A stretch of DNA of 64,000 bases from contig JANSXA010000013.1 of the NCBI GenBank assembly GCA_024743175.1, positions 1-64,000 on the forward strand, read 5' to 3'. Below the pieces are notes generated by a model that searched no databases, had not been told where the DNA came from, and was given only the letters and a program-made list of their open reading frames with translations. Source of the stretch: Pseudomonadaceae bacterium (GTDB lineage Bacteria; Pseudomonadota; Gammaproteobacteria; Pseudomonadales; Azotimanducaceae). Positions 1 to 64,000 of the stretch are shown piece by piece; position 1 is the stretch's first letter, and the number at the start of each line of letters is the position of its first letter. The position numbers and the translations under genes were made by a program.

Positions 1-1
1 A

Positions 2-535
2 TTGGTGTGCCTGTTTAACGAGAATCTAACAAGGACAAACGAATATATGCAGAAAACGCGGTGAAACCGCGATACGCAGGGCTCGGTTGGATTTTCAAAC
101 GTTACGTTTTCGCTCGAGGAGAAGAGTTTTTCAACAGAATTGACTGAATATCAGGACTTCGTCACAGCTACCGGGGACTTCAGCGGCAATGAGATCACCA
201 TGTCGCCGGAATTGACCTTCAATGGTTTGATTCAATATGACATTCCATTGCAGAGCAACGGTGCGATTACGTTGCAAGCTGATTTTAACTATCAGGATGA
301 GGTCTACTTCGACGCGTTGAACAACCCTTTGCTTCGAGAGGACGATTACTGGTTGCTGAATGCGCGTGTCAGCTGGACTTCTACGGATGAAAAATGGGAG
401 GTGGCAGCTTTTGGCCGCAACCTGGGAGATGAGGAATATATGGTGTATGCATTTGACCTGTCTTTCTTCGGCTTTAATGAAGAAATGATTGGCACGCCCA
501 GAGCGTTTGGGATGGAGGTCACCTACAGACTATGA
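2..535 (+). CDS. TonB-dependent receptor, C-terminal end only, reading frame broken near the start
   Basis: This is the last part of an outer-membrane TonB-dependent receptor. The uninterrupted portion (from about 65, with a TTG at 140 as the only nearby initiator) holds typical late barrel strands: a segment like SPELTFNGLIQYD, a NYQDEVYFD strand, a GRNLGDEEY turn, and a terminal TYRL strand. Upstream of about 90 the receptor-like sequence jumps frame. IYAENA and RYAGLG are read in frame 1, while FNENLTRTN before them and FSNVTF after them are read in frame 2. Stop codons at 16-18 (frame 1) and 62-64 (frame 2) block any continuous reading. Either the gene is decaying or the first 100 bases contain assembly errors. 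The stop overlaps the next start as ATGA. The substrate is unknown. Confidence 0.7.
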
Positions 536-966
536 AGGATAAGCCTGTATATTTCCTGCTGCTACTTTTGCTGGCGACGCTCACAGGCTGTGGTGAACAG
601 CCTGCTACAACGGACATCTCACAACCAGAGCCCTCGGCCACGGTGGCAGAAGTTGGTTCGGTAGCATTTGATAACGATGAGGCAATGACAACTCGACAGA
701 TACAGATGTGGTCGGCCAGTTGCGCCTTGTGCCATGTCGATGGTAACGCCGGCGCACCGATTGTGGGGATTGCAGAGCACTGGCAGCCCCGCGTAGCCCA
801 GGGTATGCAGACGCTGCTGCAACACACCGTTGAAGGCTTTAACAGCATGCCACCACTTGGCTATTGCATGGCCTGCGAAAAGGAAGACTTCAGCGCGATG
901 ATTCTTTTCATGTCGAAGAATCACGCGACGCCAGATGTCACTACCGTAATGGGAGAAAGACAATGA
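532..966 (+). CDS. Cytochrome c5-like monoheme lipoprotein
   Basis: A 144-residue predicted lipoprotein whose lipobox LTGC has Cys20 as the lipidated residue, so it should sit membrane-anchored in the periplasm. Residues 64-68 form a heme site, CALCH. Met106 in NSMPP is the likely sixth heme ligand. The CMAC pair at 112-115 is the extra cysteine pair typical of the cytochrome c5 family. It probably carries electrons between a periplasmic dehydrogenase and the respiratory chain. The start codon overlaps the receptor stop and its own stop overlaps the next start, so all three are likely translated together. The obvious partner is the flavoprotein encoded immediately downstream. The family call is firm; the partner is inference. 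Confidence 0.85.
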   Translation: MKDKPVYFLLLLLLATLTGCGEQPATTDISQPEPSATVAEVGSVAFDNDEAMTTRQIQMWSASCALCHVDGNAGAPIVGIAEHWQPRVAQGMQTLLQHTVEGFNSMPPLGYCMACEKEDFSAMILFMSKNHATPDVTTVMGERQ

Positions 967-2321
967 AACACTCCCGTCGGCAATTTATGGCCAGCAGTGC
1001 GTTGCTTGGATTGTTTGCACCGTGGCAGTCGGTGTTGGGCCAGCAGTTTAATACTCCCTGGCGCAACTGGTCTGGTGGGCAGGTTTGTCAGCCTGCAGGG
1101 CGCTTCTCGCCTGCCTCCGAAGATGATTTGAGCAGTTTTCTGCGCAGCACTGCTGGTGAAATCCGTCCGGTAGGATCTGGTCATTCATTCAGCGCTCTGG
1201 TACCCACTGATGGGCATCTCGTGATCATCGATCAACTCCGCGGGCTGCTCAATCATGATGCCGAACTTATGCAGGCAACCTTTGCAGCAGGTACGCGGTT
1301 GGGCGATATGGGATCACCCCTGGCCAGGGTTGGTCAGGCGATGTTGAATCTGCCGGATATTGATCGCCAGACACTTGCTGGTGCAACGGCCACCGCAACC
1401 CACGGCACCGGCATTGCCTTTACCTGTCTGTCTGGCTTTGTGACGTCGTTGCGGCTGGTGACGCCAGGCGGCGAAGTCATTGATGTCAGCCCAACTTCTG
1501 ATGCGGATCTATTCAACGCCGCCAGGGTCAGCCTGGGTGCGCTCGGTATTGTGACGCAGATGACGCTGCAGAACCGCACACCTTATAAGTTGAAGGCGAA
1601 AAACTGGGTGCAACCCATTGAAGAGGTTTTAGAGACCTTTGATGAATCGGCGGCAAAACACCGACACTTCGAGATGTTTCCGCTGACACACTCAGACTAC
1701 GCACTGACTCTGGCCATCGACGAAACGGATGAAGACATCAATAATCCGCCACCGTCACCGGAAGACGAGGCTGCATTTGGTGAGGCGATGGCCTTCTGGG
1801 CTACCCTGCCGCCGAAAGAGCGACTGCCGCAGATCAATGCACTGGCGGAACAGATTGAACCCACAGAAGCGGTTGATGAGTCTCATAAAATACTCAGTAA
1901 TATTCGCAACGGGCGTTTTAACGAAATGGAGTATTCAGTACCCCTGGAGGCTGGTGCGGATTGTCTGCGGGAAATCCTGCGAACAATTATCGACAAAGAA
2001 ATCGATGTGGTTTTCCCTCTGGAATATCGTTACGTCAAACGTGACGATACCTGGCTGAGTATGAGTGCCGGGCATGAAGACCATGCCGCAATTTCGATAC
2101 ACCGTATGGCGGGTGAAGACTATCGTCCCTATTTCGACCTTATAGAACCTATTTTCTGGAAGTATGGTGGGCGTCCACACTGGGGCAAAGTCCATTCGTT
2201 AGGCAAAGTCCAGCTTGAACAGTTGTACCCGAAATTCAGGGACTTTCAGGCGTTGCGTGCTGAGCTTGATCCTGCCGGACGAATGTTAAATCCACATCTG
2301 AAGAAAATATTCCTGGGGTAG
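963..2321 (+). CDS. Tat-exported FAD-linked aldonolactone/alditol oxidase-like protein
   Basis: A 452-residue VAO-fold flavoprotein of the gulonolactone/arabinonolactone oxidase and alditol oxidase group. The start at 963 was chosen because it gives a twin-arginine signal (SRRQFM at residues 4-9, then a hydrophobic stretch) and overlaps the previous stop. An upstream in-frame ATG at 864 would bury the signal. The FAD domain has GSGHSFS, whose His74 matches the histidine that covalently binds FAD in relatives, and ATHGTG. The C-terminal half keeps the catalytic signatures LEYRYV (Glu-x-Arg) and HWGK (Lys), as in alditol oxidase. It likely oxidises a polyol or sugar lactone in the periplasm. 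The adjacent c-type cytochrome suggests dehydrogenase rather than oxygen-using chemistry. The exact substrate cannot be read from the sequence. Confidence 0.85.
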   Translation: MKHSRRQFMASSALLGLFAPWQSVLGQQFNTPWRNWSGGQVCQPAGRFSPASEDDLSSFLRSTAGEIRPVGSGHSFSALVPTDGHLVIIDQLRGLLNHDAELMQATFAAGTRLGDMGSPLARVGQAMLNLPDIDRQTLAGATATATHGTGIAFTCLSGFVTSLRLVTPGGEVIDVSPTSDADLFNAARVSLGALGIVTQMTLQNRTPYKLKAKNWVQPIEEVLETFDESAAKHRHFEMFPLTHSDYALTLAIDETDEDINNPPPSPEDEAAFGEAMAFWATLPPKERLPQINALAEQIEPTEAVDESHKILSNIRNGRFNEMEYSVPLEAGADCLREILRTIIDKEIDVVFPLEYRYVKRDDTWLSMSAGHEDHAAISIHRMAGEDYRPYFDLIEPIFWKYGGRPHWGKVHSLGKVQLEQLYPKFRDFQALRAELDPAGRMLNPHLKKIFLG

Positions 2322-2325
2322 ATTG

Positions 2326-3573
2326 ATGCGCAGGCGAAAACTACTGAAAAGCCTGATGGCTGCTGGTGTTGCAGGCAGCACTAATTTGCTGTGGGCGCCG
2401 GGGTCAAGAGCTGATGCACACAATACCGGGCACAATAGCTACTTTGCCGGTTTAAATGAAATGCTCAAACGAGAGGGTCCGGGACACCCTGTGATGCTGA
2501 TCGACACCGCTCGCATGACGCATAACATATCGCGCATTACTCAATCGGTTGGTGAGCAGAAACGCTATCGTGTGGTGGTGAAATCACTGCCCTCGGTGCC
2601 GCTGCTGCAGGAGGTGATGGGCAAAGCCAGAACTCAGTCACTGATGGTTTTTCATCAGCCCTTTTTGAACGCGATTGCTCAGGCTTTCCCCGGCTCTGAT
2701 GTGCTGTTAGGTAAACCCATGCCGGTTGCTGCGGTAAAAAGATTTTACAGTGAGCTGGATCATCAGAAGTATGATGCCCAGAACAACGTGCAATGGCTTG
2801 TGGATACCAAACAGAGGCTTCTGCAATACCAGGCTTTCGCCCGGCAGCACGGATTGCGGCTGGCTATCAATTTTGAGATTGATGTGGGTCTGCATCGTGG
2901 CGGATTAGCGCAACCGGAGATGTTAAGCGAATGTTTAAACATCGTGGCCGGTGATGCCGAACATTTATATTTCACCGGGCTTATGGGTTATGAACCGCAG
3001 TTAACCGGTCTGAAAGCAGATCTGGCGGACCCGGCAGTGTCTGAGGTGCTGTCTATCTATCGCGGTTTTATCGATCGCGCCAGACTTGGTGGTTATGATC
3101 CGGAAAAACTGGTGTTAAACGGTGCGGGTAGTCATACCCTGAAGATCTATGAGAAAGATAACACCATGAATGATCTGTCCGCCGGCTCCGGCGTGGTCAT
3201 GCCAACGGACTTCGATACCTTTCATCTTAGCGACCATCAGCCAGCACTGTTTATCGCCGCGCCTATACTCAAGCGTTACCGGACAAATCCTTTTATGGAT
3301 GAGCCGCCACCAGGCATGGAGCAGGTGTATTACATTTACGGTGGATACTGGAAGGCGAACATGGTCTCACCGCAGCCGGTGGGTGAACCTGTTTATCAGA
3401 GCACCAACCAGAGTCCGATACTTGCCAGTGCAGATTTGAATCTGCAGGTAGACGACTATATGTTCTTCCGGCCTACACAAAGCGAATTTGTGATGTTGCA
3501 GTTCGGTGATCTACTGGCTGTGAACAAGGGTCACATCAGCCACAAGTGGCCTGTGTTCCATCAAACCGGCTGA
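2326..3573 (+). CDS. Tat-exported fold-type III PLP enzyme (alanine racemase N-domain / D-threonine aldolase-like)
   Basis: A 415-residue protein resembling the D-threonine aldolase / D-serine dehydratase branch of the alanine-racemase fold. The ATG at 2326 follows the previous stop by four bases and is preferred to the TTG one codon earlier. The N terminus (RRRKLLKSLM then a hydrophobic run ending near Ala29) is a twin-arginine signal, so the protein is probably exported. Lys86 in RVVVKS is the likely PLP-binding lysine. INFEIDVGLHRGG and NGAGSHT fit the barrel core of this fold. A periplasmic PLP enzyme of this class is uncommon. The role may be amino-acid racemisation, aldol cleavage or dehydration; I cannot say which. 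It ends the four-gene chain that starts with the TonB receptor. Confidence 0.75.
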   Translation: MRRRKLLKSLMAAGVAGSTNLLWAPGSRADAHNTGHNSYFAGLNEMLKREGPGHPVMLIDTARMTHNISRITQSVGEQKRYRVVVKSLPSVPLLQEVMGKARTQSLMVFHQPFLNAIAQAFPGSDVLLGKPMPVAAVKRFYSELDHQKYDAQNNVQWLVDTKQRLLQYQAFARQHGLRLAINFEIDVGLHRGGLAQPEMLSECLNIVAGDAEHLYFTGLMGYEPQLTGLKADLADPAVSEVLSIYRGFIDRARLGGYDPEKLVLNGAGSHTLKIYEKDNTMNDLSAGSGVVMPTDFDTFHLSDHQPALFIAAPILKRYRTNPFMDEPPPGMEQVYYIYGGYWKANMVSPQPVGEPVYQSTNQSPILASADLNLQVDDYMFFRPTQSEFVMLQFGDLLAVNKGHISHKWPVFHQTG

Positions 3574-3575
3574 CG

Positions 3576-4052
3576 TCAGTCGGCATTGAAGCCATTGGGT
3601 TCTCCCCAGTCTGCATCCAGTGCGGTGCGTAGATTCTTAAGTTTTGTGACGCCGATGCGCCGGCTTAACTGGGCTTCAAGCTCAAACAACCCCATTTTTG
3701 CGATGTCACCCAGATTGCGGCCATACTCTGTGAAAACCACATGTTTCTGCCGACCGTTTTTCGGGTCAGGCATCATTTCGATAATGCCTTTCTTCTGCAG
3801 CGCCTTGAGCGCCTGTTGAGTAGCCTGTTTAGACACCCGCAGTTTAGCGGCCAGGTCAGATGGTCTGTCGATGCCTTCCGTGAGGTAAATCATCGCCATT
3901 GATTGCGCGCGAGGCAGAGACAGCCCCGCACGTTTTTTCATGTAAGCCTGCAGGCCATCATCCAGCCAGTAGGTTGCGTGCACCAGCGTGCGCAGCAGTC
4001 CGTGTTCCTGGGCTGCCTGCTGCGCTGTTTCAGGTGCTGTGTTCTGCGACAT
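3576..4052 (-). CDS. MarR family transcriptional regulator
   Basis: A 158-residue winged-helix regulator. The central part has the MarR layout: a helix with LPRAQSMAMIYL, the DNA-recognition region PSDLAAKLRVSKQATQQAL (about 62-80), and a wing around DPKNGRQKHVVFTEYG. It is the last gene of a three-gene operon, directly abutting the VOC gene (no intervening base). It likely senses a small aromatic or lipophilic ligand and may control its own operon and the divergent MFS gene. The ligand and operator are not evident. The convergent neighbour upstream ends two bases away. Confidence 0.85.
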   Translation of the reverse strand: MSQNTAPETAQQAAQEHGLLRTLVHATYWLDDGLQAYMKKRAGLSLPRAQSMAMIYLTEGIDRPSDLAAKLRVSKQATQQALKALQKKGIIEMMPDPKNGRQKHVVFTEYGRNLGDIAKMGLFELEAQLSRRIGVTKLKNLRTALDADWGEPNGFNAD

Positions 4053-4643
4053 TCAGTTTGTTGCTGCCGCGATACCGGTAATGGTTTCGCCGTTTGCTTT
4101 TATCCCGGCGGCATTGACCGGAAGGTCAGCGTTGGGCAGACCGGGCTGCAGAGTGGCGCAGAATTCCAGCATGATGCCGTCCGGGTCGAAAAAGTAAAAT
4201 GACTGCAACCAGGTTTTTTCTGACGCCGCTTCAGCCGTTCGAGACTCTTCTCCAGTTACCACATCGTTGTGATTAACCAGGGCTGAGCAATCAACACCTT
4301 TGCTGAGCAGTTTTTCGCGGTAGTCGGCAATCTTGTCCGGAGAGACGTTGAACGCAACATGGTTCATCGAGCTGTGAGCTGACGAAATATTACCGTTGGG
4401 ACTGCCGACAATGTTGCGTGCTGATGTCACGCCGGGTTGCGCAGCAGGCGCATCATTGAACCAGAAAAAGGCCAGTTCGCTGCCATTTCCCATATCAAAA
4501 AAGAAGTGCTGACCATATCCTTCAAGGTCAAATCCTTTAGTCAGCTTCATTTCCAGAACGTTAGTATAGAAATCTACCGTACGTTCCATATCTTTACAGA
4601 CCAGCGCCAGATGATGCAGTCCATTGATTTCGAAATTTGCCAT
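4053..4643 (-). CDS. VOC-family (glyoxalase/bleomycin resistance/dioxygenase) metalloprotein
   Basis: A 196-residue vicinal-oxygen-chelate protein. It shows the paired beta-alpha-beta-beta-beta modules: LHHLALVCKD at the N terminus and MNHVAFNV about 85 residues later, ending with DPDGIMLEF. Predicted metal ligands are His11, His95 and Glu160, with Glu56 in SELAFFW a possible fourth. This pattern fits an extradiol-dioxygenase-like or glyoxalase-like enzyme acting on a small organic substrate in the cytoplasm. It is sandwiched between a carboxymuconolactone-decarboxylase-family gene (two bases upstream) and a marR gene. That suggests one catabolic or detoxification unit. The reaction is not determinable from this sequence. 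Confidence 0.8.
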   Translation of the reverse strand: MANFEINGLHHLALVCKDMERTVDFYTNVLEMKLTKGFDLEGYGQHFFFDMGNGSELAFFWFNDAPAAQPGVTSARNIVGSPNGNISSAHSSMNHVAFNVSPDKIADYREKLLSKGVDCSALVNHNDVVTGEESRTAEAASEKTWLQSFYFFDPDGIMLEFCATLQPGLPNADLPVNAAGIKANGETITGIAAATN

Positions 4644-4645
4644 GT

Positions 4646-5308
4646 CTAATCCTCCGTTTTCTTTTGCCAGGCTGCGCCTGCCCAGTCAGCGGTTTCGCCT
4701 TCACCGGGTACAGGCACTTCACGAACACGTTCCTCAACGTCGTCAAACTCCAGTCTGAGCGCCTTGCAGCAGACCGCGTGCAGGTTGTAACCCATCGTAT
4801 GGTAGGTCAGTTCTAAGATGTCCTCATCGCTGAGATGGCGATGAAGTTCTTCAAATAATTCGTCCGAGGCTCGTCCACCCTGCAGGATGAGCGCATCCGC
4901 CCAGGCCAGAACAGCACGCTCTTTCGCGTCAAACGCATCGCTGATTTCCCAATGTCTGATGTCGTTAATCTGCTGTTCTGTAACGCCAAAGCGCCGCGCA
5001 GCTTTACAGTGCTGGGAAAACACAAACTGGCTGCCTTGAGTGAAACCAGCACGCATGATGGCAAGTTCGCGAATCTTGCCGTCCATTTTACTGATACTTT
5101 CCTGAGCGAACATGCCAAACATCCCAAAGTGGTTAGTGGCGTGTTCAAAAATATAGGGCACCAGGGCGAATACGCTCCACCAGTTGCCTGGCGTGCCGGT
5201 AGCTGTGCCGGGTTCTGCTACCGGGTCTCGGTCGCCAAACAGGCGATCGTAGAATTTGAGAACCTCCGGTGATGCGGCGGAGCGGGGTACTTGTTTGAGT
5301 CTCGGCAT
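4646..5308 (-). CDS. Carboxymuconolactone decarboxylase (CMD/AhpD-like) family protein
   Basis: A 220-residue all-helical CMD-fold protein. The family core is visible in IRELAIMRAG, SQHCKAARRFGV and the segment around ERAVLAWADALI. The AhpD redox pair CxxC is absent: only one cysteine precedes the helix (SQHC), so peroxidase activity by the AhpD mechanism is unlikely. Hydrolase, decarboxylase or binding roles are all seen in relatives. It is the first gene of the minus-strand operon with the VOC and MarR genes. Its start lies about 130 bases from the divergent MFS start, so both promoters should lie in that gap. Confidence 0.8.
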   Translation of the reverse strand: MPRLKQVPRSAASPEVLKFYDRLFGDRDPVAEPGTATGTPGNWWSVFALVPYIFEHATNHFGMFGMFAQESISKMDGKIRELAIMRAGFTQGSQFVFSQHCKAARRFGVTEQQINDIRHWEISDAFDAKERAVLAWADALILQGGRASDELFEELHRHLSDEDILELTYHTMGYNLHAVCCKALRLEFDDVEERVREVPVPGEGETADWAGAAWQKKTED

Positions 5309-5439
5309 GTTTTTTTCCAGTCTTTAAGGTAAACAGTCTTTAACGCAAATCGTCAATGTTCAGGACGATCAATATTGTTGACTATGAAGCACCATGTCAA
5401 TAGGATCATTACTCTTTGCGGAAATGGGGAGCCGTACAG
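5309..5439. promoter_or_regulatory. Divergent promoter region between CMD/VOC/marR operon and MFS gene
   Basis: This 131-base gap separates two divergent transcription units and is AT-richer than its flanks. It contains the perfect 8-base palindrome CAATATTG at 5370-5377, with three nearby TCAAT-type repeats. It is the natural place for a MarR dimer site. The palindrome is short and could be chance; no clear -35/-10 pair was identified. Confidence 0.3.
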
Positions 5440-6810
5440 TTGTCGGAGAATAGTGTCGCAGAGCCTAATCGTTTGCTGGATCAGCCCTCGGTAGGCTATC
5501 AATGGTATGTCATTTTTGTCCTGCTGCTGGCGCAGACTTTTTCGTTCCTTGACCGCATGATCATGGGGCTGCTGGTCGGGCCGATCCGCGAAACTTTTGC
5601 AATTTCTGATACGCAGTACAGCCTGCTGGCGGGGCTCGCTTTCTCGTTGTTTTATGCGGGCATGGGTTTACCCCTGGCGCGGATTGCGGACAGTAAGAAT
5701 CGACGTAACCTGATTTCCGTTGGCATAACCGTATGGAGTTTCATGACTGCGTTGTGCGGCCTCGCTCAACAGTTCTGGACGTTGTTTGCAGCACGGGTGG
5801 GTGTCGGCGTTGGTGAGGCTACGCTGGGTCCAGGTGCCTATTCGATGATTACCGACTACTTTCCGAAGTCGCAGCTGGGACGGGCGCTTTCTGTCTACAC
5901 CCTGGGTGTCACGTTGGGCTCCGGTTTTGCTTACATGCTGGGTGGTGCAGTTGTCGCGTATGTACAAACACTGGGACAGATAACACTGCCGTTTATCGGT
6001 GAGGTCAATGGATGGCAACTGACGTTCTTCATTGTCGGTTTGCCAGGACTGATAGTTGCGTTTTTGATGTATACAACGGTGAAAGAACCTGTGCGGCGCG
6101 GGGTGGTAGCTGGTGATAGTTTGTTACCGGTGGCCCAGGTTGTTGCGTATGCCTGGCAGCGTCGCCGGGCCTATGGCTGTCATATCTTTGGTTTGTCCAC
6201 TTTTATCATGGTCGTCTACGCGTTGAACTTATGGGGTCCAACCTATTTCATTCGCACCTTTGATTATGACGCTGCCCAGGCGGGTTGGACTTTTGGTCTG
6301 TTGATGCTGATCGCGGGTAGCGCGGGTTTGCTGCTTGCGGGTTATGTGGCGGATGCGTGGGTCAAAAAGGGTGTATCAGATGCATATGTGCGTCTCATCC
6401 TGATCAGCATGGTCTGCATGACGCCGTGTGCTATCGCCTTAGGTTTTGTAACCAATGCCACGGCGGCAATAATTGTCATGTCGCTGGCGGTGTTCTTTTC
6501 CGCGTTTCAGGGCGGTATTGCGGGCGGTACACTGCAGCTGATGACGCCTAACCGGATGCGTGGACAGATGATCGCCGCCTATCTGTTGGTGGCGACGCTG
6601 ATTGGATTAGGCTTTGGTCCTACTGTAATTGCGGCAACTACAGATTTTGTGTTCGGCTACGATGAAGCGATAGGTAAATCGATTGCGCTCTGCGCAGGTA
6701 TTCTGTGCCCGACGGGCGCTCTGATCCTGTGGTTTGGTTTGTCCCACATTCGTCATGAGATCGACATACAAACCGAAGCTGCGCTGGCTGAACAGCCTTC
6801 TATCGCCTGA
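5440..6810 (+). CDS. MFS transporter (spinster-like / sugar-phosphate-permease type)
   Basis: A major-facilitator carrier of about 456 residues with 12 predicted membrane segments. The first begins near WYVIFVLLLAQTFSFLDR. The loop 2-3 signature appears as PLARIADSKNRRN, and GVGVGEATLGPGAYS matches the motif of the proteobacterial spinster-like group, often found beside catabolic genes for organic acids or terpenoids. The TTG at 5440 is preferred because GGGGAG lies about nine bases upstream; a TTG at 5416 is possible. It is divergent from the CMD/VOC/MarR operon and so may carry that operon's substrate. Its stop overlaps the convergent soxA stop by some ten bases. Confidence 0.85.
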   Translation: MSENSVAEPNRLLDQPSVGYQWYVIFVLLLAQTFSFLDRMIMGLLVGPIRETFAISDTQYSLLAGLAFSLFYAGMGLPLARIADSKNRRNLISVGITVWSFMTALCGLAQQFWTLFAARVGVGVGEATLGPGAYSMITDYFPKSQLGRALSVYTLGVTLGSGFAYMLGGAVVAYVQTLGQITLPFIGEVNGWQLTFFIVGLPGLIVAFLMYTTVKEPVRRGVVAGDSLLPVAQVVAYAWQRRRAYGCHIFGLSTFIMVVYALNLWGPTYFIRTFDYDAAQAGWTFGLLMLIAGSAGLLLAGYVADAWVKKGVSDAYVRLILISMVCMTPCAIALGFVTNATAAIIVMSLAVFFSAFQGGIAGGTLQLMTPNRMRGQMIAAYLLVATLIGLGFGPTVIAATTDFVFGYDEAIGKSIALCAGILCPTGALILWFGLSHIRHEIDIQTEAALAEQPSIA

Positions 6811-7642
6811 CTGCGGGCGTTTCAACCGGTAATCCCTGAGCCCGCCACTTCAAGTACAGTTCCAGCTCAATGTACTGGGTGGCGCCAAAGGCAAAAGGTT
6901 CCGCTCTCACGCCGACGTTGCAGAACCGCAGGCGTCTGTGCAGGGACCCGATGCTCTGCCACTCAAGACGGTAGGCAGGGTATCCGCCGGCCTGACCCTG
7001 GCTGAGTTTATCACCCCTTAACATCCGACCGACGTTATCTTCATGGCAGTGGTTGCAGGCCAGGTTGAGTTGACCTCGACGGGTATAAAAATAGGCCTGC
7101 CCTGCAGCAAAAGCGGGTGCGGCCGGACCATCAATCGCCACCTCTATCGGTAGCCCATTGGACTGGTAACCAACATAGGCGCTCAGGGCCAGGAGATCAT
7201 CGCTTTCATACACAAGTGGTGATGATTGTTGATGTTCTACTCTGCAGTGATTGATCTGTCCTTCAAGATTCACAACAGTATCGAGGCTTTTGTTATATTT
7301 CGGGAAGTGTGCTGCTACGCCAGCCATGTCTGTAGCGGCATCGTTGTGGCAACCCGCGCAGGCTGGCTTTCCAGTTTGAGGTGCCGTAGTCCAGAGTTCC
7401 TCACCGCGATCTACCCATAACATGCCAGGGTTGGCAAACTGATCATCCTGCAGCGCCTGGGTATCCGCAGATTGAAAATGGTAGCCAGACAACATCTCAG
7501 GCAGCGGTGCAGTTGCCACTGGGGCTGGTGCGGAGGGCGAATCATCGATGACTGTGGGGTTTTTGTCACAGCCCGCCAGCAGGGCACAAAAGATCATTGC
7601 CAGGCAGCCGGCCCGGCTGCGGAGACTATGCTGCCGGATCAA
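6800..7642 (-). CDS. soxA: SoxA, diheme c-type cytochrome of the sulfur-oxidation complex SoxAX, predicted lipoprotein
   Basis: A 280-residue SoxA. SoxAX attaches thiosulfate or sulfide to the SoxY cysteine in the periplasm. Two heme sites are visible: CAGCH at 95-99 and CNHCH at 196-200. NLEGQINHCR and the RFCNVGVRAEP segment with Cys241 are SoxA signatures; Cys241 is the cysteine expected to be the persulfide-type axial ligand of the active heme. The N terminus ends in LLAGC (Cys25), a lipobox, so this SoxA appears membrane-anchored instead of soluble. It is the last gene of the eight-gene Ior/Sox operon and overlaps soxZ by 17 bases. No soxB follows; the next gene is a convergent MFS carrier. 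Confidence 0.93.
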   Translation of the reverse strand: MIRQHSLRSRAGCLAMIFCALLAGCDKNPTVIDDSPSAPAPVATAPLPEMLSGYHFQSADTQALQDDQFANPGMLWVDRGEELWTTAPQTGKPACAGCHNDAATDMAGVAAHFPKYNKSLDTVVNLEGQINHCRVEHQQSSPLVYESDDLLALSAYVGYQSNGLPIEVAIDGPAAPAFAAGQAYFYTRRGQLNLACNHCHEDNVGRMLRGDKLSQGQAGGYPAYRLEWQSIGSLHRRLRFCNVGVRAEPFAFGATQYIELELYLKWRAQGLPVETPAVRR

Positions 7643-7955
7643 CTGTCAGTTCCCGGGTAACACGGGTCACCTGGTCATCCTGGTCTGTCCAGATGAATTC
7701 AAGTTTGCCACTGTCCTGCGCGCGCACATGAAAGGCGATGAAAGGGTTCGCAGCAACAGCTGGATGTAATGTGGCGGTGAAAACAGGTTTTTCGTTATAG
7801 CGACACTCGAAGCGAGTGAGAATGTCGCGGGGAATGGCCTGGCCAAGAGAATTGCGTCTGAACCCTGTTTCCATCGGGTGAGAGATTAACGTTTTTACCG
7901 CCATAATCTCGCCCTGGCGGGCGCGAGCGGGGACTGAAATTCTGGCTTTCAACAT
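7626..7955 (-). CDS. soxZ: SoxZ, thiosulfate carrier complex subunit
   Basis: A 109-residue SoxZ, the immunoglobulin-like partner of SoxY. The family pattern is clear: VKTLISHPMETGFRR, CRYNEKPVF, LHPAVAANPFIAFHV and FIWTDQDD. There is no signal peptide; SoxZ is normally co-exported bound to the Tat-exported SoxY, as expected here. The ATG at 7955 is chosen because it overlaps the soxY stop by one base (TGATG) and gives the normal family length. The longer reading from 8015 would add an unrelated cysteine-rich extension. Confidence 0.94.
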   Translation of the reverse strand: MLKARISVPARARQGEIMAVKTLISHPMETGFRRNSLGQAIPRDILTRFECRYNEKPVFTATLHPAVAANPFIAFHVRAQDSGKLEFIWTDQDDQVTRVTRELTVDPAA

Positions 7956-8416
7956 CAGTACAACGCATCCAGGCAGGCGGCTACGGTTACCACAATATGT
8001 GCACTCCCGCTCCACAGGCTGCCATCGCTGAGACCCGCGACCACAACGATATCCTGTTCGGCAGAAACGCGAATTCGGGTTTCTACCTCTGCCAAACCAT
8101 TGGCATGAGACAGGTCAAAGCGGGCAACATCAGGCAGTGGATTGGCTTGTGCAATTATTTGTATGAATGAGACATAGTCAGTCGGTGTCATGGGGCTGTC
8201 GACACTGATTTTCATACGTACGGAATTACCGTTTTCCGCCAGTGCGGGTAGTTCAATGTTGACCCTTCCCGGTTGTATCTCTGCGGTTGGAAAATCCCGC
8301 TTCAGGACTGACTGCACAGGTTCGGACACAGCAGCCAGCAATCTGGGTTGCACAGTGAGTGTGGCCAGGGTGCCAGCGCCGGCCAGCCAGTTTCGTCTGT
8401 TGATGGTTCTGATCAT
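7955..8416 (-). CDS. soxY: SoxY, sulfur-carrier subunit with a non-canonical C-terminal arm
   Basis: A 153-residue SoxY homologue. The Tat signal is NRRNWLAGAG near the N terminus. The body (MTPTDYVSFIQIIAQANPLP, FDLSHANG, VETRIRVSAEQDIVVVAG) matches the family. SoxY normally ends in a flexible GGCGG or GGCG tail whose cysteine carries the sulfur intermediate. Here the end reads VTVAACLDALY: the cysteine (Cys148) is kept but both preceding glycines are alanines and five residues follow. The arm should therefore be stiffer and longer. It is translationally coupled to soxX (ATGA) and soxZ (TGATG). The family call is strong; the effect of the altered tail is inference. Confidence 0.9.
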   Translation of the reverse strand: MIRTINRRNWLAGAGTLATLTVQPRLLAAVSEPVQSVLKRDFPTAEIQPGRVNIELPALAENGNSVRMKISVDSPMTPTDYVSFIQIIAQANPLPDVARFDLSHANGLAEVETRIRVSAEQDIVVVAGLSDGSLWSGSAHIVVTVAACLDALY

Positions 8417-8844
8417 TCTTGTCTGTCGGACCCCTGCAGAGTCAGTAAAAAAGCTACCAGATCATGCATTTCGCTCGCGTTTAACACCGGCCTGTCCTGG
8501 TAAGCCTGCGCGACCTGAACTAATCCATGGGTGCGAAAATAAGCCGGCATCACTGTGTTTGGGTTTTGTTCAGTGGGGTCGGCGATGCGCTTATACAATT
8601 CATCGGGCCCAAGGCGCGCGCCTATGTTACTCAGGTCTGGACCTATGTTGCCCTGGAAAGATTCTTTGATTTGGCTGACCTGGTGGCACAACAGGCAGTG
8701 ACCACGCTCGCGATCGATAAACACAGCTTTGCCGCGATCAACCGGGGTGTCAGCCTTCTTCGCATCGGTTTGGGCGAGGCCAGCAGCTGGCGCGGTAAGC
8801 AGCGCCATAGTCATGAAAAACAGTGCTTTTGCAGAGCAGCGCAT
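8413..8844 (-). CDS. soxX: SoxX, monoheme c-type cytochrome of SoxAX
   Basis: A 143-residue SoxX with a Sec signal peptide (cleavage near AGLAQ at 21-25). The heme site is CLLCH at 50-54 and Met99 in NTVMPAY is the distal ligand. GNIGPDLSNIGARLGPDELYK and VAFLLTLQG are SoxX hallmarks. It accepts electrons from SoxA and passes them to the respiratory chain. It shares one base with the fccB stop and four with the soxY start. This gives a gene order X-Y-Z-A as in many Sox operons, but without B. Confidence 0.94.
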   Translation of the reverse strand: MRCSAKALFFMTMALLTAPAAGLAQTDAKKADTPVDRGKAVFIDRERGHCLLCHQVSQIKESFQGNIGPDLSNIGARLGPDELYKRIADPTEQNPNTVMPAYFRTHGLVQVAQAYQDRPVLNASEMHDLVAFLLTLQGSDRQE

Positions 8845-10103
8845 CAGGCAAACACCTGAGTTGTGAGATTATCGAACCAGCGCTGAGCATAGGCTGCTTC
8901 AACTGCCCGGGTTTCACGGGAAGCATCAGCAGGACTGACACCACCAGCACCGTCGATTTCAGTCCAGATCTTTTCACCGGGTTGATAGACGCCAGCCACG
9001 GAAATGCCATAGTCGGGTGCAACCAGGCTGTAGCAGGTATTGATCAGCTTGCCATGCACCGGCGATTCGCCATTGAGCAAACGTGTGACCTGTACCGCAC
9101 AGAGTTTTGCTTGCGCATTTGCAGCAAAGGCGGATTTTGGCATGGCGTTGGCGATGGCCGCATCTCCAATCACGTGTACATCCGGCTGCAGGGTGGATGA
9201 AAAAGTGACAGGCTCAATCGGGCACCAGCCTGAGCGGTCTGTAACACCGGCAAGATGTGCAATTTTACCTGCTTTCTGCGGCGGTATGATGTTAGCCACG
9301 TCCGCCTGCACGGTCTCAAAGTCAGTGCTGACAGTGCGGTTTTCTGCGTTGACGGCAGTAACCGTTGCACCGTCCGACTCACCCTGCCACTCGATGATGT
9401 CGCCGTACAGTGATTGCCAGGCCGACAGGAAGAGCGGCTTTTTTGAGAAGCTGTCTTTGCTGTCAAGAATGAGCACTTTGGCGCGTGGGTTGTTCTGTTT
9501 CAGATATCCCGCTATCAGGCTGGCCCGCTCATATGGGCCCGGGGGACATCGATACGGCGATTTAGGTACGGACATGACAACCAGCCCGCCTTCGCGCATG
9601 CTGCGTAACTGGTCTCGCAACAGCGTGGTTTGTGGGCCGGCTTTCCAGGCGTGGGGTAACAGCTCTGCCGCTGTTTTGTCATAGCCCTGCAGCGCCTGCC
9701 AGTCCAGGTCAATGCCGGGTGCCAGGATCAGCTTTTCGTAATTCAGCGTGTTGCCGTCTCTCAGTGTTACCAGGTGGCGCTCTGGATCTACGTCCACTGC
9801 AGGCTGGTGGATGACATTGACGCCGTCTGCACTCAGTGCAGCATAGCTGAACTGTTGTTGACTGATTTTACGGTGTCCACCAACCACCATATTGCTCAGT
9901 GGACATGCGGTATAGATTGCATTGGCTTCGATCAGTGAGACAGATAAAGCGTTGTTCAGCCTGCGCAGTTCCCGTGCGACGCTGGCGCCGGCAAAACCTC
10001 CGCCAATAACAACGACGCGCCCCTGGCTTGCGTGGCTGGTGGGTATAAACGAAGCGGCAACGCCAGCACCGCTGTATCTAATCCAGTTTCGACGCGAAAT
10101 CAT
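8844..10103 (-). CDS. fccB: Flavocytochrome c sulfide dehydrogenase flavoprotein subunit (FccB/SoxF)
   Basis: A 419-residue periplasmic FAD protein that oxidises sulfide. The Tat signal is SRRNWI. The dinucleotide fold VVVIGGGFAGASVA starts near residue 31. The redox cysteine pair of FccB is conserved: Cys186 in SPYRCPPGPYERA and Cys294 in SGWCPIEP. VIGDAAIANAMPKSAFAANAQAK is the typical second FAD contact region. Its electron partner should be a small c-type cytochrome, and one is encoded ten bases upstream. SoxF is the name used when the gene lies in a sox cluster, as here. Confidence 0.92.
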   Translation of the reverse strand: MISRRNWIRYSGAGVAASFIPTSHASQGRVVVIGGGFAGASVARELRRLNNALSVSLIEANAIYTACPLSNMVVGGHRKISQQQFSYAALSADGVNVIHQPAVDVDPERHLVTLRDGNTLNYEKLILAPGIDLDWQALQGYDKTAAELLPHAWKAGPQTTLLRDQLRSMREGGLVVMSVPKSPYRCPPGPYERASLIAGYLKQNNPRAKVLILDSKDSFSKKPLFLSAWQSLYGDIIEWQGESDGATVTAVNAENRTVSTDFETVQADVANIIPPQKAGKIAHLAGVTDRSGWCPIEPVTFSSTLQPDVHVIGDAAIANAMPKSAFAANAQAKLCAVQVTRLLNGESPVHGKLINTCYSLVAPDYGISVAGVYQPGEKIWTEIDGAGGVSPADASRETRAVEAAYAQRWFDNLTTQVFA

Positions 10104-10113
10104 AGTTCGGTAG

Positions 10114-10449
10114 CTAACGCGAGCATGGTGCCTCGTTTGCAGTCAGCTCGGCCATATGGGCAGCTATGCTTTCAAGTTCTGCGGGTGAATAGCCGCGGCT
10201 GATGCGATTCATGACCGTGCTGGTCAATTCACCGCTGCGGTAGGCTTTCAGCTTGTTAGTAATTTCCAACGCGCTTCTGGCACTGAAGCTGACAAGGCCA
10301 TTTGCTTCTGTACCCGGACGAGCATGACATCCATAACAAGCCTGCACACTGACAGCGGTGGCTGGATCCGGTTCAGTCGCTTGCATGTCAGCTGCTGCTG
10401 ATGCTGACGCAAACAGCAGCAGGCTGCAGCCCATCTTTCTCAGTTTCAC
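10114..10449 (-). CDS. Small monoheme cytochrome c, candidate partner of FccB or of the IorAB-like oxidoreductase
   Basis: A 111-residue secreted class I cytochrome c. It has a signal peptide ending near ASAAA, a heme site CYGCH at 38-42, and a methionine around residue 80 (STVMNRIS) as probable distal ligand. The start overlaps the iorB-like stop (ATGA) and the fccB start is ten bases downstream. It could be the FccA/SoxE subunit of the sulfide dehydrogenase or the electron acceptor of the molybdenum enzyme; position fits both. It is shorter than diheme FccA of phototrophs. The cytochrome call is firm; the assignment to a partner is open. Confidence 0.85.
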   Translation of the reverse strand: MKLRKMGCSLLLFASASAAADMQATEPDPATAVSVQACYGCHARPGTEANGLVSFSARSALEITNKLKAYRSGELTSTVMNRISRGYSPAELESIAAHMAELTANEAPCSR

Positions 10450-12635
10450 GCTTTGCGCAGGTTTCTGCCTTTCAGAGGCACATTGCGGATTCGATTGCCG
10501 GTGGCGGCAAAAATGGCATTCAGCACTGCCGGCGCTGCCACCGCGATGGTGGGTTCACCCACACCGCCCCAGAAACCGCCCGAGGGCATCACTATCGTTT
10601 CCACCTTTGGCATTTCAGCCAGGCGCATAGACGAGAACGTGTGGAAATTATCCTGCTCGATTTCGCCATCTTTAACGGTGCATTCGCCGTACAGCAAAGC
10701 GGATAAGCCGTATACAAATGAACCCTCTACCTGGGCCTCTATCTGCTGGGGATTGACGGCATAACCCGGATCAGTGGCTGCGACGATGCGATGCATTTTC
10801 AGCACGCCGGCCTCATCAACGGATACTTCAGCACATGCTGCAACGTAACTGCCGAAGGCGTAACACGTAGCCAGGCCTCGGTGAATGCCTGGCGCGGTGG
10901 GGGTGCCCCAGCCTGCGCCTTGCGCCGCAGCATTCAGCACCGCCATACCTTTGGGATTGTTTTTCATCAGACGTTGTCGAAACAGCAGTGGATCAACCTC
11001 TGCCTCGTGGGCCAGCTCGTCCAGGAAACACTCCATATAAACAGCGTTCTGATTGACGTTCACGCCGCGCCAGAAGCCGGGCCGAATGTGGCTGTTACGC
11101 ATTGCGTGGTCGATCAACAGGTTAGGCACATCGTAGCTGATGGCCTGATCGCCGGAAGGTAACAAGGCTTGAAACACAGCCGGATCTTTACCGTCCTGCA
11201 AACCCTGCGGGATCAGCGTGGCCAGAATGGACTGGCCGGAAATGCGCAGGTGTAGAGCGGTCAGATTGCCGTCGTCATCCAGGCCGCCTTCGAGCCGCGC
11301 CTGGGTAATGGGATGATAAAATCCATGTTTCATGTCTTCTTCCCGGGTCCACATCAGTTTGATGGGTACACCAGGCATGGTCTTTGCGAGTTTCACTGCC
11401 TGATTGATATAGTCAGGTGCTCCGCGTCGACCAAATCCACCACCGAGCATGACTTTATGGACTTCACATTGCTCAATCGGCAGTTCTGCAGCTTCAGCAG
11501 TGGCAGCCAGTGCTGACTCTCCGTTCTGGGTAGGACACCAGACTTCACAAGCGTCCTTGGTCCACAGCGCAGTCGCATTCATCGGTTCCATAGTGGCATG
11601 GTTCAGAAACGGATAGCTGTAGGTCGCTTCAATGCGTTTGCTGGCCTTTGCAAGACCGGCTTTGACGTCACCCTTTTCGTTGCCGACAAAAGCCTGATCT
11701 GCGGTTAAACCTTCGACGATGTCGGCGACAATATCTGCTTGAGAGACGTCAGCATTTGGACCCAGGTCCCACTCAATGTCTACTGCATCGAGCGCTGTTT
11801 TGGCCTGCCACCAGGTGTCAGCAATAACGGCAACTGCAACATTGTCGACTTCGACAACGGCTTTTACCCCCGGCATGGCTTCGGCTTTTTCGGCGTCAAA
11901 AGAGCCCAATTTACCTCCGGTTACAGGGCAGGCTTTGATCGATGCGTTCAACATGCCCGGCAGGTTCAAATCTGAACCGTAGATCTGTTTGCCGTTGGTT
12001 TTCTCTACAGTGTCCAGGCGTGGTAACGGTTGACCGATCACTTTCCAGGTTTTTGGATCTTTCAACGGCACATCGCTGGGTGGAACCAGCTGCGCAGCTG
12101 CTGTGGCCACTTTGCCGTAGGTTGTGGTGCGTTTGCTGGGAGTATGCGTGATCACACTGTTGCTTGCTGAGCATTCGCTGACAGGGACCTGCCATGAGCC
12201 GGCTGCGGCTTCGATCAACATCATACGAGCCGCGGCGCCGCCTTCGCGAACATACTGATGGCTGCCACGAATACCACGACTGCCGCCGGTGGCGAAGCTT
12301 CCCCAGACACGGTTGCGGGCCACGTTCTGTCCGGGAGTTGGATATTCCCAGGTGACTTTGTTCCAGTCACATTCAAGTTCTTCAGCCACCATCTGTGCGA
12401 GGCCGGTGAGGGTGCCCTGACCCATTTCCGAACGTGCAATACGAATGATCACAGTGTCATCCGGATGAACGACAACCCAGGCGTTCACCTCGTCTGCAGC
12501 ACCTGGGTCCGTGCTGGCATTTACCGGCAGGGACATGCCCAGTGACAGGCCGGCGCCACCGAGAGCACTGGACACTAAAAATTGACGTCGGTTGAGGGCA
12601 AGTTCTGCAGAGGTATCAGTTGTATCAGTTTTCAC
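10446..12635 (-). CDS. Xanthine-dehydrogenase-family molybdenum subunit, IorB-like, Tat-exported
   Basis: A 729-residue large subunit of the isoquinoline 1-oxidoreductase / periplasmic aldehyde dehydrogenase branch. The Tat signal NRRQFLVSSALGGAG starts at residue 15. MGQGTLTGLAQMVAEEL and GGGFGRRGAPDYINQAVKLAK are molybdopterin-cytosine-dinucleotide contact regions, and GGFWGGVGEPTIAVAAPAV near the end holds the catalytic glutamate region (GVGEP). Such enzymes hydroxylate aldehydes or N-heterocycles and pass electrons through the small iron-sulfur subunit to cytochrome c. It lies two bases after the iorA-like gene and overlaps the cytochrome gene. The substrate is unknown. Cofactor maturation genes are not in the window. 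Confidence 0.9.
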   Translation of the reverse strand: MKTDTTDTSAELALNRRQFLVSSALGGAGLSLGMSLPVNASTDPGAADEVNAWVVVHPDDTVIIRIARSEMGQGTLTGLAQMVAEELECDWNKVTWEYPTPGQNVARNRVWGSFATGGSRGIRGSHQYVREGGAAARMMLIEAAAGSWQVPVSECSASNSVITHTPSKRTTTYGKVATAAAQLVPPSDVPLKDPKTWKVIGQPLPRLDTVEKTNGKQIYGSDLNLPGMLNASIKACPVTGGKLGSFDAEKAEAMPGVKAVVEVDNVAVAVIADTWWQAKTALDAVDIEWDLGPNADVSQADIVADIVEGLTADQAFVGNEKGDVKAGLAKASKRIEATYSYPFLNHATMEPMNATALWTKDACEVWCPTQNGESALAATAEAAELPIEQCEVHKVMLGGGFGRRGAPDYINQAVKLAKTMPGVPIKLMWTREEDMKHGFYHPITQARLEGGLDDDGNLTALHLRISGQSILATLIPQGLQDGKDPAVFQALLPSGDQAISYDVPNLLIDHAMRNSHIRPGFWRGVNVNQNAVYMECFLDELAHEAEVDPLLFRQRLMKNNPKGMAVLNAAAQGAGWGTPTAPGIHRGLATCYAFGSYVAACAEVSVDEAGVLKMHRIVAATDPGYAVNPQQIEAQVEGSFVYGLSALLYGECTVKDGEIEQDNFHTFSSMRLAEMPKVETIVMPSGGFWGGVGEPTIAVAAPAVLNAIFAATGNRIRNVPLKGRNLRKA

Positions 12636-12637
12636 AG

Positions 12638-13099
12638 TTAAGCCTCCTTGCTCAGTTCAGCGGCACGGTGAATACCTGCACGAACTCTTTGAAAGGTGCC
12701 ACAACGACAGATATTGGTGATGTTCTGATCAATGGCGGCATCGTCAGGTGCTGCATTGTTGGCCAATAGAGCTGCGGCCGCCATGATCATGCCGGACTGA
12801 CAGAACCCGCACTGGGGTACGTCCAGTTCCACCCATGCCTGTTGTACCGGATGGTCGCCGGTCTCAGACAGACCTTCGATGGTGGTGATTTTCTGACTCG
12901 CCTGCACAGCGCTTGCTGGATAGACGCAGGAGCGAATCGGGTTGCCGTCGATGTGTACCGTACACGCCCCACACTGGGCGATGCCACAACCATATTTGGT
13001 GCCGGTGAGGCCTGCTTGCTCGCGTATGACCCAGAGTAACGGCGTGTTGGGATCAAATTCCAACTCCACGTCGTTGCCGTTGATATTCAGCTTAGCCAT
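12638..13099 (-). CDS. 2Fe-2S subunit of xanthine-dehydrogenase family, IorA-like
   Basis: A 153-residue iron-sulfur subunit. The N-terminal plant-type [2Fe-2S] motif is GCGIAQCGACTVHIDG, with a fourth cysteine in RSCVYP. The C-terminal four-helix domain carries CGFCQSGM and CRCGTFQR for the second cluster. It transfers electrons from the molybdenum site of the next gene's product to a cytochrome c. It has no signal of its own and is probably exported in complex with the Tat-tagged large subunit. The start is preceded by AAGGAGA. It is the first gene of the overlapping eight-gene operon that runs through soxA. Confidence 0.92.
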   Translation of the reverse strand: MAKLNINGNDVELEFDPNTPLLWVIREQAGLTGTKYGCGIAQCGACTVHIDGNPIRSCVYPASAVQASQKITTIEGLSETGDHPVQQAWVELDVPQCGFCQSGMIMAAAALLANNAAPDDAAIDQNITNICRCGTFQRVRAGIHRAAELSKEA

Positions 13100-13239
13100 T
13101 GTGACCAGTCTCCTTGCGTTTGTATCGAGAGTTCAATGGTGTGAAGTTGATGGTTGCACGATGCTTTTTGCAAAGCGCATGCAACGCTCGAATTCACGCC
13201 AGATACTAGCAGGGACCGAGGTCATAGCGAAACATCCGT

Positions 13240-13263
13240 AGGACAACTCCCATGAGTTGTCCT
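13240..13263. other. Perfect 10-bp hairpin upstream of the Ior/Sox operon
   Basis: AGGACAACTC (13240-13249) and GAGTTGTCCT (13254-13263) form a perfect 10-bp stem with a four-base loop. It lies between the TPR gene stop and the iorA start on the same strand. There is no U-tract on the minus strand, so it is not a classical terminator. It could be a factor-assisted terminator, an mRNA-stabilising end or an operator. Confidence 0.6.
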
Positions 13264-13304
13264 TTGCAGGATGCTCTCGCTTGTTCCAGGCAGAGTTTAG
13301 ACTG

Positions 13305-13970
13305 TCATCCGCCGGCAGGAATCTGCATTAGCAATGCCTGGATTTCTCCTTTGCGCCCGCTGTCCGCCAGCGCGCGACCAGGCCGGGCTGGTGCTTTCAT
13401 CGCCTGTTCCAGATGCGCTCTTGCTGCATCGAATTCTCCTTCGTCGAATAGAAACTGTCCCATGAAATAATTGCTGTCGATGCCGTCAGGGTTGATGGTC
13501 AAAGCTTTTTTAAGATGGGCTTTGGCCTTTTTATCGCTGCCAAACGCGATTGGCCATCCAGGGACCTGGTGGTACAGAGTGCCGAGGCTGGTATGGGCTG
13601 AACCCTGCAATGCATCAGGGTCTATCTCCAGCGCGCTTTGCAGACTCGTGCGAGCTTCTTTAACCAGGCCAAGTGCACCCAGGCCACCTTTTTCACCCGC
13701 CAGTGAACTCAGCACAATACCTTTCCAGATCAGGATTTCCGGAACCGCAGGTTCTGTCTGCGTGATCTGCCTCGCGTATTCGGCAAGTTCGGACAGCGCC
13801 TCCTGCCGCGGTGTACCCTCGAGCTGGTAGGTGGCATGAGCCCAGTTCTTTTGCAGATAGTCCAGATTGTTTTTCGAGCTTGCACTATCCGCCAGTGTTG
13901 TCACGGCGAACAGCAGGCTGGCAGCGAATAACAGGCTTGATGACAGCGCTTTCTTAAGTGGATAAGTCAT
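13305..13970 (-). CDS. Secreted TPR-repeat protein
   Basis: A 221-residue protein with a Sec signal peptide (hydrophobic segment ending at TTLADS) and tandem TPR-like helices from about residue 100, for example the ALEIDPDALQGSAHTSLGTLYHQ region and NPDGIDSNYFMGQFLFDEGEFDAARAHLEQ unit (only the pattern is diagnostic). The start at 13970 is set by AGGAG nine bases upstream; the in-frame ATG at 14006 overlaps the SDR gene end. It is likely a periplasmic scaffold. It is the last gene of the hemolysin-like/adenylase/diiron/SDR cassette, 35 bases after the SDR gene. Function unknown. Confidence 0.8.
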   Translation of the reverse strand: MTYPLKKALSSSLLFAASLLFAVTTLADSASSKNNLDYLQKNWAHATYQLEGTPRQEALSELAEYARQITQTEPAVPEILIWKGIVLSSLAGEKGGLGALGLVKEARTSLQSALEIDPDALQGSAHTSLGTLYHQVPGWPIAFGSDKKAKAHLKKALTINPDGIDSNYFMGQFLFDEGEFDAARAHLEQAMKAPARPGRALADSGRKGEIQALLMQIPAGG

Positions 13971-14005
13971 AGAGTTTTCTCCTCGTTTGCTTCGATAGGA
14001 TTGCA

Positions 14006-14797
14006 TCAGGTTGTCCTGGCGAATTTTTCAATGGTGGCTAGTTTTTTCTCCAGGGCGCGATCGACAACCCCGGGCATTATCTGGTTAACACGCACAAACA
14101 GCCGCTCGGGCCAGCCCAGGTAAGTGCTCTTTGATTTCTGTTCGATGGACTTGAGAATTCTTTGTGCGACGTACTCTGGGGTGTCGCTGGCGTTGCCTAA
14201 CGCGGTATTGAGTTGGTTGGCAGCTGCGCTGTTCATTGCGGTGCTTGTTGTGCGTGGGGCGAAGTAGATCACGTCGATGGGTTTGTTTTTGACTTCCCTG
14301 CGTAATGCTTCGGTGAAACCGCGCAGGCCGAATTTTGACGCGCAGTATGCGGTGTAAGCCGGGTGGCCAATGGTGCCAAACACTGAACCCACGTTCACAA
14401 TCATGCCGTGAGGTTTTTTGCTGAGGTGCGGCAGCAACAGACGTGTCAGTTGCATCGGCGCCAGCAGATTAAGTTGTACCATATTGGTTAATGTAGCTGC
14501 TTCGGTATTCTCCAGCAGTGCAAACTGATTGGCACCGGACAGGTTGATCAGGGTATCAATCCCCTTTTGTGCAGCTGTTTGCGCCAGATTGTCCAGGTCA
14601 GCAGGCAGCGTTAGGTCCGCAAGAGCTGTGGTAACAATACTTTGAGCAGGCAGATTGTCCGCCAGCTGCTGCAGTTTGTCTCCTGACCGTGCACTGAGTA
14701 TCAACGTGTGACCTGCGTCTGCCAACGCCAACGCCAGTGCCTGACCTATTCCACCTGTTGCCCCGGTCAGCAGGATTACGCGTTGATTAAGCGGCAT
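14006..14797 (-). CDS. Short-chain dehydrogenase/reductase in the hemolysin-like cassette
   Basis: A 263-residue classical SDR. The NAD(P) motif TGATGGIGQALA is at the N terminus, NLSG follows the fourth strand, and the catalytic triad is read as Ser in GSVFG with YTAYCASK (Tyr-x3-Lys). The C-terminal part (KSTYLGWPERLFVRVNQIMP) is the extended, membrane-associating type seen in lipid-metabolising SDRs. The ATG at 14797 is preferred; it overlaps the diiron gene by 11 bases. Context suggests it reduces or oxidises a fatty-acid-derived intermediate made by the two upstream enzymes; that is inference. Confidence 0.87.
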   Translation of the reverse strand: MPLNQRVILLTGATGGIGQALALALADAGHTLILSARSGDKLQQLADNLPAQSIVTTALADLTLPADLDNLAQTAAQKGIDTLINLSGANQFALLENTEAATLTNMVQLNLLAPMQLTRLLLPHLSKKPHGMIVNVGSVFGTIGHPAYTAYCASKFGLRGFTEALRREVKNKPIDVIYFAPRTTSTAMNSAAANQLNTALGNASDTPEYVAQRILKSIEQKSKSTYLGWPERLFVRVNQIMPGVVDRALEKKLATIEKFARTT

Positions 14798-15461
14798 GTG
14801 CTGTAGTCTCGCTATGCAGCCGGGGCACTGAGCGCAGCACGTTGCCATAAAGGACATAAACACGTTTCGCAACGTGGATGACATGCTGCATATCGGCGGT
14901 TGTCAGACCGTCGAGCAGCTGCTTGAAAAAATCAACATGTTCGATGTCTAAAGCGCCGTGGCTACGCAGGTAGGTGAATGCTTTGTCAGGCAGTTTCAAA
15001 GCCTGCGCAATCAGCTCGGCCGTGCTGCTGGCCAGTGATGTGCTGGTGCCCTCCAGAACATGCACCATACCAAGAAAGCCGATCGGGTTGACTGTTGTGA
15101 TGTAGTCGCGCACATAAGCCAGCATCACCTCTGTGGCAAAATTGGGTTCGCTGGCGGCAATGCGTTCTGCGTCTGCGCCACAGATTTTGAGATCATTGAG
15201 GATCCATTGTTCGTGGCCAATTTCCTCATCGATGTACTCTTTGAACGCGCTGATCAGGTGCATCTGGCTCGGATGGATACGACTTGCGGTGGCCATCATC
15301 AGCGGCACAGTAAAGCGCACGTGATGGTAAGCGTTGGTAAGAAACGCATGGTACATCTCGAGCGTGACACGGCCATGTGCCACATCTTCGATAATGGGGG
15401 CAGCAAGCAGATCAAGCTGTTCTGCTTCGGTGGCTTGCAGGAGGGTTTCGTAGTGGCTCAT
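14787..15461 (-). CDS. Heme-oxygenase-like diiron oxidase (HDO fold; TenA/PqqC-like)
   Basis: A 224-residue all-helical protein of the iron-containing redox enzyme group, the fold that includes UndA, which turns fatty acids into terminal alkenes. Candidate iron ligands are spread as in HDOs: YHHVRF, the EEIGHEQW helix (Glu-x-x-His), HVLEG, and GALDIEHVDFF (Asp-x-Glu-His). The start shares one base with the upstream adenylating enzyme stop (TGATG), so the two are translationally coupled. An acyl chain activated or handled by that enzyme may be the substrate. It is often auto-annotated as a TenA regulator, but no thiaminase residues stand out. The fold is well supported; the reaction is inferred. 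Confidence 0.82.
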   Translation of the reverse strand: MSHYETLLQATEAEQLDLLAAPIIEDVAHGRVTLEMYHAFLTNAYHHVRFTVPLMMATASRIHPSQMHLISAFKEYIDEEIGHEQWILNDLKICGADAERIAASEPNFATEVMLAYVRDYITTVNPIGFLGMVHVLEGTSTSLASSTAELIAQALKLPDKAFTYLRSHGALDIEHVDFFKQLLDGLTTADMQHVIHVAKRVYVLYGNVLRSVPRLHSETTAHAA

Positions 15462-16909
15462 CAGAGGGAGACTCCAAGTTGTTCAGGTTGGGTCATAAAG
15501 TTGAACAGTTCCTGCCAGGCTTGTCGGCGCACGCGCCCGTTGCTGGTCAGTCCGTTGTAGTGGTGCATGTCAGCCGCAGTGACACGATGCCAGGTGCCGA
15601 TTTGTGCGTAGTCGGGTAATCGCTGATTGGCTGCACTGACCGCTGCGTCAAGTTCAGCATCTGTCGGTTCGCCTCTCGGTAGAAGGAGCGCAGTGTTGGT
15701 CTCGGCAGCTTCGCCAAACACAGCGGCATGGCTGATACACAGTTCATTCTGCAATTCGCTTTCAACCCATTCCGGTGAGACGTTGCGTCCATAAGCAGTA
15801 ATGAAGGTGTTTTTCAGGCGTCCATAAACAGTCAGGTAGCCGTCGACATCTATTGCAACACGGTCGCCGGTGGCAACCTTGGTGCAGGTATCCAGATCGC
15901 CGATCACGCCCAGCATTCGTGGACGCGTAACAATCAGCTCTTCGTTTTCCACTGAAGCTTCGACATGGGGCAGCAATCTGCCAACGCTGCCGACTTTTTG
16001 TGCCATGGGTGTATTAAGTGTGATCACGCTGCCGCATTCTGTTAGCCCGTATCCTTCGTAAACGGGAATGTTCTGCTGCGCAGCCCGATGCAGAAGTTCC
16101 GGAGTCACACGACCGCCGCCCACGGCAACAAGTTTAAAGTGTTTGAAGCTCACCAGACCAAATTCAGCTGAAGCGGTGATCGCAAGCAGCAGTGCCGGCA
16201 CCACAATGATGCTGTCCGGTCCAAATGTTTCGATCCCCTTGACGAATTGACCCACGTCCACCTGGCTGCTGCCTTGAACGCCAATGTCAGCCAGATCGGG
16301 CAAATATATAGTGCTGCCGTTGAGCAGGTTGGCAAACAGACCGGCGGTGTTCTCAAGCAGCAGTGTCAGGGGTAACACACACAGGTGCTGCTGTATTGCC
16401 TGGTCCTTAAGCGACTGATGCAGGCTGTTAGCTGTTTGCAGCAGCGTTTGTGCGCTCAGACAGACACCTTTGGGTTGACCCGTACTGCCGGATGTAAAAG
16501 TCACCAGTGCAGTCCCTGCGGGCAACTTCACATCTTCAGCATCAGGTCTGCGCTCAATGTTGAAACGATTGAAATTGACCAATTTGCCTGCCTCTGCCTT
16601 TGATGCACTTTCAAGCAGGCTGATCATGACCTCAGCACCGGAGGCTTTTAAGGTGTGGCTGCGCTGGGCGGTGCTGAAAAATGAAGGTACAGGTACAGCC
16701 ACTCTGTCAGATTCCAGCAGAGCGATGTCCAGTGCAGCCCAATCGAAGCCGTTGGGCAGGTCAAAAGCGACCCGGCTGACATCGAGCTCGTCCAGTTTGT
16801 TGATCCAGCTGGTTACTGCTTGTTTGAGATCAATCAGCGACCAGGTGTCATGCCCGTCGCTGAGGCACGCGCGAGCGGGCACATGTGCAAGTAGTATCTC
16901 TTTACGCAT
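15461..16909 (-). CDS. AMP-binding acyl-CoA synthetase-like enzyme with a Lys-to-Arg change in the last core motif
   Basis: A 482-residue ANL-superfamily adenylating enzyme. The P-loop is TFTSGSTGQPKGV, the aromatic/adenine motif is YEGYGLTECG, and the hinge region is GDRVAIDVDGYLTVYGRLKNTF, though the family's usual aspartate-rich motif is shortened. The final core motif, normally NGK with the catalytic lysine, reads NGRVRR. The enzyme may therefore adenylate poorly, or use another residue. The ATG at 16909 overlaps the hemolysin-like gene by eight bases; a longer reading from 17188 would run through that gene. It probably activates a fatty acid for the diiron protein and SDR downstream. Confidence 0.85.
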   Translation of the reverse strand: MRKEILLAHVPARACLSDGHDTWSLIDLKQAVTSWINKLDELDVSRVAFDLPNGFDWAALDIALLESDRVAVPVPSFFSTAQRSHTLKASGAEVMISLLESASKAEAGKLVNFNRFNIERRPDAEDVKLPAGTALVTFTSGSTGQPKGVCLSAQTLLQTANSLHQSLKDQAIQQHLCVLPLTLLLENTAGLFANLLNGSTIYLPDLADIGVQGSSQVDVGQFVKGIETFGPDSIIVVPALLLAITASAEFGLVSFKHFKLVAVGGGRVTPELLHRAAQQNIPVYEGYGLTECGSVITLNTPMAQKVGSVGRLLPHVEASVENEELIVTRPRMLGVIGDLDTCTKVATGDRVAIDVDGYLTVYGRLKNTFITAYGRNVSPEWVESELQNELCISHAAVFGEAAETNTALLLPRGEPTDAELDAAVSAANQRLPDYAQIGTWHRVTAADMHHYNGLTSNGRVRRQAWQELFNFMTQPEQLGVSL

Positions 16910-17465
16910 AGATTCTGTCCGCCTGATTGACCGCTTTGTGGGGTTGCCCCAGAAGTACGGTGGGCGAATGTTCGTAATAGCTGCCCCAGCCGCGTTGCAG
17001 GTTTTCTGGAAGCTGCTGCAGAGATGCTTTGCCCAGGATATGCGGGGCGATTCCCTTACGCTCGAAAAACGCTGCCAGTTCGCACGTTGCGGTACACACA
17101 AGTAATTCTGTCTGTAGAGACAGAAAATCCGCCAGACAGGGTAACAACTGACAAACCAGGCGCGGTGTGCGCACCGAAAAATGCACAAACTCGACAGTTT
17201 TTTCGGTACTGAGAAGGTCGGGAAAGGTGTCCTGCAGGCGTCGGTTTAAGTTATCGACATAGTAGTTGCTGAAGAAATCTTCTCGGCGCCGGTTCAGGCC
17301 GAATGCGGCATCCAGCTCACCACAGTTGTTATAAATGGCATACAGTTCGTCACTGTCATCGCTGATGATTGCGCCGAAGTGCTGTTCAAACTGTGCCGCG
17401 ATAAAGGCAAAAGCCTCCTGGCGCTTTTCACTTTCAACCTTTGTGATGGACCACTGGTTTTTCAT
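16902..17465 (-). CDS. Thermostable-hemolysin family protein (GNAT/autoinducer-synthase-like fold)
   Basis: A 187-residue protein of the thermostable hemolysin family. Typical segments are AAFGLN, a block with FFSNYYVDNL and EFVHFSVRTPR, and the C-terminal AFFERKGIAPHILGKAS. The family name comes from Vibrio delta-VPH. Its residue pattern recalls acyl-homoserine-lactone synthases and GNAT acyltransferases, so an acyl-transfer role is plausible. It has no signal peptide. It is the first gene of the cassette with adenylase, diiron protein, SDR and TPR protein, and is divergent from an ECF sigma gene. That the protein is a toxin is not supported by anything seen here. Confidence 0.82.
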   Translation of the reverse strand: MKNQWSITKVESEKRQEAFAFIAAQFEQHFGAIISDDSDELYAIYNNCGELDAAFGLNRRREDFFSNYYVDNLNRRLQDTFPDLLSTEKTVEFVHFSVRTPRLVCQLLPCLADFLSLQTELLVCTATCELAAFFERKGIAPHILGKASLQQLPENLQRGWGSYYEHSPTVLLGQPHKAVNQADRIYA

Positions 17466-17520
17466 TTAAGTTCTTCTATTGTTGGCCTAGTCTTGGGGAG
17501 ATAGAGAGCACCTCGGATAA

Positions 17521-17554
17521 AAATCAATCGAGATAATGTTTTTCCGATTGATTT
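17521..17554. promoter_or_regulatory. 10-bp inverted repeat between hemolysin-like cassette and ECF sigma gene
   Basis: AAATCAATCG (17521-17530) and CGATTGATTT (17545-17554) are perfect inverted repeats around a 14-base AT-rich spacer. They lie in the 134-base gap between divergent starts at 17465 and 17600. The geometry fits a dimeric regulator site covering both promoters. The regulator is unknown. Confidence 0.5.
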
Positions 17555-17599
17555 ATGTGATTCAGACCCTCAACTGTTACAAGCCATCGAGTTACGCGT

Positions 17600-18220
17600 G
17601 TGCATAAAGAAGATTTAAAACTCGCCAAACAGTTGCTGAGCGGCAACGAACAGGTTTTCGAAACCTTTTTCAACCTGTACTACGTGCGGGTTTATCGGTT
17701 CTGCCTGCGTCGAGTAAATGAGAATGAAGCAGAGGACATAGCTTTGGAAACCATGCGACAAGCCATGCGCAGGATTGAGACATACCGCGGCGAAGCGAGT
17801 TTGCTGGCGTGGGTTTATCAGGTCGCCCGGAGTCAGGTCAGTGCGTTTTATAAACGTGCGCAGAAACACAAAGACCTCTTGCTGATTGAAGACGATCTGC
17901 AGGTGCAGGCGCAGGTGGAAGCCATGGGTTCCGAATTGTCCAATGACCCTCAAGCTGTTAAAGAAAAGCAGCAGCACGCCAATCTTATCCACTTCATGCT
18001 TGATTCACTGCCAGGAGACTATGGTCGAATTTTGGAATGGAAGTATGTGGAAGGCTGGTCGGTGGACGAAATAGCAGAGCGACTTGATTCCACCCCGACT
18101 GCGATCCAGTCGATGCTTGCCCGCGCGCGCACCGCGTTCCGCAATGCTTATGAACAAATCAGCCAAGGTGCCGATCAGTCTAAAGTTGTGCCCTTTGGCT
18201 CCGGGGGAGTGCAGACATGA
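17600..18220 (+). CDS. ECF-type RNA polymerase sigma factor
   Basis: A 206-residue extracytoplasmic-function sigma factor. Region 2 covers about residues 20-90, with FFNLYYVRVYRFCLRRV and the -10 recognition stretch around EDIALETMRQAM. Region 4 is the C-terminal helix-turn-helix WSVDEIAERLDSTPTAIQSMLARARTAFR region. It starts with GTG. Its stop overlaps the next start (ATGA), coupling it to a FecR-type regulator that presumably holds it inactive until a signal arrives from the outer-membrane receptor. Targets probably include the adjacent receptor gene, and the divergent cassette is possible. Confidence 0.92.
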   Translation: MHKEDLKLAKQLLSGNEQVFETFFNLYYVRVYRFCLRRVNENEAEDIALETMRQAMRRIETYRGEASLLAWVYQVARSQVSAFYKRAQKHKDLLLIEDDLQVQAQVEAMGSELSNDPQAVKEKQQHANLIHFMLDSLPGDYGRILEWKYVEGWSVDEIAERLDSTPTAIQSMLARARTAFRNAYEQISQGADQSKVVPFGSGGVQT

Positions 18221-19188
18221 GCGATTCTCGACACACCGATAACGAGCAGGCCGCTGATGCGGAACTTGAACAGATTCTCAACGCAGCGGGGCCGCGTCCA
18301 CAACCGCCGCAACAGGTCAGTCAACGCGCCTATGATTCGCTGAAGAGTGAATGGTCGTCGCTGGTGGCGGAAAAGAAACAGCGCCGACGCCGTCGCCTGC
18401 TGAGCGTTGCCGCCAGCATTGGTGTGCTGGTGGGCTCAGTCTGGATGTTCAACGTTCAGCAGCAGGTGCCGACCTGGGAGGTTGCTGTCACCAGCGGCTC
18501 GTTCGAGTTGAATTCGACACGATATGATGCGCCACAAGAAATGACGCTGGCAGAAGGGGATTACCTCTACAGTCAGGAACCGGTGCGTTTTGAGCGCACT
18601 GACGGTGCTGACCTGCGCTTAGGTTATGCAACTGCGTTGTCGATAGCCAACGGCACTCAGGTAAATCTGCAACAGGGCTCTGTCTACATCGATACAAAAG
18701 GCACTACAGATTTTCTGGTTCGTACTCCCATTGCTGACGTACGCGACATAGGCACGCGCTTCATGGTCAGCCTTGAATCCAGCACGCTCCAGGTTGCGGT
18801 GCGGGAAGGGGCGGCGGAAGTGACCTCTGAATTTGGTGCTCAGATAGCCAAGGTCGATGGCGCAAAGGCACAGGTTGTAACCGTTGATAACACGGGTCAG
18901 ACGCTGCAGTTGGAGTCATTGGCAGATTCACGCTGGGAATGGATTCATGCAGCGTCCGCTGGCTATCAGTCGCGATCTTTAACCGCATTGGTCAACCAGA
19001 TAGGCCACGATCTTGGTAAAACAGTTCGCTTTGCTGATCATGGCGTGGAAGTCAGTGTGGCTAACGAACAGGTCGATGGAGATTTGCGTAATATGTCGCC
19101 CAGACAGGCGCTTGAGATTATTACCCGCAGCACCGGTCTGGTCTGGCGAGAAGCGCAAGAAGAGATCATCTTAGACTTTCAGCGTTGA
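18217..19188 (+). CDS. FecR-family anti-sigma / signal-transduction protein
   Basis: A 323-residue inner-membrane protein. The cytoplasmic N-terminal part ends in a basic run (KKQRRRRRLL), followed by one membrane helix (SVAASIGVLVGSVWMF, about 67-83) and a periplasmic FecR domain. That domain carries VRTPIADVRDIGTRFMV and LQVAVREGAAEV. The C-terminal DUF4974-like or STN-like portion is LEIITRSTGLVW. It should pass the signal from the TonB receptor encoded 26 bases downstream to the sigma factor encoded upstream. The domain order is standard for the family. Confidence 0.92.
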   Translation: MSDSRHTDNEQAADAELEQILNAAGPRPQPPQQVSQRAYDSLKSEWSSLVAEKKQRRRRRLLSVAASIGVLVGSVWMFNVQQQVPTWEVAVTSGSFELNSTRYDAPQEMTLAEGDYLYSQEPVRFERTDGADLRLGYATALSIANGTQVNLQQGSVYIDTKGTTDFLVRTPIADVRDIGTRFMVSLESSTLQVAVREGAAEVTSEFGAQIAKVDGAKAQVVTVDNTGQTLQLESLADSRWEWIHAASAGYQSRSLTALVNQIGHDLGKTVRFADHGVEVSVANEQVDGDLRNMSPRQALEIITRSTGLVWREAQEEIILDFQR

Positions 19189-19214
19189 TGGCAAACCCGT
19201 AAGCTTGCGCGCTT

Positions 19215-21491
19215 ATGCGCCGCTGCCATCATACTCTTAGTAGAAAACTGCTCGTTTTGCTTTTGTGCAGCTGCTGCGCTGGCGCGAGTGCCAGCGAAAG
19301 TGTTCGGCCATTTGCCATTGAAGTGGGCGAGCCTCTACGCGAGGTACTGGATCGCTTTACCGAGGTAGGTTTGAACGTCGTATCGACGACGCGGTTGGTG
19401 CCTTCACGAATGGTCGTCACCGAAGTGCCGGATTCAGATCTTCCGCCTTTAGAACAGCTTGATGTGCTGCTGCGAGCCCACAACCTGAGGTTGGTCAGCG
19501 TTGATTCTTCTAACAGCTATGTTGAACGTCTGCAAAACTCGGCGAAGATCGTTGAGCCCACGCCCGAAGCAGACACCAACAGTCCCATTTTCATCGAAGA
19601 AGTGGTGGTTACCAGCCCTTATCGCATGCGGCGCCAGCGCGACCTGGCCGCCAGCCTTGATCACGAAGATCTGTTGACTTTACCCAGCCTGGGTCGAGAT
19701 GTGTTACGCGGGATTGATATTCTGCCAGGGGTCGCCTCTAACGGCATATCCGCCCGCTATCAGTTTCGCGGCGGTGACAGCAATGAAGTGTTGTATCGTC
19801 TAGACGGCATTGAGCTGCTTGAACCCTTTCACCTGCCATCAGTGCAGGACCTCTTCGGGGCCGTGAATATCAACATCATCGACTCTGCAGACATCTATGT
19901 GGCGGGTTTTCCAGTTGATCTCGGCTCGCGCATGAGCGGTGTGGTTGATCTTGAACTGGTTGAGCCCATTGCTGAATTCAGCGGTGGCATCGACGTCAAT
20001 TTCATTACCGCGTCTACGGATGCCCGTGGTTGGACAGGCAACTGGAGCTGGGTGGTGTCTGCACGTCGCAGCTTGATAGATAAAGCTGTTGGACAGTTCG
20101 AGACCGACTATGGGACGCCGCGTTTTCAGGACGAGTTGCTGCATCTGACGCGTTCGACAGAAGACACCACATTGACCTTGGGTGCAGTGAACAGTCGAGA
20201 TCGGGTAGTTGTTCGTCAGGGAACTGAAGTGAGCCGCAGTGAAGATGATTTTCGCGCCCTCTGGATGCGCTGGCAGCAGGATCATCAAGGCCAGCTCAGC
20301 AGCACCTGGCAGTTTTCTTCAGTCAACATCGATAAAACCCGGAACGGTCGCGTTGATGATTTGCTGGCAAGCGTTGGAGCGCTGGCGGAGCGGCGCGAGT
20401 TCAACACTTATGAGCTCTCCAATCATTGGGAGTGGCAGCGGAACTCGACGTCGCAATGGCGAGCGGGCGCCTCGTTTGCCCGCCAGAAGGCTGATTTTGA
20501 AGCTGATTTTGCGGCGGACTATGGGCCCCTTGCTTTACCGGGATTAAGGGGCTCAACCCTGCAGCGCGAAGTGGAAGTTGATCGCTCCGGTGATTCATCC
20601 CAGGCCTATATATCGTACACAACGGTGTTAGGTCCACGCTGGCGTATCGAAACGGGTCTGCGGTATGACGGCCAGGATATTGATCCGGTTCATGTGAGTG
20701 AATTCAGCGCGCGTGTGAATGTGGATTATAAGTTGTCTGAAACATGGCGATTTGCGCTCAATGCAGGGCGCTATACACAACAGCAGCATTTATATGAAAT
20801 CCAGATTGATGACGGCAAAGCTGAATTGTTTGACCCGCAGCATTCAGATCAGATTAATCTATCGGGTATTTATACCCCGAACGATAAGCTGCGCGTCCGC
20901 CTGGATTTGTATCTGCGTGAGATCGGCAATCCCTGGTCGCATTTTGAAAATCTGTACAATACCTGGGTTTTGATGCCTGAGCTGCAGGGTGATCGGTTCG
21001 AAGTTGAGACCAGCAAGGCGCGTATGCTGGGCGCAGAGCTTGCGCTCAATTACAAGGTCAGCGAGAGACTGTCGTGGTACGTCAATGCTACCCGTGCATC
21101 CGCGAAGGAGAGAAGCCTGTCGCGCGACAGAGCCAGGCCCTGGGATCAGGAGCTGGCTGTGAAGGCGGGCTTGTCCTGGCAGGGGGAACGCTGGCGTTTA
21201 GGTCTCAAAGGCACTTATCACGATGGTCTGCCGACCACACCATTTGTTGCCATTGAAGCTGATTTAGCGGCGACTCTGTACTGTGACCGATTACCGTCTT
21301 TCTTTTCTGTGGATGCACATGTTTCCCGCATGATTGCTGTGCCGCGCGGTAGCCTTGAAGTTTATCTTGATGTCACAAACCTGACTGACCGGTCCAACGT
21401 GGGTGGTTACGAGTACAGCTCTGCAACAGAGCGCGATCCGCAAGAGATGTTGCCCCTGCTCCCCGTGCTTGGTGTGTCCTGGCGCTGGTGA
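19215..21491 (+). CDS. TonB-dependent receptor with N-terminal STN signalling domain
   Basis: A 758-residue outer-membrane receptor. After the signal peptide (cleavage near GASAS) comes an STN domain (about 33-105: FAIEVGEPLREVLDRF, LDVLLRAHNLRLV), then a TonB-box-like IEEVVVTSP, a plug domain (LGRDVLRGIDILPGV, FRGGDSNEVLYRLDG), and a beta barrel ending in SWRW. The STN domain is the part that contacts FecR in surface signalling. The ligand is not evident; relatives of this plug type are not limited to siderophores. It is convergent with the P450 gene, whose stop is five bases away. Confidence 0.9.
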   Translation: MRRCHHTLSRKLLVLLLCSCCAGASASESVRPFAIEVGEPLREVLDRFTEVGLNVVSTTRLVPSRMVVTEVPDSDLPPLEQLDVLLRAHNLRLVSVDSSNSYVERLQNSAKIVEPTPEADTNSPIFIEEVVVTSPYRMRRQRDLAASLDHEDLLTLPSLGRDVLRGIDILPGVASNGISARYQFRGGDSNEVLYRLDGIELLEPFHLPSVQDLFGAVNINIIDSADIYVAGFPVDLGSRMSGVVDLELVEPIAEFSGGIDVNFITASTDARGWTGNWSWVVSARRSLIDKAVGQFETDYGTPRFQDELLHLTRSTEDTTLTLGAVNSRDRVVVRQGTEVSRSEDDFRALWMRWQQDHQGQLSSTWQFSSVNIDKTRNGRVDDLLASVGALAERREFNTYELSNHWEWQRNSTSQWRAGASFARQKADFEADFAADYGPLALPGLRGSTLQREVEVDRSGDSSQAYISYTTVLGPRWRIETGLRYDGQDIDPVHVSEFSARVNVDYKLSETWRFALNAGRYTQQQHLYEIQIDDGKAELFDPQHSDQINLSGIYTPNDKLRVRLDLYLREIGNPWSHFENLYNTWVLMPELQGDRFEVETSKARMLGAELALNYKVSERLSWYVNATRASAKERSLSRDRARPWDQELAVKAGLSWQGERWRLGLKGTYHDGLPTTPFVAIEADLAATLYCDRLPSFFSVDAHVSRMIAVPRGSLEVYLDVTNLTDRSNVGGYEYSSATERDPQEMLPLLPVLGVSWRW

Positions 21492-21495
21492 AAGG

Positions 21496-22812
21496 TCAGT
21501 CTGTAAGCGGGTGTAAAGTTACCGGCATGACAGTGCTGACGGGTATCGTACCAAAAGCAGGATCCAGCACTCTGCCATGAGGCGCGGCAGGCATCTCCAC
21601 CCTGTAGTTTTTTAATAACAAGCCGGCGAACAATGGCAGGAAAGCGCGGGTCACACCCATGCCCAGGCACAGGTGTTTACCACCACCGAATGCGTTTGTT
21701 TTTGCCGGGGTGCCTTCTATCCAGCGTTGCGGTTGAAACTCAAAGGGCGACTCGTACACCTCGCCGTCGTAGTGTGACAAAGTATGCAGGTGCATGATCA
21801 GAGTTCCGGCAGGTATCTGATGTCCAAGGAACTCGATTCTCTGTGTGGTGCGTTTTGGGATAACTGGAGCCGGTGCATACAGCCGTTCTGTTTCGTTGAT
21901 CAGAGCCTTCAGTATCGGCAGTTGTTTCATGCCTTCAAGATTTGCCAGGTCAACGCCGCTCAGTTCCTGCTGCACGGCAGTTTGCCAATGTGTTCCAGCC
22001 ACTTTCCACATCATCGTGCAGAGAAAGTGAGCGATGTTGCCAACCCCGGCGACACTCAGCAGATAAATGGATTCGATGATTTCCGTTCTGCTCAGGGGCT
22101 CAAATTCTGAAGTCTCTGAGCGTGACAGGATAATATCCAGCGAATCGTTTCGACGGGCACCCTGACTCCGATCTGTGAAAATCTGATTAAAAAATTCAAA
22201 GGCGACGCCGCGAACCTGCTGATAAGCAGGCCGGGCAAACCATTGGCTCTGTTGTTCGGGGCGCAGCTGTAACCCAGCGATAAATTCTTCCTCGAAGCTG
22301 CAAAGACTGGTCAGCACAGGGTGAGATATGGCGGTTTTGATTTGTGTCTTATTTAGCGCCTTTGCCATGGCCAGGCATGCGAGTGCGTATAGATCTGCGC
22401 TCTGGCCCGCGCGACTCTCCAGATCCTGCACAATTGTTGAATACATAGTCTGCATGTCTCTGCGCAGGGCAGCAGCGCCGAAGCCGGGCAGAATCAGTTT
22501 GCGCAACCGCCTGTGGGGTTCACCGTCCAGGATAGTGACGTGGTCCGGCCCCAGCTGTGTGCGGAAAATGGTTGAGAAATCAGTGTCCTGATAAGACCAG
22601 TTATCTGGATTACGCCACGCAAGTTGGTTTGCCGCTGTGGAACTGATGGCAACGCAAGGTTGATTGTCTATGTTCAGCTGCACAATCGGTCCGCTGCTGC
22701 GCAACGCCTCGCACCAGGATTGCGCAGTGTAGCCAAGCACCGTGGGTACGCAGAGATCTGTATTCTCTGCGGGTTGCAGATGCTTGAGGTCGAGTCTAGG
22801 CAGGCTGTGCAT
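21496..22812 (-). CDS. Cytochrome P450 lacking the usual I-helix acid-alcohol pair
   Basis: A 438-residue soluble bacterial P450. The heme loop FGGGKHLCLG places Cys382 as the heme ligand, the ExxR pair is Glu307-Arg310 in NETERLYAP, and the following PQRW segment is the usual meander region. In the I helix, where most P450s have AGxDT or AGxET, this one reads AGVGN (255-259). The acid and threonine that handle oxygen protonation are both missing. It may use peroxide, a substrate-assisted mechanism, or act as an isomerase or dehydratase. No ferredoxin gene is nearby. Confidence 0.88.
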   Translation of the reverse strand: MHSLPRLDLKHLQPAENTDLCVPTVLGYTAQSWCEALRSSGPIVQLNIDNQPCVAISSTAANQLAWRNPDNWSYQDTDFSTIFRTQLGPDHVTILDGEPHRRLRKLILPGFGAAALRRDMQTMYSTIVQDLESRAGQSADLYALACLAMAKALNKTQIKTAISHPVLTSLCSFEEEFIAGLQLRPEQQSQWFARPAYQQVRGVAFEFFNQIFTDRSQGARRNDSLDIILSRSETSEFEPLSRTEIIESIYLLSVAGVGNIAHFLCTMMWKVAGTHWQTAVQQELSGVDLANLEGMKQLPILKALINETERLYAPAPVIPKRTTQRIEFLGHQIPAGTLIMHLHTLSHYDGEVYESPFEFQPQRWIEGTPAKTNAFGGGKHLCLGMGVTRAFLPLFAGLLLKNYRVEMPAAPHGRVLDPAFGTIPVSTVMPVTLHPLTD

Positions 22813-22906
22813 GTTTGTTGGGCGAGGTGCATTTGTGTTGATGAAAAGTAGGCTGTGATGGTGTTAGATACCCGGCTGAAAAACAACTGCAGAGATAAAG
22901 CCCGCT

Positions 22907-23890
22907 ATGAAGACTCGAATTACGGAACTGTTTGGCATTGAGCATCCTATTATCCAGGGAGGCATGCACTATGTTGGCTATGCACAACTGGCCGCAGCGG
23001 TCTCCAATGCCGGCGGTTTAGGTATCATTACGGCGCTGACTCAGAAAACACCTGATGACCTGTCCAATGAAATAGCCAGATGTCGTGAAATGACAGACAA
23101 GCCTTTTGGTGTCAATGTGACTTTTCTACCGACGTTGAATCCGCCGGATTATCCAGCCATTTTCAAGGCAATTATAGAGGGTGGTGTAAAGGTTGTAGAA
23201 ACTGCGGGTAACAACCCATCAGAGTACCTGCCGCTGCTGAAAGAAAATGGTATCAAGGTGATTCACAAGTGCACTGCGGTCCGGCATGCGTTGAAAGCGC
23301 AATCTATTGGCTGTGATGCGGTCAGCGTTGATGGCTTTGAATGCGGCGGCCATCCGGGTGAAGACGATATTCCCAACATGATCTTATTGCCGCGCGCTGC
23401 GGATGAACTTGATATTCCTTTTGTCTCCTCAGGCGGCCAGGCGGATGCCCGCAGTCTTGTTGCTTCCCTGGCAATGGGCGCCGAAGGCATGAACATGGGC
23501 ACGCGCTTCATTGCCACCCAGGAAGCTCCGGTACATGAAAATGTGAAACAGGCCATTGTGGCCGCCAGCGAGTTAGATACGCGCCTGGTGATGCGCCCGT
23601 TGCGTAATACCGAACGCGTTATGACCAATGTTGCAGTAGAGCGTTTGCTGGAAAAAGAGCGTGCGCTGGGCAGCGACCTTAAATTTGCGGATATCGCTGA
23701 AGAAGTTGCTGGTGTTTATCCACGCATCATGATCGACGGTGAGATGGATGCGGGTGCCTGGTCCTGTGGCATGGTGGCGGGTCTGATCCACGACATTCCC
23801 ACCTGTCAGGAGCTGATCACAAGAATCATGGCTGAAGCGGAGCAGATTATTTCAAGCAGATTAGCAGGTATGCAGAGCGCAACCGGCTAG
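22907..23890 (+). CDS. Nitronate monooxygenase / 2-nitropropane dioxygenase family flavoprotein
   Basis: A 327-residue TIM-barrel FMN enzyme. The N-terminal HPIIQGGMHYVG, the central VDGFECGGHPGEDD and SGGQADARSLVASLAMGAEGMNMGTRF form the FMN-binding framework of the NPD family. Such enzymes oxidise alkyl nitronates; some close relatives act as enoyl reductases or quinone reductases. It is divergent from the P450 gene by 94 bases and convergent with a thiolase gene. It is likely cytoplasmic and detoxifying; the real substrate is unknown. Confidence 0.88.
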   Translation: MKTRITELFGIEHPIIQGGMHYVGYAQLAAAVSNAGGLGIITALTQKTPDDLSNEIARCREMTDKPFGVNVTFLPTLNPPDYPAIFKAIIEGGVKVVETAGNNPSEYLPLLKENGIKVIHKCTAVRHALKAQSIGCDAVSVDGFECGGHPGEDDIPNMILLPRAADELDIPFVSSGGQADARSLVASLAMGAEGMNMGTRFIATQEAPVHENVKQAIVAASELDTRLVMRPLRNTERVMTNVAVERLLEKERALGSDLKFADIAEEVAGVYPRIMIDGEMDAGAWSCGMVAGLIHDIPTCQELITRIMAEAEQIISSRLAGMQSATG

Positions 23891-23896
23891 AGAAAG

Positions 23897-23927
23897 TGAG
23901 CAGCAGACGTTAATGGTCTGCTGCTCA
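23897..23927. terminator. Bidirectional hairpin between convergent genes
   Basis: TGAGCAGCAGAC (23897-23908) pairs perfectly with GTCTGCTGCTCA (23916-23927) around a 7-base loop. It is centred between the nitronate monooxygenase and thiolase stops. There is no clear U-run on either side, so termination may be partial or factor-assisted. Confidence 0.6.
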
Positions 23928-23949
23928 TGCAAACTTACCCCCGCTGGAC

Positions 23950-25179
23950 TTACATCCGTTCGATAATGATCGCAGGCGCCATGCCGCCGGCGGCGCACAT
24001 GGTTACCAGCGCGGTGTTGTCACCGCGCCGTTCGAGTTCATCCAGGGCTGTACCAATCAGCATGGCACCGGTTGCGCCGATAGGATGGCCCAGGGCAATT
24101 GCGCCACCATTTACATTGAGTTTGTTGTGGTCGACGCCAAGATCGCGCATGAATTTCACCGGCACAACCGCAAACGCCTCGTTGACCTCAAACAGGTCAA
24201 TGTCGTCCAGGGTCATGCCTGCTTTTCCCAGTACCTTCTTTGCAGCATCAACCGGTGCATTCAGAATGTACTCGGGTGAATGCCCCATGTTGGCCATAGC
24301 CTTGATTTTGGCGCGAGGCGTTAAACCGTTTGCCTTTGCATATTCGGGTGAAGCAAGGACAAGGGCACCGGCTCCATCAACTACACCTGATGAACTGCCG
24401 GCATGGTGAACGTGCTGAATATCCAGATCGCTCCACTTTTTAGCCACCATTTCCCGGAAGGTCAGTCCCGAGTCGAAAAAGGGTAAATCCATGAACCGAC
24501 CAAAGACAGGCTCCAGGCCTGCAAGGCTTTCTGCCGTGGTTTGCGGACGGGGGTATTCTTCATTATCCAGGGCCAACGTGCCATCGGGGTGCATCACAGG
24601 GATCAGACTTTTGCTGAACGCGCCGGATTCTAAAGCGGCGCCTGCGCGTCGCTGGCTTTCCGCGGAAAACGCATCAAGCTCCGTGCGGCTGAAACCTTCT
24701 TCGGTGGCAATGATGTCTGCGGCGATACCCACATTGGTTTGCGGATGTGCATTACGTAAATCGATGTTACCTGCGTCCAGAGGCGTAGGAATGCCTTCAG
24801 CGGAAGTGTAAGACATCATTTCAACACCCCCTGCGACAATCAGGTCTTCCATGCCGCTCATAATACTGGCCGCTGCCATGTTTACCGCACTGATGCCGCC
24901 GCCACAGAACCGGTCCAGCGTGACGCCTGAGGCTTTGATGTCATATCCTGCATCCAGCGCGGACATGCGCCCGATACAGGCGCTCTGCTTCTTGATCTGA
25001 CTGCTGCAGCTGATGATGACGTCATCTATTTCAGCGGTGTTGAGGTTGTTGCGTTCAGCTAAAGCTTTAAGCACTGTGGACAGCAGCTTCTGGGGGTGTA
25101 TTTCCCAGAGCGCACCTTTACCTTGTTTGCCAATTCCGCGAGGTGTGCGGGCTGCGTCGATGATCCATGCTTCTGTCAT
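23950..25179 (-). CDS. Thiolase (acetyl-CoA C-acyltransferase family)
   Basis: A 409-residue thiolase. The acyl-carrying cysteine is Cys92 in LDRFCGGGISAVNMAA, the catalytic histidine lies in ALGHPIGATGAM, and the second cysteine lies in MCAAGGMAPA near the C terminus. These are the standard degradative thiolase motifs. VNEAFAVVPVKF supplies the conserved NEAF. It cleaves or forms 3-ketoacyl-CoA in fatty-acid or sterol side-chain metabolism. It lies 85 bases downstream of the SbcC-like gene, on the same strand, but is probably a separate unit. No partner hydratase/dehydrogenase gene is adjacent. Confidence 0.92.
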   Translation of the reverse strand: MTEAWIIDAARTPRGIGKQGKGALWEIHPQKLLSTVLKALAERNNLNTAEIDDVIISCSSQIKKQSACIGRMSALDAGYDIKASGVTLDRFCGGGISAVNMAAASIMSGMEDLIVAGGVEMMSYTSAEGIPTPLDAGNIDLRNAHPQTNVGIAADIIATEEGFSRTELDAFSAESQRRAGAALESGAFSKSLIPVMHPDGTLALDNEEYPRPQTTAESLAGLEPVFGRFMDLPFFDSGLTFREMVAKKWSDLDIQHVHHAGSSSGVVDGAGALVLASPEYAKANGLTPRAKIKAMANMGHSPEYILNAPVDAAKKVLGKAGMTLDDIDLFEVNEAFAVVPVKFMRDLGVDHNKLNVNGGAIALGHPIGATGAMLIGTALDELERRGDNTALVTMCAAGGMAPAIIIERM

Positions 25180-25264
25180 GCTAAATCTTCCTCAATGTTT
25201 GATTGGCCATCATACTGCACTATGACGTGTTGGCGTAGTTCGGATGGAACGCTGTGAGACAGGA

Positions 25265-27898
25265 TTATGGTGTCAGTCTGATCAGATGGGCGTTACCCAC
25301 ATTAGCGTAACGACCGGGAGCGCAGGTCAGGATGATGATCTGACAGGTTCGTCCTGCAGCTGCGATGGCAGCACCCATGGTGTTGAGTTTTTGCGGGTCC
25401 GAAAAACCCAGCGCATCGTCGATGAACAGTGGAACGCCATCCTGTCGGGCGACCAGCTGAGCTGCCGCCAGGCGCATAAGAATAGCCAACTGCTCTTTTG
25501 CACCAATGCTCAAATCGTCAAACGTCAACGTGGTGCCATTCAGCGTGCGATGGGTAATCGACCAATCTTCGGCAATCTCTACCTGAAAAGTTGGCCCAAA
25601 AACCAGTGTACCCAGGGCTTCTATGTGTTGCTTCAGTGGTTGCAGATAGGCCTGTCTGGCCGCATCGCGGTGATGGTTCAGCGTTTCCCACAGCTTCCGG
25701 GCGGCTTCAGCGCGGCGCTGGGTAGCGCTGAGTTCCTGCTGCAGTTGCACTAACTGAGTTTCCGCTTTCACCAGCAATTCGTGCAGACCGTTGGCTCTGG
25801 CAGTCTCCAGACGGTCGTTGAGAATAGCCAGCGCCTGTTCCTGTTGTCGGAGCTCAATGGTCGTGCGGTGGGCGCTGTCCGTCGCGTTGTCCAGCAGCAG
25901 CTTCTGCGCATCAACGTTCTGTTGGGTCAGATCTTCGGCGATCGCGTCTAATTCAACACGCAGGTCTGCAGCTTTCTTCTGCTGTTCTTCTTTGAGATCG
26001 GCCAGTGAGGCATCACTGCGTTTCTGCCGCTGTGATTCAAGGCTTACAGTGAGCGCATCTGTTGCCGCCTTTGCAGCGAGGTTCTGCGCGATTTTGCTCT
26101 CTAACGCCTGTTTCACGCCTGCCGTTGTTGTTTCCTGAGCTTTGTATTCTCCACGTGCGCGATCAATCTGTGTCTGCAGACGGGTCAGTTTTTGTTCTAT
26201 CTGCCGAACATTCTCCGCGGCGATGTGAGTATCAGCCGGTGGTGATGGTGTGTCGACTCGATTGTTCACATACTGTGTGCATGTTTTTGTCAGCCGGTCA
26301 ATCTGCTGTTCAATTTCGCTGGTATGCAGGTCCTGCAGAATCTTCTGCTGTTGAGACTTGAGCTGTTGTACGTCCGCTTCACGGTCTGACCGTTGCCTGG
26401 CCAGGGCGGTGGCACTCTGCAGGTCAGCCACGCCAAGTTCTGCCTGGAGTGCCTGCAGTTGAGTTTTTGCCTGCTGCTGTTGCTGTGCAAGATCAGCGGT
26501 GGACTCAGGGGGCGAAACCTCAATATCGAGCTGGTTCGGTAACTCTATGTGCAGCGCTTTGCTGACTGAAAATTTGTGCGCCTGCCCTTCAGAAATTTCG
26601 ATGGGCTGATCTCCGATGATTAATGGCAGCGCTTTTTTTGCAGTCAATGTAAGCGTTGTGGAAGCCACCTGTGCCTTAGCTTCAGCCACTGCCAAAGTCT
26701 GTTCAAGTTGCACATAGGCAGCCAGCGCCTGGGCGTCGACTGGAATGTTGGAGATGGCGGAAAGGTTTTCGTTGAGCTCGCGATCTATCGATTCAATCTG
26801 GCTCAGGGTCTTTTGATGTTGCGTAAGCTGTGTCTTTTTTTCAAGATGGGTGAGGTCTGCCCGCGCCAGCTTTTCCAGTGAGCGCAGTTCTTTTTCTTCG
26901 TCCTGAAGCTGGGCAAGACCACTGTTCAATGTGTCCAGCGTTTTGCTTTCCTGCAGCAGGTTCTGTTTTAACGATTCAATTTCGTGGTTGAACTGTGCAG
27001 ATGCGTTTTGCTGATCATGAATCTGAGTGACAAGCGCCGTGCGCGACTGGATCGTTTCAAGGGTGCGCGTCAGCTGATTCTCAATCTCGGCGAGAGTCTG
27101 CTTTTTTGATGTCAGCGCGGCGGTCTTTTCCTGCAATTTTTGCCAACGCTGTGTTTCTTTTTGCTCTGCCTCCTGCATTTGCGGTAACGCCATGCGCAGA
27201 CGTTCAACTTCCTGCGCGGTCATTTTCTGCTGGTTCTGGTCCTGTTCCAGCTGTTGCATGGTACCTGTCAGCTCTGCAAGGCGGGTTCTGGTCTGTTCTG
27301 TTGCGTCGATCAGCTCGGTGTATTTGATACGACCCGTTTTCAGCGTGAAATACCGTTCGTATTCCCGCTGCGCGGCACTGATGAGCGTCTCGTCTTCAAG
27401 GCTGGTAGCGTCCGTTGCGCCTGCAACGTTATCCAGGGCCTGGGCCAGACTCACAGAGCTGCTCAGTTTGATCTGACTGATCTGTTCACCCTGATCAACC
27501 AGGAGTGTTTGCCATAGATCCATGTCGACCTGTTCAGACAAAAGCTTCGCCACCCATTCATGCGCGCTTCGGCCGGTTTCCTGAAGATTTTTTGTGCCGC
27601 TGATGTGAACTGTTGTGCTGCGATTTTTGTTGTAGGTCTTAGCGTAGGTGATGCGATAGCCTGCGACACTGAATTCAACGCTGACCTCGCTGCCTAAATC
27701 CTGACCGGCGGGCTGGACAGATTTGACCTGCTTTTTATTAGATGAATCAAGTTCAGAAAAAAGCAGCTGAATGGCCTCGATGATAGATGACTTGCCAATT
27801 TCGTTAGGACCTTCGAGCAGCGTAACGCCGTCGTCAAATTCAATGTCCCGGTGTTGTATGCCGCGCCAGTTGCGAAGGCTGAGTTTGTGCAGTCTCAT
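25265..27898 (-). CDS. SbcC/Rad50-like coiled-coil ATPase without a zinc hook
   Basis: An 877-residue SMC-like protein. Walker A is EGPNEIGKSS near residue 30. The Q-loop region LLVDQGEQISQ follows. The C-terminal lobe has the signature LSIGAKEQLAILMRL and Walker B VPLFIDDALGF. Between the lobes run long heptad-rich coiled coils. Rad50/SbcC proteins usually have a CPxC zinc hook in the middle; only an isolated cysteine (KTCTQY) is seen, so dimer tethering must differ. It is encoded nine bases after the SbcD-like nuclease and should act with it on DNA ends. It is also similar to the YhaN group. Confidence 0.88.
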   Translation of the reverse strand: MRLHKLSLRNWRGIQHRDIEFDDGVTLLEGPNEIGKSSIIEAIQLLFSELDSSNKKQVKSVQPAGQDLGSEVSVEFSVAGYRITYAKTYNKNRSTTVHISGTKNLQETGRSAHEWVAKLLSEQVDMDLWQTLLVDQGEQISQIKLSSSVSLAQALDNVAGATDATSLEDETLISAAQREYERYFTLKTGRIKYTELIDATEQTRTRLAELTGTMQQLEQDQNQQKMTAQEVERLRMALPQMQEAEQKETQRWQKLQEKTAALTSKKQTLAEIENQLTRTLETIQSRTALVTQIHDQQNASAQFNHEIESLKQNLLQESKTLDTLNSGLAQLQDEEKELRSLEKLARADLTHLEKKTQLTQHQKTLSQIESIDRELNENLSAISNIPVDAQALAAYVQLEQTLAVAEAKAQVASTTLTLTAKKALPLIIGDQPIEISEGQAHKFSVSKALHIELPNQLDIEVSPPESTADLAQQQQQAKTQLQALQAELGVADLQSATALARQRSDREADVQQLKSQQQKILQDLHTSEIEQQIDRLTKTCTQYVNNRVDTPSPPADTHIAAENVRQIEQKLTRLQTQIDRARGEYKAQETTTAGVKQALESKIAQNLAAKAATDALTVSLESQRQKRSDASLADLKEEQQKKAADLRVELDAIAEDLTQQNVDAQKLLLDNATDSAHRTTIELRQQEQALAILNDRLETARANGLHELLVKAETQLVQLQQELSATQRRAEAARKLWETLNHHRDAARQAYLQPLKQHIEALGTLVFGPTFQVEIAEDWSITHRTLNGTTLTFDDLSIGAKEQLAILMRLAAAQLVARQDGVPLFIDDALGFSDPQKLNTMGAAIAAAGRTCQIIILTCAPGRYANVGNAHLIRLTP

Positions 27899-27907
27899 TC
27901 TGCTGGC

Positions 27908-29074
27908 TCAGGACGGGCTGCTGTGATTCAGTCGAAACAGCAGGCGCAGCGCGTCTTCTGCCACAGGGTCGCCATTTTGTGCAGCCTCCTGCAGCTCAAG
28001 CCAGGCTGATCTGGCGTAACCGGATAAGGCCACATCATCTTCGTCGGTACTGGATGGTGTAACCTGCAGATCAGTCAGCCGCTCCCGGGTTTTCAGACTG
28101 GCAAACAGAAGTTGTGCGTCTTCCATTATTTTATCCAGCGCTGCGGCAGTGGCGAGATCAACACTGCCTTCAAAACTGATTTTGATGGCCGTGCGTTGTT
28201 TGTTGGGTATCTGATCCAACCATGCAGAGAGCTGGCGAAGATCTTCTGCGCCGTTTATATGCTGATGCCTGGCTATAAACGTCCATTGACTCACGTTCAG
28301 CGGTTCAACCTCGCAGACTGTGTCTGCATCCAGAGATACGAGCAGTACCTGGTTGGGTGCCACTTCGTCGAAATCTGTGCTGACGGGTGCACCGCTGTAC
28401 CAGATCCGTTTGCTGTCGCCGATAGGTGTAGTTGAATGTCTGTCTCCCAGCGCCAGGAAGTGGAGCTTACTCTGCTGCAGGGCTTTTTCGACGCTGGCAA
28501 GATGGATAATTTCTGGTCTTGCTTTATCTGGCGACAATTCATCCACCTGGCCGTGCGCGACCACAATTCTTGTTTTCTCAGTGCTTTCCAGGGTGTCAAT
28601 TAACTGGCGGCAAAGATCCCGGCTGGGGTGTTTGGTTTGCCAGGGAACCCCGATGATCTCCAGGTCTGGACACTGCGGGATTCTGTGGGGTCGAGTATCA
28701 GCAAGAACGTGGATATTTGCCGCTGCGTGTTGAAATTCTTCGGTAAGGAAAATGGAGCTGTTGTCCAACGGGTCGTGGTTACCTGGTAAAAGAAACACTG
28801 GGACAGGTACGGTTCGCAATGCATCCAGCGTGCGTGTGACCGTCTGGCGACTCAGCTGATTGGATTCAAAGACATCGCCAGCAACCACAATGAACTCAGC
28901 CTCATGTGCCTTTGCCAGTGCGCCGATGGTTTGAATGGCTTCGATGCGATCCTGGCTGAATCGAACACCGGCTTCTTCGCTTAAGAAAGCTCGGGTCATG
29001 CCCAGCTGCCAGTCTGATGTGTGGATGAATCGAATGATGGTGTTGTACTTCAACGGTGCGGTTTGCAATAGCAC
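27908..29074 (-). CDS. SbcD/Mre11-like DNA repair exonuclease
   Basis: A 388-residue calcineurin-fold nuclease. Metal-binding motifs are in order: HTSDWQLG, VAGDVFESN, PGNHDPLDN, VVAHGQVDE and LALGDRH. In SbcD/Mre11 the last motif is normally GHxH, so LGDRH is a variant. The start is uncertain. A GTG at 29074 has a weak GAAG upstream, while a TTG at 29053 begins closer to the usual family start (MRFIHTSD). It forms an operon with the hook-less SbcC-like ATPase downstream. It probably processes hairpins or blocked DNA ends. Confidence 0.86.
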   Translation of the reverse strand: MLLQTAPLKYNTIIRFIHTSDWQLGMTRAFLSEEAGVRFSQDRIEAIQTIGALAKAHEAEFIVVAGDVFESNQLSRQTVTRTLDALRTVPVPVFLLPGNHDPLDNSSIFLTEEFQHAAANIHVLADTRPHRIPQCPDLEIIGVPWQTKHPSRDLCRQLIDTLESTEKTRIVVAHGQVDELSPDKARPEIIHLASVEKALQQSKLHFLALGDRHSTTPIGDSKRIWYSGAPVSTDFDEVAPNQVLLVSLDADTVCEVEPLNVSQWTFIARHQHINGAEDLRQLSAWLDQIPNKQRTAIKISFEGSVDLATAAALDKIMEDAQLLFASLKTRERLTDLQVTPSSTDEDDVALSGYARSAWLELQEAAQNGDPVAEDALRLLFRLNHSSPS

Positions 29075-29196
29075 TGTATCTTCACATTTTTGGCTGTCAA
29101 TGGCGTGGTTTTTACGGCCTGGTTCACAGCACTGCCTTTCCTCACCACCGGGATGATATTACGGACTATGCTGTAAATATTAACCTGGTCGATGTC

Positions 29197-30408
29197 ATGG
29201 CTTTAAATCAACCGCTGTTTGCCCGGCAACCTATTTTTGACGCACAGCTCAATGTGGTAGCTCACGAGTTACTGTTTCGGGGCATAGCCACAACGGGAGA
29301 ATCCGCCACTGCGGAGGTGCTTCTGTCAGCTCTGGATCAATCTGTTTTTGACGTGCACGGCGACGGATTGCCGGTATTTGTCAATTTCCCGGCACAGATA
29401 CTCCTGCATATGCCGCTGCTGGATAAATCGAAGCTGGTGGTGGAGATTCTTGAAGATGTTGAAGTTACCGCGGACCTGGTTGAGGCCGTGCGTGCGCTGC
29501 ATGATGAAGGCTATCGTATCGCCCTGGACGACTACATCCATACGCCAGAGTTCGCACCGCTGTTGGACGTTGCGGATATCATCAAATTAGATGTGCTAGC
29601 CGTGTGTGGTGATGAGTTAGACGACTTGGCCCTGAAGTTACGTAAACCCGGTCGGGCACTGCTGGCTGAAAAAGTAGAAACCCATGCGGTGTACGAGCAG
29701 TGCCAACTGCTGGGCATGGATCTTTATCAGGGCTTTTTCTTTGCGAAACCGAAGCTGGTACACGGGGCGGTTGTGAGTGCGGATCAGAGTGCCGTTCTGA
29801 ATCTGCTGGTAGCGCTGCAGGATCCTGCCATTACGCCAGACCAACTTGAAGTTATTGTGCTCAGTGATGCTGTGTTGACCTATCGAATAATCAAACTGGT
29901 GAACAGTGCTCACTACCGACGGGCAAACGAAATCACGAGTGTTGCTGCTGCCATAACCATGCTGGGTCTGCGCCAGGTTTCAGCTTTTGCCAGTTTGTTC
30001 AGCCTTTCGACATTAGATGAAAAACCAACGGAGTTGAGTTTGTATACGGCTATGCGTGCAGATCTTTGTCAGCGCATTGGAGCCGCGCACAAGCTACCTT
30101 ATGCGACTGAAAATCTCTTTGTCCTGGGGGTACTGTCCTGTACCGAGGCCTATTTTGATCAGTCGATGCAGGCCCTGACCGCAACGCTGCCCATCAGTGA
30201 TGAACTGAAAGGCGCATTGTGCGAGCGGCAAGGGTGTCTGGGTGCGCTGCTTGATATAGCGCAGAGTTACCAGGAAGGCACCTGGTCAGATATTAACTGG
30301 GCACAAGTTGTCCAGTATGGCTTTGATACAGAAACTGCGGACGCTGCCTATCAGGAAAGCCTGGTCTGGCTTGCCGAACATCGTCAGCAGATCCTGTCCG
30401 CCCGCTAG
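29197..30408 (+). CDS. EAL-like plus HDOD domain signalling protein (YuxH/CdgJ type), EAL site degenerate
   Basis: A 403-residue two-domain protein starting at MALNQPLFARQPIF. The N-terminal half has the EAL fold, but the catalytic EALLR is AHELLFRG and DDFG is LDDY, so cyclic-di-GMP hydrolysis is unlikely. GFFFAKPKLV closes the domain. The C-terminal half is an HDOD domain (LVNSAHYRR, VAAAITMLGLRQVSAFASLF). Relatives regulate motility or biofilm through protein contacts. The start is 122 bases from the divergent sbcD start. A reading from 29056 would overlap that gene and is rejected. Confidence 0.88.
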   Translation: MALNQPLFARQPIFDAQLNVVAHELLFRGIATTGESATAEVLLSALDQSVFDVHGDGLPVFVNFPAQILLHMPLLDKSKLVVEILEDVEVTADLVEAVRALHDEGYRIALDDYIHTPEFAPLLDVADIIKLDVLAVCGDELDDLALKLRKPGRALLAEKVETHAVYEQCQLLGMDLYQGFFFAKPKLVHGAVVSADQSAVLNLLVALQDPAITPDQLEVIVLSDAVLTYRIIKLVNSAHYRRANEITSVAAAITMLGLRQVSAFASLFSLSTLDEKPTELSLYTAMRADLCQRIGAAHKLPYATENLFVLGVLSCTEAYFDQSMQALTATLPISDELKGALCERQGCLGALLDIAQSYQEGTWSDINWAQVVQYGFDTETADAAYQESLVWLAEHRQQILSAR

Positions 30409-30415
30409 CGCACGC

Positions 30416-31177
30416 TCAAGTGGAGCGTTTGCGTAATCTTCGCATGCCGTTAAGCCACCGATCGATGTTGTCACCTTTGCGTCGTACGTAGTCTTCAACC
30501 TCGGGATGAGGCAGTACGTAAAAACGCTCTTCAGCAATCGCTTCAATCACGGTCTGTGCCAACTGCTCGGGTTCGATTATGCCGTCTGTCTGGCCGTCGC
30601 CAAGGCTTCTTGGCGCCATGGCTGTATTGACACCCTGGGGGCACAGAACAGACACGCGAATCCCCTCGTCGCCGTGCGTGATAGACAGGAACTCAGCCAG
30701 CTTAACAGCCGCTGCTTTGCTTACTGTGTACGGGCCTGAACCAATTGCCGCCAGTAGACCGGCGGCGGACGCGGTATTCAGCAGATACCCCTCACCGCGC
30801 TCCAGCATGCCGGGTAACACAGCTCGTGCTGCGTATAGATGTGCCATGACATGCAGTTCCCATTGCTGCTGCCAGATTTCATTGGCTGCATCAGTCAGCA
30901 GACCCTGGCCGCCAGCGCCAGCGTTGGAACAGAACAGGTCTATCCGACCGTGTTTCTGCAGAACACGCTCGACCAGGGCCTGCACATCACTCTCCTGAGT
31001 GACATCGCAGGCATATCCCTCACAGCCGATATCGGCCGCAGCGGCTGTGACCGCCTGTTCGTCCAGATCAGCCAGCACCACAGCTTTGGCACCCTGGTGC
31101 AAGAATGCTGTTGCCATCGCCCGTCCGATACCACCGCTGCCGCCGGTAATGACGGCCACTCTATTGCTTAAGTCCAT
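30416..31177 (-). CDS. Short-chain dehydrogenase/reductase
   Basis: A 253-residue classical SDR. TGGSGGIGRAMA binds the cofactor, CSNAGAG follows strand four, and the catalytic residues are Ser in NTASAAG and Tyr/Lys in GPYTVSK. DLDE after the second strand favours NAD(H). The start at 31177 has GGAGGG nine bases upstream. The C-terminal basic tail (RWLNGMRRLRKRST) is unusual in charge. It stands alone, convergent with the EAL-HDOD gene eight bases away. Substrate unknown. Confidence 0.87.
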   Translation of the reverse strand: MDLSNRVAVITGGSGGIGRAMATAFLHQGAKAVVLADLDEQAVTAAAADIGCEGYACDVTQESDVQALVERVLQKHGRIDLFCSNAGAGGQGLLTDAANEIWQQQWELHVMAHLYAARAVLPGMLERGEGYLLNTASAAGLLAAIGSGPYTVSKAAAVKLAEFLSITHGDEGIRVSVLCPQGVNTAMAPRSLGDGQTDGIIEPEQLAQTVIEAIAEERFYVLPHPEVEDYVRRKGDNIDRWLNGMRRLRKRST

Positions 31178-31334
31178 TTGTTCCCTCCAGTTAATCACCT
31201 GAATTCTGCGCAGCGTCGGTAGGGTAAGCAAGGCAAACTTCAGGGGCAGTGTCAGGTCTGGGGATTTAAAGCTGTTTTGCGAGGCGCAATGTGTGCTAAT
31301 ACTATTGTTCTGATCACTGGGAAGGGGACCCGTT

Positions 31335-32786
31335 GTGGCTGACGAGCTGAAAAACAGAACTGTTTTTGCGCATGGTGCTGTGGGATTGCCGCTTGCGGTT
31401 ATCGGCTACCCGCTGTCGATCTGGATACCGGCGCACTACTCCGGCGGACTGGGTATCAGCCTCGCCGCGGTAGGCACAATACTCATGCTCGCGCGTCTCA
31501 CGGATGTGGTTACAGACCCTCTGGTAGGTGAGCTGACGGATCGTTGGCGGACCCGATTCGGGCGTCGCAAACCCTGGCTGCTGATCGGTACACCGATCAT
31601 GATGCTTGGCGTTTACAAATTGTTCATTCCGGTCGGCGAGGTTGGGCTCCTTTATTTCCTGTTCTGGCTCACGGTGTTCTTCCTTGGTAGCACGTTGATT
31701 GCTCTGCCTCATCGGGCCTGGGGTGCTGAGCTTTCTCTGGACTATCACCAGCGCAGCCGGGTCACTGCTGCCCGTGAGATTTATGTCCTGGTAGGCCTGA
31801 TGGTGGCTGCAGCTGTACCGATGATTATTGAAATCCGCGCGGATGGCGGCAGCGGTGTGGGTCAGGTATTTGCCACGCTCTGGCGAGATGCCATAGGGGC
31901 GTTTTCGGGAGACTTTGGTGACAAACAGGCCGTCGATCGAGCGACGTTAACCGGTCCGGTACTGGTGGGTCTGGCCTGGACCATCATCCTGGTGTTGCCC
32001 ATCTGTGTGGGCATCGCTCTGACCCTGGTTAAAGAACCTGCGCGGGTCATCGCGGAAAAACGCCCCAGTATCAAAGAAGGTTTGCGTCTGGTACTGAAAA
32101 ATGGCCCGATGCGACGGGTGTTGATCATTGCCCTGGCGGTGATGTTCGGCGAAGCGTTCCGCAATGCGGTGAGCCTGTTTTTTATCCGCGACATTGTCGG
32201 TGTACCCACCATTGGCGCAGCCTATTTCTTTTACTTCATTGCCGGTCTGGCGGCTATTCCGTTCTGGTTGTGGCTGGGGCGGACGATTGGCAAACATCGA
32301 GCATTCATGTGTACGTTGATTACTGTAGCGTCTGTCAGTGCTGCAAACCTGTTTCTGGGGTACGGCGACTATCTGGCGTTTTTCCTGCTCTTTGTGGTTA
32401 AGGGATTCTGCTTTGGCGGGCTGCAGTTTCTGCCGATAGCCATGCTGGCGGATGTTGTCGACGTGGACACAGCAAGATCTGGTGGGCAACGTGCGGGGAC
32501 CTATTTTGCCTTTCTCGGGTTTACAGAAAAAATAGCCATTGCACTCGGTACCGGTGTCTCGCTGAACGTTGTGGGCCTGCTTGGGTTCGACCCGGCAGGT
32601 GGTGTCGCTGGTAGTACGGAAGTCGGCGTCTGGTCTTTACGTCTGGTTTACTGCCTGGGACCAATTGTCTTCTACGGCCTGGCTCTGAAACTGATCTGGT
32701 CGTATCCGTTGACGCCGGTCAGACACGCGCGCCTGCAGGCGCGTATCAGTCGCCGTAATGCACGCCTGGCTGGAAAAGTTTCCTGA
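31335..32786 (+). CDS. GPH-family (MelB-like) MFS transporter
   Basis: A 483-residue cation-coupled sugar-type carrier with 12 predicted membrane helices. The family motif appears as DVVTDPLVGELTDRWRTRFGRRKPW after helix 2 (key residues DxxxDP and RRKPW), and HRAWGAELS matches the helix 4-5 loop. It starts with GTG at 31335 with AAGGGG seven bases upstream. A second GPH carrier lies at 42126-43631. The two share the RRKP loop but little else at a glance. Marine relatives often sit by catabolic genes, yet none here points to a substrate. Confidence 0.87.
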   Translation: MADELKNRTVFAHGAVGLPLAVIGYPLSIWIPAHYSGGLGISLAAVGTILMLARLTDVVTDPLVGELTDRWRTRFGRRKPWLLIGTPIMMLGVYKLFIPVGEVGLLYFLFWLTVFFLGSTLIALPHRAWGAELSLDYHQRSRVTAAREIYVLVGLMVAAAVPMIIEIRADGGSGVGQVFATLWRDAIGAFSGDFGDKQAVDRATLTGPVLVGLAWTIILVLPICVGIALTLVKEPARVIAEKRPSIKEGLRLVLKNGPMRRVLIIALAVMFGEAFRNAVSLFFIRDIVGVPTIGAAYFFYFIAGLAAIPFWLWLGRTIGKHRAFMCTLITVASVSAANLFLGYGDYLAFFLLFVVKGFCFGGLQFLPIAMLADVVDVDTARSGGQRAGTYFAFLGFTEKIAIALGTGVSLNVVGLLGFDPAGGVAGSTEVGVWSLRLVYCLGPIVFYGLALKLIWSYPLTPVRHARLQARISRRNARLAGKVS

Positions 32787-32897
32787 ACTCGCTGGACTGT
32801 CAGTCAGGTAATGCCGAACGATCGCTCAACAACAATCGATTAGCCGGTCGCTGATGGATTCTTCATAGTAAGACGCTCAGTTATCTAAGGCAGAGTA

Positions 32898-33242
32898 ATG
32901 ATGCAGAATGTGCAGGAGCAGAATGAGGTTGTTGCCGCGCTTGTCAAAGGCAGTATCGCTGAGCTGGCCCATCGAGGTTTCGACGTCAGTCGTATAGGTT
33001 GTTCACGTGCCCTGGTCAGTGACGAGCCCAGGGGTAGCTGGCGACGCGTCGCACAATCAATCAGCGATCCGCAAACAGCAGAACAGGCTTATTTTGTTCT
33101 GTGTCATCTCGTTAATGTTGATCACGCCGTCTGTCGGGTGTTGCTGGATGATGTTGCGGAATGGTTGGCGCTCTCGCCAATGGATTATCGGAGAATACGC
33201 AAAGCAGCCCAGTTTGAAGATAAGCGTCGATTCGCAGCCTGA
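32898..33242 (+). CDS. Small protein of unknown function
   Basis: A 114-residue, probably helical and cytoplasmic protein that I do not recognise. It has no signal peptide or membrane segment. Features are an N-terminal helix (EVVAALVKGSIAELAHRGFD), a SWRRVAQSISD segment, two cysteines (CHLVNVDHAVCRVLL), and a basic tail (YRRIRKAAQFEDKRRFAA). Coding status is supported by an in-frame double ATG and by a good intrinsic terminator 45 bases after the stop. It stands as a single-gene unit. Confidence 0.65.
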   Translation: MMQNVQEQNEVVAALVKGSIAELAHRGFDVSRIGCSRALVSDEPRGSWRRVAQSISDPQTAEQAYFVLCHLVNVDHAVCRVLLDDVAEWLALSPMDYRRIRKAAQFEDKRRFAA

Positions 33243-33254
33243 AAAAGCGCCATG

Positions 33255-33290
33255 CTGATTGAAAAGTTGATTGAAAAGCTGATTGAAAAA
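33255..33290 (+). repeat. Three tandem 12-base repeats before a terminator
   Basis: The unit CTGATTGAAAAG occurs three times without gaps (33255, 33267, 33279) with one base change in copy two and one at the end of copy three. The array runs straight into the A-rich left arm of the terminator. A 12-base period preserves frame and reads LIEK repeats, but I regard that as incidental. Confidence 0.8.
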
Positions 33291-33314
33291 ACGCCCGCAA
33301 AGGGCGTTTTTTTT
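33286..33314 (+). terminator. Intrinsic terminator after the 114-residue gene
   Basis: ACGCCC (33291-33296) and GGGCGT (33302-33307) form the stem core around GCAAA, with an A-run on the left and a seven-T run on the right. This is a classical Rho-independent terminator for plus-strand transcription. The A-run also lets it work on the minus strand for the convergent DUF533 gene. Confidence 0.88.
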
Positions 33315-33315
33315 G

Positions 33316-33415
33316 CCTGTCTGTTAGACAGGTGGAGGGTGGCAGTAGTGACAGAAAGGGAAGGGCCCGTACCGGGACTGAAGCACTCAATGGGAGGCGT
33401 GCTGCCGGTACGGGC
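33316..33415. other. Highly structured non-coding stretch with two inverted repeats
   Basis: CCTGTCT/AGACAGG (33316-33332) form a 7-bp hairpin with a 3-base loop. Downstream, GCCCGTACCGG (33365-33375) pairs perfectly with CCGGTACGGGC (33405-33415), and inside that AGCAC (33382-33386) pairs with GTGCT (33399-33403). It lies between a terminator and the convergent DUF533 stop. It could be the minus-strand terminator region, a palindromic repeat element, or a small RNA. Confidence 0.55.
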
Positions 33416-33425
33416 TGTTGCGGAA

Positions 33426-34082
33426 TCAGGCGGCCACAGGCGATTGGGAAGATTGGAGATGTAGCGCTTCCACCAGCTGGGCTGGCAACTGTAGCTGTGA
33501 CGCCAGATTCGCGAGGTAACTTTTGCCCGCTTCGCAGTGCTCGTCGATGACAATCTCTGATGCGGTGTAGATTTCGATACGTGTCTGCATGTTGGGCGCC
33601 AGTGCGGCCAGTTGTGCAGGGTCCAAAGGATTTGACAGTTGCTCGGATAAAGCTGCGAGTTCGCTGCTGGGCAGCGACAGTTCCACAGCTTGCTGCCAGA
33701 TTCGTCGTTGTTCGTCTTCAGAGAGGTGTCCATCTGCATGGGCTGCTGCAATCATGGCCTGGATGATAATGCCCGTTGTACTCGCGCCGTGTTTGGCGTC
33801 TACAACGTCGGCAAAGTCCTGCCGGGTGAGTTCGGGCAGCGTTTGCGCCTCCAGCGCGTGAGCAGCTGCCCCAGCCGGGTTACTCTGTTGTGAACTCTTA
33901 TAAGACTGATAGGCTTTGTAAGCCAAGCCCCCGACTGCAACAAGGCCACCAGCTTTGAGGAGCTTTTTTGCAGATTTTTTGTTGGTGAACGCAGTGACCA
34001 GGGCACCGCCAGCAGCTCCGCTGAGTGCGCCTGTAATCGCTGGACTGTTGGTTACGCTGCCGAGAAGTTTGTCTAACGGCAT
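33426..34082 (-). CDS. DUF533 / TerB-like protein (YebE type)
   Basis: A 218-residue protein with a glycine/alanine-rich N-terminal region (GALSGAAGGALVTAFTNKK, then AGGLVAVGGLAYKAYQSY) that may insert in or lie on the inner membrane. The C-terminal TerB-like helical domain is recognised by AMIAAAHADGHLSEDEQRRIW and an acidic metal-binding-like loop. YebE relatives are envelope-stress induced in enterics. It is transcribed alone. The structured repeat region lies just after its stop. Function is unknown beyond the family. Confidence 0.86.
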   Translation of the reverse strand: MPLDKLLGSVTNSPAITGALSGAAGGALVTAFTNKKSAKKLLKAGGLVAVGGLAYKAYQSYKSSQQSNPAGAAAHALEAQTLPELTRQDFADVVDAKHGASTTGIIIQAMIAAAHADGHLSEDEQRRIWQQAVELSLPSSELAALSEQLSNPLDPAQLAALAPNMQTRIEIYTASEIVIDEHCEAGKSYLANLASQLQLPAQLVEALHLQSSQSPVAA

Positions 34083-34302
34083 GGTTCTGCCTCCTGTTTT
34101 TGATGCCTAAATGATGCAGGCGGCGGCGGTCTGGTGCCATCAGATCGTTTCGTCTGCAAGCAACATTTTTTTCGATGCATCTGGTAGCCGACGATCGTTG
34201 TTGTCCGACTCGCTTCGGCTGCGTCGAACAGTCGCAGGTAGGTTTATCTGCTTGTTGGCGGATGCCGCCACACTAGACTGGGTGGCAATTTAGGAGACGC
34301 TG

Positions 34303-34629
34303 ATGGTCACGCAAATCAACATAGATTCACAGCTTGGGCCAAGCTGGCCGGCTAAGATCGAGCGGCAGATTAATTTTGCGCTGTCTTCAGTGCACTGGCA
34401 GGTTGTCAACCTGGCGATTGATCTGAAGGCCGCGGAGGGGAACGCTACTCATCCTGATCGCGATCCCACTTATTGCTGCAGATTGCAGGCAGAGCTGCGT
34501 GGCGGACGCAAACAGGAGATATCTGTGGTGAGCAGCAACCCGCAAGTGTGTGTAGCAGATGCTGCCGCACGTTTACGGCGGGTTGTGACAAGAGATCGTC
34601 AGCTGGGTCTGATGGGCCGCGCTAGCTAG
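34303..34629 (+). CDS. HPF/RaiA (S30AE)-like small protein
   Basis: A 108-residue protein with the S30AE-like layout: an initial strand (TQINIDS), a helix (WPAKIERQINFAL), strands VVNLAIDLK and CRLQAELRGGRKQEISVVSS, and a final helix with ADAAARLRRVVTR. Such proteins bind ribosomes in stationary phase. Sequence identity to classical HPF looks low, so the role may differ. It overlaps the convergent nhaR end by eight bases. A second, stronger HPF-like gene lies 5 kb away at 39495. Confidence 0.65.
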   Translation: MVTQINIDSQLGPSWPAKIERQINFALSSVHWQVVNLAIDLKAAEGNATHPDRDPTYCCRLQAELRGGRKQEISVVSSNPQVCVADAAARLRRVVTRDRQLGLMGRAS

Positions 34630-35521
34630 CAAGGCGCTCGCGCGCACGCTCGGTTATCTGCAGAACCGCCGGGTGTTTCAGTTTGCGTTCCGGAGAAATA
34701 GCGAAGTAGGATTCCCGCAGGGTGTCGATCTTTCCCAGCTCAACCGAGTGGTACATGGAGCAGACCTCTTCAGCGATGGCAGTTGGTGCAGGGTAGACGC
34801 CCAACGCGGCCTCACCAAACGCTTTGAGCAGCGCGCTGTCATCAAATTCCGCCACTACTCTCGGGCTGACTTCAACGTTATCAAACCAGTCTTCCAGCAC
34901 TCTTCGCATCGGGCTTTCGGTTGCCGGAAGCAATATCGGCGCGGCATCTAGTGATTGTGGAAAGTTCTGCTGATAGTTTGCAGCAATGCTGGTGTGCGCG
35001 AAAAAGCTGACGCCACTTTCACCCAGCGGGTGGTTGTAAGCTTTCACGCTGATGCCCGTTGGTATAGACCGATCCGAAATCACCAGATCGAGCTTATGTA
35101 CCGCCAGATCTCCAAGCAGCCGCTCCAGATCGCCTTCCCTGCAGACGACGCGCAGCGGATCTTCCAGGCTCAGAGCGGGCTCGAGTATACGCAGTGCGAT
35201 CAGTTTGGGAATAGAGTTAACAATACCAACGTTAAGGGTTGTAGGAATGAGGGCCTGTTTGCTTTTAACACGCTGGGTAAGTTCAGCGCCGAGCATGAAG
35301 ATCTCGTCCGCATACTGGTTCACGACCTGGCCGGTTTCTGTCATCGCTAATCCCCGTCCCACGCGATTGAACAATGGCTCTCCAACGGCTTCTTCCAGAA
35401 GTTTCAGCTGGCCGCTGATGGTTTGCGGGGTCAGGTGCAACACCTCTGAAGCGCGGGCGATGCTGCCTTCGCGGGCAACCGTCCAGAAGTAGAGCAGATG
35501 GGTGTAGTTCAGATGACGCAC
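34622..35521 (-). CDS. nhaR: NhaR-type LysR family transcriptional regulator
   Basis: A 299-residue LysR protein starting with GTG. The N terminus LNYTHLLYFWTVAREGSIARASEVLHL region with LTPQTISGQLKLLEE is the distinctive NhaR helix-turn-helix; in E. coli NhaR responds to sodium and alkaline pH and activates nhaA. The effector domain follows from about residue 90. No nhaA is in the window. The gene is divergent from the operon that ends in a sodium-dependent bicarbonate transporter, which makes a sodium- or bicarbonate-linked role plausible. Orthology is well supported; the target is inference. Confidence 0.87.
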   Translation of the reverse strand: MRHLNYTHLLYFWTVAREGSIARASEVLHLTPQTISGQLKLLEEAVGEPLFNRVGRGLAMTETGQVVNQYADEIFMLGAELTQRVKSKQALIPTTLNVGIVNSIPKLIALRILEPALSLEDPLRVVCREGDLERLLGDLAVHKLDLVISDRSIPTGISVKAYNHPLGESGVSFFAHTSIAANYQQNFPQSLDAAPILLPATESPMRRVLEDWFDNVEVSPRVVAEFDDSALLKAFGEAALGVYPAPTAIAEEVCSMYHSVELGKIDTLRESYFAISPERKLKHPAVLQITERARERLAS

Positions 35522-35619
35522 AGTTTTACGACCTTTTGCTGATGGAAGTTCTTTTCTTTCCTGAAGCCTAGTCTGTTTAAAACTAATACAAAGGAAAATA
35601 CGATTCCACTGCGCTGAAA

Positions 35620-35660
35620 CATCGGTTTGTTCGAAGTATCAACTCATCGGTATTGTCGAA
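35620..35660. promoter_or_regulatory. Direct repeat in the nhaR-yccA intergenic region, candidate operator
   Basis: CATCGGTTTGTTCGAA (35620-35635) and CATCGGTATTGTCGAA (35645-35660) match at 13 of 16 bases and start 25 bases apart. The same bases include inverted GTTCGA/TCGAAC. They lie in the 219-base gap between divergent nhaR and the Bax-inhibitor-like gene and may be the NhaR site. Confidence 0.45.
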
Positions 35661-35740
35661 CTCAGCTTGCGCAAAGAGTGACTAGTCCTTACTGTTGCGG
35701 GGGTTATTGTACCCCTTGAATTACACAGTAGGAGTGCTCC

Positions 35741-36418
35741 ATGAAAAACGAAGTTGGTGTGGCGACCGCCCCCATGAATGATGCCGCAATTGCTTCTCAG
35801 CACGCGGTGCTTCGTAATACTTATCGTTTGTTATCAATGACTTTGGCCTTCAGCGCGTTGGTCGCTGCTGGCACAGTTGCGCTGAATCTACCTTATCCAG
35901 GCATCATTGTTGTCCTGGTGGGTTATTTTGGTCTGCTGTTCCTGACCAGCTACCTGCGCAACAGCGCCTGGGGTCTGGTCAGTGTTTTTGCGTTGACTGG
36001 CTTTATGGGCTACACGATAGGCCCGATCATTAACGCGTATCTGGGTCTGTCGAACGGTCCGTCGCTGGTCACAGCCGCCATGGCGACAACCGGCGTTGTT
36101 TTCCTTGGTCTGTCTGCCTACGCTCGATCGTCCAAAGCGCCGGATATGATGCGCTTCGGAACGTTCCTGTTTGTCGGTATTCTGGTGGCATTCTGCATGG
36201 GTCTGGCGGCTGTTTTCTTCCAGATGCCACTGCTGTCAGTTGCGGTCTCCGGGCTGTTTGTCCTGCTGATGAGTGGTCTCATCATGTGGCAGACCCAGGA
36301 TATAATTCGTGGTGGTGAAACCAATTACATCATGGCAACCGTGACGCTGTTTGTTGCAATTTACAATCTGTTCACCAGCTTGTTGCACATTTTCGGCTTT
36401 CTTGGTGACGACGGCTGA
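35741..36418 (+). CDS. Bax inhibitor-1 / YccA family membrane protein
   Basis: A 225-residue polytopic protein with seven predicted membrane segments after a soluble 30-residue N terminus. GYTIGPIINAYL and the C-terminal DIIRGGETNYIMATVTLFVAIYNLF region are BI-1/YccA signatures; the family includes ion-leak channels and the FtsH modulator YccA. GGAG precedes the start, and a GGGGT/ACCCC hairpin lies in the leader. Its stop shares one base with the purK start, so it is the first gene of yccA-like-purK-purE-sbtA-sbtB. Confidence 0.9.
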   Translation: MKNEVGVATAPMNDAAIASQHAVLRNTYRLLSMTLAFSALVAAGTVALNLPYPGIIVVLVGYFGLLFLTSYLRNSAWGLVSVFALTGFMGYTIGPIINAYLGLSNGPSLVTAAMATTGVVFLGLSAYARSSKAPDMMRFGTFLFVGILVAFCMGLAAVFFQMPLLSVAVSGLFVLLMSGLIMWQTQDIIRGGETNYIMATVTLFVAIYNLFTSLLHIFGFLGDDG

Positions 36419-37551
36419 TGAGTCTGCGCCTGGGCATTTACGGCGCCGGTCAGCTCGGCGCCTACTTGTGCCAGGCCGCTCGAACCCTGGGCATGACCAC
36501 TTCGGTGGTCGCGCCTACTGACGACAGCCCGGCTAATGAACACGCCGACCATGTGATTGTTGCACCACTGGACGATCTCGCCGCCTCCAAGACACTGATC
36601 GATAGCGTTGATCTGATCACGTTCGAACTCGAAGACATCGCCTCACCGGTGTTAGATCTACTGGCCGAGGCAGTTGGACAGGGTAACGTGCAGGTTTTCC
36701 CAGAAGTTGAACATCTGCGCCTGTTGCAGAATAAATGCTCACAAAAACGCTGGTTTGTTGAACACTCGCTGCCGACCGCACAGTTTTTAGATTGCCCGGC
36801 CGATACAGATATTGCCGCGCTGGCGGAACAGTTTGGCCTGCCGTTTGTGCAGAAAACACACCGCGGCGGCTATGATGGGCGTGGTGTGCAGGTTATACGC
36901 GACGCTGATGGGGGTGATGAGTTGTGGCCAACTGCGACAATCATCGAAGAGTTTATTGAGCCCCGCCGCGAACTCGCCGTTCTGGTGGCACGCAGTCCAG
37001 CAGGTGAAGAAGCAGTTTACCCGGTAGTCGAGATGGACTTTAACCAGCAAGGACATATCCTCAGCCACGTTCTGTCGCCTGCTTCCTTGCCCGTTGACAT
37101 CTCCACTCAGGCTCAGGATATCGCTCTGCAGTTTATACGCCACCTCGACGGTACTGGTCTGTTTGCGGTTGAGATGTTTCTGCGCAACGATAAAGAGCTG
37201 TTGATCAACGAAGTTGCACCAAGGGTGCACAACTCGGGCCATCTGACAATTGAAGCGCACCAGACCTCCCAGTACGAACAGCACCTGCGTGCAATCGCTG
37301 GACTTCCGCTGGGAGGCACTGAGCAGAAACAACCTTCAGCCATGGTTAATATCCTTTACGCTGATGCGATTGAAAGCGCCTGTGCCAGCGGGCGCGGGGT
37401 CATAGCGGTGGGAAACAATACAAATGTGCACTGGTATGGTAAGAAGGGCTCTTCGCTGCTGCGGAAGATGGGCCACATCACCAGCACAGCAGATTCCGTA
37501 GAAGAAGCTCAGTCAAACGTTGATGCCGCATTGGGTGCATTGGCTTCTTAA
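36418..37551 (+). CDS. purK: N5-carboxyaminoimidazole ribonucleotide synthetase
   Basis: A 377-residue ATP-grasp enzyme of purine synthesis. It makes N5-CAIR from aminoimidazole ribonucleotide, ATP and bicarbonate. The N-terminal [16 protein letters not shown] matches the PurK GGGQLG region, FELEDI is the usual FEx[13 protein letters not shown] is the ATP-grasp glycine loop, and [12 protein letters not shown] holds metal ligands. It comes before purE here and overlaps the preceding gene by one base. Because bicarbonate is a substrate, the transporter genes 0.5 kb downstream are likely functionally linked. Confidence 0.95.
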
Positions 37552-37580
37552 GCAGTTTTATCCGTCGAGCAGGGGGTGGG

Positions 37581-38066
37581 GTGACGAAAGTCAGTATTAT
37601 AATGGGCAGTGACTCAGATCTGCCGATTATGAATGCAGCGCGTGATGTGTTGCAGGAACTTGGTGTGGCTTTTGAGATGGCCATAGTCAGTGCGCATCGC
37701 ACACCCCAGCGCATGTATGAGTACGCGCTGGCAGCAGAAGCAAACGGGCTTTCCGTGATTATCGCTGGCGCCGGCGGCGCGGCACATTTACCGGGGATGG
37801 TGGCTTCTCTGACAACCGTGCCGGTGATCGGAGTACCGGTGAGCGCAACCAAACTCAATGGCCAGGATTCCCTGCTCTCAATTGTGCAGATGCCCGCGGG
37901 AATCCCTGTTGCAACGGTGGCCATTGATAACGCACGCAATGCCGGCATTCTGGCTGCGCAGATTATTGGTGTTTCGGATGCAAAGGTACGCAGCGCCATA
38001 AAAGCGTTACGTGCAACGATGCAGCAACAGGTGGAGAGCAAAGCCGATAAGCTTGCCGGGCGTTAG
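37581..38066 (+). CDS. purE: N5-CAIR mutase
   Basis: A 161-residue class I PurE that converts N5-CAIR to CAIR. The signatures [20 protein letters not shown] and [15 protein letters not shown] are complete. It starts with GTG, preceded by an AGGGGG run. It lies 29 bases after purK, and the SbtA start comes only two bases after its stop. The product is cytoplasmic and forms octamers in relatives. Confidence 0.95.
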
Positions 38067-38068
38067 TT

Positions 38069-39058
38069 TTGGACGCACTGTTTCTCTCTAACATTACCTC
38101 TCCGCCACTGCTGTTTTTCATGCTCGGCGCAGTTGCTACTTTGGTACGCAGCGATCTTGAGATACCTGAACAGGTGGCTAAATTCCTTTCGCTGTACCTG
38201 CTGTTTGCCATTGGCTTTAAAGGCGGCGTGGCGCTGGCTGAAAGCCCGCTGGACTTCGAGGTGGCAAAGGGGCTGCTCACCGCCTTGTTAATGGCCTCCC
38301 TGGTTCCAGTATATGTGTTCTATCTGTTGCGCCGAAAAATGTCGACGGCGGATGCTGCGGCTACCGCGGCAACGTATGGATCGATCAGCGCCGTAACGTT
38401 TGTCACCTGTACCAGTTATCTTGATGCCAACGGAGTGGCCTGGAGTGGTTATCTGGTTGCGGCAATGGCGCTCATGGAATCACCGGCGATCATTATCGGC
38501 CTGCTCCTGTACCGCATTTATCAGTCAAAAGAAGAGCGTGATCAGCCCGAACTCATGGCGCCTGGGGAATTGATCCGCGAGTCTTTTCTGAATGGGTCTG
38601 TATTTCTGATCATGGGCAGCCTGATCATCGGATGGATATCAGGGCCAGTAGGCAAAGCGCAGATCAGCCCGCTGGTGAATGACCTGTTCATCGGCGTTCT
38701 GTGTCTGTTTCTGCTGGACATGGGCATTGTTGCCATGCGTCGCCTGCAGGATATGCGCAGCGCAGAGCGTGGTTTGAGCAGCCTCGGTATGGTTTCGTGG
38801 GGTATTGCTTTGCCGCTGTTGAATGCTGCTATCGCAGTGGGCCTGGCTGTGTTGCTGGATCTACCGGAAGGTGATGCGGTGCTGCTGATCGTATTGTGTG
38901 CCAGTGCGTCTTACATCGCCGTGCCTGCAGCCATGCGGCTGGCGTTACCGGAGGCGAACCCCAGCGTCTATCTTGCTCTTTCGCTGGCGGTTACCTTTCC
39001 CTTCAATCTGCTGGTCGGTATTCCCCTCTACCATCAGGCGGTAAACTGGCTGGCTTAA
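38069..39058 (+). CDS. sbtA: SbtA-family sodium-dependent bicarbonate transporter
   Basis: A 329-residue membrane protein with about ten predicted helices in two repeats. SPPLLFFMLGAVA begins the first; YGSISAVTFVTCTSYLD is the conserved half-helix region of the first repeat and ASASYIAVPAAMRLALPEANPS that of the second. The central cytoplasmic loop after KEERDQ is the variable part. SbtA was defined in cyanobacteria as a high-affinity sodium/bicarbonate symporter. The start is TTG, two bases after purE. Clustering with purK, a bicarbonate user, suggests supply for purine carboxylation. No carboxysome or RuBisCO gene is nearby. Confidence 0.9.
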   Translation: MDALFLSNITSPPLLFFMLGAVATLVRSDLEIPEQVAKFLSLYLLFAIGFKGGVALAESPLDFEVAKGLLTALLMASLVPVYVFYLLRRKMSTADAAATAATYGSISAVTFVTCTSYLDANGVAWSGYLVAAMALMESPAIIIGLLLYRIYQSKEERDQPELMAPGELIRESFLNGSVFLIMGSLIIGWISGPVGKAQISPLVNDLFIGVLCLFLLDMGIVAMRRLQDMRSAERGLSSLGMVSWGIALPLLNAAIAVGLAVLLDLPEGDAVLLIVLCASASYIAVPAAMRLALPEANPSVYLALSLAVTFPFNLLVGIPLYHQAVNWLA

Positions 39059-39077
39059 CTCACCCGGGTGTGTGCTT

Positions 39078-39374
39078 ATGAAACCGTGTAAACGGATAGA
39101 AATTGTAATTGAACAACCCCTGGCCCAACGCATGGCTAAACTTTTGGCAACGCTGAATGCCCCAGGTTATACGTTCATTGATCATGCTGGCGGTAGCGGT
39201 GATCGCGGTCTGCGCCGCGCAGATGAACCTACAGGCACCTCAACCAACTGCGTTTTTGTCATTGCCTGTGATGATGCGGAGATTACCGATCAGATTGTTA
39301 ACGGTGTACGCAGTATGCTCACTCGCTCGGGTGGTATCTGTCTGGTGAGCGACGCTCAGTGGGTGAGGCACTGA
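39078..39374 (+). CDS. sbtB: SbtB-like PII-type regulatory protein
   Basis: A 98-residue PII-like protein directly after sbtA. The first strand is RIEIVIEQPLAQRMAKLL; a glycine-rich T-loop-like stretch (HAGGSGDRGLRRADEPTG) and the strand NCVFVIACDD follow, ending in SRSGGICLVSD-like PII core (here LTRSGGICLVSD). SbtB proteins plug SbtA according to adenylate or cAMP state. A C-terminal cysteine-loop seen in some SbtBs is absent. The ATG at 39078 is chosen over a GTG two codons earlier. The assignment rests on both fold and position. Confidence 0.82.
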   Translation: MKPCKRIEIVIEQPLAQRMAKLLATLNAPGYTFIDHAGGSGDRGLRRADEPTGTSTNCVFVIACDDAEITDQIVNGVRSMLTRSGGICLVSDAQWVRH

Positions 39375-39494
39375 GAAAAATGTGATCGGGCCTGTGTCCG
39401 TCGATAAAACCGAATCCCTTACGCGGCCTGATCGACTTGTTGGTAGATCAGCTCTCACGCTATCTTCTGTACTGAAAACCCCAGGAGAAGCGCG

Positions 39495-39863
39495 ATGGAA
39501 GTTCAGATAGAAACCCAGAACATCGACATTCCCGCAAACAGCAGCAGCTCGCTGGCGCAGCGAGTTCGCAAGGCCATGAGTCATGTCGGCAGTCATATTA
39601 TCCGTCTGCATTTGAGCCTGCGGGACGTCAATGGCGCGAAAGGTGGTCGTGATAAAATCTGTACCCTGCGAGCGACTCTGGCCTCCGGAGGCGAAGTTGT
39701 TGTGGTGGATCGCGACAGGCAGGTTCGTAAAGCGCTGTTCAATGTTCTGCGTCGCAGCCGGGGTGTGATCAACCGGGAGCTGAAACGCAGACGGCAGAAA
39801 AGTCGTCGCCAGATTGAGAGTGCTGACGAACTATCGACACGCCTGTGGCTCGAGTCGGCATAG
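39495..39863 (+). CDS. HPF/RaiA family ribosome-associated protein
   Basis: A 122-residue S30AE-family protein. RVRKAMSHVGSHIIRLHLSLRD followed by NGAKGGRDKICTLRATL and VVVDRDRQVRKALFNVLRRS is the standard strand-helix pattern. The C terminus is a strongly basic helix (NRELKRRRQKSRRQ), fitting RNA contact. AGGAG precedes the start. It is separated from sbtB by 120 bases. It probably binds idle ribosomes or rRNA; stress induction is expected for the family but no promoter was identified. Confidence 0.82.
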   Translation: MEVQIETQNIDIPANSSSSLAQRVRKAMSHVGSHIIRLHLSLRDVNGAKGGRDKICTLRATLASGGEVVVVDRDRQVRKALFNVLRRSRGVINRELKRRRQKSRRQIESADELSTRLWLESA

Positions 39864-39872
39864 CTGCGGTTA

Positions 39873-41000
39873 TTAAGCCTGCTGGTTAAGCGTATTCTGC
39901 GCCGACGCGAAGCGGGTAAGGTTTAATTCCTGACGCACAGCCTGTCCCACGTCTGCCTGCATGTCGTCTACCGGGATGCCGATTGAGTCTGCGATGCGGG
40001 TCATGCGCTGGAAATTCGCAGCAACACCGGCGGCGTCGACCAGAACATCGGGTCCTGCAATGTCCAGTAATGCCTGGCGATGCTGCGCAAGTTCATCGTC
40101 CCGCAGAGCAAAGCTTTGTGCAAAGCGGACCAGTTCCGGTCCGTAGGTAATCCCAACAGCAGCACTATCGGTGTCTCCGTTGATGGCGTTGAGGTCTATG
40201 TCAGTATCAGTTGTTGAGGCGCTCACACGGAGCATGGTGGCGTGTGCGCTGGTTCAGTAGAAACACTCATTGATGGCTGACACCCTGCCGGCGATCAGTT
40301 CAGTCTGCATGCGGTTGATGGATCGATTCGGGTCGCCGACAAAATTGGCCATGCTGGCAAAGGAAATGTACTGCGCGTCGCTGAGCATGCGCCAGTCCCG
40401 CAGGGCATCGGGTACCAGCGTGAGGGCTCTGACAACGTTAGCCGTGCGCCCATCGGACCATAAGTCCGCCTCGGCACCTACGGCACCCTCTGGCGGTACT
40501 GTTGGCACAAAGCCGATATCGTCACTGAGGATTTCTGGCTGGTACTGTGATGGTTCGCCAGTCTCAAAGGCAGGCAGAGGCTCCAGCGGCAATCCCAGTG
40601 CGCGGTGGAACTCATCGATGCTGAACATTGCAACAACAATCCCGGTCAGCTCAACGTAAGCATTTTTTGACAGCCCGGCAGCATCATTCTGCTCAATGTA
40701 GCGAGCGGTGATTCGGGTCTGGTCAGTGATGATCCGATGGATGGCATCTACCGCAATGGGGTCGAGCACACTCTGAGTTGTCTCGTGTTGGCCTGCAACC
40801 TGATAAGGTGAAAGGGCCTGTTTGCGTTCCACACAGTAGGCGCAGTGAAATGCCTGACGGGATTCTGCCGCAATCGCAACACGCTGTGCGCCATTCCACC
40901 AGCTTCCGGGTTTGCGCAGACGTTGCCAGTATTCCTGATGCGCCTTGCGGATGTCGGACCGTATTGGGTAGGGTGAGTCGGAATAATCGAAAGTTTCCAT
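39873..41000 (-). CDS. Candidate selenoprotein: AhpD/CMD-like peroxidase with in-frame TGA at the second active-site cysteine
   Basis: Read straight through the TGA at 40256-40254, this frame gives 375 residues of a two-part AhpD/carboxymuconolactone-decarboxylase-type protein. Before the TGA come HCAYCVERKQAL (Cys53, Cys56), helices typical of CMD proteins (YVELTGIVVAMFSIDEFHRAL), and INECFY. After it come TSAHATML and a long helical tail. With Sec or Cys at 249 the site reads C246-x-x-U249-x-x-x-H253, exactly the AhpD CxxCxxxH motif, in which the second cysteine is the peroxide-reactive one. The frame after the TGA stays open for 126 codons. A stem-loop follows at once. Alternatives are a nonsense mutation (TGC/TGT to TGA) or a sequencing error. 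Conventional gene calling would give two pieces, 40254-41000 and 39873-40235. Confidence 0.65.
40219..40249 (-). promoter_or_regulatory. SECIS-like stem-loop just downstream of the in-frame TGA
   Basis: On the minus strand, GCGC+ACACG (40249-40241) pairs with CGTGT+GCGC (40229-40219), nine base pairs with a two-base bulge (GA at 40224-40223) and an 11-base loop. It begins five bases after the TGA; the loop starts 13 bases after it. Bacterial SECIS elements sit here with a bulge and a G near the loop start. If the top G-C pair opens, the loop starts with G. The spacing is slightly shorter than in E. coli fdhF, so this is a candidate only. Confidence 0.45.
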
Positions 41001-41088
41001 TTGTGGGCCCTTCTATTATTAGCTTATCTTTGCAAGAGTCTAACAGGCCAGTTCCTCATCTGGCGTTGAAATTTATTAAGGTGTTGAG

Positions 41089-42099
41089 ATGTCTTTACCC
41101 AGAATTGCCATCAACGGCTTCGGCCGTATCGGCCGAACTATCACTCGAATTGCCAAACTGCGGCGGCACTATGATGTCATTGCGGTGAACGATCTTGCAG
41201 ATCCGGATGATCTGGCTTATGCATTCAAGTACGACAGCATCCATGGCAAATACGCCGGTGAAGTTGTTTTGAACGGCAATGAAATGCGCATCGATGGCGA
41301 CCCCTTTATTGTTCTGCAGGAACCTGATCCACGTAAATTACCCTGGGAGGAATTAGGCGTTGATTATGTTGTTGAAAGCAGCGGTCGATTCCGGCGTCTT
41401 GAAGAGTTGAACTGGCATCTGGAAGCGGGGGCTAAGCGCGTGCTGTTAACCGTCCCCTGCAAAGACCCGCTGGATGCCACCATTGTCATGGGTGTCAACG
41501 ATCATGTTGTGACCAAGGACACCCGCATCATCAGCAATGCCAGCTGTACAACAAACTGTGCTGCGCCGGTGGCTAAGGTACTGCATGACAGCTTCGGGAT
41601 AAAAAGAGGTCTGCTGACAACTGTGCATGCATACACATCAGATCAGCGTTTAATTGATGCCCCGCATAAAGATAAACGCCGTTCGCGCAGCGCTGCGACC
41701 AATATTGTACCGACATCAACTGGCGCGGCCCGCGCGATTGGCCTGGTAGTGCCTGAGCTGGCAGGGCGGCTGGATGGCATGGCCATGCGGGTGCCGGTTC
41801 CTGACGGCAGCGTAATTGATCTAACGGTAGAGCTGGAACGCGATGTTTCAGTAACTGAGATCAATGAAGCCATGCAGAAAGCTGCTGAGGGCCCGATGCG
41901 CGGTATCCTGTCGTACTGTGAGGACCCGATTGTGTCCGGCGATGTGATTGGAGACAGCCACTCCAGCGTGTTTGACGCAGGTCTGACCCAGGTGATTGAT
42001 CGACGCATGGCCAAAGTCATCAGTTGGTATGACAATGAATGGGGTTACAGCACCCGGGTAGAGGAACTCATAGACCGGGTGGCGCAACTTGATGCTTAA
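41089..42099 (+). CDS. gap: Glyceraldehyde-3-phosphate dehydrogenase, type I
   Basis: A 336-residue GAPDH. The NAD-binding NGFGRIGR, VNDL after the second strand (favouring NAD), the catalytic SNASCTTNCAAP with Cys near 150, the histidine in LLTTVHAYTSDQ, and WYDNEWGYS near the end are all present. The phosphate-binding loop STGAARAIG also matches GAPDH and not erythrose-4-phosphate dehydrogenase. It is monocistronic: divergent from the candidate selenoprotein by 88 bases and followed by a hairpin. It serves central carbon metabolism. Confidence 0.95.
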   Translation: MSLPRIAINGFGRIGRTITRIAKLRRHYDVIAVNDLADPDDLAYAFKYDSIHGKYAGEVVLNGNEMRIDGDPFIVLQEPDPRKLPWEELGVDYVVESSGRFRRLEELNWHLEAGAKRVLLTVPCKDPLDATIVMGVNDHVVTKDTRIISNASCTTNCAAPVAKVLHDSFGIKRGLLTTVHAYTSDQRLIDAPHKDKRRSRSAATNIVPTSTGAARAIGLVVPELAGRLDGMAMRVPVPDGSVIDLTVELERDVSVTEINEAMQKAAEGPMRGILSYCEDPIVSGDVIGDSHSSVFDAGLTQVIDRRMAKVISWYDNEWGYSTRVEELIDRVAQLDA

Positions 42100-42100
42100 A

Positions 42101-42123
42101 CGAGGCTGGCACTGTCAGCCTCG
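42101..42123. terminator. Hairpin between convergent gap and MFS genes
   Basis: CGAGGCTG (42101-42108) pairs perfectly with CAGCCTCG (42116-42123) across a 7-base loop, filling the 26-base space between the two stops. It lacks a U-run, so it may terminate weakly in both directions. Confidence 0.6.
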
Positions 42124-42125
42124 AG

Positions 42126-43631
42126 TCAGGCTTCCTTCGCGGCCTTCAAAGCTATTTCCTGTTGTATCTCTCGGAGCCGATCTTCGGTCAGTGGATAGCT
42201 CCACAGGATAGGCAATGCAACGAACTTGAAGATTGCTGGCACAATTGAGTACAAACAAGCCAGCCATAGCAGTGAGTACCAGGAGTTCGGATCTGCGATA
42301 GGATCTGCCAGCGAGTTAAAGCCGACAATGGTTGCAGTTGTGGTGCCAACAACCAGGCCCAACGCGTACGCCAGTTTGCGCGTCATCGTCCAGATCGAGA
42401 AATAAGCGCCGCCCTGGCTTTTACCGGTTTGCGCGCTGTCCAGGTCAATCACGTCTGCCGCCATGGCATAAGGTAACGCGCTTAACGCGCCGATAGAACT
42501 GCCTTTCAAGACCATGACACCGATGAAAAATGCAAATTTCCCGGTGGGAATGCCTTCAAACTGACTCTGCATACCCGCCAGCCAGCTGTCTGGCAGAAAG
42601 GACAGAATAGTGCCGAGCTCAAAAGCGTCAAACCAGCCTTGTGGTGCGATAGCAATCAATGGAATGAAACAGGACCACAACGCGTACCAGAAGATGGCCA
42701 CCATGGTGGCTCGGTGTTTACCGATTTTTGCAGACAATTTGAACCACAGGGGTATCGCCACAATCTGCGATATGAAATAGGGTGCCAGGTAAAAGCCGTA
42801 TAGATCACCGGCCAGCAGCACATGCTTGACGAAGAAGAAGCTCAACGAATTGGTCATGGCTGAACCAATTGTTGAGAAAAGAAAGATGATAACAAGCTTG
42901 CGGTACGGCTCGTTTGCCCACACGTAACGGAAACTTTCGCGAATCGGCAGGCGACGTTTTGTGGTTTCGCGGGCTGGGTATTCCGGTACAACCATCAACA
43001 TATTCAATACCAGGAACGGCATGACAATGGCCAGGGCGATGGTCAGAAAATAAACATTGTCTGTGGGTTTGGTGTAGCCCCAGAAAACGATGATGGCCGG
43101 CGTCATGGCGCCAATCAACGAACCCGCTACGGTGAAAGCCTCTTTCCAGCTCATCACCAGGGTGCGCTCATTGTAATCCTGGGCCAGTTCAGCGCCCCAG
43201 GCTGAATAGGGCACATCTTTGATCGTGGCACCGACGTACATGAGCACCAGCACCCCGAGCAGATAGGGGTACCCTGAGTTCATGGTGAAACCCAGAATGG
43301 TGATATCGCCGAACTCAATGGGTGGAATCCACAGCAGCCAGACGCCGGCAATGAAGATTGGTGTGCCGATCAGGATAAAAGGTTTGCGACGCCCCCAGCG
43401 CGTGCGTATGCGGTCAGAATAGAAGCCAACCACCGGGTCGGTAACCCCATCAAACACCCGTGACAGCGCCAGCATCAGACCGACAAATCCAAGACTCAAC
43501 CCGAACCCGGCTGAATCGGCGTAAACGGGTGTCAGATAGACTGCCAGTGGCAATGAAACCATCGACAATGGCATCGACGGCGCGCCGTAAGATGCCAGCT
43601 TGAACATGTTCAGCGGTTTATGCTGTGACAA
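42126..43631 (-). CDS. GPH-family (MelB-like) MFS transporter
   Basis: A 501-residue 12-helix carrier. DGVTDPVVGFYSDRIRTRWGRRKPF carries the family residues (DxxTDP, RRKP) after helix 2, and YSAWGAELAQDYNER is the matching loop 4-5 signature. The start is TTG with GGAGG about seven bases upstream. Relatives import sugars, uronates or sulfoquinovose; nothing adjacent defines the cargo. It is a distant paralogue of the carrier at 31335-32786. The C-terminal tail after SYPLTEDRLREIQQE is cytoplasmic and helical. Confidence 0.87.
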   Translation of the reverse strand: MSQHKPLNMFKLASYGAPSMPLSMVSLPLAVYLTPVYADSAGFGLSLGFVGLMLALSRVFDGVTDPVVGFYSDRIRTRWGRRKPFILIGTPIFIAGVWLLWIPPIEFGDITILGFTMNSGYPYLLGVLVLMYVGATIKDVPYSAWGAELAQDYNERTLVMSWKEAFTVAGSLIGAMTPAIIVFWGYTKPTDNVYFLTIALAIVMPFLVLNMLMVVPEYPARETTKRRLPIRESFRYVWANEPYRKLVIIFLFSTIGSAMTNSLSFFFVKHVLLAGDLYGFYLAPYFISQIVAIPLWFKLSAKIGKHRATMVAIFWYALWSCFIPLIAIAPQGWFDAFELGTILSFLPDSWLAGMQSQFEGIPTGKFAFFIGVMVLKGSSIGALSALPYAMAADVIDLDSAQTGKSQGGAYFSIWTMTRKLAYALGLVVGTTTATIVGFNSLADPIADPNSWYSLLWLACLYSIVPAIFKFVALPILWSYPLTEDRLREIQQEIALKAAKEA

Positions 43632-43743
43632 ACAAAATCCTCCCCTCCCCAGGAATGAGGTGTGAAGAACATACCTGGGTTGGGAGAATTGATCTAGTCT
43701 TAGTGTGTCACTACTTGGCGGTTAATAAACCTGTTTGTGGCTT

Positions 43744-44130
43744 TTAAGAACAAACGGCGCTGACCGGTGTAACTACCGGTGGTGCAGCCATGAATTCTCC
43801 CAGCGCGGGGAACAGAGCAGTCACTTCAGGATCCGTACCGTGTGCCTTCCTAGCATCTTCATTGGCATAACGTTCCATCATGAAGTACTGGCCTTCGGGG
43901 CCACGATAGGGTGCATACAGCAGCACACCTTTCTCTACACGATTGACGGTATCCGCCAGCGCGGTGACAGCGGCCTCGAAGCCCGCTTCGCTACCGGATT
44001 TGACGGTGAAAGAAGCCACATAGCCCACCTCATTTTCATCACACTGGGCCAGTACCGGTGTGGATATAAACAGACCGCAGGCGATAACGCCCAGTGCAGC
44101 CAGGCGAGCAGGTTGTCTTGTTCGACGCAT
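43744..44130 (-). CDS. Secreted ABM-domain (antibiotic biosynthesis monooxygenase-like) protein
   Basis: A 128-residue protein with a signal peptide (LAALGVIACGLFISTPVLAQ) and one ferredoxin-like ABM domain. That domain shows VGYVASFTVKSGSEAGFEAAVTAL-type strand-helix and the GQYFMMERYANEDARKAH segment. ABM proteins act as dimers as quinol monooxygenases or heme/aldehyde-related enzymes; an exported one is less common. The start at 44130 follows GGGAGAAG. A longer reading from 44172 would lose the signal. Two cysteines (QCDENE and the C-terminal VCS) could form a disulfide outside the cytoplasm. Function unassigned. Confidence 0.82.
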   Translation of the reverse strand: MRRTRQPARLAALGVIACGLFISTPVLAQCDENEVGYVASFTVKSGSEAGFEAAVTALADTVNRVEKGVLLYAPYRGPEGQYFMMERYANEDARKAHGTDPEVTALFPALGEFMAAPPVVTPVSAVCS

Positions 44131-44205
44131 GATTTCTTCTCCCGATAGAAAATATAAAAGTGATCGCACCATAATCTGTGCAGCGGGAATCTACAATTCA
44201 AAATG

Positions 44206-46023
44206 TCAGCCTTCGATCTGCTCGCTGAGTTGTTCCCAGCGCGTATAAGCAGCTTCAACAGCAGCTTGTGCCTCCGCCAGTTCAGCCAGCACGGCTTTGA
44301 CCTTATCAGCGTCACCCTGGTAAAAATCTGCAGCAACCACCTGATCCTGGAGCTTCTGCTGCGCAAGCTCGAGCTTTTCAATGGTTTCCGGCAGACGGTC
44401 CAGCTCGCGCTGGTCTTTATAGCTCAGTTTATTCTGCTTGCGCGTAGCCTTGTTCGTTGCGCTCGTTGTGCCAGTGGCTTTTTGTTGATCTTTCCCCGGA
44501 TCTTTTCTTGGATCTTTGTGCTGAGCTCCAGTTCTGCGTTGGCGCTGCCAGTCACTGTAACCGCCAACGTATTCAGTAAGATTGTCATCTTCGAAAGCGA
44601 TAACGCTGGTGGCTACAGCATCGATGAATTTTCTGTCGTGGCTGACCAGTAAAACGGTGCCGTCGTAGTCCGCCAGAAGCTCTTCGAACAACTCCAGGGT
44701 TTCCATATCGAGATCGTTAGTCGGTTCGTCAAGCACCAGCAGATTGGCAGATTGCGTAAACAGCTTGGCCATTAACAGTCTGTTTTTTTCGCCACCTGAA
44801 AGTTTTGCCACGGGCATATTGAGGTAGCTGGAGGGAAAGAGAAAATCAGCCAGGTAACCCACGATGTGTTTGGTGTTCTTTCCTACCGTGACCTGATCAG
44901 AGCCAGGACTGACATTGTCGCGCACGGTCTCCTGCATATTCAGAATGCTGCGCTGCTGATCAAAAAATGCAACCTGCAGTTTGGTACCGCGTTCAACCGT
45001 ACCTTGCTGTGGTTGTAGGTCGCCCAGCAGCAATCCCAACAATGTACTCTTGCCGGAGCCGTTAGGACCGACAATGGCGATCCGGTCGCCACGGGTGATG
45101 CGGGTTGAAAAGTTTCGAATCAGCGGGGTGTCGTAACCGAAACTGACGTCTTCCATAACCGCGACGATCTGTCCGGATTTCTCTCCGCTGTCGAGTTTGA
45201 GTTTAGCGTTGCCCTGTTTGTCGACACGCTGTTTGCGCGTCTGGCGCAGCGCTTCGAGTCGGCGCACTCGTCCTTCATTGCGCGTGCGTCGCGCTTTGAT
45301 ACCCTGTCTGATCCAGACCTCTTCATTGGCTAAGTGCTGGTCAAACTTACGATTGGCATCAGCCTCTTCGGCTTCTGCTTTTGCCCGTCCGACCAGATAG
45401 TCCGCGTAGTTGCCCGGGTAGCTTGTCAGCTGACCGCGTTCCAGTTCAACAATTCGGGTGGCCACATCATCAATCATGGCACGGTCGTGACTGATCAGAA
45501 TCATGGTGGTGTCTGCAGCCAGGATATGCGCCTGCAGGGTTTCAATGGACTCAATATCGAGGTGGTTGGTGGGTTCATCAAGCAATAACAGGTCGGGTTC
45601 ACTGACCAATGCCTGACCAAGCATCGCGCGACGCCGAATGCCGCCGGAGCTGTCACCCATGGTTTGATCTCGCGGCAACTTTAGCAGGTCGAGTATCCGT
45701 TCGACCTTGTAATCGGTTTGCCAGCTTTGACTGTCTGCATCACTCTCAGGCAGGCCCTGTGCAATGACGTCGAACAATGAAAGATCGGCCGCTTCCGGCA
45801 CCTCCTGCTGGAGATACGCTATGTTTAACTGGGGTGCCAGGCGCAATTCGCCATCGTCAAGCCCGGCTTCACCATTGATGACTTTCAACAGGGTAGATTT
45901 GCCGGAACCGTTGCGGCCAATCAACGCAACGCGTTCGCCGCGATCGAGAATAAAGTTAGCGTGGTGCAGCAGCGCCTGTTCACCAAAAGCGAGTTCGGCC
46001 TCTGTTAGTCGGAGGATGTTCAA
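44206..46023 (-). CDS. uup: ABC-F family ATPase Uup
   Basis: A 605-residue cytoplasmic tandem ABC protein. The first cassette has GRNGSGKST, a signature SSGGIRRR and LLLLDEPTNHLD. The second has GPNGSGKST, LSGGEKNR and LVLDEPTNDLD. Between them is the charged ABC-F linker (RQGIKARRTRNEGRVRRLEALR), and the C terminus is the Uup coiled coil after a lysine-rich stretch. Uup acts on ribosomes and branched DNA and limits transposon excision in E. coli. The TTG at 46023 fits the usual Uup start; an open frame to 46428 has no family similarity. Confidence 0.92.
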   Translation of the reverse strand: MNILRLTEAELAFGEQALLHHANFILDRGERVALIGRNGSGKSTLLKVINGEAGLDDGELRLAPQLNIAYLQQEVPEAADLSLFDVIAQGLPESDADSQSWQTDYKVERILDLLKLPRDQTMGDSSGGIRRRAMLGQALVSEPDLLLLDEPTNHLDIESIETLQAHILAADTTMILISHDRAMIDDVATRIVELERGQLTSYPGNYADYLVGRAKAEAEEADANRKFDQHLANEEVWIRQGIKARRTRNEGRVRRLEALRQTRKQRVDKQGNAKLKLDSGEKSGQIVAVMEDVSFGYDTPLIRNFSTRITRGDRIAIVGPNGSGKSTLLGLLLGDLQPQQGTVERGTKLQVAFFDQQRSILNMQETVRDNVSPGSDQVTVGKNTKHIVGYLADFLFPSSYLNMPVAKLSGGEKNRLLMAKLFTQSANLLVLDEPTNDLDMETLELFEELLADYDGTVLLVSHDRKFIDAVATSVIAFEDDNLTEYVGGYSDWQRQRRTGAQHKDPRKDPGKDQQKATGTTSATNKATRKQNKLSYKDQRELDRLPETIEKLELAQQKLQDQVVAADFYQGDADKVKAVLAELAEAQAAVEAAYTRWEQLSEQIEG

Positions 46024-46161
46024 AAGTGGTGTAGCCGAGAAAAACGGCGAGTATAAAGGTTTTTGACGTTGAGGCCCCGGCCGCAGTAACAGAAAGTTCC
46101 GCTCGTATAGAAAGTCTGGCTTATGGCATGCTAGTCGCTTTCCGGGAAGAGGGGATACAGC

Positions 46162-47220
46162 ATGGGACCAATTCCAAAAGGCGGCACAGTTGCCGTAACG
46201 GGTGCCGCGGGTTTTATTGGCGGCTGGATTGTGCGGCGCCTGCTTGAAAAAGGTTACCGTGTGCGCGCTTGTGTGCGTGATGTAAACGATGCGTCTAAGG
46301 TTGGTTTTCTCAAGGCGATGCCCGGCTATCTGTCTGGACGACTGACGCTGCACGCTGCGGATCTGGATAACGACGGCTGTTTTGATGACATTTTTGCCGG
46401 TTGCCACGGCGTATGTCATGTCTCTCATGTGTCAGACTACGACGACGCGGGTTATGTGCAAAGAGTGTGTGATCACATCATCGCCAGCATCAACAAGTCA
46501 CATTCTGTCAGCCGCGTGATCGTGACATCGAGTATTGCCGCTATTCTGTCCGAAGGTGATATGCACGAACTGGTGCGCCGCCCGGTACTTTTTGAGGACC
46601 GGGAACCGGATGAAAAAAATCCCAAGCGTACCGCTGCGCGAGGTCACGGATATGCCATTGGAAAAGTGATTGCGCAACGGGCTTTTTCTGATGCCGCGCT
46701 CGAACAGGGCAGCTGGGAAGCCATCACCTGTTGTCCTGCGGATAACGTTGGCCCCATACAGTCGTTACACCAGAAAAACATGGGCCCCTGGCAGCACATC
46801 ATCGAAGGCATGCTGGAAGGTGAATTTCAGCAGACGGGAGCCTATCGCCCCTGGATGACGGTCGACGTCCGGGATGATGCCGATTGTCACATTGGTTTGC
46901 TGGAAAGCACGGCGGTCAAAAATGGTGAACGCTACATCGCATGGTCAACGGACACACGCAATGTCGAAGATGTCTGCGCCAGTATTGACCGCCTGCTGCC
47001 CGAACTCAATTTTGATGCGCCAACTGTAACGGACCCGTTTCCAGATCGGGTGAAAGCGCGGGAAGCAGAGCTGCGTGCTATCTGGGCAGGCTGTGATTTA
47101 CGTAACGATCGTATCCGCGCGGTCACCGATATTTCTTTCCGCAGTCTTGACGATTCCATCAGGGACTGCGTGGAATCACTGCTGGCGGTGGGTAACGTTC
47201 AACCCAGAGTGCGAAGTTAG
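46162..47220 (+). CDS. Extended SDR, NAD(P)-dependent epimerase / dihydroflavonol-reductase-like
   Basis: A 352-residue extended SDR. The cofactor motif is TGAAGFIGGWIVRRLL, TSSIAAIL follows strand five, and GYAIGK holds the catalytic Tyr-x3-Lys. The arrangement matches the dihydroflavonol 4-reductase / cinnamyl reductase branch, which reduces aldehydes or ketones with NADPH; ACVRD after strand two supports NADPH. It overlaps the convergent CoA-transferase gene by four bases. In bacteria such proteins have varied substrates, so none is claimed. Confidence 0.84.
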   Translation: MGPIPKGGTVAVTGAAGFIGGWIVRRLLEKGYRVRACVRDVNDASKVGFLKAMPGYLSGRLTLHAADLDNDGCFDDIFAGCHGVCHVSHVSDYDDAGYVQRVCDHIIASINKSHSVSRVIVTSSIAAILSEGDMHELVRRPVLFEDREPDEKNPKRTAARGHGYAIGKVIAQRAFSDAALEQGSWEAITCCPADNVGPIQSLHQKNMGPWQHIIEGMLEGEFQQTGAYRPWMTVDVRDDADCHIGLLESTAVKNGERYIAWSTDTRNVEDVCASIDRLLPELNFDAPTVTDPFPDRVKAREAELRAIWAGCDLRNDRIRAVTDISFRSLDDSIRDCVESLLAVGNVQPRVRS

Positions 47221-48422
47221 ATGATGCCCGAAGTCCGCAGCTGGTCAATTTCGGCCTTGCTGTAGCCGAGACTTAAGAGAATCTCATCAGCATGTTCGCC
47301 TAACTCCGGGGCGCGTGCAGGCGGCACCTGAGGGGCACTGGATACATTAACCGGATGTCTGATGAGCTGCGGCAGTTGCATATCCTCTGGTGGCGGAACC
47401 GTCATCTGATTCTGTTGGATCTGTGGATCTGACAGCGTGTCTTCTATACGTGCAACCAGATTCACCGGAACATCAAATTCAGTGAATTTCTGCAGCCAGT
47501 GCTCGGCGCTTTTTTCACCAATAATGCTCTGCAGACAGTCACCCAGTGCAGCTCGATTCTGCCAGGCTTTCTCTGCCGTCTCGAAGCGCGGGTCAGTGAG
47601 TAGATCAAGCGCATCCAAAGCGGCTAAGGTCATCGCAAACAACGATTCATCACGCACCATATTCAGCTGCAGCCAGCGCTCGTCTGCGGTTCTGTAAGGA
47701 CGCAACATGGCGGCATTAACCCGATTGGTCTCGCGATAAGCGGCCATGTCACCGCCCGCCATAGCGCCTTGAGCAATGCCGGCTGCAGACCAGAGGCCGT
47801 TGGCTAACAGGGAGGTGTGCACAAAACTACCTTCGCCGCTTCGTTCACGTTTCAGCAGGGCCGTCATGATACCGGCAAACAAGGCAACAGCCGTTGGGTG
47901 GTCCCCCATACCTGGTAGTCCCTGGGTCGGCAGAGTTTGCGGTTCACGCATCAGTTCCATCAGCCCGCTGCGTGCCCAGTAAGCCAGCTGATCAAAGCCT
48001 TTGCGATCGCGTTCGGGGCCTTGTTCGCCATAAGCTGTCAGAGAGGCATAGATGATGCTCTCGTTGAGGGCTTTGACGTCTTCATAGGTGATGCCAAGCG
48101 CGTTTCTGACCGGGTAGGGATGGTTGGTGATGAAGACATCGGCCTGGACAATCAAGCGCTGCAGAACTTCTATTCCCGCGGGATCTTTCAGATCAAGCGC
48201 GAGGCTCTTTTTATTACGACCGTCCAGCTGCCAGAACCAGTTTGTTTGTGCATCGGGTGTAGTGGGGATGTCTGCGAGAATCCGCAACATGTCGCCGGCG
48301 CCCGGCTGTTCAATTTTGATCACATCAGCGCCAAAGTCAGCCAGCATCACAGCGGCAGCTGGTGCAGCGATGACAGTTGCGCAATCAATGACTTTCAGCC
48401 CGTTCAGCAGGTGGTTGTCCAT
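47217..48422 (-). CDS. CaiB/BaiF family (class III) CoA-transferase
   Basis: A 401-residue CoA-transferase. LNGLKVIDCATVIAAPAAAVMLADFGADVIKIE contains the N-terminal family block (GxxVID...PxxxxxLADFGADVIKIE), LDGRNKKSLALDLK follows, and KGFDQLAYWARSG provides the aspartate that carries the acyl anhydride. MGDHPTAVALFAGIMTALL is also typical. It moves CoA from one organic acid to another in the cytoplasm. Start at 48422 fits the family length; longer in-frame ATGs at 48470 and 48521 overlap the divergent peptidase gene. Substrate unknown. Confidence 0.9.
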   Translation of the reverse strand: MDNHLLNGLKVIDCATVIAAPAAAVMLADFGADVIKIEQPGAGDMLRILADIPTTPDAQTNWFWQLDGRNKKSLALDLKDPAGIEVLQRLIVQADVFITNHPYPVRNALGITYEDVKALNESIIYASLTAYGEQGPERDRKGFDQLAYWARSGLMELMREPQTLPTQGLPGMGDHPTAVALFAGIMTALLKRERSGEGSFVHTSLLANGLWSAAGIAQGAMAGGDMAAYRETNRVNAAMLRPYRTADERWLQLNMVRDESLFAMTLAALDALDLLTDPRFETAEKAWQNRAALGDCLQSIIGEKSAEHWLQKFTEFDVPVNLVARIEDTLSDPQIQQNQMTVPPPEDMQLPQLIRHPVNVSSAPQVPPARAPELGEHADEILLSLGYSKAEIDQLRTSGII

Positions 48423-48506
48423 ATGCCGCTCACTCAGATTTCCAATCCATTTAACGAGAACATTTGGCATACTGCCAGTGTTTCGCACATTTAGGGGAGA
48501 AAGCGA

Positions 48507-49820
48507 ATGACTAATCTGCAACGGACAGCGGTCCTGGCGTTTTTACTCACGCCGATGCTGGGCTATGCACAATCCTGGCAGGACACCGTAGCTGAGCGCA
48601 CCTCAGCCATCGAAACCAAGGTGGTGGCCATTCGTCATGACCTGCATGCACATCCGGAGCTGGGTAATCGCGAATTTAAAACTGCAGCCAAGATAGCGGA
48701 GCATCTGCGCGCGCTTAACTTTGATGAGGTGCAGACCGGGGTCGCACACACGGGTGTGGTGGGTATTCTCAAAGGTCGCAGCGACTTTCCGGTGGTTGCG
48801 CTGCGCGCAGATATGGACGGGCTGCCGGTCACGGAAAAAACCGGCTTGCCGTTTGCTTCCAAGGTAACCACCCAATGGCGCGGGCGTGAAACCGGTGTCA
48901 TGCACGCCTGCGGTCACGATGCTCATATGGCCATTCTCATGGGTGTGGCAGAAATTCTCGCGGGTATGCGTGACGAGATTCCCGGCACGGTTAAGTTCAT
49001 CTTTCAACCCGCTGAAGAAGGCGCACCTGAAGGGGAGGAAGGCGGTGCAGATCTGATGATCAAAGAAGGTGTACTGGAGGGTCCTTACGCACCTGGTGCC
49101 ATCTTTGGCCTGCACGTGTTCCCCGTACCCGCAGGCATGATCAGCTATCGTCCGGAAGGTATGCTGGCGGCATCTGATGGCCTGTCGATAACAGTGAAAG
49201 GTGTGCAAACTCACGGCTCGTCCCCCTGGGCTGGTGTTGACCCTATTGCGGTGTCTGCGCAGATCATCAACAGTCTGCAACATGTGGTGAGCCGGCAGTT
49301 AGACCTGACCACAGCGCCGGCGGTCATCACCATCGGCTCTATTAACGGCGGCAACCGGGGTAACATTATCCCGGAAGAAGTGAACATGACCGGCACCATC
49401 CGCACTCTGGACCCGCAAATGCGCACCGATGTGCATGCGCGGATCAAGAAGACCGTGAGGTTGGTTGCACAAAGTGCTGGCGCCGAGGTGGATGTTGAGG
49501 TTCATGAGGGTTACCCCGTGACCTATAATGACCCCGCGTTGACTGCGCGCATGGCACCTGTGCTGACCCGGGTAGCCAAAGATGGCCAGGCGATTGTCGC
49601 CAAGCCGGTGCTCGGAGCTGAAGACTTCTCTTATTTTGCCAACGAAATACCCGGACTGTTTTTCGGCCTGGGTGTGGCAAAAGACGGTGTCGCCCCCGGG
49701 CAAAGTGCGTCGAATCATTCACCCTACTTTTATGTCAATGACAGTGCACTGCCGGTGGGTATGAAAGCGTTGAGCCATCTTGCGCTGGAATGGCTGCACG
49801 ACGCCAGCGATACACCTTAG
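48507..49820 (+). CDS. Exported M20 family amidohydrolase
   Basis: A 437-residue zinc hydrolase with a Sec signal (LAFLLTPMLGYAQ). Metal-binding motifs are RADMDGLP, MHACGHDAHMA, QPAEEGAPEGEEGG and the late ASNHSPYFY; VKGVQTHGSSPWAG opens the dimerisation domain. It resembles hippurate or N-acyl-amino-acid amidohydrolases acting in the periplasm. The start follows GGGGAGAAAGCG. The gene is nearly back to back with the CoA-transferase gene and overlaps the convergent CMD gene by four bases. Confidence 0.9.
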   Translation: MTNLQRTAVLAFLLTPMLGYAQSWQDTVAERTSAIETKVVAIRHDLHAHPELGNREFKTAAKIAEHLRALNFDEVQTGVAHTGVVGILKGRSDFPVVALRADMDGLPVTEKTGLPFASKVTTQWRGRETGVMHACGHDAHMAILMGVAEILAGMRDEIPGTVKFIFQPAEEGAPEGEEGGADLMIKEGVLEGPYAPGAIFGLHVFPVPAGMISYRPEGMLAASDGLSITVKGVQTHGSSPWAGVDPIAVSAQIINSLQHVVSRQLDLTTAPAVITIGSINGGNRGNIIPEEVNMTGTIRTLDPQMRTDVHARIKKTVRLVAQSAGAEVDVEVHEGYPVTYNDPALTARMAPVLTRVAKDGQAIVAKPVLGAEDFSYFANEIPGLFFGLGVAKDGVAPGQSASNHSPYFYVNDSALPVGMKALSHLALEWLHDASDTP

Positions 49821-50386
49821 TCGCGGTCAAACGGGTAAGTCGCGCCATCAGGAAGTTCGACGTCAAAGCCGTTTAAGGTCATCGAAACCAGACTGTAGAA
49901 TCCGCACAGGCCAATCAGTTCTGCAACGCCGGTTTCACCAAACTGTGTCACGGCCTCGGTAAAAGCCGCGTCGCTGAGTTTGCGGTTTTCGTGCAGCTGC
50001 CTGGCCAGGTTGTAGGCTGCTGCATCACCGCCGTCTTCGAACGCTGGTGTCTCGCCCGTTTTTATTGCGGCAATCACCGGATCCGGTACACCGGCTTCGC
50101 GCGCCATGGGTTCATGGGCAAACCATTCAAACTGAGCGCGCCAGTGTGCTCCGGTCACCAGGATCGCCAATTCGATGTAACGTCGATCAACACTGCTGCG
50201 AAACCTGAAAAAGCCACCCAGACCCACCAGGCGTTTACCCATTTCCGGACTACGCAACCAGATGTCGAACGGACCGCCTATGTGACCATCAGCTGGCTTA
50301 ACCGGCCGGTTGGCAACGATCTCGTCAAAGGTGGCCTGTTGCGCCGGTGTAAGTTGTTCGTAGGGCTTTTTTTTCAAACGGGTCAT
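49817..50386 (-). CDS. Carboxymuconolactone decarboxylase family protein
   Basis: A 189-residue CMD-fold protein. IELAILVTGAHWRAQFEWFAHEPMAREAGV contains the family core, with EWxxH in place of the AhpD cysteine pair, and the second half has the LIGLCGFYSLVSMTLNGF helix. Without a CxxC it is not expected to be a peroxidase. It is one of three CMD-type genes in the window and is transcribed toward the amidohydrolase gene. It stands alone. Lactone hydrolysis or decarboxylation is possible. Confidence 0.85.
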   Translation of the reverse strand: MTRLKKKPYEQLTPAQQATFDEIVANRPVKPADGHIGGPFDIWLRSPEMGKRLVGLGGFFRFRSSVDRRYIELAILVTGAHWRAQFEWFAHEPMAREAGVPDPVIAAIKTGETPAFEDGGDAAAYNLARQLHENRKLSDAAFTEAVTQFGETGVAELIGLCGFYSLVSMTLNGFDVELPDGATYPFDRD

Positions 50387-50487
50387 GACATTCTCCCAAA
50401 GTCTTGCTGGGAGCTTAACGCTAAACCCTGGTAAGCTAAAAGCTCTGCTGCAAACCAGCAGGCAGACACATGCAGGAGGGGGAGCAA

Positions 50488-51252
50488 GTGATAGATCTGA
50501 ACGGGCGCGTAGCGCTTATAACTGGAGCCGGTAGCGGTATTGGCCGGGCCAGCGCAATTAACATGGCGGCTAACGGCGCGGCGGTGATGTGTTCCGATAT
50601 AGATTCTCAGGCCGCTGAAGGCACTGTTGCAGCAATTTCAGAAGCGGGTGGCCGCGCCGACAGCATTGGTCTCGATGTGTCTGATAGCGGCGAGGTTGAG
50701 CGCGCTGTGGCGCAGACCGTAGAGCGGATGGGTAAACTCAATGTGCTGTTTAACAATGCAGGTGTGGGGGGTGGTTTTGACTGGCATCAGACCATCGCCG
50801 TCAATCTCACTGGTGTCTACTACGGCCTCCTGCACGCAGCACCTTACATGGCTGCCAACGGCGGCGGCGTGATCATTAACACAGCTTCCGTTGCGGGTCT
50901 TGTCGGCCTGACCGGGCCCGAACCGCATCCAGCTAACGAAGATGAAGGAGGGGCTGGGGCTTATGTTGCTGCGAAACATGGTGTATCGGGTCTGACTAAA
51001 CAGTTTGCGGTGAACTACGGACGCTACGGCGTGCGGGTAAACGCCATAGCACCAGGGTACATTTACACCGCGATGACGGCAGAGCTCCGGGAGCTTGAAG
51101 AAGGGGAAGCCTATCTCACCGATCTGCATCCGATGGGGCGTCTTGGGCAACCGGAGGAAATAGCCTCTGTTGCCAGTTTCCTTGCCAGCGATGCGGCAAG
51201 TTTTATAAACGGTGTGGTCCTGCCAGTAGATGGCGGTTATACCGCGCGCTAA
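50488..51252 (+). CDS. Short-chain dehydrogenase/reductase
   Basis: A 254-residue classical SDR. TGAGSGIGRAS binds the cofactor, NNAGVGGG follows strand four, and the catalytic set is Ser in NTASVAG and Tyr/Lys in AYVAAKHG. SDIDSQ after strand two favours NAD. APGYIYTAMTAEL and the final VLPVDGGYTAR are typical. A GTG at 50488 is chosen since AGGAGGGGG lies just upstream; an in-frame ATG at 50470 sits upstream of that site. It is followed 21 bases later by the GFA gene, likely as one operon. Confidence 0.9.
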   Translation: MIDLNGRVALITGAGSGIGRASAINMAANGAAVMCSDIDSQAAEGTVAAISEAGGRADSIGLDVSDSGEVERAVAQTVERMGKLNVLFNNAGVGGGFDWHQTIAVNLTGVYYGLLHAAPYMAANGGGVIINTASVAGLVGLTGPEPHPANEDEGGAGAYVAAKHGVSGLTKQFAVNYGRYGVRVNAIAPGYIYTAMTAELRELEEGEAYLTDLHPMGRLGQPEEIASVASFLASDAASFINGVVLPVDGGYTAR

Positions 51253-51273
51253 TTTTTTTAAGAGGAGGATTTC

Positions 51274-51681
51274 ATGTCTGTAACAGGTCAATGCCTTTGT
51301 GGCGATATTAAGTACACCATCGATAACCCACCTGAGGTTACCGGTGTCTGCCACTGCAAAAACTGCCAGCGCCAGGCGGGCTCTGCGTTTTCTACCCTGG
51401 CTTCTGTACCCAAGGGTGACTTTCATCTTGTCAGTGGCGAGCCAGCGCTGTATCAGGACAGCGACACAGACTCCGGTAATTCGGTGGATCGTTTTTTCTG
51501 CGGCCGCTGTGGATCGCCCATTTATTCGGCTCTGGGTGCACAACCGGATACCCTGTTTCTGAAGAGCGGCACTCTGGATGACACGTCGTCGTTTAAACCG
51601 CTGTTTCATGTCTGGGGCGACAGCAAACAGAACTGGGTGACACTGGACGAAGGTGTACCGGTGCTGGGCAAGCAGGCGTGA
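51274..51681 (+). CDS. GFA-family zinc protein (glutathione-dependent formaldehyde-activating-like)
   Basis: A 135-residue Mss4-fold zinc protein. Zinc cysteines are in GQCLCGD, CHCKNCQRQAGSAF and FFCGRCGSPIY, complete for the family. Relatives include Gfa and centromere-protein-V-like folds; few have proven activity. AGAGGAGG precedes the ATG. It follows the SDR gene by 21 bases. A role in aldehyde or thiol metabolism is possible but not shown. Confidence 0.9.
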   Translation: MSVTGQCLCGDIKYTIDNPPEVTGVCHCKNCQRQAGSAFSTLASVPKGDFHLVSGEPALYQDSDTDSGNSVDRFFCGRCGSPIYSALGAQPDTLFLKSGTLDDTSSFKPLFHVWGDSKQNWVTLDEGVPVLGKQA

Positions 51682-51715
51682 GACTGTGGTCGTAAATCTG
51701 GCGGGCCTGAATTTT

Positions 51716-52978
51716 TCAGGCCAGCACGCTGCTTGTGTTTTGCGGCTCACGCAAACGGGAATAAAAAGATAAATCCACCTCACGCTGCGCGTTGGGGAGC
51801 GTGAGCAACACGCGCTCTGGGTCTGTAGTGGTGATTACTCTGGTCATGATCTCACCGATGACCGGCGCATTTTTGAACTGATTGCCACTGGTGCCGATCG
51901 CTACAAAATAACCCGGCAGGTCGGTTCGGTCGTAGATCGGAATCCAATCTTGTGACACGTCATATAAGCCGACTGTGCCGCGGGCGCTGTTTTCGATCTC
52001 AAGGTCCGGGAATCTCAACGCCGCGCGGTAAGCCTGTTGTGTCCATTGCTCTGTTAATCCCGTGTTGTAGTTATCCGGATTGGCAACATCGGCCGGGTCG
52101 CATAGCGGGTCTGCAGAACCTATGAGCACATCGGTGCCGTCGCCGCGTTGATAAATGCCTGTGTCCAGATCGACCAGAAAACCCTGCTGGCTGAACCCGG
52201 ATACAGGTGCTTTCAGGTAGGCAACTTCGTGACGGTGCGCCTGGGTTTCTATGTCAGTGATGCCAGCCATTTGGTTAATCTGCTTTGAGTGCGGCCCCGC
52301 GGCGTTGATGATAATCGGAGCGCTGATCTTTTCACCGTTATCCAGTTTGACGCCGCGAACCGTACCCTGACTCTGGATGAGGTCAGCGACCCGGGTGTTA
52401 AACCTGAACGAGCCACCCTCCGTGTGAGCGGCTTGATACAGATTGTGAGCGGCCAGCTGTGGATCGTTAACGTGACCGCAAGCGGCTATCCAGATGCCTT
52501 TGCTGATTCGCCGGCCATTGTTCTGACCAAATTCATCGTCCTCAATTCGACGTGGTGGCGCAAAGCTGTCAAGACAGATGTTTGGATATCGGTGTAGTAG
52601 ATCAGTTTCAGATAACCATCGATGTTCTACACCGACGCTATCCAACGCGGCAAGATTCGCGGCGTAATTTTTTTCAGTACCTTCGGCGACCAGCACCACA
52701 CCTCCGGTTTCATGGTATCTCGCCAGCCCCAGCGGGTCTGCGCAGGCTAAAAAATCTGACCACTGCAGCCAGCGTGCGCGCGCCTCATGGGCAATTGCAC
52801 ATGCGGTGACGTGTGAATAGAACGGGCGGATGATTGCGGATGAATAACTGGTGGAGCCGTACCCTGCTGTGGGTAAGGTGTCTACGTTAAGGGTTTTGAG
52901 GCCAGCGCGAGTCAGACTGAGTGCAATAGAGCTGCCGACGATGCCGGCGCCAATAATAATCACATCAAAGGTCTTCAT
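51716..52978 (-). CDS. FAD-dependent amino-acid/sarcosine-oxidase-like oxidoreductase (DAO family)
   Basis: A 420-residue flavoprotein. The N-terminal IIIGAGIVGSSIALSLTRAG is the FAD dinucleotide fold, STSYSSAIIRPFYSH follows as the flavin loop, INAAGPHSKQ is the mid-domain FAD contact, and YFVAIGTSGNQFKNAPVIGE is the C-terminal DAO signature. It most resembles sarcosine/glycine oxidase-type enzymes that oxidise secondary or primary amines. It has no signal peptide. It is divergent from the methyltransferase gene by 90 bases and transcribed alone. Confidence 0.88.
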   Translation of the reverse strand: MKTFDVIIIGAGIVGSSIALSLTRAGLKTLNVDTLPTAGYGSTSYSSAIIRPFYSHVTACAIAHEARARWLQWSDFLACADPLGLARYHETGGVVLVAEGTEKNYAANLAALDSVGVEHRWLSETDLLHRYPNICLDSFAPPRRIEDDEFGQNNGRRISKGIWIAACGHVNDPQLAAHNLYQAAHTEGGSFRFNTRVADLIQSQGTVRGVKLDNGEKISAPIIINAAGPHSKQINQMAGITDIETQAHRHEVAYLKAPVSGFSQQGFLVDLDTGIYQRGDGTDVLIGSADPLCDPADVANPDNYNTGLTEQWTQQAYRAALRFPDLEIENSARGTVGLYDVSQDWIPIYDRTDLPGYFVAIGTSGNQFKNAPVIGEIMTRVITTTDPERVLLTLPNAQREVDLSFYSRLREPQNTSSVLA

Positions 52979-53068
52979 GGCGGCTGTTTCCTGCTTCAGT
53001 CGTTCAATCTATAGTGTTCAGACAAATAGTATCGGTTTTTGCTATTGATTAGATAAGGGGAAAGGCTA

Positions 53069-54142
53069 ATGTCGTTACGGGAAGTAGATCCAGATGCGCT
53101 GAAACGTTATTCGTTTTCGGTGTGGTCCTACAAGCAGGGAGAGATGGTTTCCCTGATGATTCAGATAGGCGATCGGCTTGGTTTGTACCGGGCCCTCGAC
53201 GGTGCCGGTGCTGTTTCAGCTGCCGAGCTTGCACAGCGTACAGGCTTGCAGGAGCGATGGTTGCTAGAATGGCTGCGTGGTCAGGCGGCGGCCAGATTGC
53301 TTGAATACCATGACGGCGATTTGTTTGAACTGTCCCCAGAGGGTTCTGCCGTTCTGGCTGACGAGACGGACAGCCTGTCTTTTGCCGGTGGTGCATTTTC
53401 CGGCGCCACACCGCCAGAGACTGTTGATAAACTGCTCGAAGCGTTTAAAACGGGGATCGGCTTGTCTTACGAGGAGTTGGGTCCTAACGCTGCGCATCGT
53501 ACGGAACGAATGCTGGGGCCCTGGACGCGACAGGAGCTGGTGCCGAAAATAATTCCTGCCCTGGACGGGGTTGCTGAGAAGCTGGCGGCCGGTGGTGTTG
53601 CAGCGGATGTCGGCTGTGGCGGTGGTGTTGCGTTGATGGCCATGGCGCAGGCTTTTCCGGATACACAGTTTCACGGCTTTGATCCCAGTAATCACGCGAT
53701 TCAACGTTGCCGCGACAAAGTGGTGGAACTGGGTTTGAAAAACGTCGAGCTGTTTGTGGCAGGCGGCGAGAAACTGCCCACCTCGCCAACCTATGATTTT
53801 CTGATCACGTTTGATTGCCTGCACGATATGACCGCGCCGGGCTCGGTTATCCACGCCATCCGTCAGGCGATGAAGCCAGACGGTACCTGGCTGATAAAGG
53901 ACATCCGCAGCGATCCGGATTTCAAAGTGAATATGCGCAATCCGTTGCTGGCCATGTTTTACGGGTTTTCCGTGTCTGCCTGTATGTCATCAGCGCTTTC
54001 CGAGCCTGGTGGCGCTGGCCTGGGAACCCTGGGTTTCAATCCCGAGGTGGCGCAGAACATGGTGACCGAGGCAGGATTTTCGAAGTTCAAACTGCATGAC
54101 TTTGACGACCCCAGTAACCTGTATTACGAAGTCAGTCCTTAG
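53069..54142 (+). CDS. SAM-dependent class I methyltransferase with N-terminal winged helix
   Basis: A 357-residue protein. The first 110 residues form a winged-helix dimerisation-like domain (SAAELAQRTGLQERWLLEWL, LFELSPEGSAVLAD). The Rossmann methyltransferase part starts at AADVGCGGGVALMAMAQAF near 175, continues with FHGFDPSNHAI, and FDCLHDMTAPG after strand four. This order resembles plant-type O-methyltransferases and related proteobacterial proteins. The substrate is unknown. Its stop overlaps the convergent SprT-like stop by four bases. Confidence 0.87.
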   Translation: MSLREVDPDALKRYSFSVWSYKQGEMVSLMIQIGDRLGLYRALDGAGAVSAAELAQRTGLQERWLLEWLRGQAAARLLEYHDGDLFELSPEGSAVLADETDSLSFAGGAFSGATPPETVDKLLEAFKTGIGLSYEELGPNAAHRTERMLGPWTRQELVPKIIPALDGVAEKLAAGGVAADVGCGGGVALMAMAQAFPDTQFHGFDPSNHAIQRCRDKVVELGLKNVELFVAGGEKLPTSPTYDFLITFDCLHDMTAPGSVIHAIRQAMKPDGTWLIKDIRSDPDFKVNMRNPLLAMFYGFSVSACMSSALSEPGGAGLGTLGFNPEVAQNMVTEAGFSKFKLHDFDDPSNLYYEVSP

Positions 54143-54594
54143 TTCTTGGCGGCAACCCAACGCAGCTGACCACGCTCGATACCACACCTGCGGCATCGAG
54201 CAGTTTCAAGCTTGAGCACACGACGATGACGCTGAGCGACAATGTTGTGGCAATGCAGGCACTCAAGATGCCACTTTGGTTCAGGCATGCTGGCGGTATT
54301 ATGGGTAACGTCGGTTGAAGCCCCGATGCGTTCGGCGGTTAGTTTCCATCGGCGACCATGACCCACTCCTGGGCCGCACAGTGCGTGCGCGATTTCGTGA
54401 AGCAGGGTCTTGCGGATATCAGCGAGGTCGTTTTGCGCAATGTAGTGTTTGGAGACGGTTATTTCCCTGCTTGCAAAGTGGCAGGCGCCTAAACGCTGGC
54501 GGGCATGATCCAGGCGGAAGTGCCAATCTGTCAGGCCATGCTCGTGCATGAGTTCAAGTGCCAGCTGCTGCACATGCTCTTCATGTGTGATCAC
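54139..54594 (-). CDS. SprT-like zinc metalloprotease-type protein
   Basis: About 151 residues when started at the GTG at 54594. HEIAH (66-70) plus a downstream His (GVGHGRRW) is the SprT zinc site, and the C terminus has a CLHCHN...CRRCG zinc ribbon. SprT/Spartan domains cleave DNA-bound proteins in eukaryotes; the bacterial role is unclear. An ATG at 54687 is possible but would overlap the upstream gene by 80 bases. It follows that gene by 13 bases. Confidence 0.83.
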   Translation of the reverse strand: MITHEEHVQQLALELMHEHGLTDWHFRLDHARQRLGACHFASREITVSKHYIAQNDLADIRKTLLHEIAHALCGPGVGHGRRWKLTAERIGASTDVTHNTASMPEPKWHLECLHCHNIVAQRHRRVLKLETARCRRCGIERGQLRWVAAKN

Positions 54595-54607
54595 AGCAGG
54601 ATGTCTG

Positions 54608-54931
54608 CTACCAGTGCTGGCGGCTGGCAATTGAACTGGCCGTGGTGAAAATGTCGTTGCGCAACTGGCCCAGGCGTGCATTGGCATTTTGAAACTTCAA
54701 CGGACTGGCTTGCTGCCAGTGCTTGGCGATCACAACATCGGAAAACGTGTCTTCGCCACCATAGCAACCCAGGATGAAGGTTGCGCCGGCCAGTTTGTTT
54801 TCGTCTACCTGTTTTAGGCCACGTTTGATATACGCGACCCAGAAGCGATCTTCGGTTTCTTCGAGCAGACTGATGAGCTGGTTCAGCTGCTGGGAAAGCG
54901 CTATGAATTGTTCGCTGAGCGAGGTTGCCAT
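54608..54931 (-). CDS. Small conserved-looking protein of unknown function
   Basis: A 107-residue soluble protein that I cannot name with confidence. The N-terminal half is helical (LSEQFIALSQQLNQLISLLEE), then DRFWVAYIKRGLKQV, a glycine-rich LGCYGGEDTFSDVVI, and a helix LGQLRNDIFTTASS. The pattern of tryptophan and glycine looks like a small immunity-type or DUF domain, but that is only an impression. It lies between DUF2855 (18 bases upstream) and the SprT-like gene (13 bases downstream), so co-transcription is likely. Confidence 0.65.
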   Translation of the reverse strand: MATSLSEQFIALSQQLNQLISLLEETEDRFWVAYIKRGLKQVDENKLAGATFILGCYGGEDTFSDVVIAKHWQQASPLKFQNANARLGQLRNDIFTTASSIASRQHW

Positions 54932-54949
54932 CAGTTTAAATCGATTTGA

Positions 54950-56050
54950 TTAAACAGAGCCGACATTGGCAACGTAACCCACATCCGGTGGTGCCTGGCC
55001 GGCGAGCAGCTGCGTATAGAGCTGTCCTACCGCCTCCTCACCGCGGCAGTTCTGCACGGTGACCCAGTTGCCAACCTTCGCGGTAAAGCTCTGCCAGCCG
55101 GTATCAAATCTGTTTTCCAGGCCGCCTGGGCCCCACTCGGCGCTGCGTTCTTTGATGTGGTTGGGCGCAAAAAACAGCTCGGGTTCAGGGCCAGCCATTT
55201 CTTGAGCCCCACTTCTTTCGTTCCAGTGGGTGGCCCCAACCAGACAACTGTAACGCAGCGCACTGTCGAAGTGATTGTGCACTGCAGCCAGGGTGCTGCC
55301 GTTGCCAGCCATATCAACAACGACACTCTCGGTTTTTGCATCCAGGCTGGTGATGTTGTCGTAGGTGACCACCTCATCGTAAACACCCAGACTGTTCACA
55401 AAATCGACATTACCCGGCGAAGTTAAGCCAATGACCTTGATGTCCCCGCGCTGGGCAAGCATGAAAGCCAGACCAAAAGAGGTTTTGCTGGAGGCGCTGG
55501 TCAGAATAATCTGGCTGGCGCCAAAAAAATCATTGTGAGCGAGGAAATCATCCAGCAGCCACGAGGTCATGAACAACGGCCGGTAAAGCATCTGCAGAGC
55601 ATCTGCATCCGCATCAGGTGAGGGGTTTACCCGCAACAGCTGATTGTAGACCGGCGCCAGACCCGCGCGATGCGCAGAGCCATCAACCATCTGCTTTTCG
55701 CTCACACGTTCAGCCTGGATCACCAGCTGTGTACCCATTGGCAGGTAGCCGTAGACTCGATCGCCCATGGCCACATCTGGATGCTTGGAGGCGCTGACGT
55801 GTGCAAAACCCCAGACGGGGATGCGTCCCCAATCTTCTCCGGCGGGGAAAAACTGCCAGTACCCCATGCTATCACCCGCTACCGCATAAGTGATGTTGTT
55901 GGCGGTCAGGGCAAAGTACTCAACGTCAAATAGAACCTGTCCTTCTGCCAGGTCTGCAGCGGTCAACCTGGGGCTGTGTTCAAATTTAAAGGTGCGCAGG
56001 TCGTTTTTTGCAACCAGCATCTGGGTGTTTTGAAGGTCGGCTGTGTTCAT
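54950..56050 (-). CDS. DUF2855 family protein (medium-chain-reductase-like)
   Basis: A 366-residue protein of the DUF2855 family, remotely like medium-chain dehydrogenases without zinc sites. LFDVEYFALTANNITYAVAGDSMGYW is the family's N-terminal block, VWGFAHV follows, and LTSASSKTSFGLAFML is the nucleotide-binding-like segment. Some relatives are linked to lipid or crotonyl-CoA-type chemistry, unproven. Its ATG overlaps the isocitrate dehydrogenase stop by four bases, so the two are translated together. Confidence 0.88.
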   Translation of the reverse strand: MNTADLQNTQMLVAKNDLRTFKFEHSPRLTAADLAEGQVLFDVEYFALTANNITYAVAGDSMGYWQFFPAGEDWGRIPVWGFAHVSASKHPDVAMGDRVYGYLPMGTQLVIQAERVSEKQMVDGSAHRAGLAPVYNQLLRVNPSPDADADALQMLYRPLFMTSWLLDDFLAHNDFFGASQIILTSASSKTSFGLAFMLAQRGDIKVIGLTSPGNVDFVNSLGVYDEVVTYDNITSLDAKTESVVVDMAGNGSTLAAVHNHFDSALRYSCLVGATHWNERSGAQEMAGPEPELFFAPNHIKERSAEWGPGGLENRFDTGWQSFTAKVGNWVTVQNCRGEEAVGQLYTQLLAGQAPPDVGYVANVGSV

Positions 56051-57090
56051 GCTTGGCCTTTATTTTTTTCAATACGTTTGATCACCGCCTGGGCAAACTC
56101 TGCTGTGCCAAGACTGCCGCCCAGGTCGCGGGTTTTTTCACCGGCCTGCAGAGCGCCGTCATAAGCTTCGCGAATGTGGTCAGCGACTGCCAGCAGGCTG
56201 TTGTCCTCGGTGGTTTCAGCCAGATAATTCAGCATCATGACCGCTGACATTAACAGAGCCAGAGGGTTGGCAATATTCTCGCCGGCTATGTCCGGCGCAG
56301 AGCCGTGCACAGCTTCAAAGATGGCTTCTTTTTCACCGTAGTTAGCGCCGGGCACAACACCCAGGCCGCCGACCAGGCCTGCGCACAGGTCGCTGATCAC
56401 GTCGCCGTACAGATTTTCAAGTAACAGGACATCAAACTGAGAAGGGTCCTGGACCAGACGCATGCAGCCCGCGTCAATGATGGCGCTTGAGTAGTCGATG
56501 TTGGGATAATCATGTCGGTGGGTGTATTCCGCGCTGCGTAAAAACAGACCGTCGGTCATCTTCATGATATTGGCTTTGTGAAATACCGTAATCTTCTCGC
56601 GCTGGCGCTGGGTGGCAAATCGGAACGCCCACTTGGCAATCCGTTCGCAACCGTTTTCCGTTGCCACCTTCATGCTCATGACAACACCGGGTGTCACTTC
56701 ATTTTCAACACCACTGTACAGGCCTTCCGTGTTTTCGCGGATGATAATCAGGTCAACATCTTCGAAGCGGGTTTTAACCCCAGGCAGGCTACGCACGGGA
56801 CGTACAGCAGCATACAGGTCGAAAGTCTTGCGTAACTGTACGTTGACCGAAGAGAAGCCTTCTCCCACGGGGGTGGTACAGGGACCTTTGAGAGCGACGC
56901 CGTGCTGTTCAATGGCCTCAAGGGTTGTGGCGGGCAACACTTCACCCGTTGCCTCCAAAGCGGTGATGCCCGCCTGGCGGTGTATCCATTCGATTTGTGC
57001 GCCAGCCGCTTTGAGCACTGCGAGAACAGCGTCTGTAATCTCTGGACCAATACCATCGCCGGGTATCAGTACTACTTTGTGCACGGGCAT
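56047..57090 (-). CDS. Isocitrate/isopropylmalate-family dehydrogenase, probably NAD-dependent isocitrate dehydrogenase
   Basis: A 347-residue beta-decarboxylating dehydrogenase. PGDGIGPEI opens the fold, SSVNVQLRKTFDLYAAVRP matches the substrate-binding serine and arginines of NAD-type isocitrate dehydrogenase, IIRENTEGLYSG and VFHKANIMK follow, and NLYGDVISDLCAGLVGG is the family signature. HGSAPDIAGENIANP supports a TCA-type enzyme over leucine synthesis, and no leu genes are near. It is the first gene of a four-gene minus-strand unit. The alternative is homoisocitrate or tartrate dehydrogenase. Confidence 0.88.
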   Translation of the reverse strand: MPVHKVVLIPGDGIGPEITDAVLAVLKAAGAQIEWIHRQAGITALEATGEVLPATTLEAIEQHGVALKGPCTTPVGEGFSSVNVQLRKTFDLYAAVRPVRSLPGVKTRFEDVDLIIIRENTEGLYSGVENEVTPGVVMSMKVATENGCERIAKWAFRFATQRQREKITVFHKANIMKMTDGLFLRSAEYTHRHDYPNIDYSSAIIDAGCMRLVQDPSQFDVLLLENLYGDVISDLCAGLVGGLGVVPGANYGEKEAIFEAVHGSAPDIAGENIANPLALLMSAVMMLNYLAETTEDNSLLAVADHIREAYDGALQAGEKTRDLGGSLGTAEFAQAVIKRIEKNKGQA

Positions 57091-57153
57091 GAAAGCTTCC
57101 CTTTTTCTGTGTTGTTGATTGCGGCCTATTATCCGTGATCCGCGCGGGTAAAC

Positions 57154-58074
57154 CTAGGGGGTAGCAGATGAGGGAGATGGTTTCGGCTCACCCTCAAATA
57201 CCGGCCGCAGCTTTTCAAATTCGTCTGTCAGATAACTGGTGAACGCACGAAAGCGCTGTAATCGCCGCAGTCTCGGGTGATACAGCAACCACAGTTCTGT
57301 GAAGCCTTCAGAGCGGGGTTCGCCGATGCGGGACAGCCGCTGATCAGCTTCGGCAACGTAGCAGGGCAGCACCGCAACTGTTTTGCTGGCGGCAACGTAT
57401 TCGCGAATGAAATCTGTTGAGTTACTGTGCAGGGCGGCTTGCGAACGGGCTTCAAGTGTTGATTCCAGCCAGGTTGTCATACCGTCCGAACTGAACAGCT
57501 TGCTGCCGGTAGCAGATTGCAGCGATACCACATCGACAACGGATTGCGCTTTGACTTCTTCGACCGTATCAGCAGAGGCATAAATGCCAACCATGGGTTT
57601 CAGCAGCTTGCGGCCAACCAGATTTTCCGGCGGCTTTGAGGTCAGGCGCAGCGCCACATCAGCTTCCATCATCTCCAGATCTTCTGCGGCGTTGGTGGCG
57701 CTGACCTCCAGCAGAATTTCCGGATGCAGCGCGGAAAACTGTGCAAGCTGCTGCGCTATCAGGTTACCAATGGCGGGGGTGACGGTGACACGAATCGCGC
57801 CGGCAAGCTGCTGGTCGCGGCCAAAAACCCGTCGCTGCAGGCTTTGAAATTCACCGTCAATAATCTCAGCGCTGGCGGCGGCTTCCCGGCCTGCGTCCGT
57901 GAGCACCAGATCTCTGCCCATCCGTTCGACCAGCTTGGTACCCAAAGCCGCTTCCAACTGATTAATGCGTCGTGCCACCGTGGTGCGATTGACGTTGATA
58001 GCTTCAGCAGCGCCGGGTAAAGAGCCGTGTTTGGCCAGCGCGTAGAGGTGATGAAGGTCGTTCCAATCAAGCAT
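57154..58074 (-). CDS. LysR family transcriptional regulator
   Basis: A 306-residue LysR protein. WNDLHHLYALAKHGSLPGAAEAINVNRTTVARRINQLE is the helix-turn-helix region (about 2-40), and the effector domain begins near IRVTVTPAIGNLIAQQ. The start at 58074 is set by GGAGG six bases upstream; a longer frame to 58215 is not part of the family. It is divergent from a large TonB receptor, the usual target arrangement. The inducer is unknown. Confidence 0.9.
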   Translation of the reverse strand: MLDWNDLHHLYALAKHGSLPGAAEAINVNRTTVARRINQLEAALGTKLVERMGRDLVLTDAGREAAASAEIIDGEFQSLQRRVFGRDQQLAGAIRVTVTPAIGNLIAQQLAQFSALHPEILLEVSATNAAEDLEMMEADVALRLTSKPPENLVGRKLLKPMVGIYASADTVEEVKAQSVVDVVSLQSATGSKLFSSDGMTTWLESTLEARSQAALHSNSTDFIREYVAASKTVAVLPCYVAEADQRLSRIGEPRSEGFTELWLLYHPRLRRLQRFRAFTSYLTDEFEKLRPVFEGEPKPSPSSATP

Positions 58075-58189
58075 GTAGCCTCCAATCTGATGGTTCAATG
58101 ACGCCTGGAATCGCGCTTTGTGGACTTTTGTTAGACAATTTTTGTCGTTTACTGGCCAGCCGTATGGCGTCTGTGTATCTTGCCGCTGC

Positions 58190-58213
58190 TTGTAAACCGT
58201 TACAACTTGTAAC
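58190..58213. promoter_or_regulatory. Nested palindromes in the LysR-TonB receptor gap, candidate operator
   Basis: TTGTAA-ACCG-TTACAA (58190-58205) and GTTACAA-C-TTGTAAC (58199-58213) are both perfect inverted repeats sharing their middle half-site. They lie 32 bases before the receptor GTG and 116 bases from the lysR start. Three alternating half-sites suit cooperative binding by a LysR or similar dimer. Confidence 0.55.
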
Positions 58214-58244
58214 AAAAGCTATTTTAAAGTGGAGAGAAGTATCA

Positions 58245-61205
58245 GTGAGAGATGATATCAGGAGTCAGCGGGTCAGTTCTGGCCTGCGTTTTGGATTTTT
58301 CATAACAGCAATGACGCTTCTGTTTCCCGTCGCGCACGCGGAAATCGAAGAAATTGTCGTCACCGCGCAGAAAAGGGAAGAGAGTGTCCAGGATGTGCCG
58401 ATCAGCGTGTCGGCATTTGACAATGCAGCCCTGGAAGCCCGCCAGATTGACACCTTCAGCGATCTGCAGTTCAACGTGCCGAATGTGTCTTATTCGAAAG
58501 GCAACTTTTCGGGTAACAATTTCCAGATCCGCGGTATCGGGACCCTCCTGACCGCGACCAGTTCTGATTCCGGTGTCGGCATGCACATCAATGACGTTTA
58601 TTTGAACTCGCCGCGCATTTTTGAAACAGAATATTACGACGTTGAGCAGCTTGAAGTGCTGCGCGGTCCCCAGGGGACCCTGTTCGGGCGGAACGCCACC
58701 GGCGGTGCAGTTAACCTGAAAACCGCTCGTCCGGAAATGGATGAACTCTACGCAGATATTGAATTGCAGTACGGCGACTACGACCACGGTAAGGTTAAAG
58801 GGGCTGTGAACATCCCAATTGCCGATGGCATTGCCGGTCGTATTGCAGGTATCTGGGTTAATCGCGAAGGCTACAGTGACAATCTGATAACCGGAAACGA
58901 TATCGACGACCGTGATCAGTGGTCACTGCGCGGCTCCCTGCGTTTTGAGTTGAGTGATACCACTACACTCGATCTGATTGGACATAGATTTGAGGAAGAC
59001 AGCACACGGACGCGGTCGCAGAAGCAGTTCTGTAATCAGGATCCAAGTGCCATCCTGGGTTGTACACCTGATGGTCTCGGCCTGGAGCCAATTAATACTT
59101 TTGCCACCGCGGGTACCGCGCTGTCCTCAACACTATTGTTAGGGCCTCTGGGCGTGTTCGATTTCTTCGATCAGGACCTGGACCCCAGTATTGGCAACCC
59201 ACGTGACCTGCGTGATGTACGCCTGACCTATGAGCCTGAGTACGAAGCAGAAGAGAACTTCTATATGGCTGAACTGGTCAGCGATATCTCTGACACCCTG
59301 ACAGTGACCGCGATTGCTGCATTCCAGGACACTGAAGTTGTCTCCCGGCAGGATTATAACGGCACGGCAGCTGATGCCGGTGCTGCGGTGATTCCACCAG
59401 CGTTCTGTGTTGTGTCACCCGCAGCCTGTACCTACTTTGGAACCTCAGCGGGTGGTCCCATTCCGGTCACCACTGTGCCTAACCCAAATACGTCGCTTGG
59501 TATTATCGGCGGTCCGAACGAGTTCACGCTGGATACCCGTGGCGCAGGTCGTGACCTGTCTCTGCAGGAGTCGGAGCAGTGGAGTACTGAACTGCGTATA
59601 GCCAGCTCATTCAACGGCCCACTGAACTTCCTGTTAGCCGGCTACTTCCTGGATTTTGAAACGGAAACTGATTACTTTGTACAGGCACCGGGTCTTGATT
59701 ATGCAACGATTGCTCTGGCAACTCCGGGTTCGCCGTTCGAAGGCAGCACGGACCAGTTCCTGGCATTGTCGCCGGGCTACTTCAATTCTGAAACCGACTC
59801 ATTTGAGCTGGAAAGCACCGGTATCTTTGGTGAGCTGTACTATGAAGCGACTGATACCCTCAAGTTCACTCTAGGCTTACGCTGGACCCGGGATGAGAAA
59901 TCCCTGCGCGATCGACAGCTGTTTCTGAACCTGCCCGTGCTGGTGGATCTGCCATCAAACACCACCAGTTTCCTGGGCAGTGATGGATCTGTTACACCCG
60001 TCACCAACATCACTGAGCTGACCACTGCCGCGGCTGGTGTCGGCGACTTTGATGCAGACCCGAACGTGGCAGGTGCGCAGGTGTATCGCGAAGACGATAT
60101 CGCCTTCGAAGAAATCACCGGCCGGTTCGTTGTGGACTGGGTACCTACCGTTGATTTCACAGACGAAACACTGGTGTATTTCTCTTACTCACGGGGTTAC
60201 AAGTCCGGGGGCATAAACCCACCAATTGATACTACCCTGTTCCCCAACACGCCAACCTCGTTTGAGCCGGAAAGCATTGATGCCTTTGAGATCGGCACCA
60301 AGAACACCTTCCTGGATCGCACCATGCAGGCGAACTTCAGTGTGTTCTACTATGACTACGGCGATCTGCAGATTGGTAAAATTATCAACCGAACATCGGT
60401 GAATGAAAACACAGACGCTGATATCTTCGGCGCCGAGCTGGAGCTGCTGTACGCACCTAATGAAAACTGGCAGTTCAACGCAGCGCTTTCTTATCTCGAC
60501 ACCGAGCTGGGTGAAACCGAAACCATTGATCCCCGGGATCCAACCCAGGGTCGTCAGGATGTAACCCTGTTGAAAGATTTCACCGATGCAAGTAACTGTG
60601 TCATCGAGCATGCTGGTTTGGGTCCAGCGTCTGATAACGCAGCGTTTGTTGCGGCTGTGCAGGGAGCGGGCGTACCGTATCTGCCGACCGGACGTGATCT
60701 CGGTGCCTTTGGTGGACCTGCGGGCCAGGTAATTCCGACAACACCAGGCGTCTCTGATTCTGCCTTCACAGCGTGTGCTGCGGCTGCCGCAATTGCGCCT
60801 CTGTTTGGCTACAACTACCTGGATTCAGTGCAAACTAATCTTGACGGTAACAACCTGCTCAACGCACCGGAGCTGACCTTCAGCGCTGGCGCTGAGTACA
60901 CCCACTATTTTGATGGTGGCATTTCAGCAACAGCACGGGTTGACTACTACTGGCAGGATGAGTTCTACAGCACTACCTTCAATCGTTCGCAGGATCTGAT
61001 TGACGCGTGGGATGTGTGGAACGCACAGTTCACCGTCTATGGCAAAGACCAGCAGTGGTACGCCAAGTTCTTTGTGCAGAACATCGAAGACGATGATGAA
61101 ATTGTCGGTACTTACCAGACGGACCCGTCGTCGGGCCTGTTTACTAACGCGTTTTTCATTGAGCCACGTCTGTATGGTCTGACCGTTGGTATGAGTCTGA
61201 ATTAA
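58245..61205 (+). CDS. TonB-dependent receptor
   Basis: A 986-residue outer-membrane receptor. The GTG at 58245 has GGAGAG eight bases upstream and gives a signal peptide ending at FPVAHA. The TonB box region is IEEIVVTAQKREE, and the plug follows with VPISVSAFDN, QIRGIGT and LEVLRGPQGTLFGRNATGGAVNL. The barrel ends with LYGLTVGMSLN. The plug class is the one common in sphingomonads and marine gammaproteobacteria for non-iron organic nutrients. Unusually long external loops contain two cysteines pairs (FCNQDPSAILGC and FCVVSPAAC). Probably regulated by the divergent LysR protein. Confidence 0.93.
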   Translation: MRDDIRSQRVSSGLRFGFFITAMTLLFPVAHAEIEEIVVTAQKREESVQDVPISVSAFDNAALEARQIDTFSDLQFNVPNVSYSKGNFSGNNFQIRGIGTLLTATSSDSGVGMHINDVYLNSPRIFETEYYDVEQLEVLRGPQGTLFGRNATGGAVNLKTARPEMDELYADIELQYGDYDHGKVKGAVNIPIADGIAGRIAGIWVNREGYSDNLITGNDIDDRDQWSLRGSLRFELSDTTTLDLIGHRFEEDSTRTRSQKQFCNQDPSAILGCTPDGLGLEPINTFATAGTALSSTLLLGPLGVFDFFDQDLDPSIGNPRDLRDVRLTYEPEYEAEENFYMAELVSDISDTLTVTAIAAFQDTEVVSRQDYNGTAADAGAAVIPPAFCVVSPAACTYFGTSAGGPIPVTTVPNPNTSLGIIGGPNEFTLDTRGAGRDLSLQESEQWSTELRIASSFNGPLNFLLAGYFLDFETETDYFVQAPGLDYATIALATPGSPFEGSTDQFLALSPGYFNSETDSFELESTGIFGELYYEATDTLKFTLGLRWTRDEKSLRDRQLFLNLPVLVDLPSNTTSFLGSDGSVTPVTNITELTTAAAGVGDFDADPNVAGAQVYREDDIAFEEITGRFVVDWVPTVDFTDETLVYFSYSRGYKSGGINPPIDTTLFPNTPTSFEPESIDAFEIGTKNTFLDRTMQANFSVFYYDYGDLQIGKIINRTSVNENTDADIFGAELELLYAPNENWQFNAALSYLDTELGETETIDPRDPTQGRQDVTLLKDFTDASNCVIEHAGLGPASDNAAFVAAVQGAGVPYLPTGRDLGAFGGPAGQVIPTTPGVSDSAFTACAAAAAIAPLFGYNYLDSVQTNLDGNNLLNAPELTFSAGAEYTHYFDGGISATARVDYYWQDEFYSTTFNRSQDLIDAWDVWNAQFTVYGKDQQWYAKFFVQNIEDDDEIVGTYQTDPSSGLFTNAFFIEPRLYGLTVGMSLN

Positions 61206-61229
61206 GCAACGTTTCGCGCATTGCTTGAG

Positions 61230-61260
61230 AAAAACCCCGATTTAACAAGTCGGGGTTTTT
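61230..61260. terminator. Strong intrinsic terminator after the TonB receptor
   Basis: AAAAACCCCGA (61230-61240) pairs with TCGGGGTTTTT (61250-61260) around a 9-base loop, followed by another T. It terminates the receptor gene and, read the other way, its A-run gives a U-tract for the EAL gene, whose stop lies inside the loop. It is a bidirectional terminator. Confidence 0.9.
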
Positions 61261-62498
61261 TGTGCCTGCAGTTTGGCAAAATCCTGTATACCCATGGGCA
61301 GGCCCAGGTGAAAACCCTGACCAAACCCACATTCCAGTTCGCGTAAGACCGCTAAGGTCTCTTCATCTTCGATACCCTCGGCAATGCATGGAATATTCAG
61401 AGCGTTTGCCAGGGAAATAACGGTCTGAGAAATCTGCCGGGCATCGTCGTCATCAAGGACGTTGCCACAGAGGCTGCGGTCAATTTTGATTTCATCCAAT
61501 GGCAGCTCGCGGATACGCAGCATATTGGAATGGTCTGAGCCAAAGTCGTCCAGGGAGATTCTGAAACCCTGCTCGCGTATGTTCTGCAGCAGCGACTTCG
61601 AGGCTTCCAGATCGAATAACTCTTTGTTTTCAGTGATCTCGAGAGTGATCTGACCTGGGTCCACACCCCAGAGGTGGGTTTCGCGGCGGATGAAATCCAG
61701 GAAATCCGCTTGTGTCAGCGAGCTTGGATCAATGTTGAAGGCAATAGGCACCGTCAACTCATATTCCACAATTTCACGTAATACCCGGCGGTATCCATAA
61801 ATGGTCAGCTCCCACAGCATTTCGTCGCTCAGCGCTGCCAGGTATTCATCAGGTGGAATTATCCGGCCGTCGTCACGCCAGCGTATCAGGGCCTCACCGC
61901 CGCTGATGGACAGTGTTTCCAGGTTAAATTTCGGCTGGTAATCAAAAGAGATGTGGTGATTGTCCATTGCGGCTTTGATGCGCTGGCTGAGCTGCCAGTC
62001 ATGATCAACAGGGGCAACCACCTCGGTGCTGGCGATGGCAAAGCTTTTGTTTTCAAAAATAGCCGTCATGCAGGTGTTTTCAGCCTGCTGATAAAGGTCA
62101 TTTGCAGTACGTGAGAGTCGCGTGCGTCGACCGGCGTAAACCAGTCCTGCTCTTATCGACAGCTGCGGCATCTGTCCTGCTATCTCAAAAGGTGTTTCGA
62201 ACAGGCGCGCGATTTTAAGACCAGCCAGTTCAAGGTGGTGCGCATCGATCAGGTTATCCAGCACAACGCAGACACTGTCTTTGGCGATGACGATAAGGTC
62301 ATCATCCGGACGCAGTAAAGCCGTGAGACGCGAACGGAAGGCTTCAGCGATAAGAATTTCGCCGTCTTCACCAAATTTCTCGCCGAGGTCAGACAAGTTC
62401 GTCAACGCAATGATACCCACGGCAAATTTACCGCTGCGCGAAGCAATTGATTCGGTCAATCGATCCGGGGTTTCCTGTTCGGCCTGCTCAACAATCAA
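61242..62498 (-). CDS. Degenerate GGDEF plus intact EAL c-di-GMP phosphodiesterase
   Basis: A 418-residue cytoplasmic protein. The first 160 residues look like a GGDEF fold but lack the GGDEF loop, so no cyclase activity is expected. The EAL domain keeps its catalytic residues: GGEALIRW, FNIDPSSL, LEITEN, LDDFGSDHSN, IKIDRS, AEGIED and the closing GFGQGFHLGLP. It should hydrolyse c-di-GMP. It lies 16 bases after the HD-GYP gene, forming a two-gene c-di-GMP operon. There is no sensor domain or membrane segment. Confidence 0.9.
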   Translation of the reverse strand: MIVEQAEQETPDRLTESIASRSGKFAVGIIALTNLSDLGEKFGEDGEILIAEAFRSRLTALLRPDDDLIVIAKDSVCVVLDNLIDAHHLELAGLKIARLFETPFEIAGQMPQLSIRAGLVYAGRRTRLSRTANDLYQQAENTCMTAIFENKSFAIASTEVVAPVDHDWQLSQRIKAAMDNHHISFDYQPKFNLETLSISGGEALIRWRDDGRIIPPDEYLAALSDEMLWELTIYGYRRVLREIVEYELTVPIAFNIDPSSLTQADFLDFIRRETHLWGVDPGQITLEITENKELFDLEASKSLLQNIREQGFRISLDDFGSDHSNMLRIRELPLDEIKIDRSLCGNVLDDDDARQISQTVISLANALNIPCIAEGIEDEETLAVLRELECGFGQGFHLGLPMGIQDFAKLQAQKTPTC

Positions 62499-62514
62499 AG
62501 TTCATGCTCTGTGA

Positions 62515-63795
62515 TTAACCAAGAAAGTATTTCTGTGGATCGATTCCGTAAGCATTTCCCGGCAGTTCTTTGGTAATCCACCACTGCAGGGGTTGGTGGG
62601 ACTCGACCTGCTGGTTTGACAGGTCGATGATCACCAGATGCTCGCGTGGCTGCTTGTTCGCTTCAAGGATCAACATGAGTTTTGGTTTGAGGCGGCTGTC
62701 ATCGCTTTGCGAAAGTACAACGCCCACTTCGCCGGTATTCAGCTCAACGATGCTGCCAACCGGGAAAACCCCGATTGCGCGAATAAAATACTCCACAAGT
62801 TCCGGCTGAAACAATGTGCCTGCGCTTTTCTGTATTTCCTGAATCGCCTGGTAGGAGGAGCGCGCCGGCGCGTAGGGGCGATCAGAAATCATCGCGTCGT
62901 AGCTGTCCACAATACCGGCAATGCGTCCGAATGCCGGGATTTTGTTGGCCTCCAGGCCGTTGGGATAGCCGCTGCCATCGTGGCGCTCATGATGAGTTTC
63001 AATGATGTTGAGAATACGCTGATCTTCAAGACCGTTTGCCATAAGCAGGTCAACGCCGCGTTTGACATGGTCCTTTAACAGCAGCCATTGTTCGTCGTCA
63101 GGTTTGTCTGGTGAGTTGAGCAGTTCAAGTGGCAGTGTGGTTTTACCCAGATCCAGTAGCGAACAGGCAAACGCAATCTGATTGATATCATCCGGTGGCA
63201 AACCCAGCTCCCTTGCCAGCACAGCGCCCCAGACCGAACAGGAAATGGCATGAGAAAAAATGTAGTCATCCATACGGCGCATACGGGTGAGTGCAGCCAA
63301 GGCTGTTTGATTACGCATGACACTCTGCACCAGCGGTGTGATGGCATCTTCAATCGCGTTGATATCAAAACCACCGTTGCTCTGCAGCTTCACAACACAC
63401 GTTGAAAGGATTGCTTCCGCCTCATCCAATGACGTTGTGGCACTGGGCATCTCGTCATTGATGCTGACGGTGTTTTCATAGCTTCGTGGCACCTTTGGCA
63501 CCAGGCGTTCGCGCGCAGAAAGTTTCGTGTTTGCAGCGGGGTGAGGTTTGCCGTCGTTGACAACAGCTTTCAATTTGACTTCGCCCAGTTTGGAATCGTA
63601 GCGGCGTGGATCGACGTAAACAAAGGAGCAGTTGTTTGCAATACGTTCAACCATGCCCGCATTGCGCACATAAAATCCCTGCAGAGGAAAATTTGTCTCT
63701 TCCCAGGGGCGATCAAGCTGAGCCACGTACATACCCACGGTGAGTTTCGACGGCTCGGTCTTGTGCAATCCTTTGTAGTTCGGCTGTAGATCCAT
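62515..63795 (-). CDS. DUF3391 plus HD-GYP domain protein with altered HD motif
   Basis: A 426-residue protein. The N-terminal DUF3391 domain includes KLTVGMYVAQLDRPW. The HD-GYP domain keeps His182 (FSHAIS), His243 (KDHVKRG), HHERHDGSGYPNGL (268-281) with the GYP at 276-278, but the metal-binding HD reads LLDLGK: His is replaced by Leu214 while Asp215 stays. One metal ligand is therefore missing and phosphodiesterase activity is doubtful. It may bind c-di-GMP or the neighbouring EAL protein. It is the first gene of the pair; about 200 bases of non-coding sequence lie upstream. Confidence 0.9.
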   Translation of the reverse strand: MDLQPNYKGLHKTEPSKLTVGMYVAQLDRPWEETNFPLQGFYVRNAGMVERIANNCSFVYVDPRRYDSKLGEVKLKAVVNDGKPHPAANTKLSARERLVPKVPRSYENTVSINDEMPSATTSLDEAEAILSTCVVKLQSNGGFDINAIEDAITPLVQSVMRNQTALAALTRMRRMDDYIFSHAISCSVWGAVLARELGLPPDDINQIAFACSLLDLGKTTLPLELLNSPDKPDDEQWLLLKDHVKRGVDLLMANGLEDQRILNIIETHHERHDGSGYPNGLEANKIPAFGRIAGIVDSYDAMISDRPYAPARSSYQAIQEIQKSAGTLFQPELVEYFIRAIGVFPVGSIVELNTGEVGVVLSQSDDSRLKPKLMLILEANKQPREHLVIIDLSNQQVESHQPLQWWITKELPGNAYGIDPQKYFLG

Positions 63796-64000
63796 GTGGC
63801 CGTTATCTGTGGGTCCTGAAGGCCTGAGTTTACGGTGGTTCGACCCCGGTCAATGTGACGAGGTTGGCGTTTTCTGTGCTGGCAGACGGCTCGCCTCAAA
63901 AAAGTGTCAAATTGATGACGCAAGAAGGGTCACTGGCTTGTCGCTGGTTGGTGCGATGAAACAAGGTTTTTGTTGTTGCAGGGTTGCATTTATACTATGC

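Follow-up and report, generated by a model that had tools for sequence, protein, structure and literature searches.

The window analysed here, a 64,000-nucleotide stretch of DNA from a Pseudomonadaceae bacterium, carries on its minus strand at 39873..41000 what is almost certainly the gene for an AhpD-related selenoprotein of the NCBIfam family NF041238. This gene begins with an ATG at 41000, ends with a TAA at 39875-39873 and contains a single in-frame TGA at 40254..40256; a Shine-Dalgarno-like GAAGGG, read by eye, is located at 41013-41008, 7 nt 5' of the ATG. With the TGA read as selenocysteine (Sec, U) the product has 375 residues, comprising 248 residues, U249 and a further 126 residues, and the segment SAINECFYUTSAHATML surrounds the TGA. 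The ORF listing splits the gene into a 248 aa piece and a 120 aa piece, the latter starting from an internal ATG. An earlier note on this DNA had described the same frame with its TGA, open for 248 codons before and 126 codons after, and we confirmed these coordinates and lengths. It had also argued that a chance nonsense mutation would rarely leave so clean a frame downstream. The improbability of a nonsense mutation is upheld by the TGA being common to nearly all homologues (see below), while the clean flanking frame proves a weak argument, as the window contains five frames that are split by a TGA and have 90 codons or more on each side, the present gene counted among them. Taken alone, an open frame flanking a TGA is weak evidence for Sec; it is homology that carries the case, since 55 of the 56 aligned homologues hold a TGA at exactly the same codon.

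The read-through protein matches NF041238 (AhpD_rel_CFYUT, named "alkylhydroperoxidase-related (seleno)protein" in NCBIfam) with 447.5 bits, the cut-off being 175. This match is full-length, with residues 13-366 aligned to model positions 1-357 of 357, and the CFYUT motif is present as residues 246-250. Three distant members exceed the same cut-off as well, scoring 286.8, 385.7 and 400.3 bits. In the excerpted table of a 2026 review (PMC13188914) NF041238 appears as "AhpD-related protein (hypothetical protein 1, Sargasso Sea metagenome)" with a CxxU motif, and the entry is credited there to Zhang, Fomenko and Gladyshev 2005 (reference 59). That paper on the Sargasso Sea selenoproteome (PMC1088965), in its passages on hypothetical protein 1, reports four sequences with a SECIS-like stem-loop and takes the CXXU motif to suggest a redox function. 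The family was thus already in the literature, as were its Sec site and the presumed redox role, and the protein does not represent a new family. Of the earlier designation as a candidate new selenoprotein, the selenoprotein part is borne out by the sel genes, the TGA and the hairpin described below, and the novelty is lost to a family known since 2005. We put the probability that this gene encodes a selenoprotein belonging to NF041238 at roughly 95%.

Other models place the protein near AhpD. A carboxymuconolactone decarboxylase/AhpD core domain (Pfam PF02627, 25.6 bits, cut-off 23) covers residues 226-269 (40194..40325, minus strand), and no Pfam domain over cut-off is found in the N-terminal half. 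TIGR01926 aligns over residues 188-346 with 40.9 bits, under its cut-off of 81.8, and the NCBIfam AhpD model TIGR00777 gives 19.7 bits, under a cut-off of 191.95. The other AhpD-related NCBIfam models matched by the protein all stay under their cut-offs, and NF041047 is absent among its NCBIfam matches. Judged by the TIGR00777 score, the protein is a relative of AhpD and not AhpD itself.

The homologue alignment has 56 rows, namely loci L002-L031, L038, L039 and L041-L056 together with eight loci from a 293-genome sample of the order. Rows were picked by a motif pattern in which the Sec position could be U, C, S or A; L067 and L068, which failed this pattern at another position, were added via a pattern demanding U. 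Left out were the duplicate loci L061, L062, L065 and L066, the weak hit L040, the below-cut-off loci L070-L087, the full-length TGA matches G313:C30 and G112:C42, and the end fragments G010:C77 and G020:C39. Among the aligned rows from the search of near relatives, identity to the window protein ranges from 32 to 68%. Full-length relatives include a Gammaproteobacteria MAG (L038, 64% in the best segment) and the OM182 bacterium MED-G28 (L039, 60%); a literature search for OM182 together with selenocysteine found no paper. The earlier note had proposed aligning homologues at residue 249, and this alignment showed TGA in all but one of the 56 rows, the exception being L044 from genome G030 with Cys (TGC), and no unrelated residues. 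Residues E234, C246, Y248 and H253 are invariant (56/56). The active-site motif C246-F-Y-U249-T-S-A-H253 lies at 40242..40265 (minus strand), with U or C at 249 and E234 12 residues upstream of C246. An N-terminal CxxC, C53-A-Y-C56 (40833..40844, minus strand), has both Cys in 47 of 56 rows as counted by eye, and two of the nine rows without it, the frameshifted L045 and the truncated L056, are incomplete in that region.

The Cys-bearing L044 (G030:C41:9741-10823) is the sole Cys (CFYC) form of the family that was seen, and its genome also has Sec forms. In a tree of 53 rows, from which the broken or truncated L031, L045 and L056 were taken out, L044 sits on a long branch among Sec rows, its place being unsure; the simplest reading of this position is one Sec-to-Cys change. 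The same genome holds L045 (G030:C346:19191-20301), a copy divided over two frames that is probably an assembly frameshift or a decaying copy. Shorter AhpD-like relatives lacking the TGA, found as weak matches, are common outside the family and also occur within the same genomes. With regard to gene neighbourhood, none of the 25 largest neighbour clusters listed covers most of the close, window-like rows. In a distant subgroup, 12 loci (L023, L024, L025, L027, L028, L046, L047 and L049-L053) have a divergent gene for a cystathionine-gamma-synthase-like PLP enzyme, named by eye, upstream of the selenoprotein gene.

Downstream of the TGA there is a conserved hairpin, a putative bacterial SECIS element, at 40220..40234 (minus strand). 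It has a 5-bp stem with one G-U pair and a 5-nt loop, CGUGU; counted from the T of TGA, nucleotides 23-27 pair with 33-37, which leaves 24 nt between the TGA and the loop. All five stem pairs are present in 50 of the 55 TGA rows, as compared with a mean of 6.4 and a maximum of 14 of 55 in 1000 synonymous draws. When the helix is extended to eight pairs, pairing reaches 6.49 of 8, compared with 4.21 under the synonymous null (highest of 1000 draws, 4.78), and sliding the helix from -12 to +9 nt yields at most 4.49 of 8. The pairing excess is observed in both subsets, with 0.99 versus 0.60 in the 22 close rows and 0.98 versus 0.52 in the 33 distant rows. The Leu codon within the stem is CTC or CTT in 55/55 rows, whereas CTG is used most often for Leu in the remainder of these genes (480/1689), and the third base of the stem codon is paired in every row (46 C-G, 7 U-A and 2 U-G). 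A G within the first two loop positions is likewise found in 55/55 rows, at position 2 in the window gene.

The bacterial SECIS model in the excerpted part of PMC13188914 describes a stem of 4-16 bp, a loop of 3-9 nt, a G among the first two loop nucleotides, a distance of 16-37 nt from the UGA and an energy of -7.5 kcal/mol or lower. The conserved hairpin of the window gene agrees with the stem, loop, G and spacing values, but it is not the minimum-energy fold. Alone it reaches -4.5 kcal/mol, which is weak against -7.5. The minimum-energy fold of the 51 nt in the window gene is -12.0 kcal/mol and forms through a competing helix whose loop has 11 nt. In the ensemble of these 51 nt the conserved pairs have a probability of 0.0. 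Pairs of the competing helix are moderately above their null (0.79 versus 0.58 in close rows, 0.68 versus 0.54 in distant rows). Among the 55 TGA rows, -7.5 kcal/mol is reached by the local hairpin in 26 and by the whole 51 nt in 49, and four rows (L019, L043, L056 and L064) have no contiguous 4-pair stem. Folding of single sequences after the TGA is unremarkable (z from -0.90 to -1.81), and windowed folding relative to synonymous draws shows a modest dip at the TGA, with mean z of -0.73 to -0.89 versus -0.47 to 0.30 elsewhere. Rfam scans gave no match in the window at gathering thresholds, nor in the 501 bases around the TGA at E up to 1.

The earlier note had also suggested looking for selA, selB, selC (tRNA-Sec) and selD in the same genome, and all four are present over their family cut-offs. 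On contig C7, selA (518.4 bits, 276126-277424), selB (424.3 bits, 277463-279289) and tRNA-Sec (71.7 bits, 279356-279444; called tRNA-SeC with anticodon tca by ARAGORN) adjoin one another, and selD (270.9 bits, 290569-291483) is located about 11 kb further. We counted sel genes only when over the family cut-off, and did not count the weaker matches to the selB, selD and tRNA-Sec models that turn up in 14 of 14 control genomes. Phage-like genes, named by eye, lie between tRNA-Sec and selD in locus L057 (G000:C7:270000-289999, at 10515-18412), among them a tyrosine-integrase-like gene at 17156-18412 that was also named by eye. Given this placement, the tRNA-Sec gene may be an integration site.

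An association of the family with the Sec machinery is also observed in other genomes. In the order sample, NF041238 is over cut-off in 12 of 293 genomes and selA in 39 of 293, and all 12 carriers have selA; the chance of this is 5.9e-12 on the assumption of independent genomes, a figure that is overstated as many of the genomes are related. The NF041238 and selA scans covered 293 genomes each with agreeing handles, the genomes without a match being listed in part. On contig C321 of the relative G047 the family gene (366-1472) is followed by selA (1813-3195), selB (3237-5150) and tRNA-Sec (5243-5332). A TGA-bearing homologue is present in 30 of the 58 near-relative genomes searched, and among these 30 selB is over cut-off in 22 and tRNA-Sec in 20. 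As for the eight carriers without selB, G007 has tRNA-Sec over cut-off, G012 has selA over cut-off and G029 has a sub-cut-off piece of selA. In the remaining five carriers of the TGA gene, G010, G013, G015, G031 and G033, selA gave no match and neither selB nor tRNA-Sec exceeded its cut-off. Completeness is 58-73% for G013, G015 and G033, 96% for G010 (520 contigs) and 90% for G031 (390 contigs), and the absence of sel genes in these five is likely due to missing contigs.

Several other readings of the TGA were weighed against these results. If it had arisen by nonsense mutation or by a sequencing error, the gene being otherwise a usual Cys-type homologue of AhpD, then the Cys at 249 in L044, the number of window frames that carry a TGA with long open flanks and the occurrence of weakly matching, TGA-free AhpD-like relatives in the same genomes would all be accommodated. 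However, this would leave unexplained a TGA at the same codon in homologues with identity as low as 32%, from genomes of many species, as well as the intact frame past the TGA, the conserved hairpin and the sel genes. We rejected it on the shared TGA and regard it as extremely improbable.

The TGA could also be a genuine stop, with a functional 248-residue N-terminal product, a functional downstream product from the ATG at 40235, or both, and there is indeed an in-frame ATG past the TGA with six codons between. Such an arrangement would distribute the AhpD active site over two products, which is the ground on which we rejected it, yet E234, C246, Y248 and H253 are conserved together with residues of the tail and one NF041238 match spans both halves; we consider it very improbable. 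Finally, in regards to a genome-wide reassignment or readthrough of TGA as Trp or another residue, the in-frame TGA itself is all that speaks for it. The sole non-TGA row has Cys rather than Trp, the genome has the complete selA/selB/tRNA-Sec/selD set, and translation table 11 gives long open ORFs in the neighbourhood (36000-45000). The first two of these observations led us to reject this reading, to which we give hardly any credence. Read from these sequence comparisons, the TGA at codon 249 very probably encodes selenocysteine.

The placement of this selenocysteine is informative as to chemistry. In the pages of PMC3141380 on PA0269, the AhpD proton relay is given as Glu36, Cys48, Tyr50, Cys51 and His55, and that of M. 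tuberculosis AhpD as Glu118, Cys130, His132, Cys133 and His137. In the window protein E234, C246, Y248, U249 and H253 (E-x11-C-x-Y-U-x3-H) reproduce the PA0269 spacing exactly, and thus Sec sits at the second cysteine of AhpD. The earlier placement of the TGA at the second Cys of the AhpD CxxCxxxH motif is supported by C246, U249 and H253 of this pentad, and by analogy that position is plausibly the peroxide-reactive one. A profile of 14 family members searched against the PDB retrieved 9 distinct sequences at E of 0.01 or lower, which are AhpD-related, CMD-family or hypothetical proteins; the match to 6k40 has an E of 1.2e-12 and all matches fall within profile positions 153-341 of 368. An AlphaFold2 model built from three rows had a pLDDT of 32 and was useless.

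We infer that UGA 249 would be decoded as Sec by the SelA, SelB, tRNA-Sec and SelD of this genome, aided by the mRNA hairpin just downstream. E234, Y248 and H253 would then activate Sec249, which would attack a peroxide or disulfide, and C246 would resolve Sec249 through a selenenylsulfide. On the strength of these active-site residues we somewhat favour AhpD-type redox chemistry in which Sec is the reactive residue. A search of the window's own genome (rated 98.17% complete) gave no TIGR03137 match over cut-off for AhpC, which leaves a partnership of AhpC with AhpD unsupported. A peroxiredoxin-like frame with one in-frame TGA (...AYTGGUTIQC...) is present in this genome on the plus strand at G000:C8:94876-95214 (L088), has a sub-cut-off TIGR03137 score of 40.7 bits and is probably a Sec peroxiredoxin. 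A bolder proposal is that this family, with its nearly obligate Sec, acts without AhpC as a selenium-dependent reductase of hydroperoxides or disulfides that is complete in itself, in which the N-terminal CxxC (C53/C56) feeds electrons to C246/Sec249 within one chain. We think this unlikely, and if true the intra-chain relay could hold for only part of the family, as some members lack the CxxC.

The present gene adds one more member to a catalogued selenoprotein family, and the Sec codon had been read correctly from raw sequence. The enzymatic function of NF041238 is a guess in the excerpted literature, and with Sec used almost exclusively in this sample, the family is a reasonable one in which to study the advantage of Sec over Cys at an AhpD-type site. 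Compared with NF041238 itself, the full-length match, the CFYUT motif and the CxxU Sec site are alike and no difference was found, which makes the protein a member. With the other Sec-containing AhpD-like and CMD families in the excerpted part of PMC13188914 (TIGR01926, NF041047 and the PF02627 CMD-like proteins) it shares a CxxU in a CMD/AhpD core; however, it is below cut-off for the TIGR01926 AhpD-like model and has no match to NF041047, and in that part of the review these are kept as separate families. Relative to M. tuberculosis AhpD and P. aeruginosa PA0269, as described in the consulted pages of PMC3141380, the pentad is alike, with the Tyr and the spacing as in PA0269. In contrast to both, Sec here replaces the second Cys in a chain of 375 residues with an additional N-terminal half, and sequence similarity to PA0269 (2o4d) is remote only, at an E of 1.7e-4 by the 14-sequence profile.
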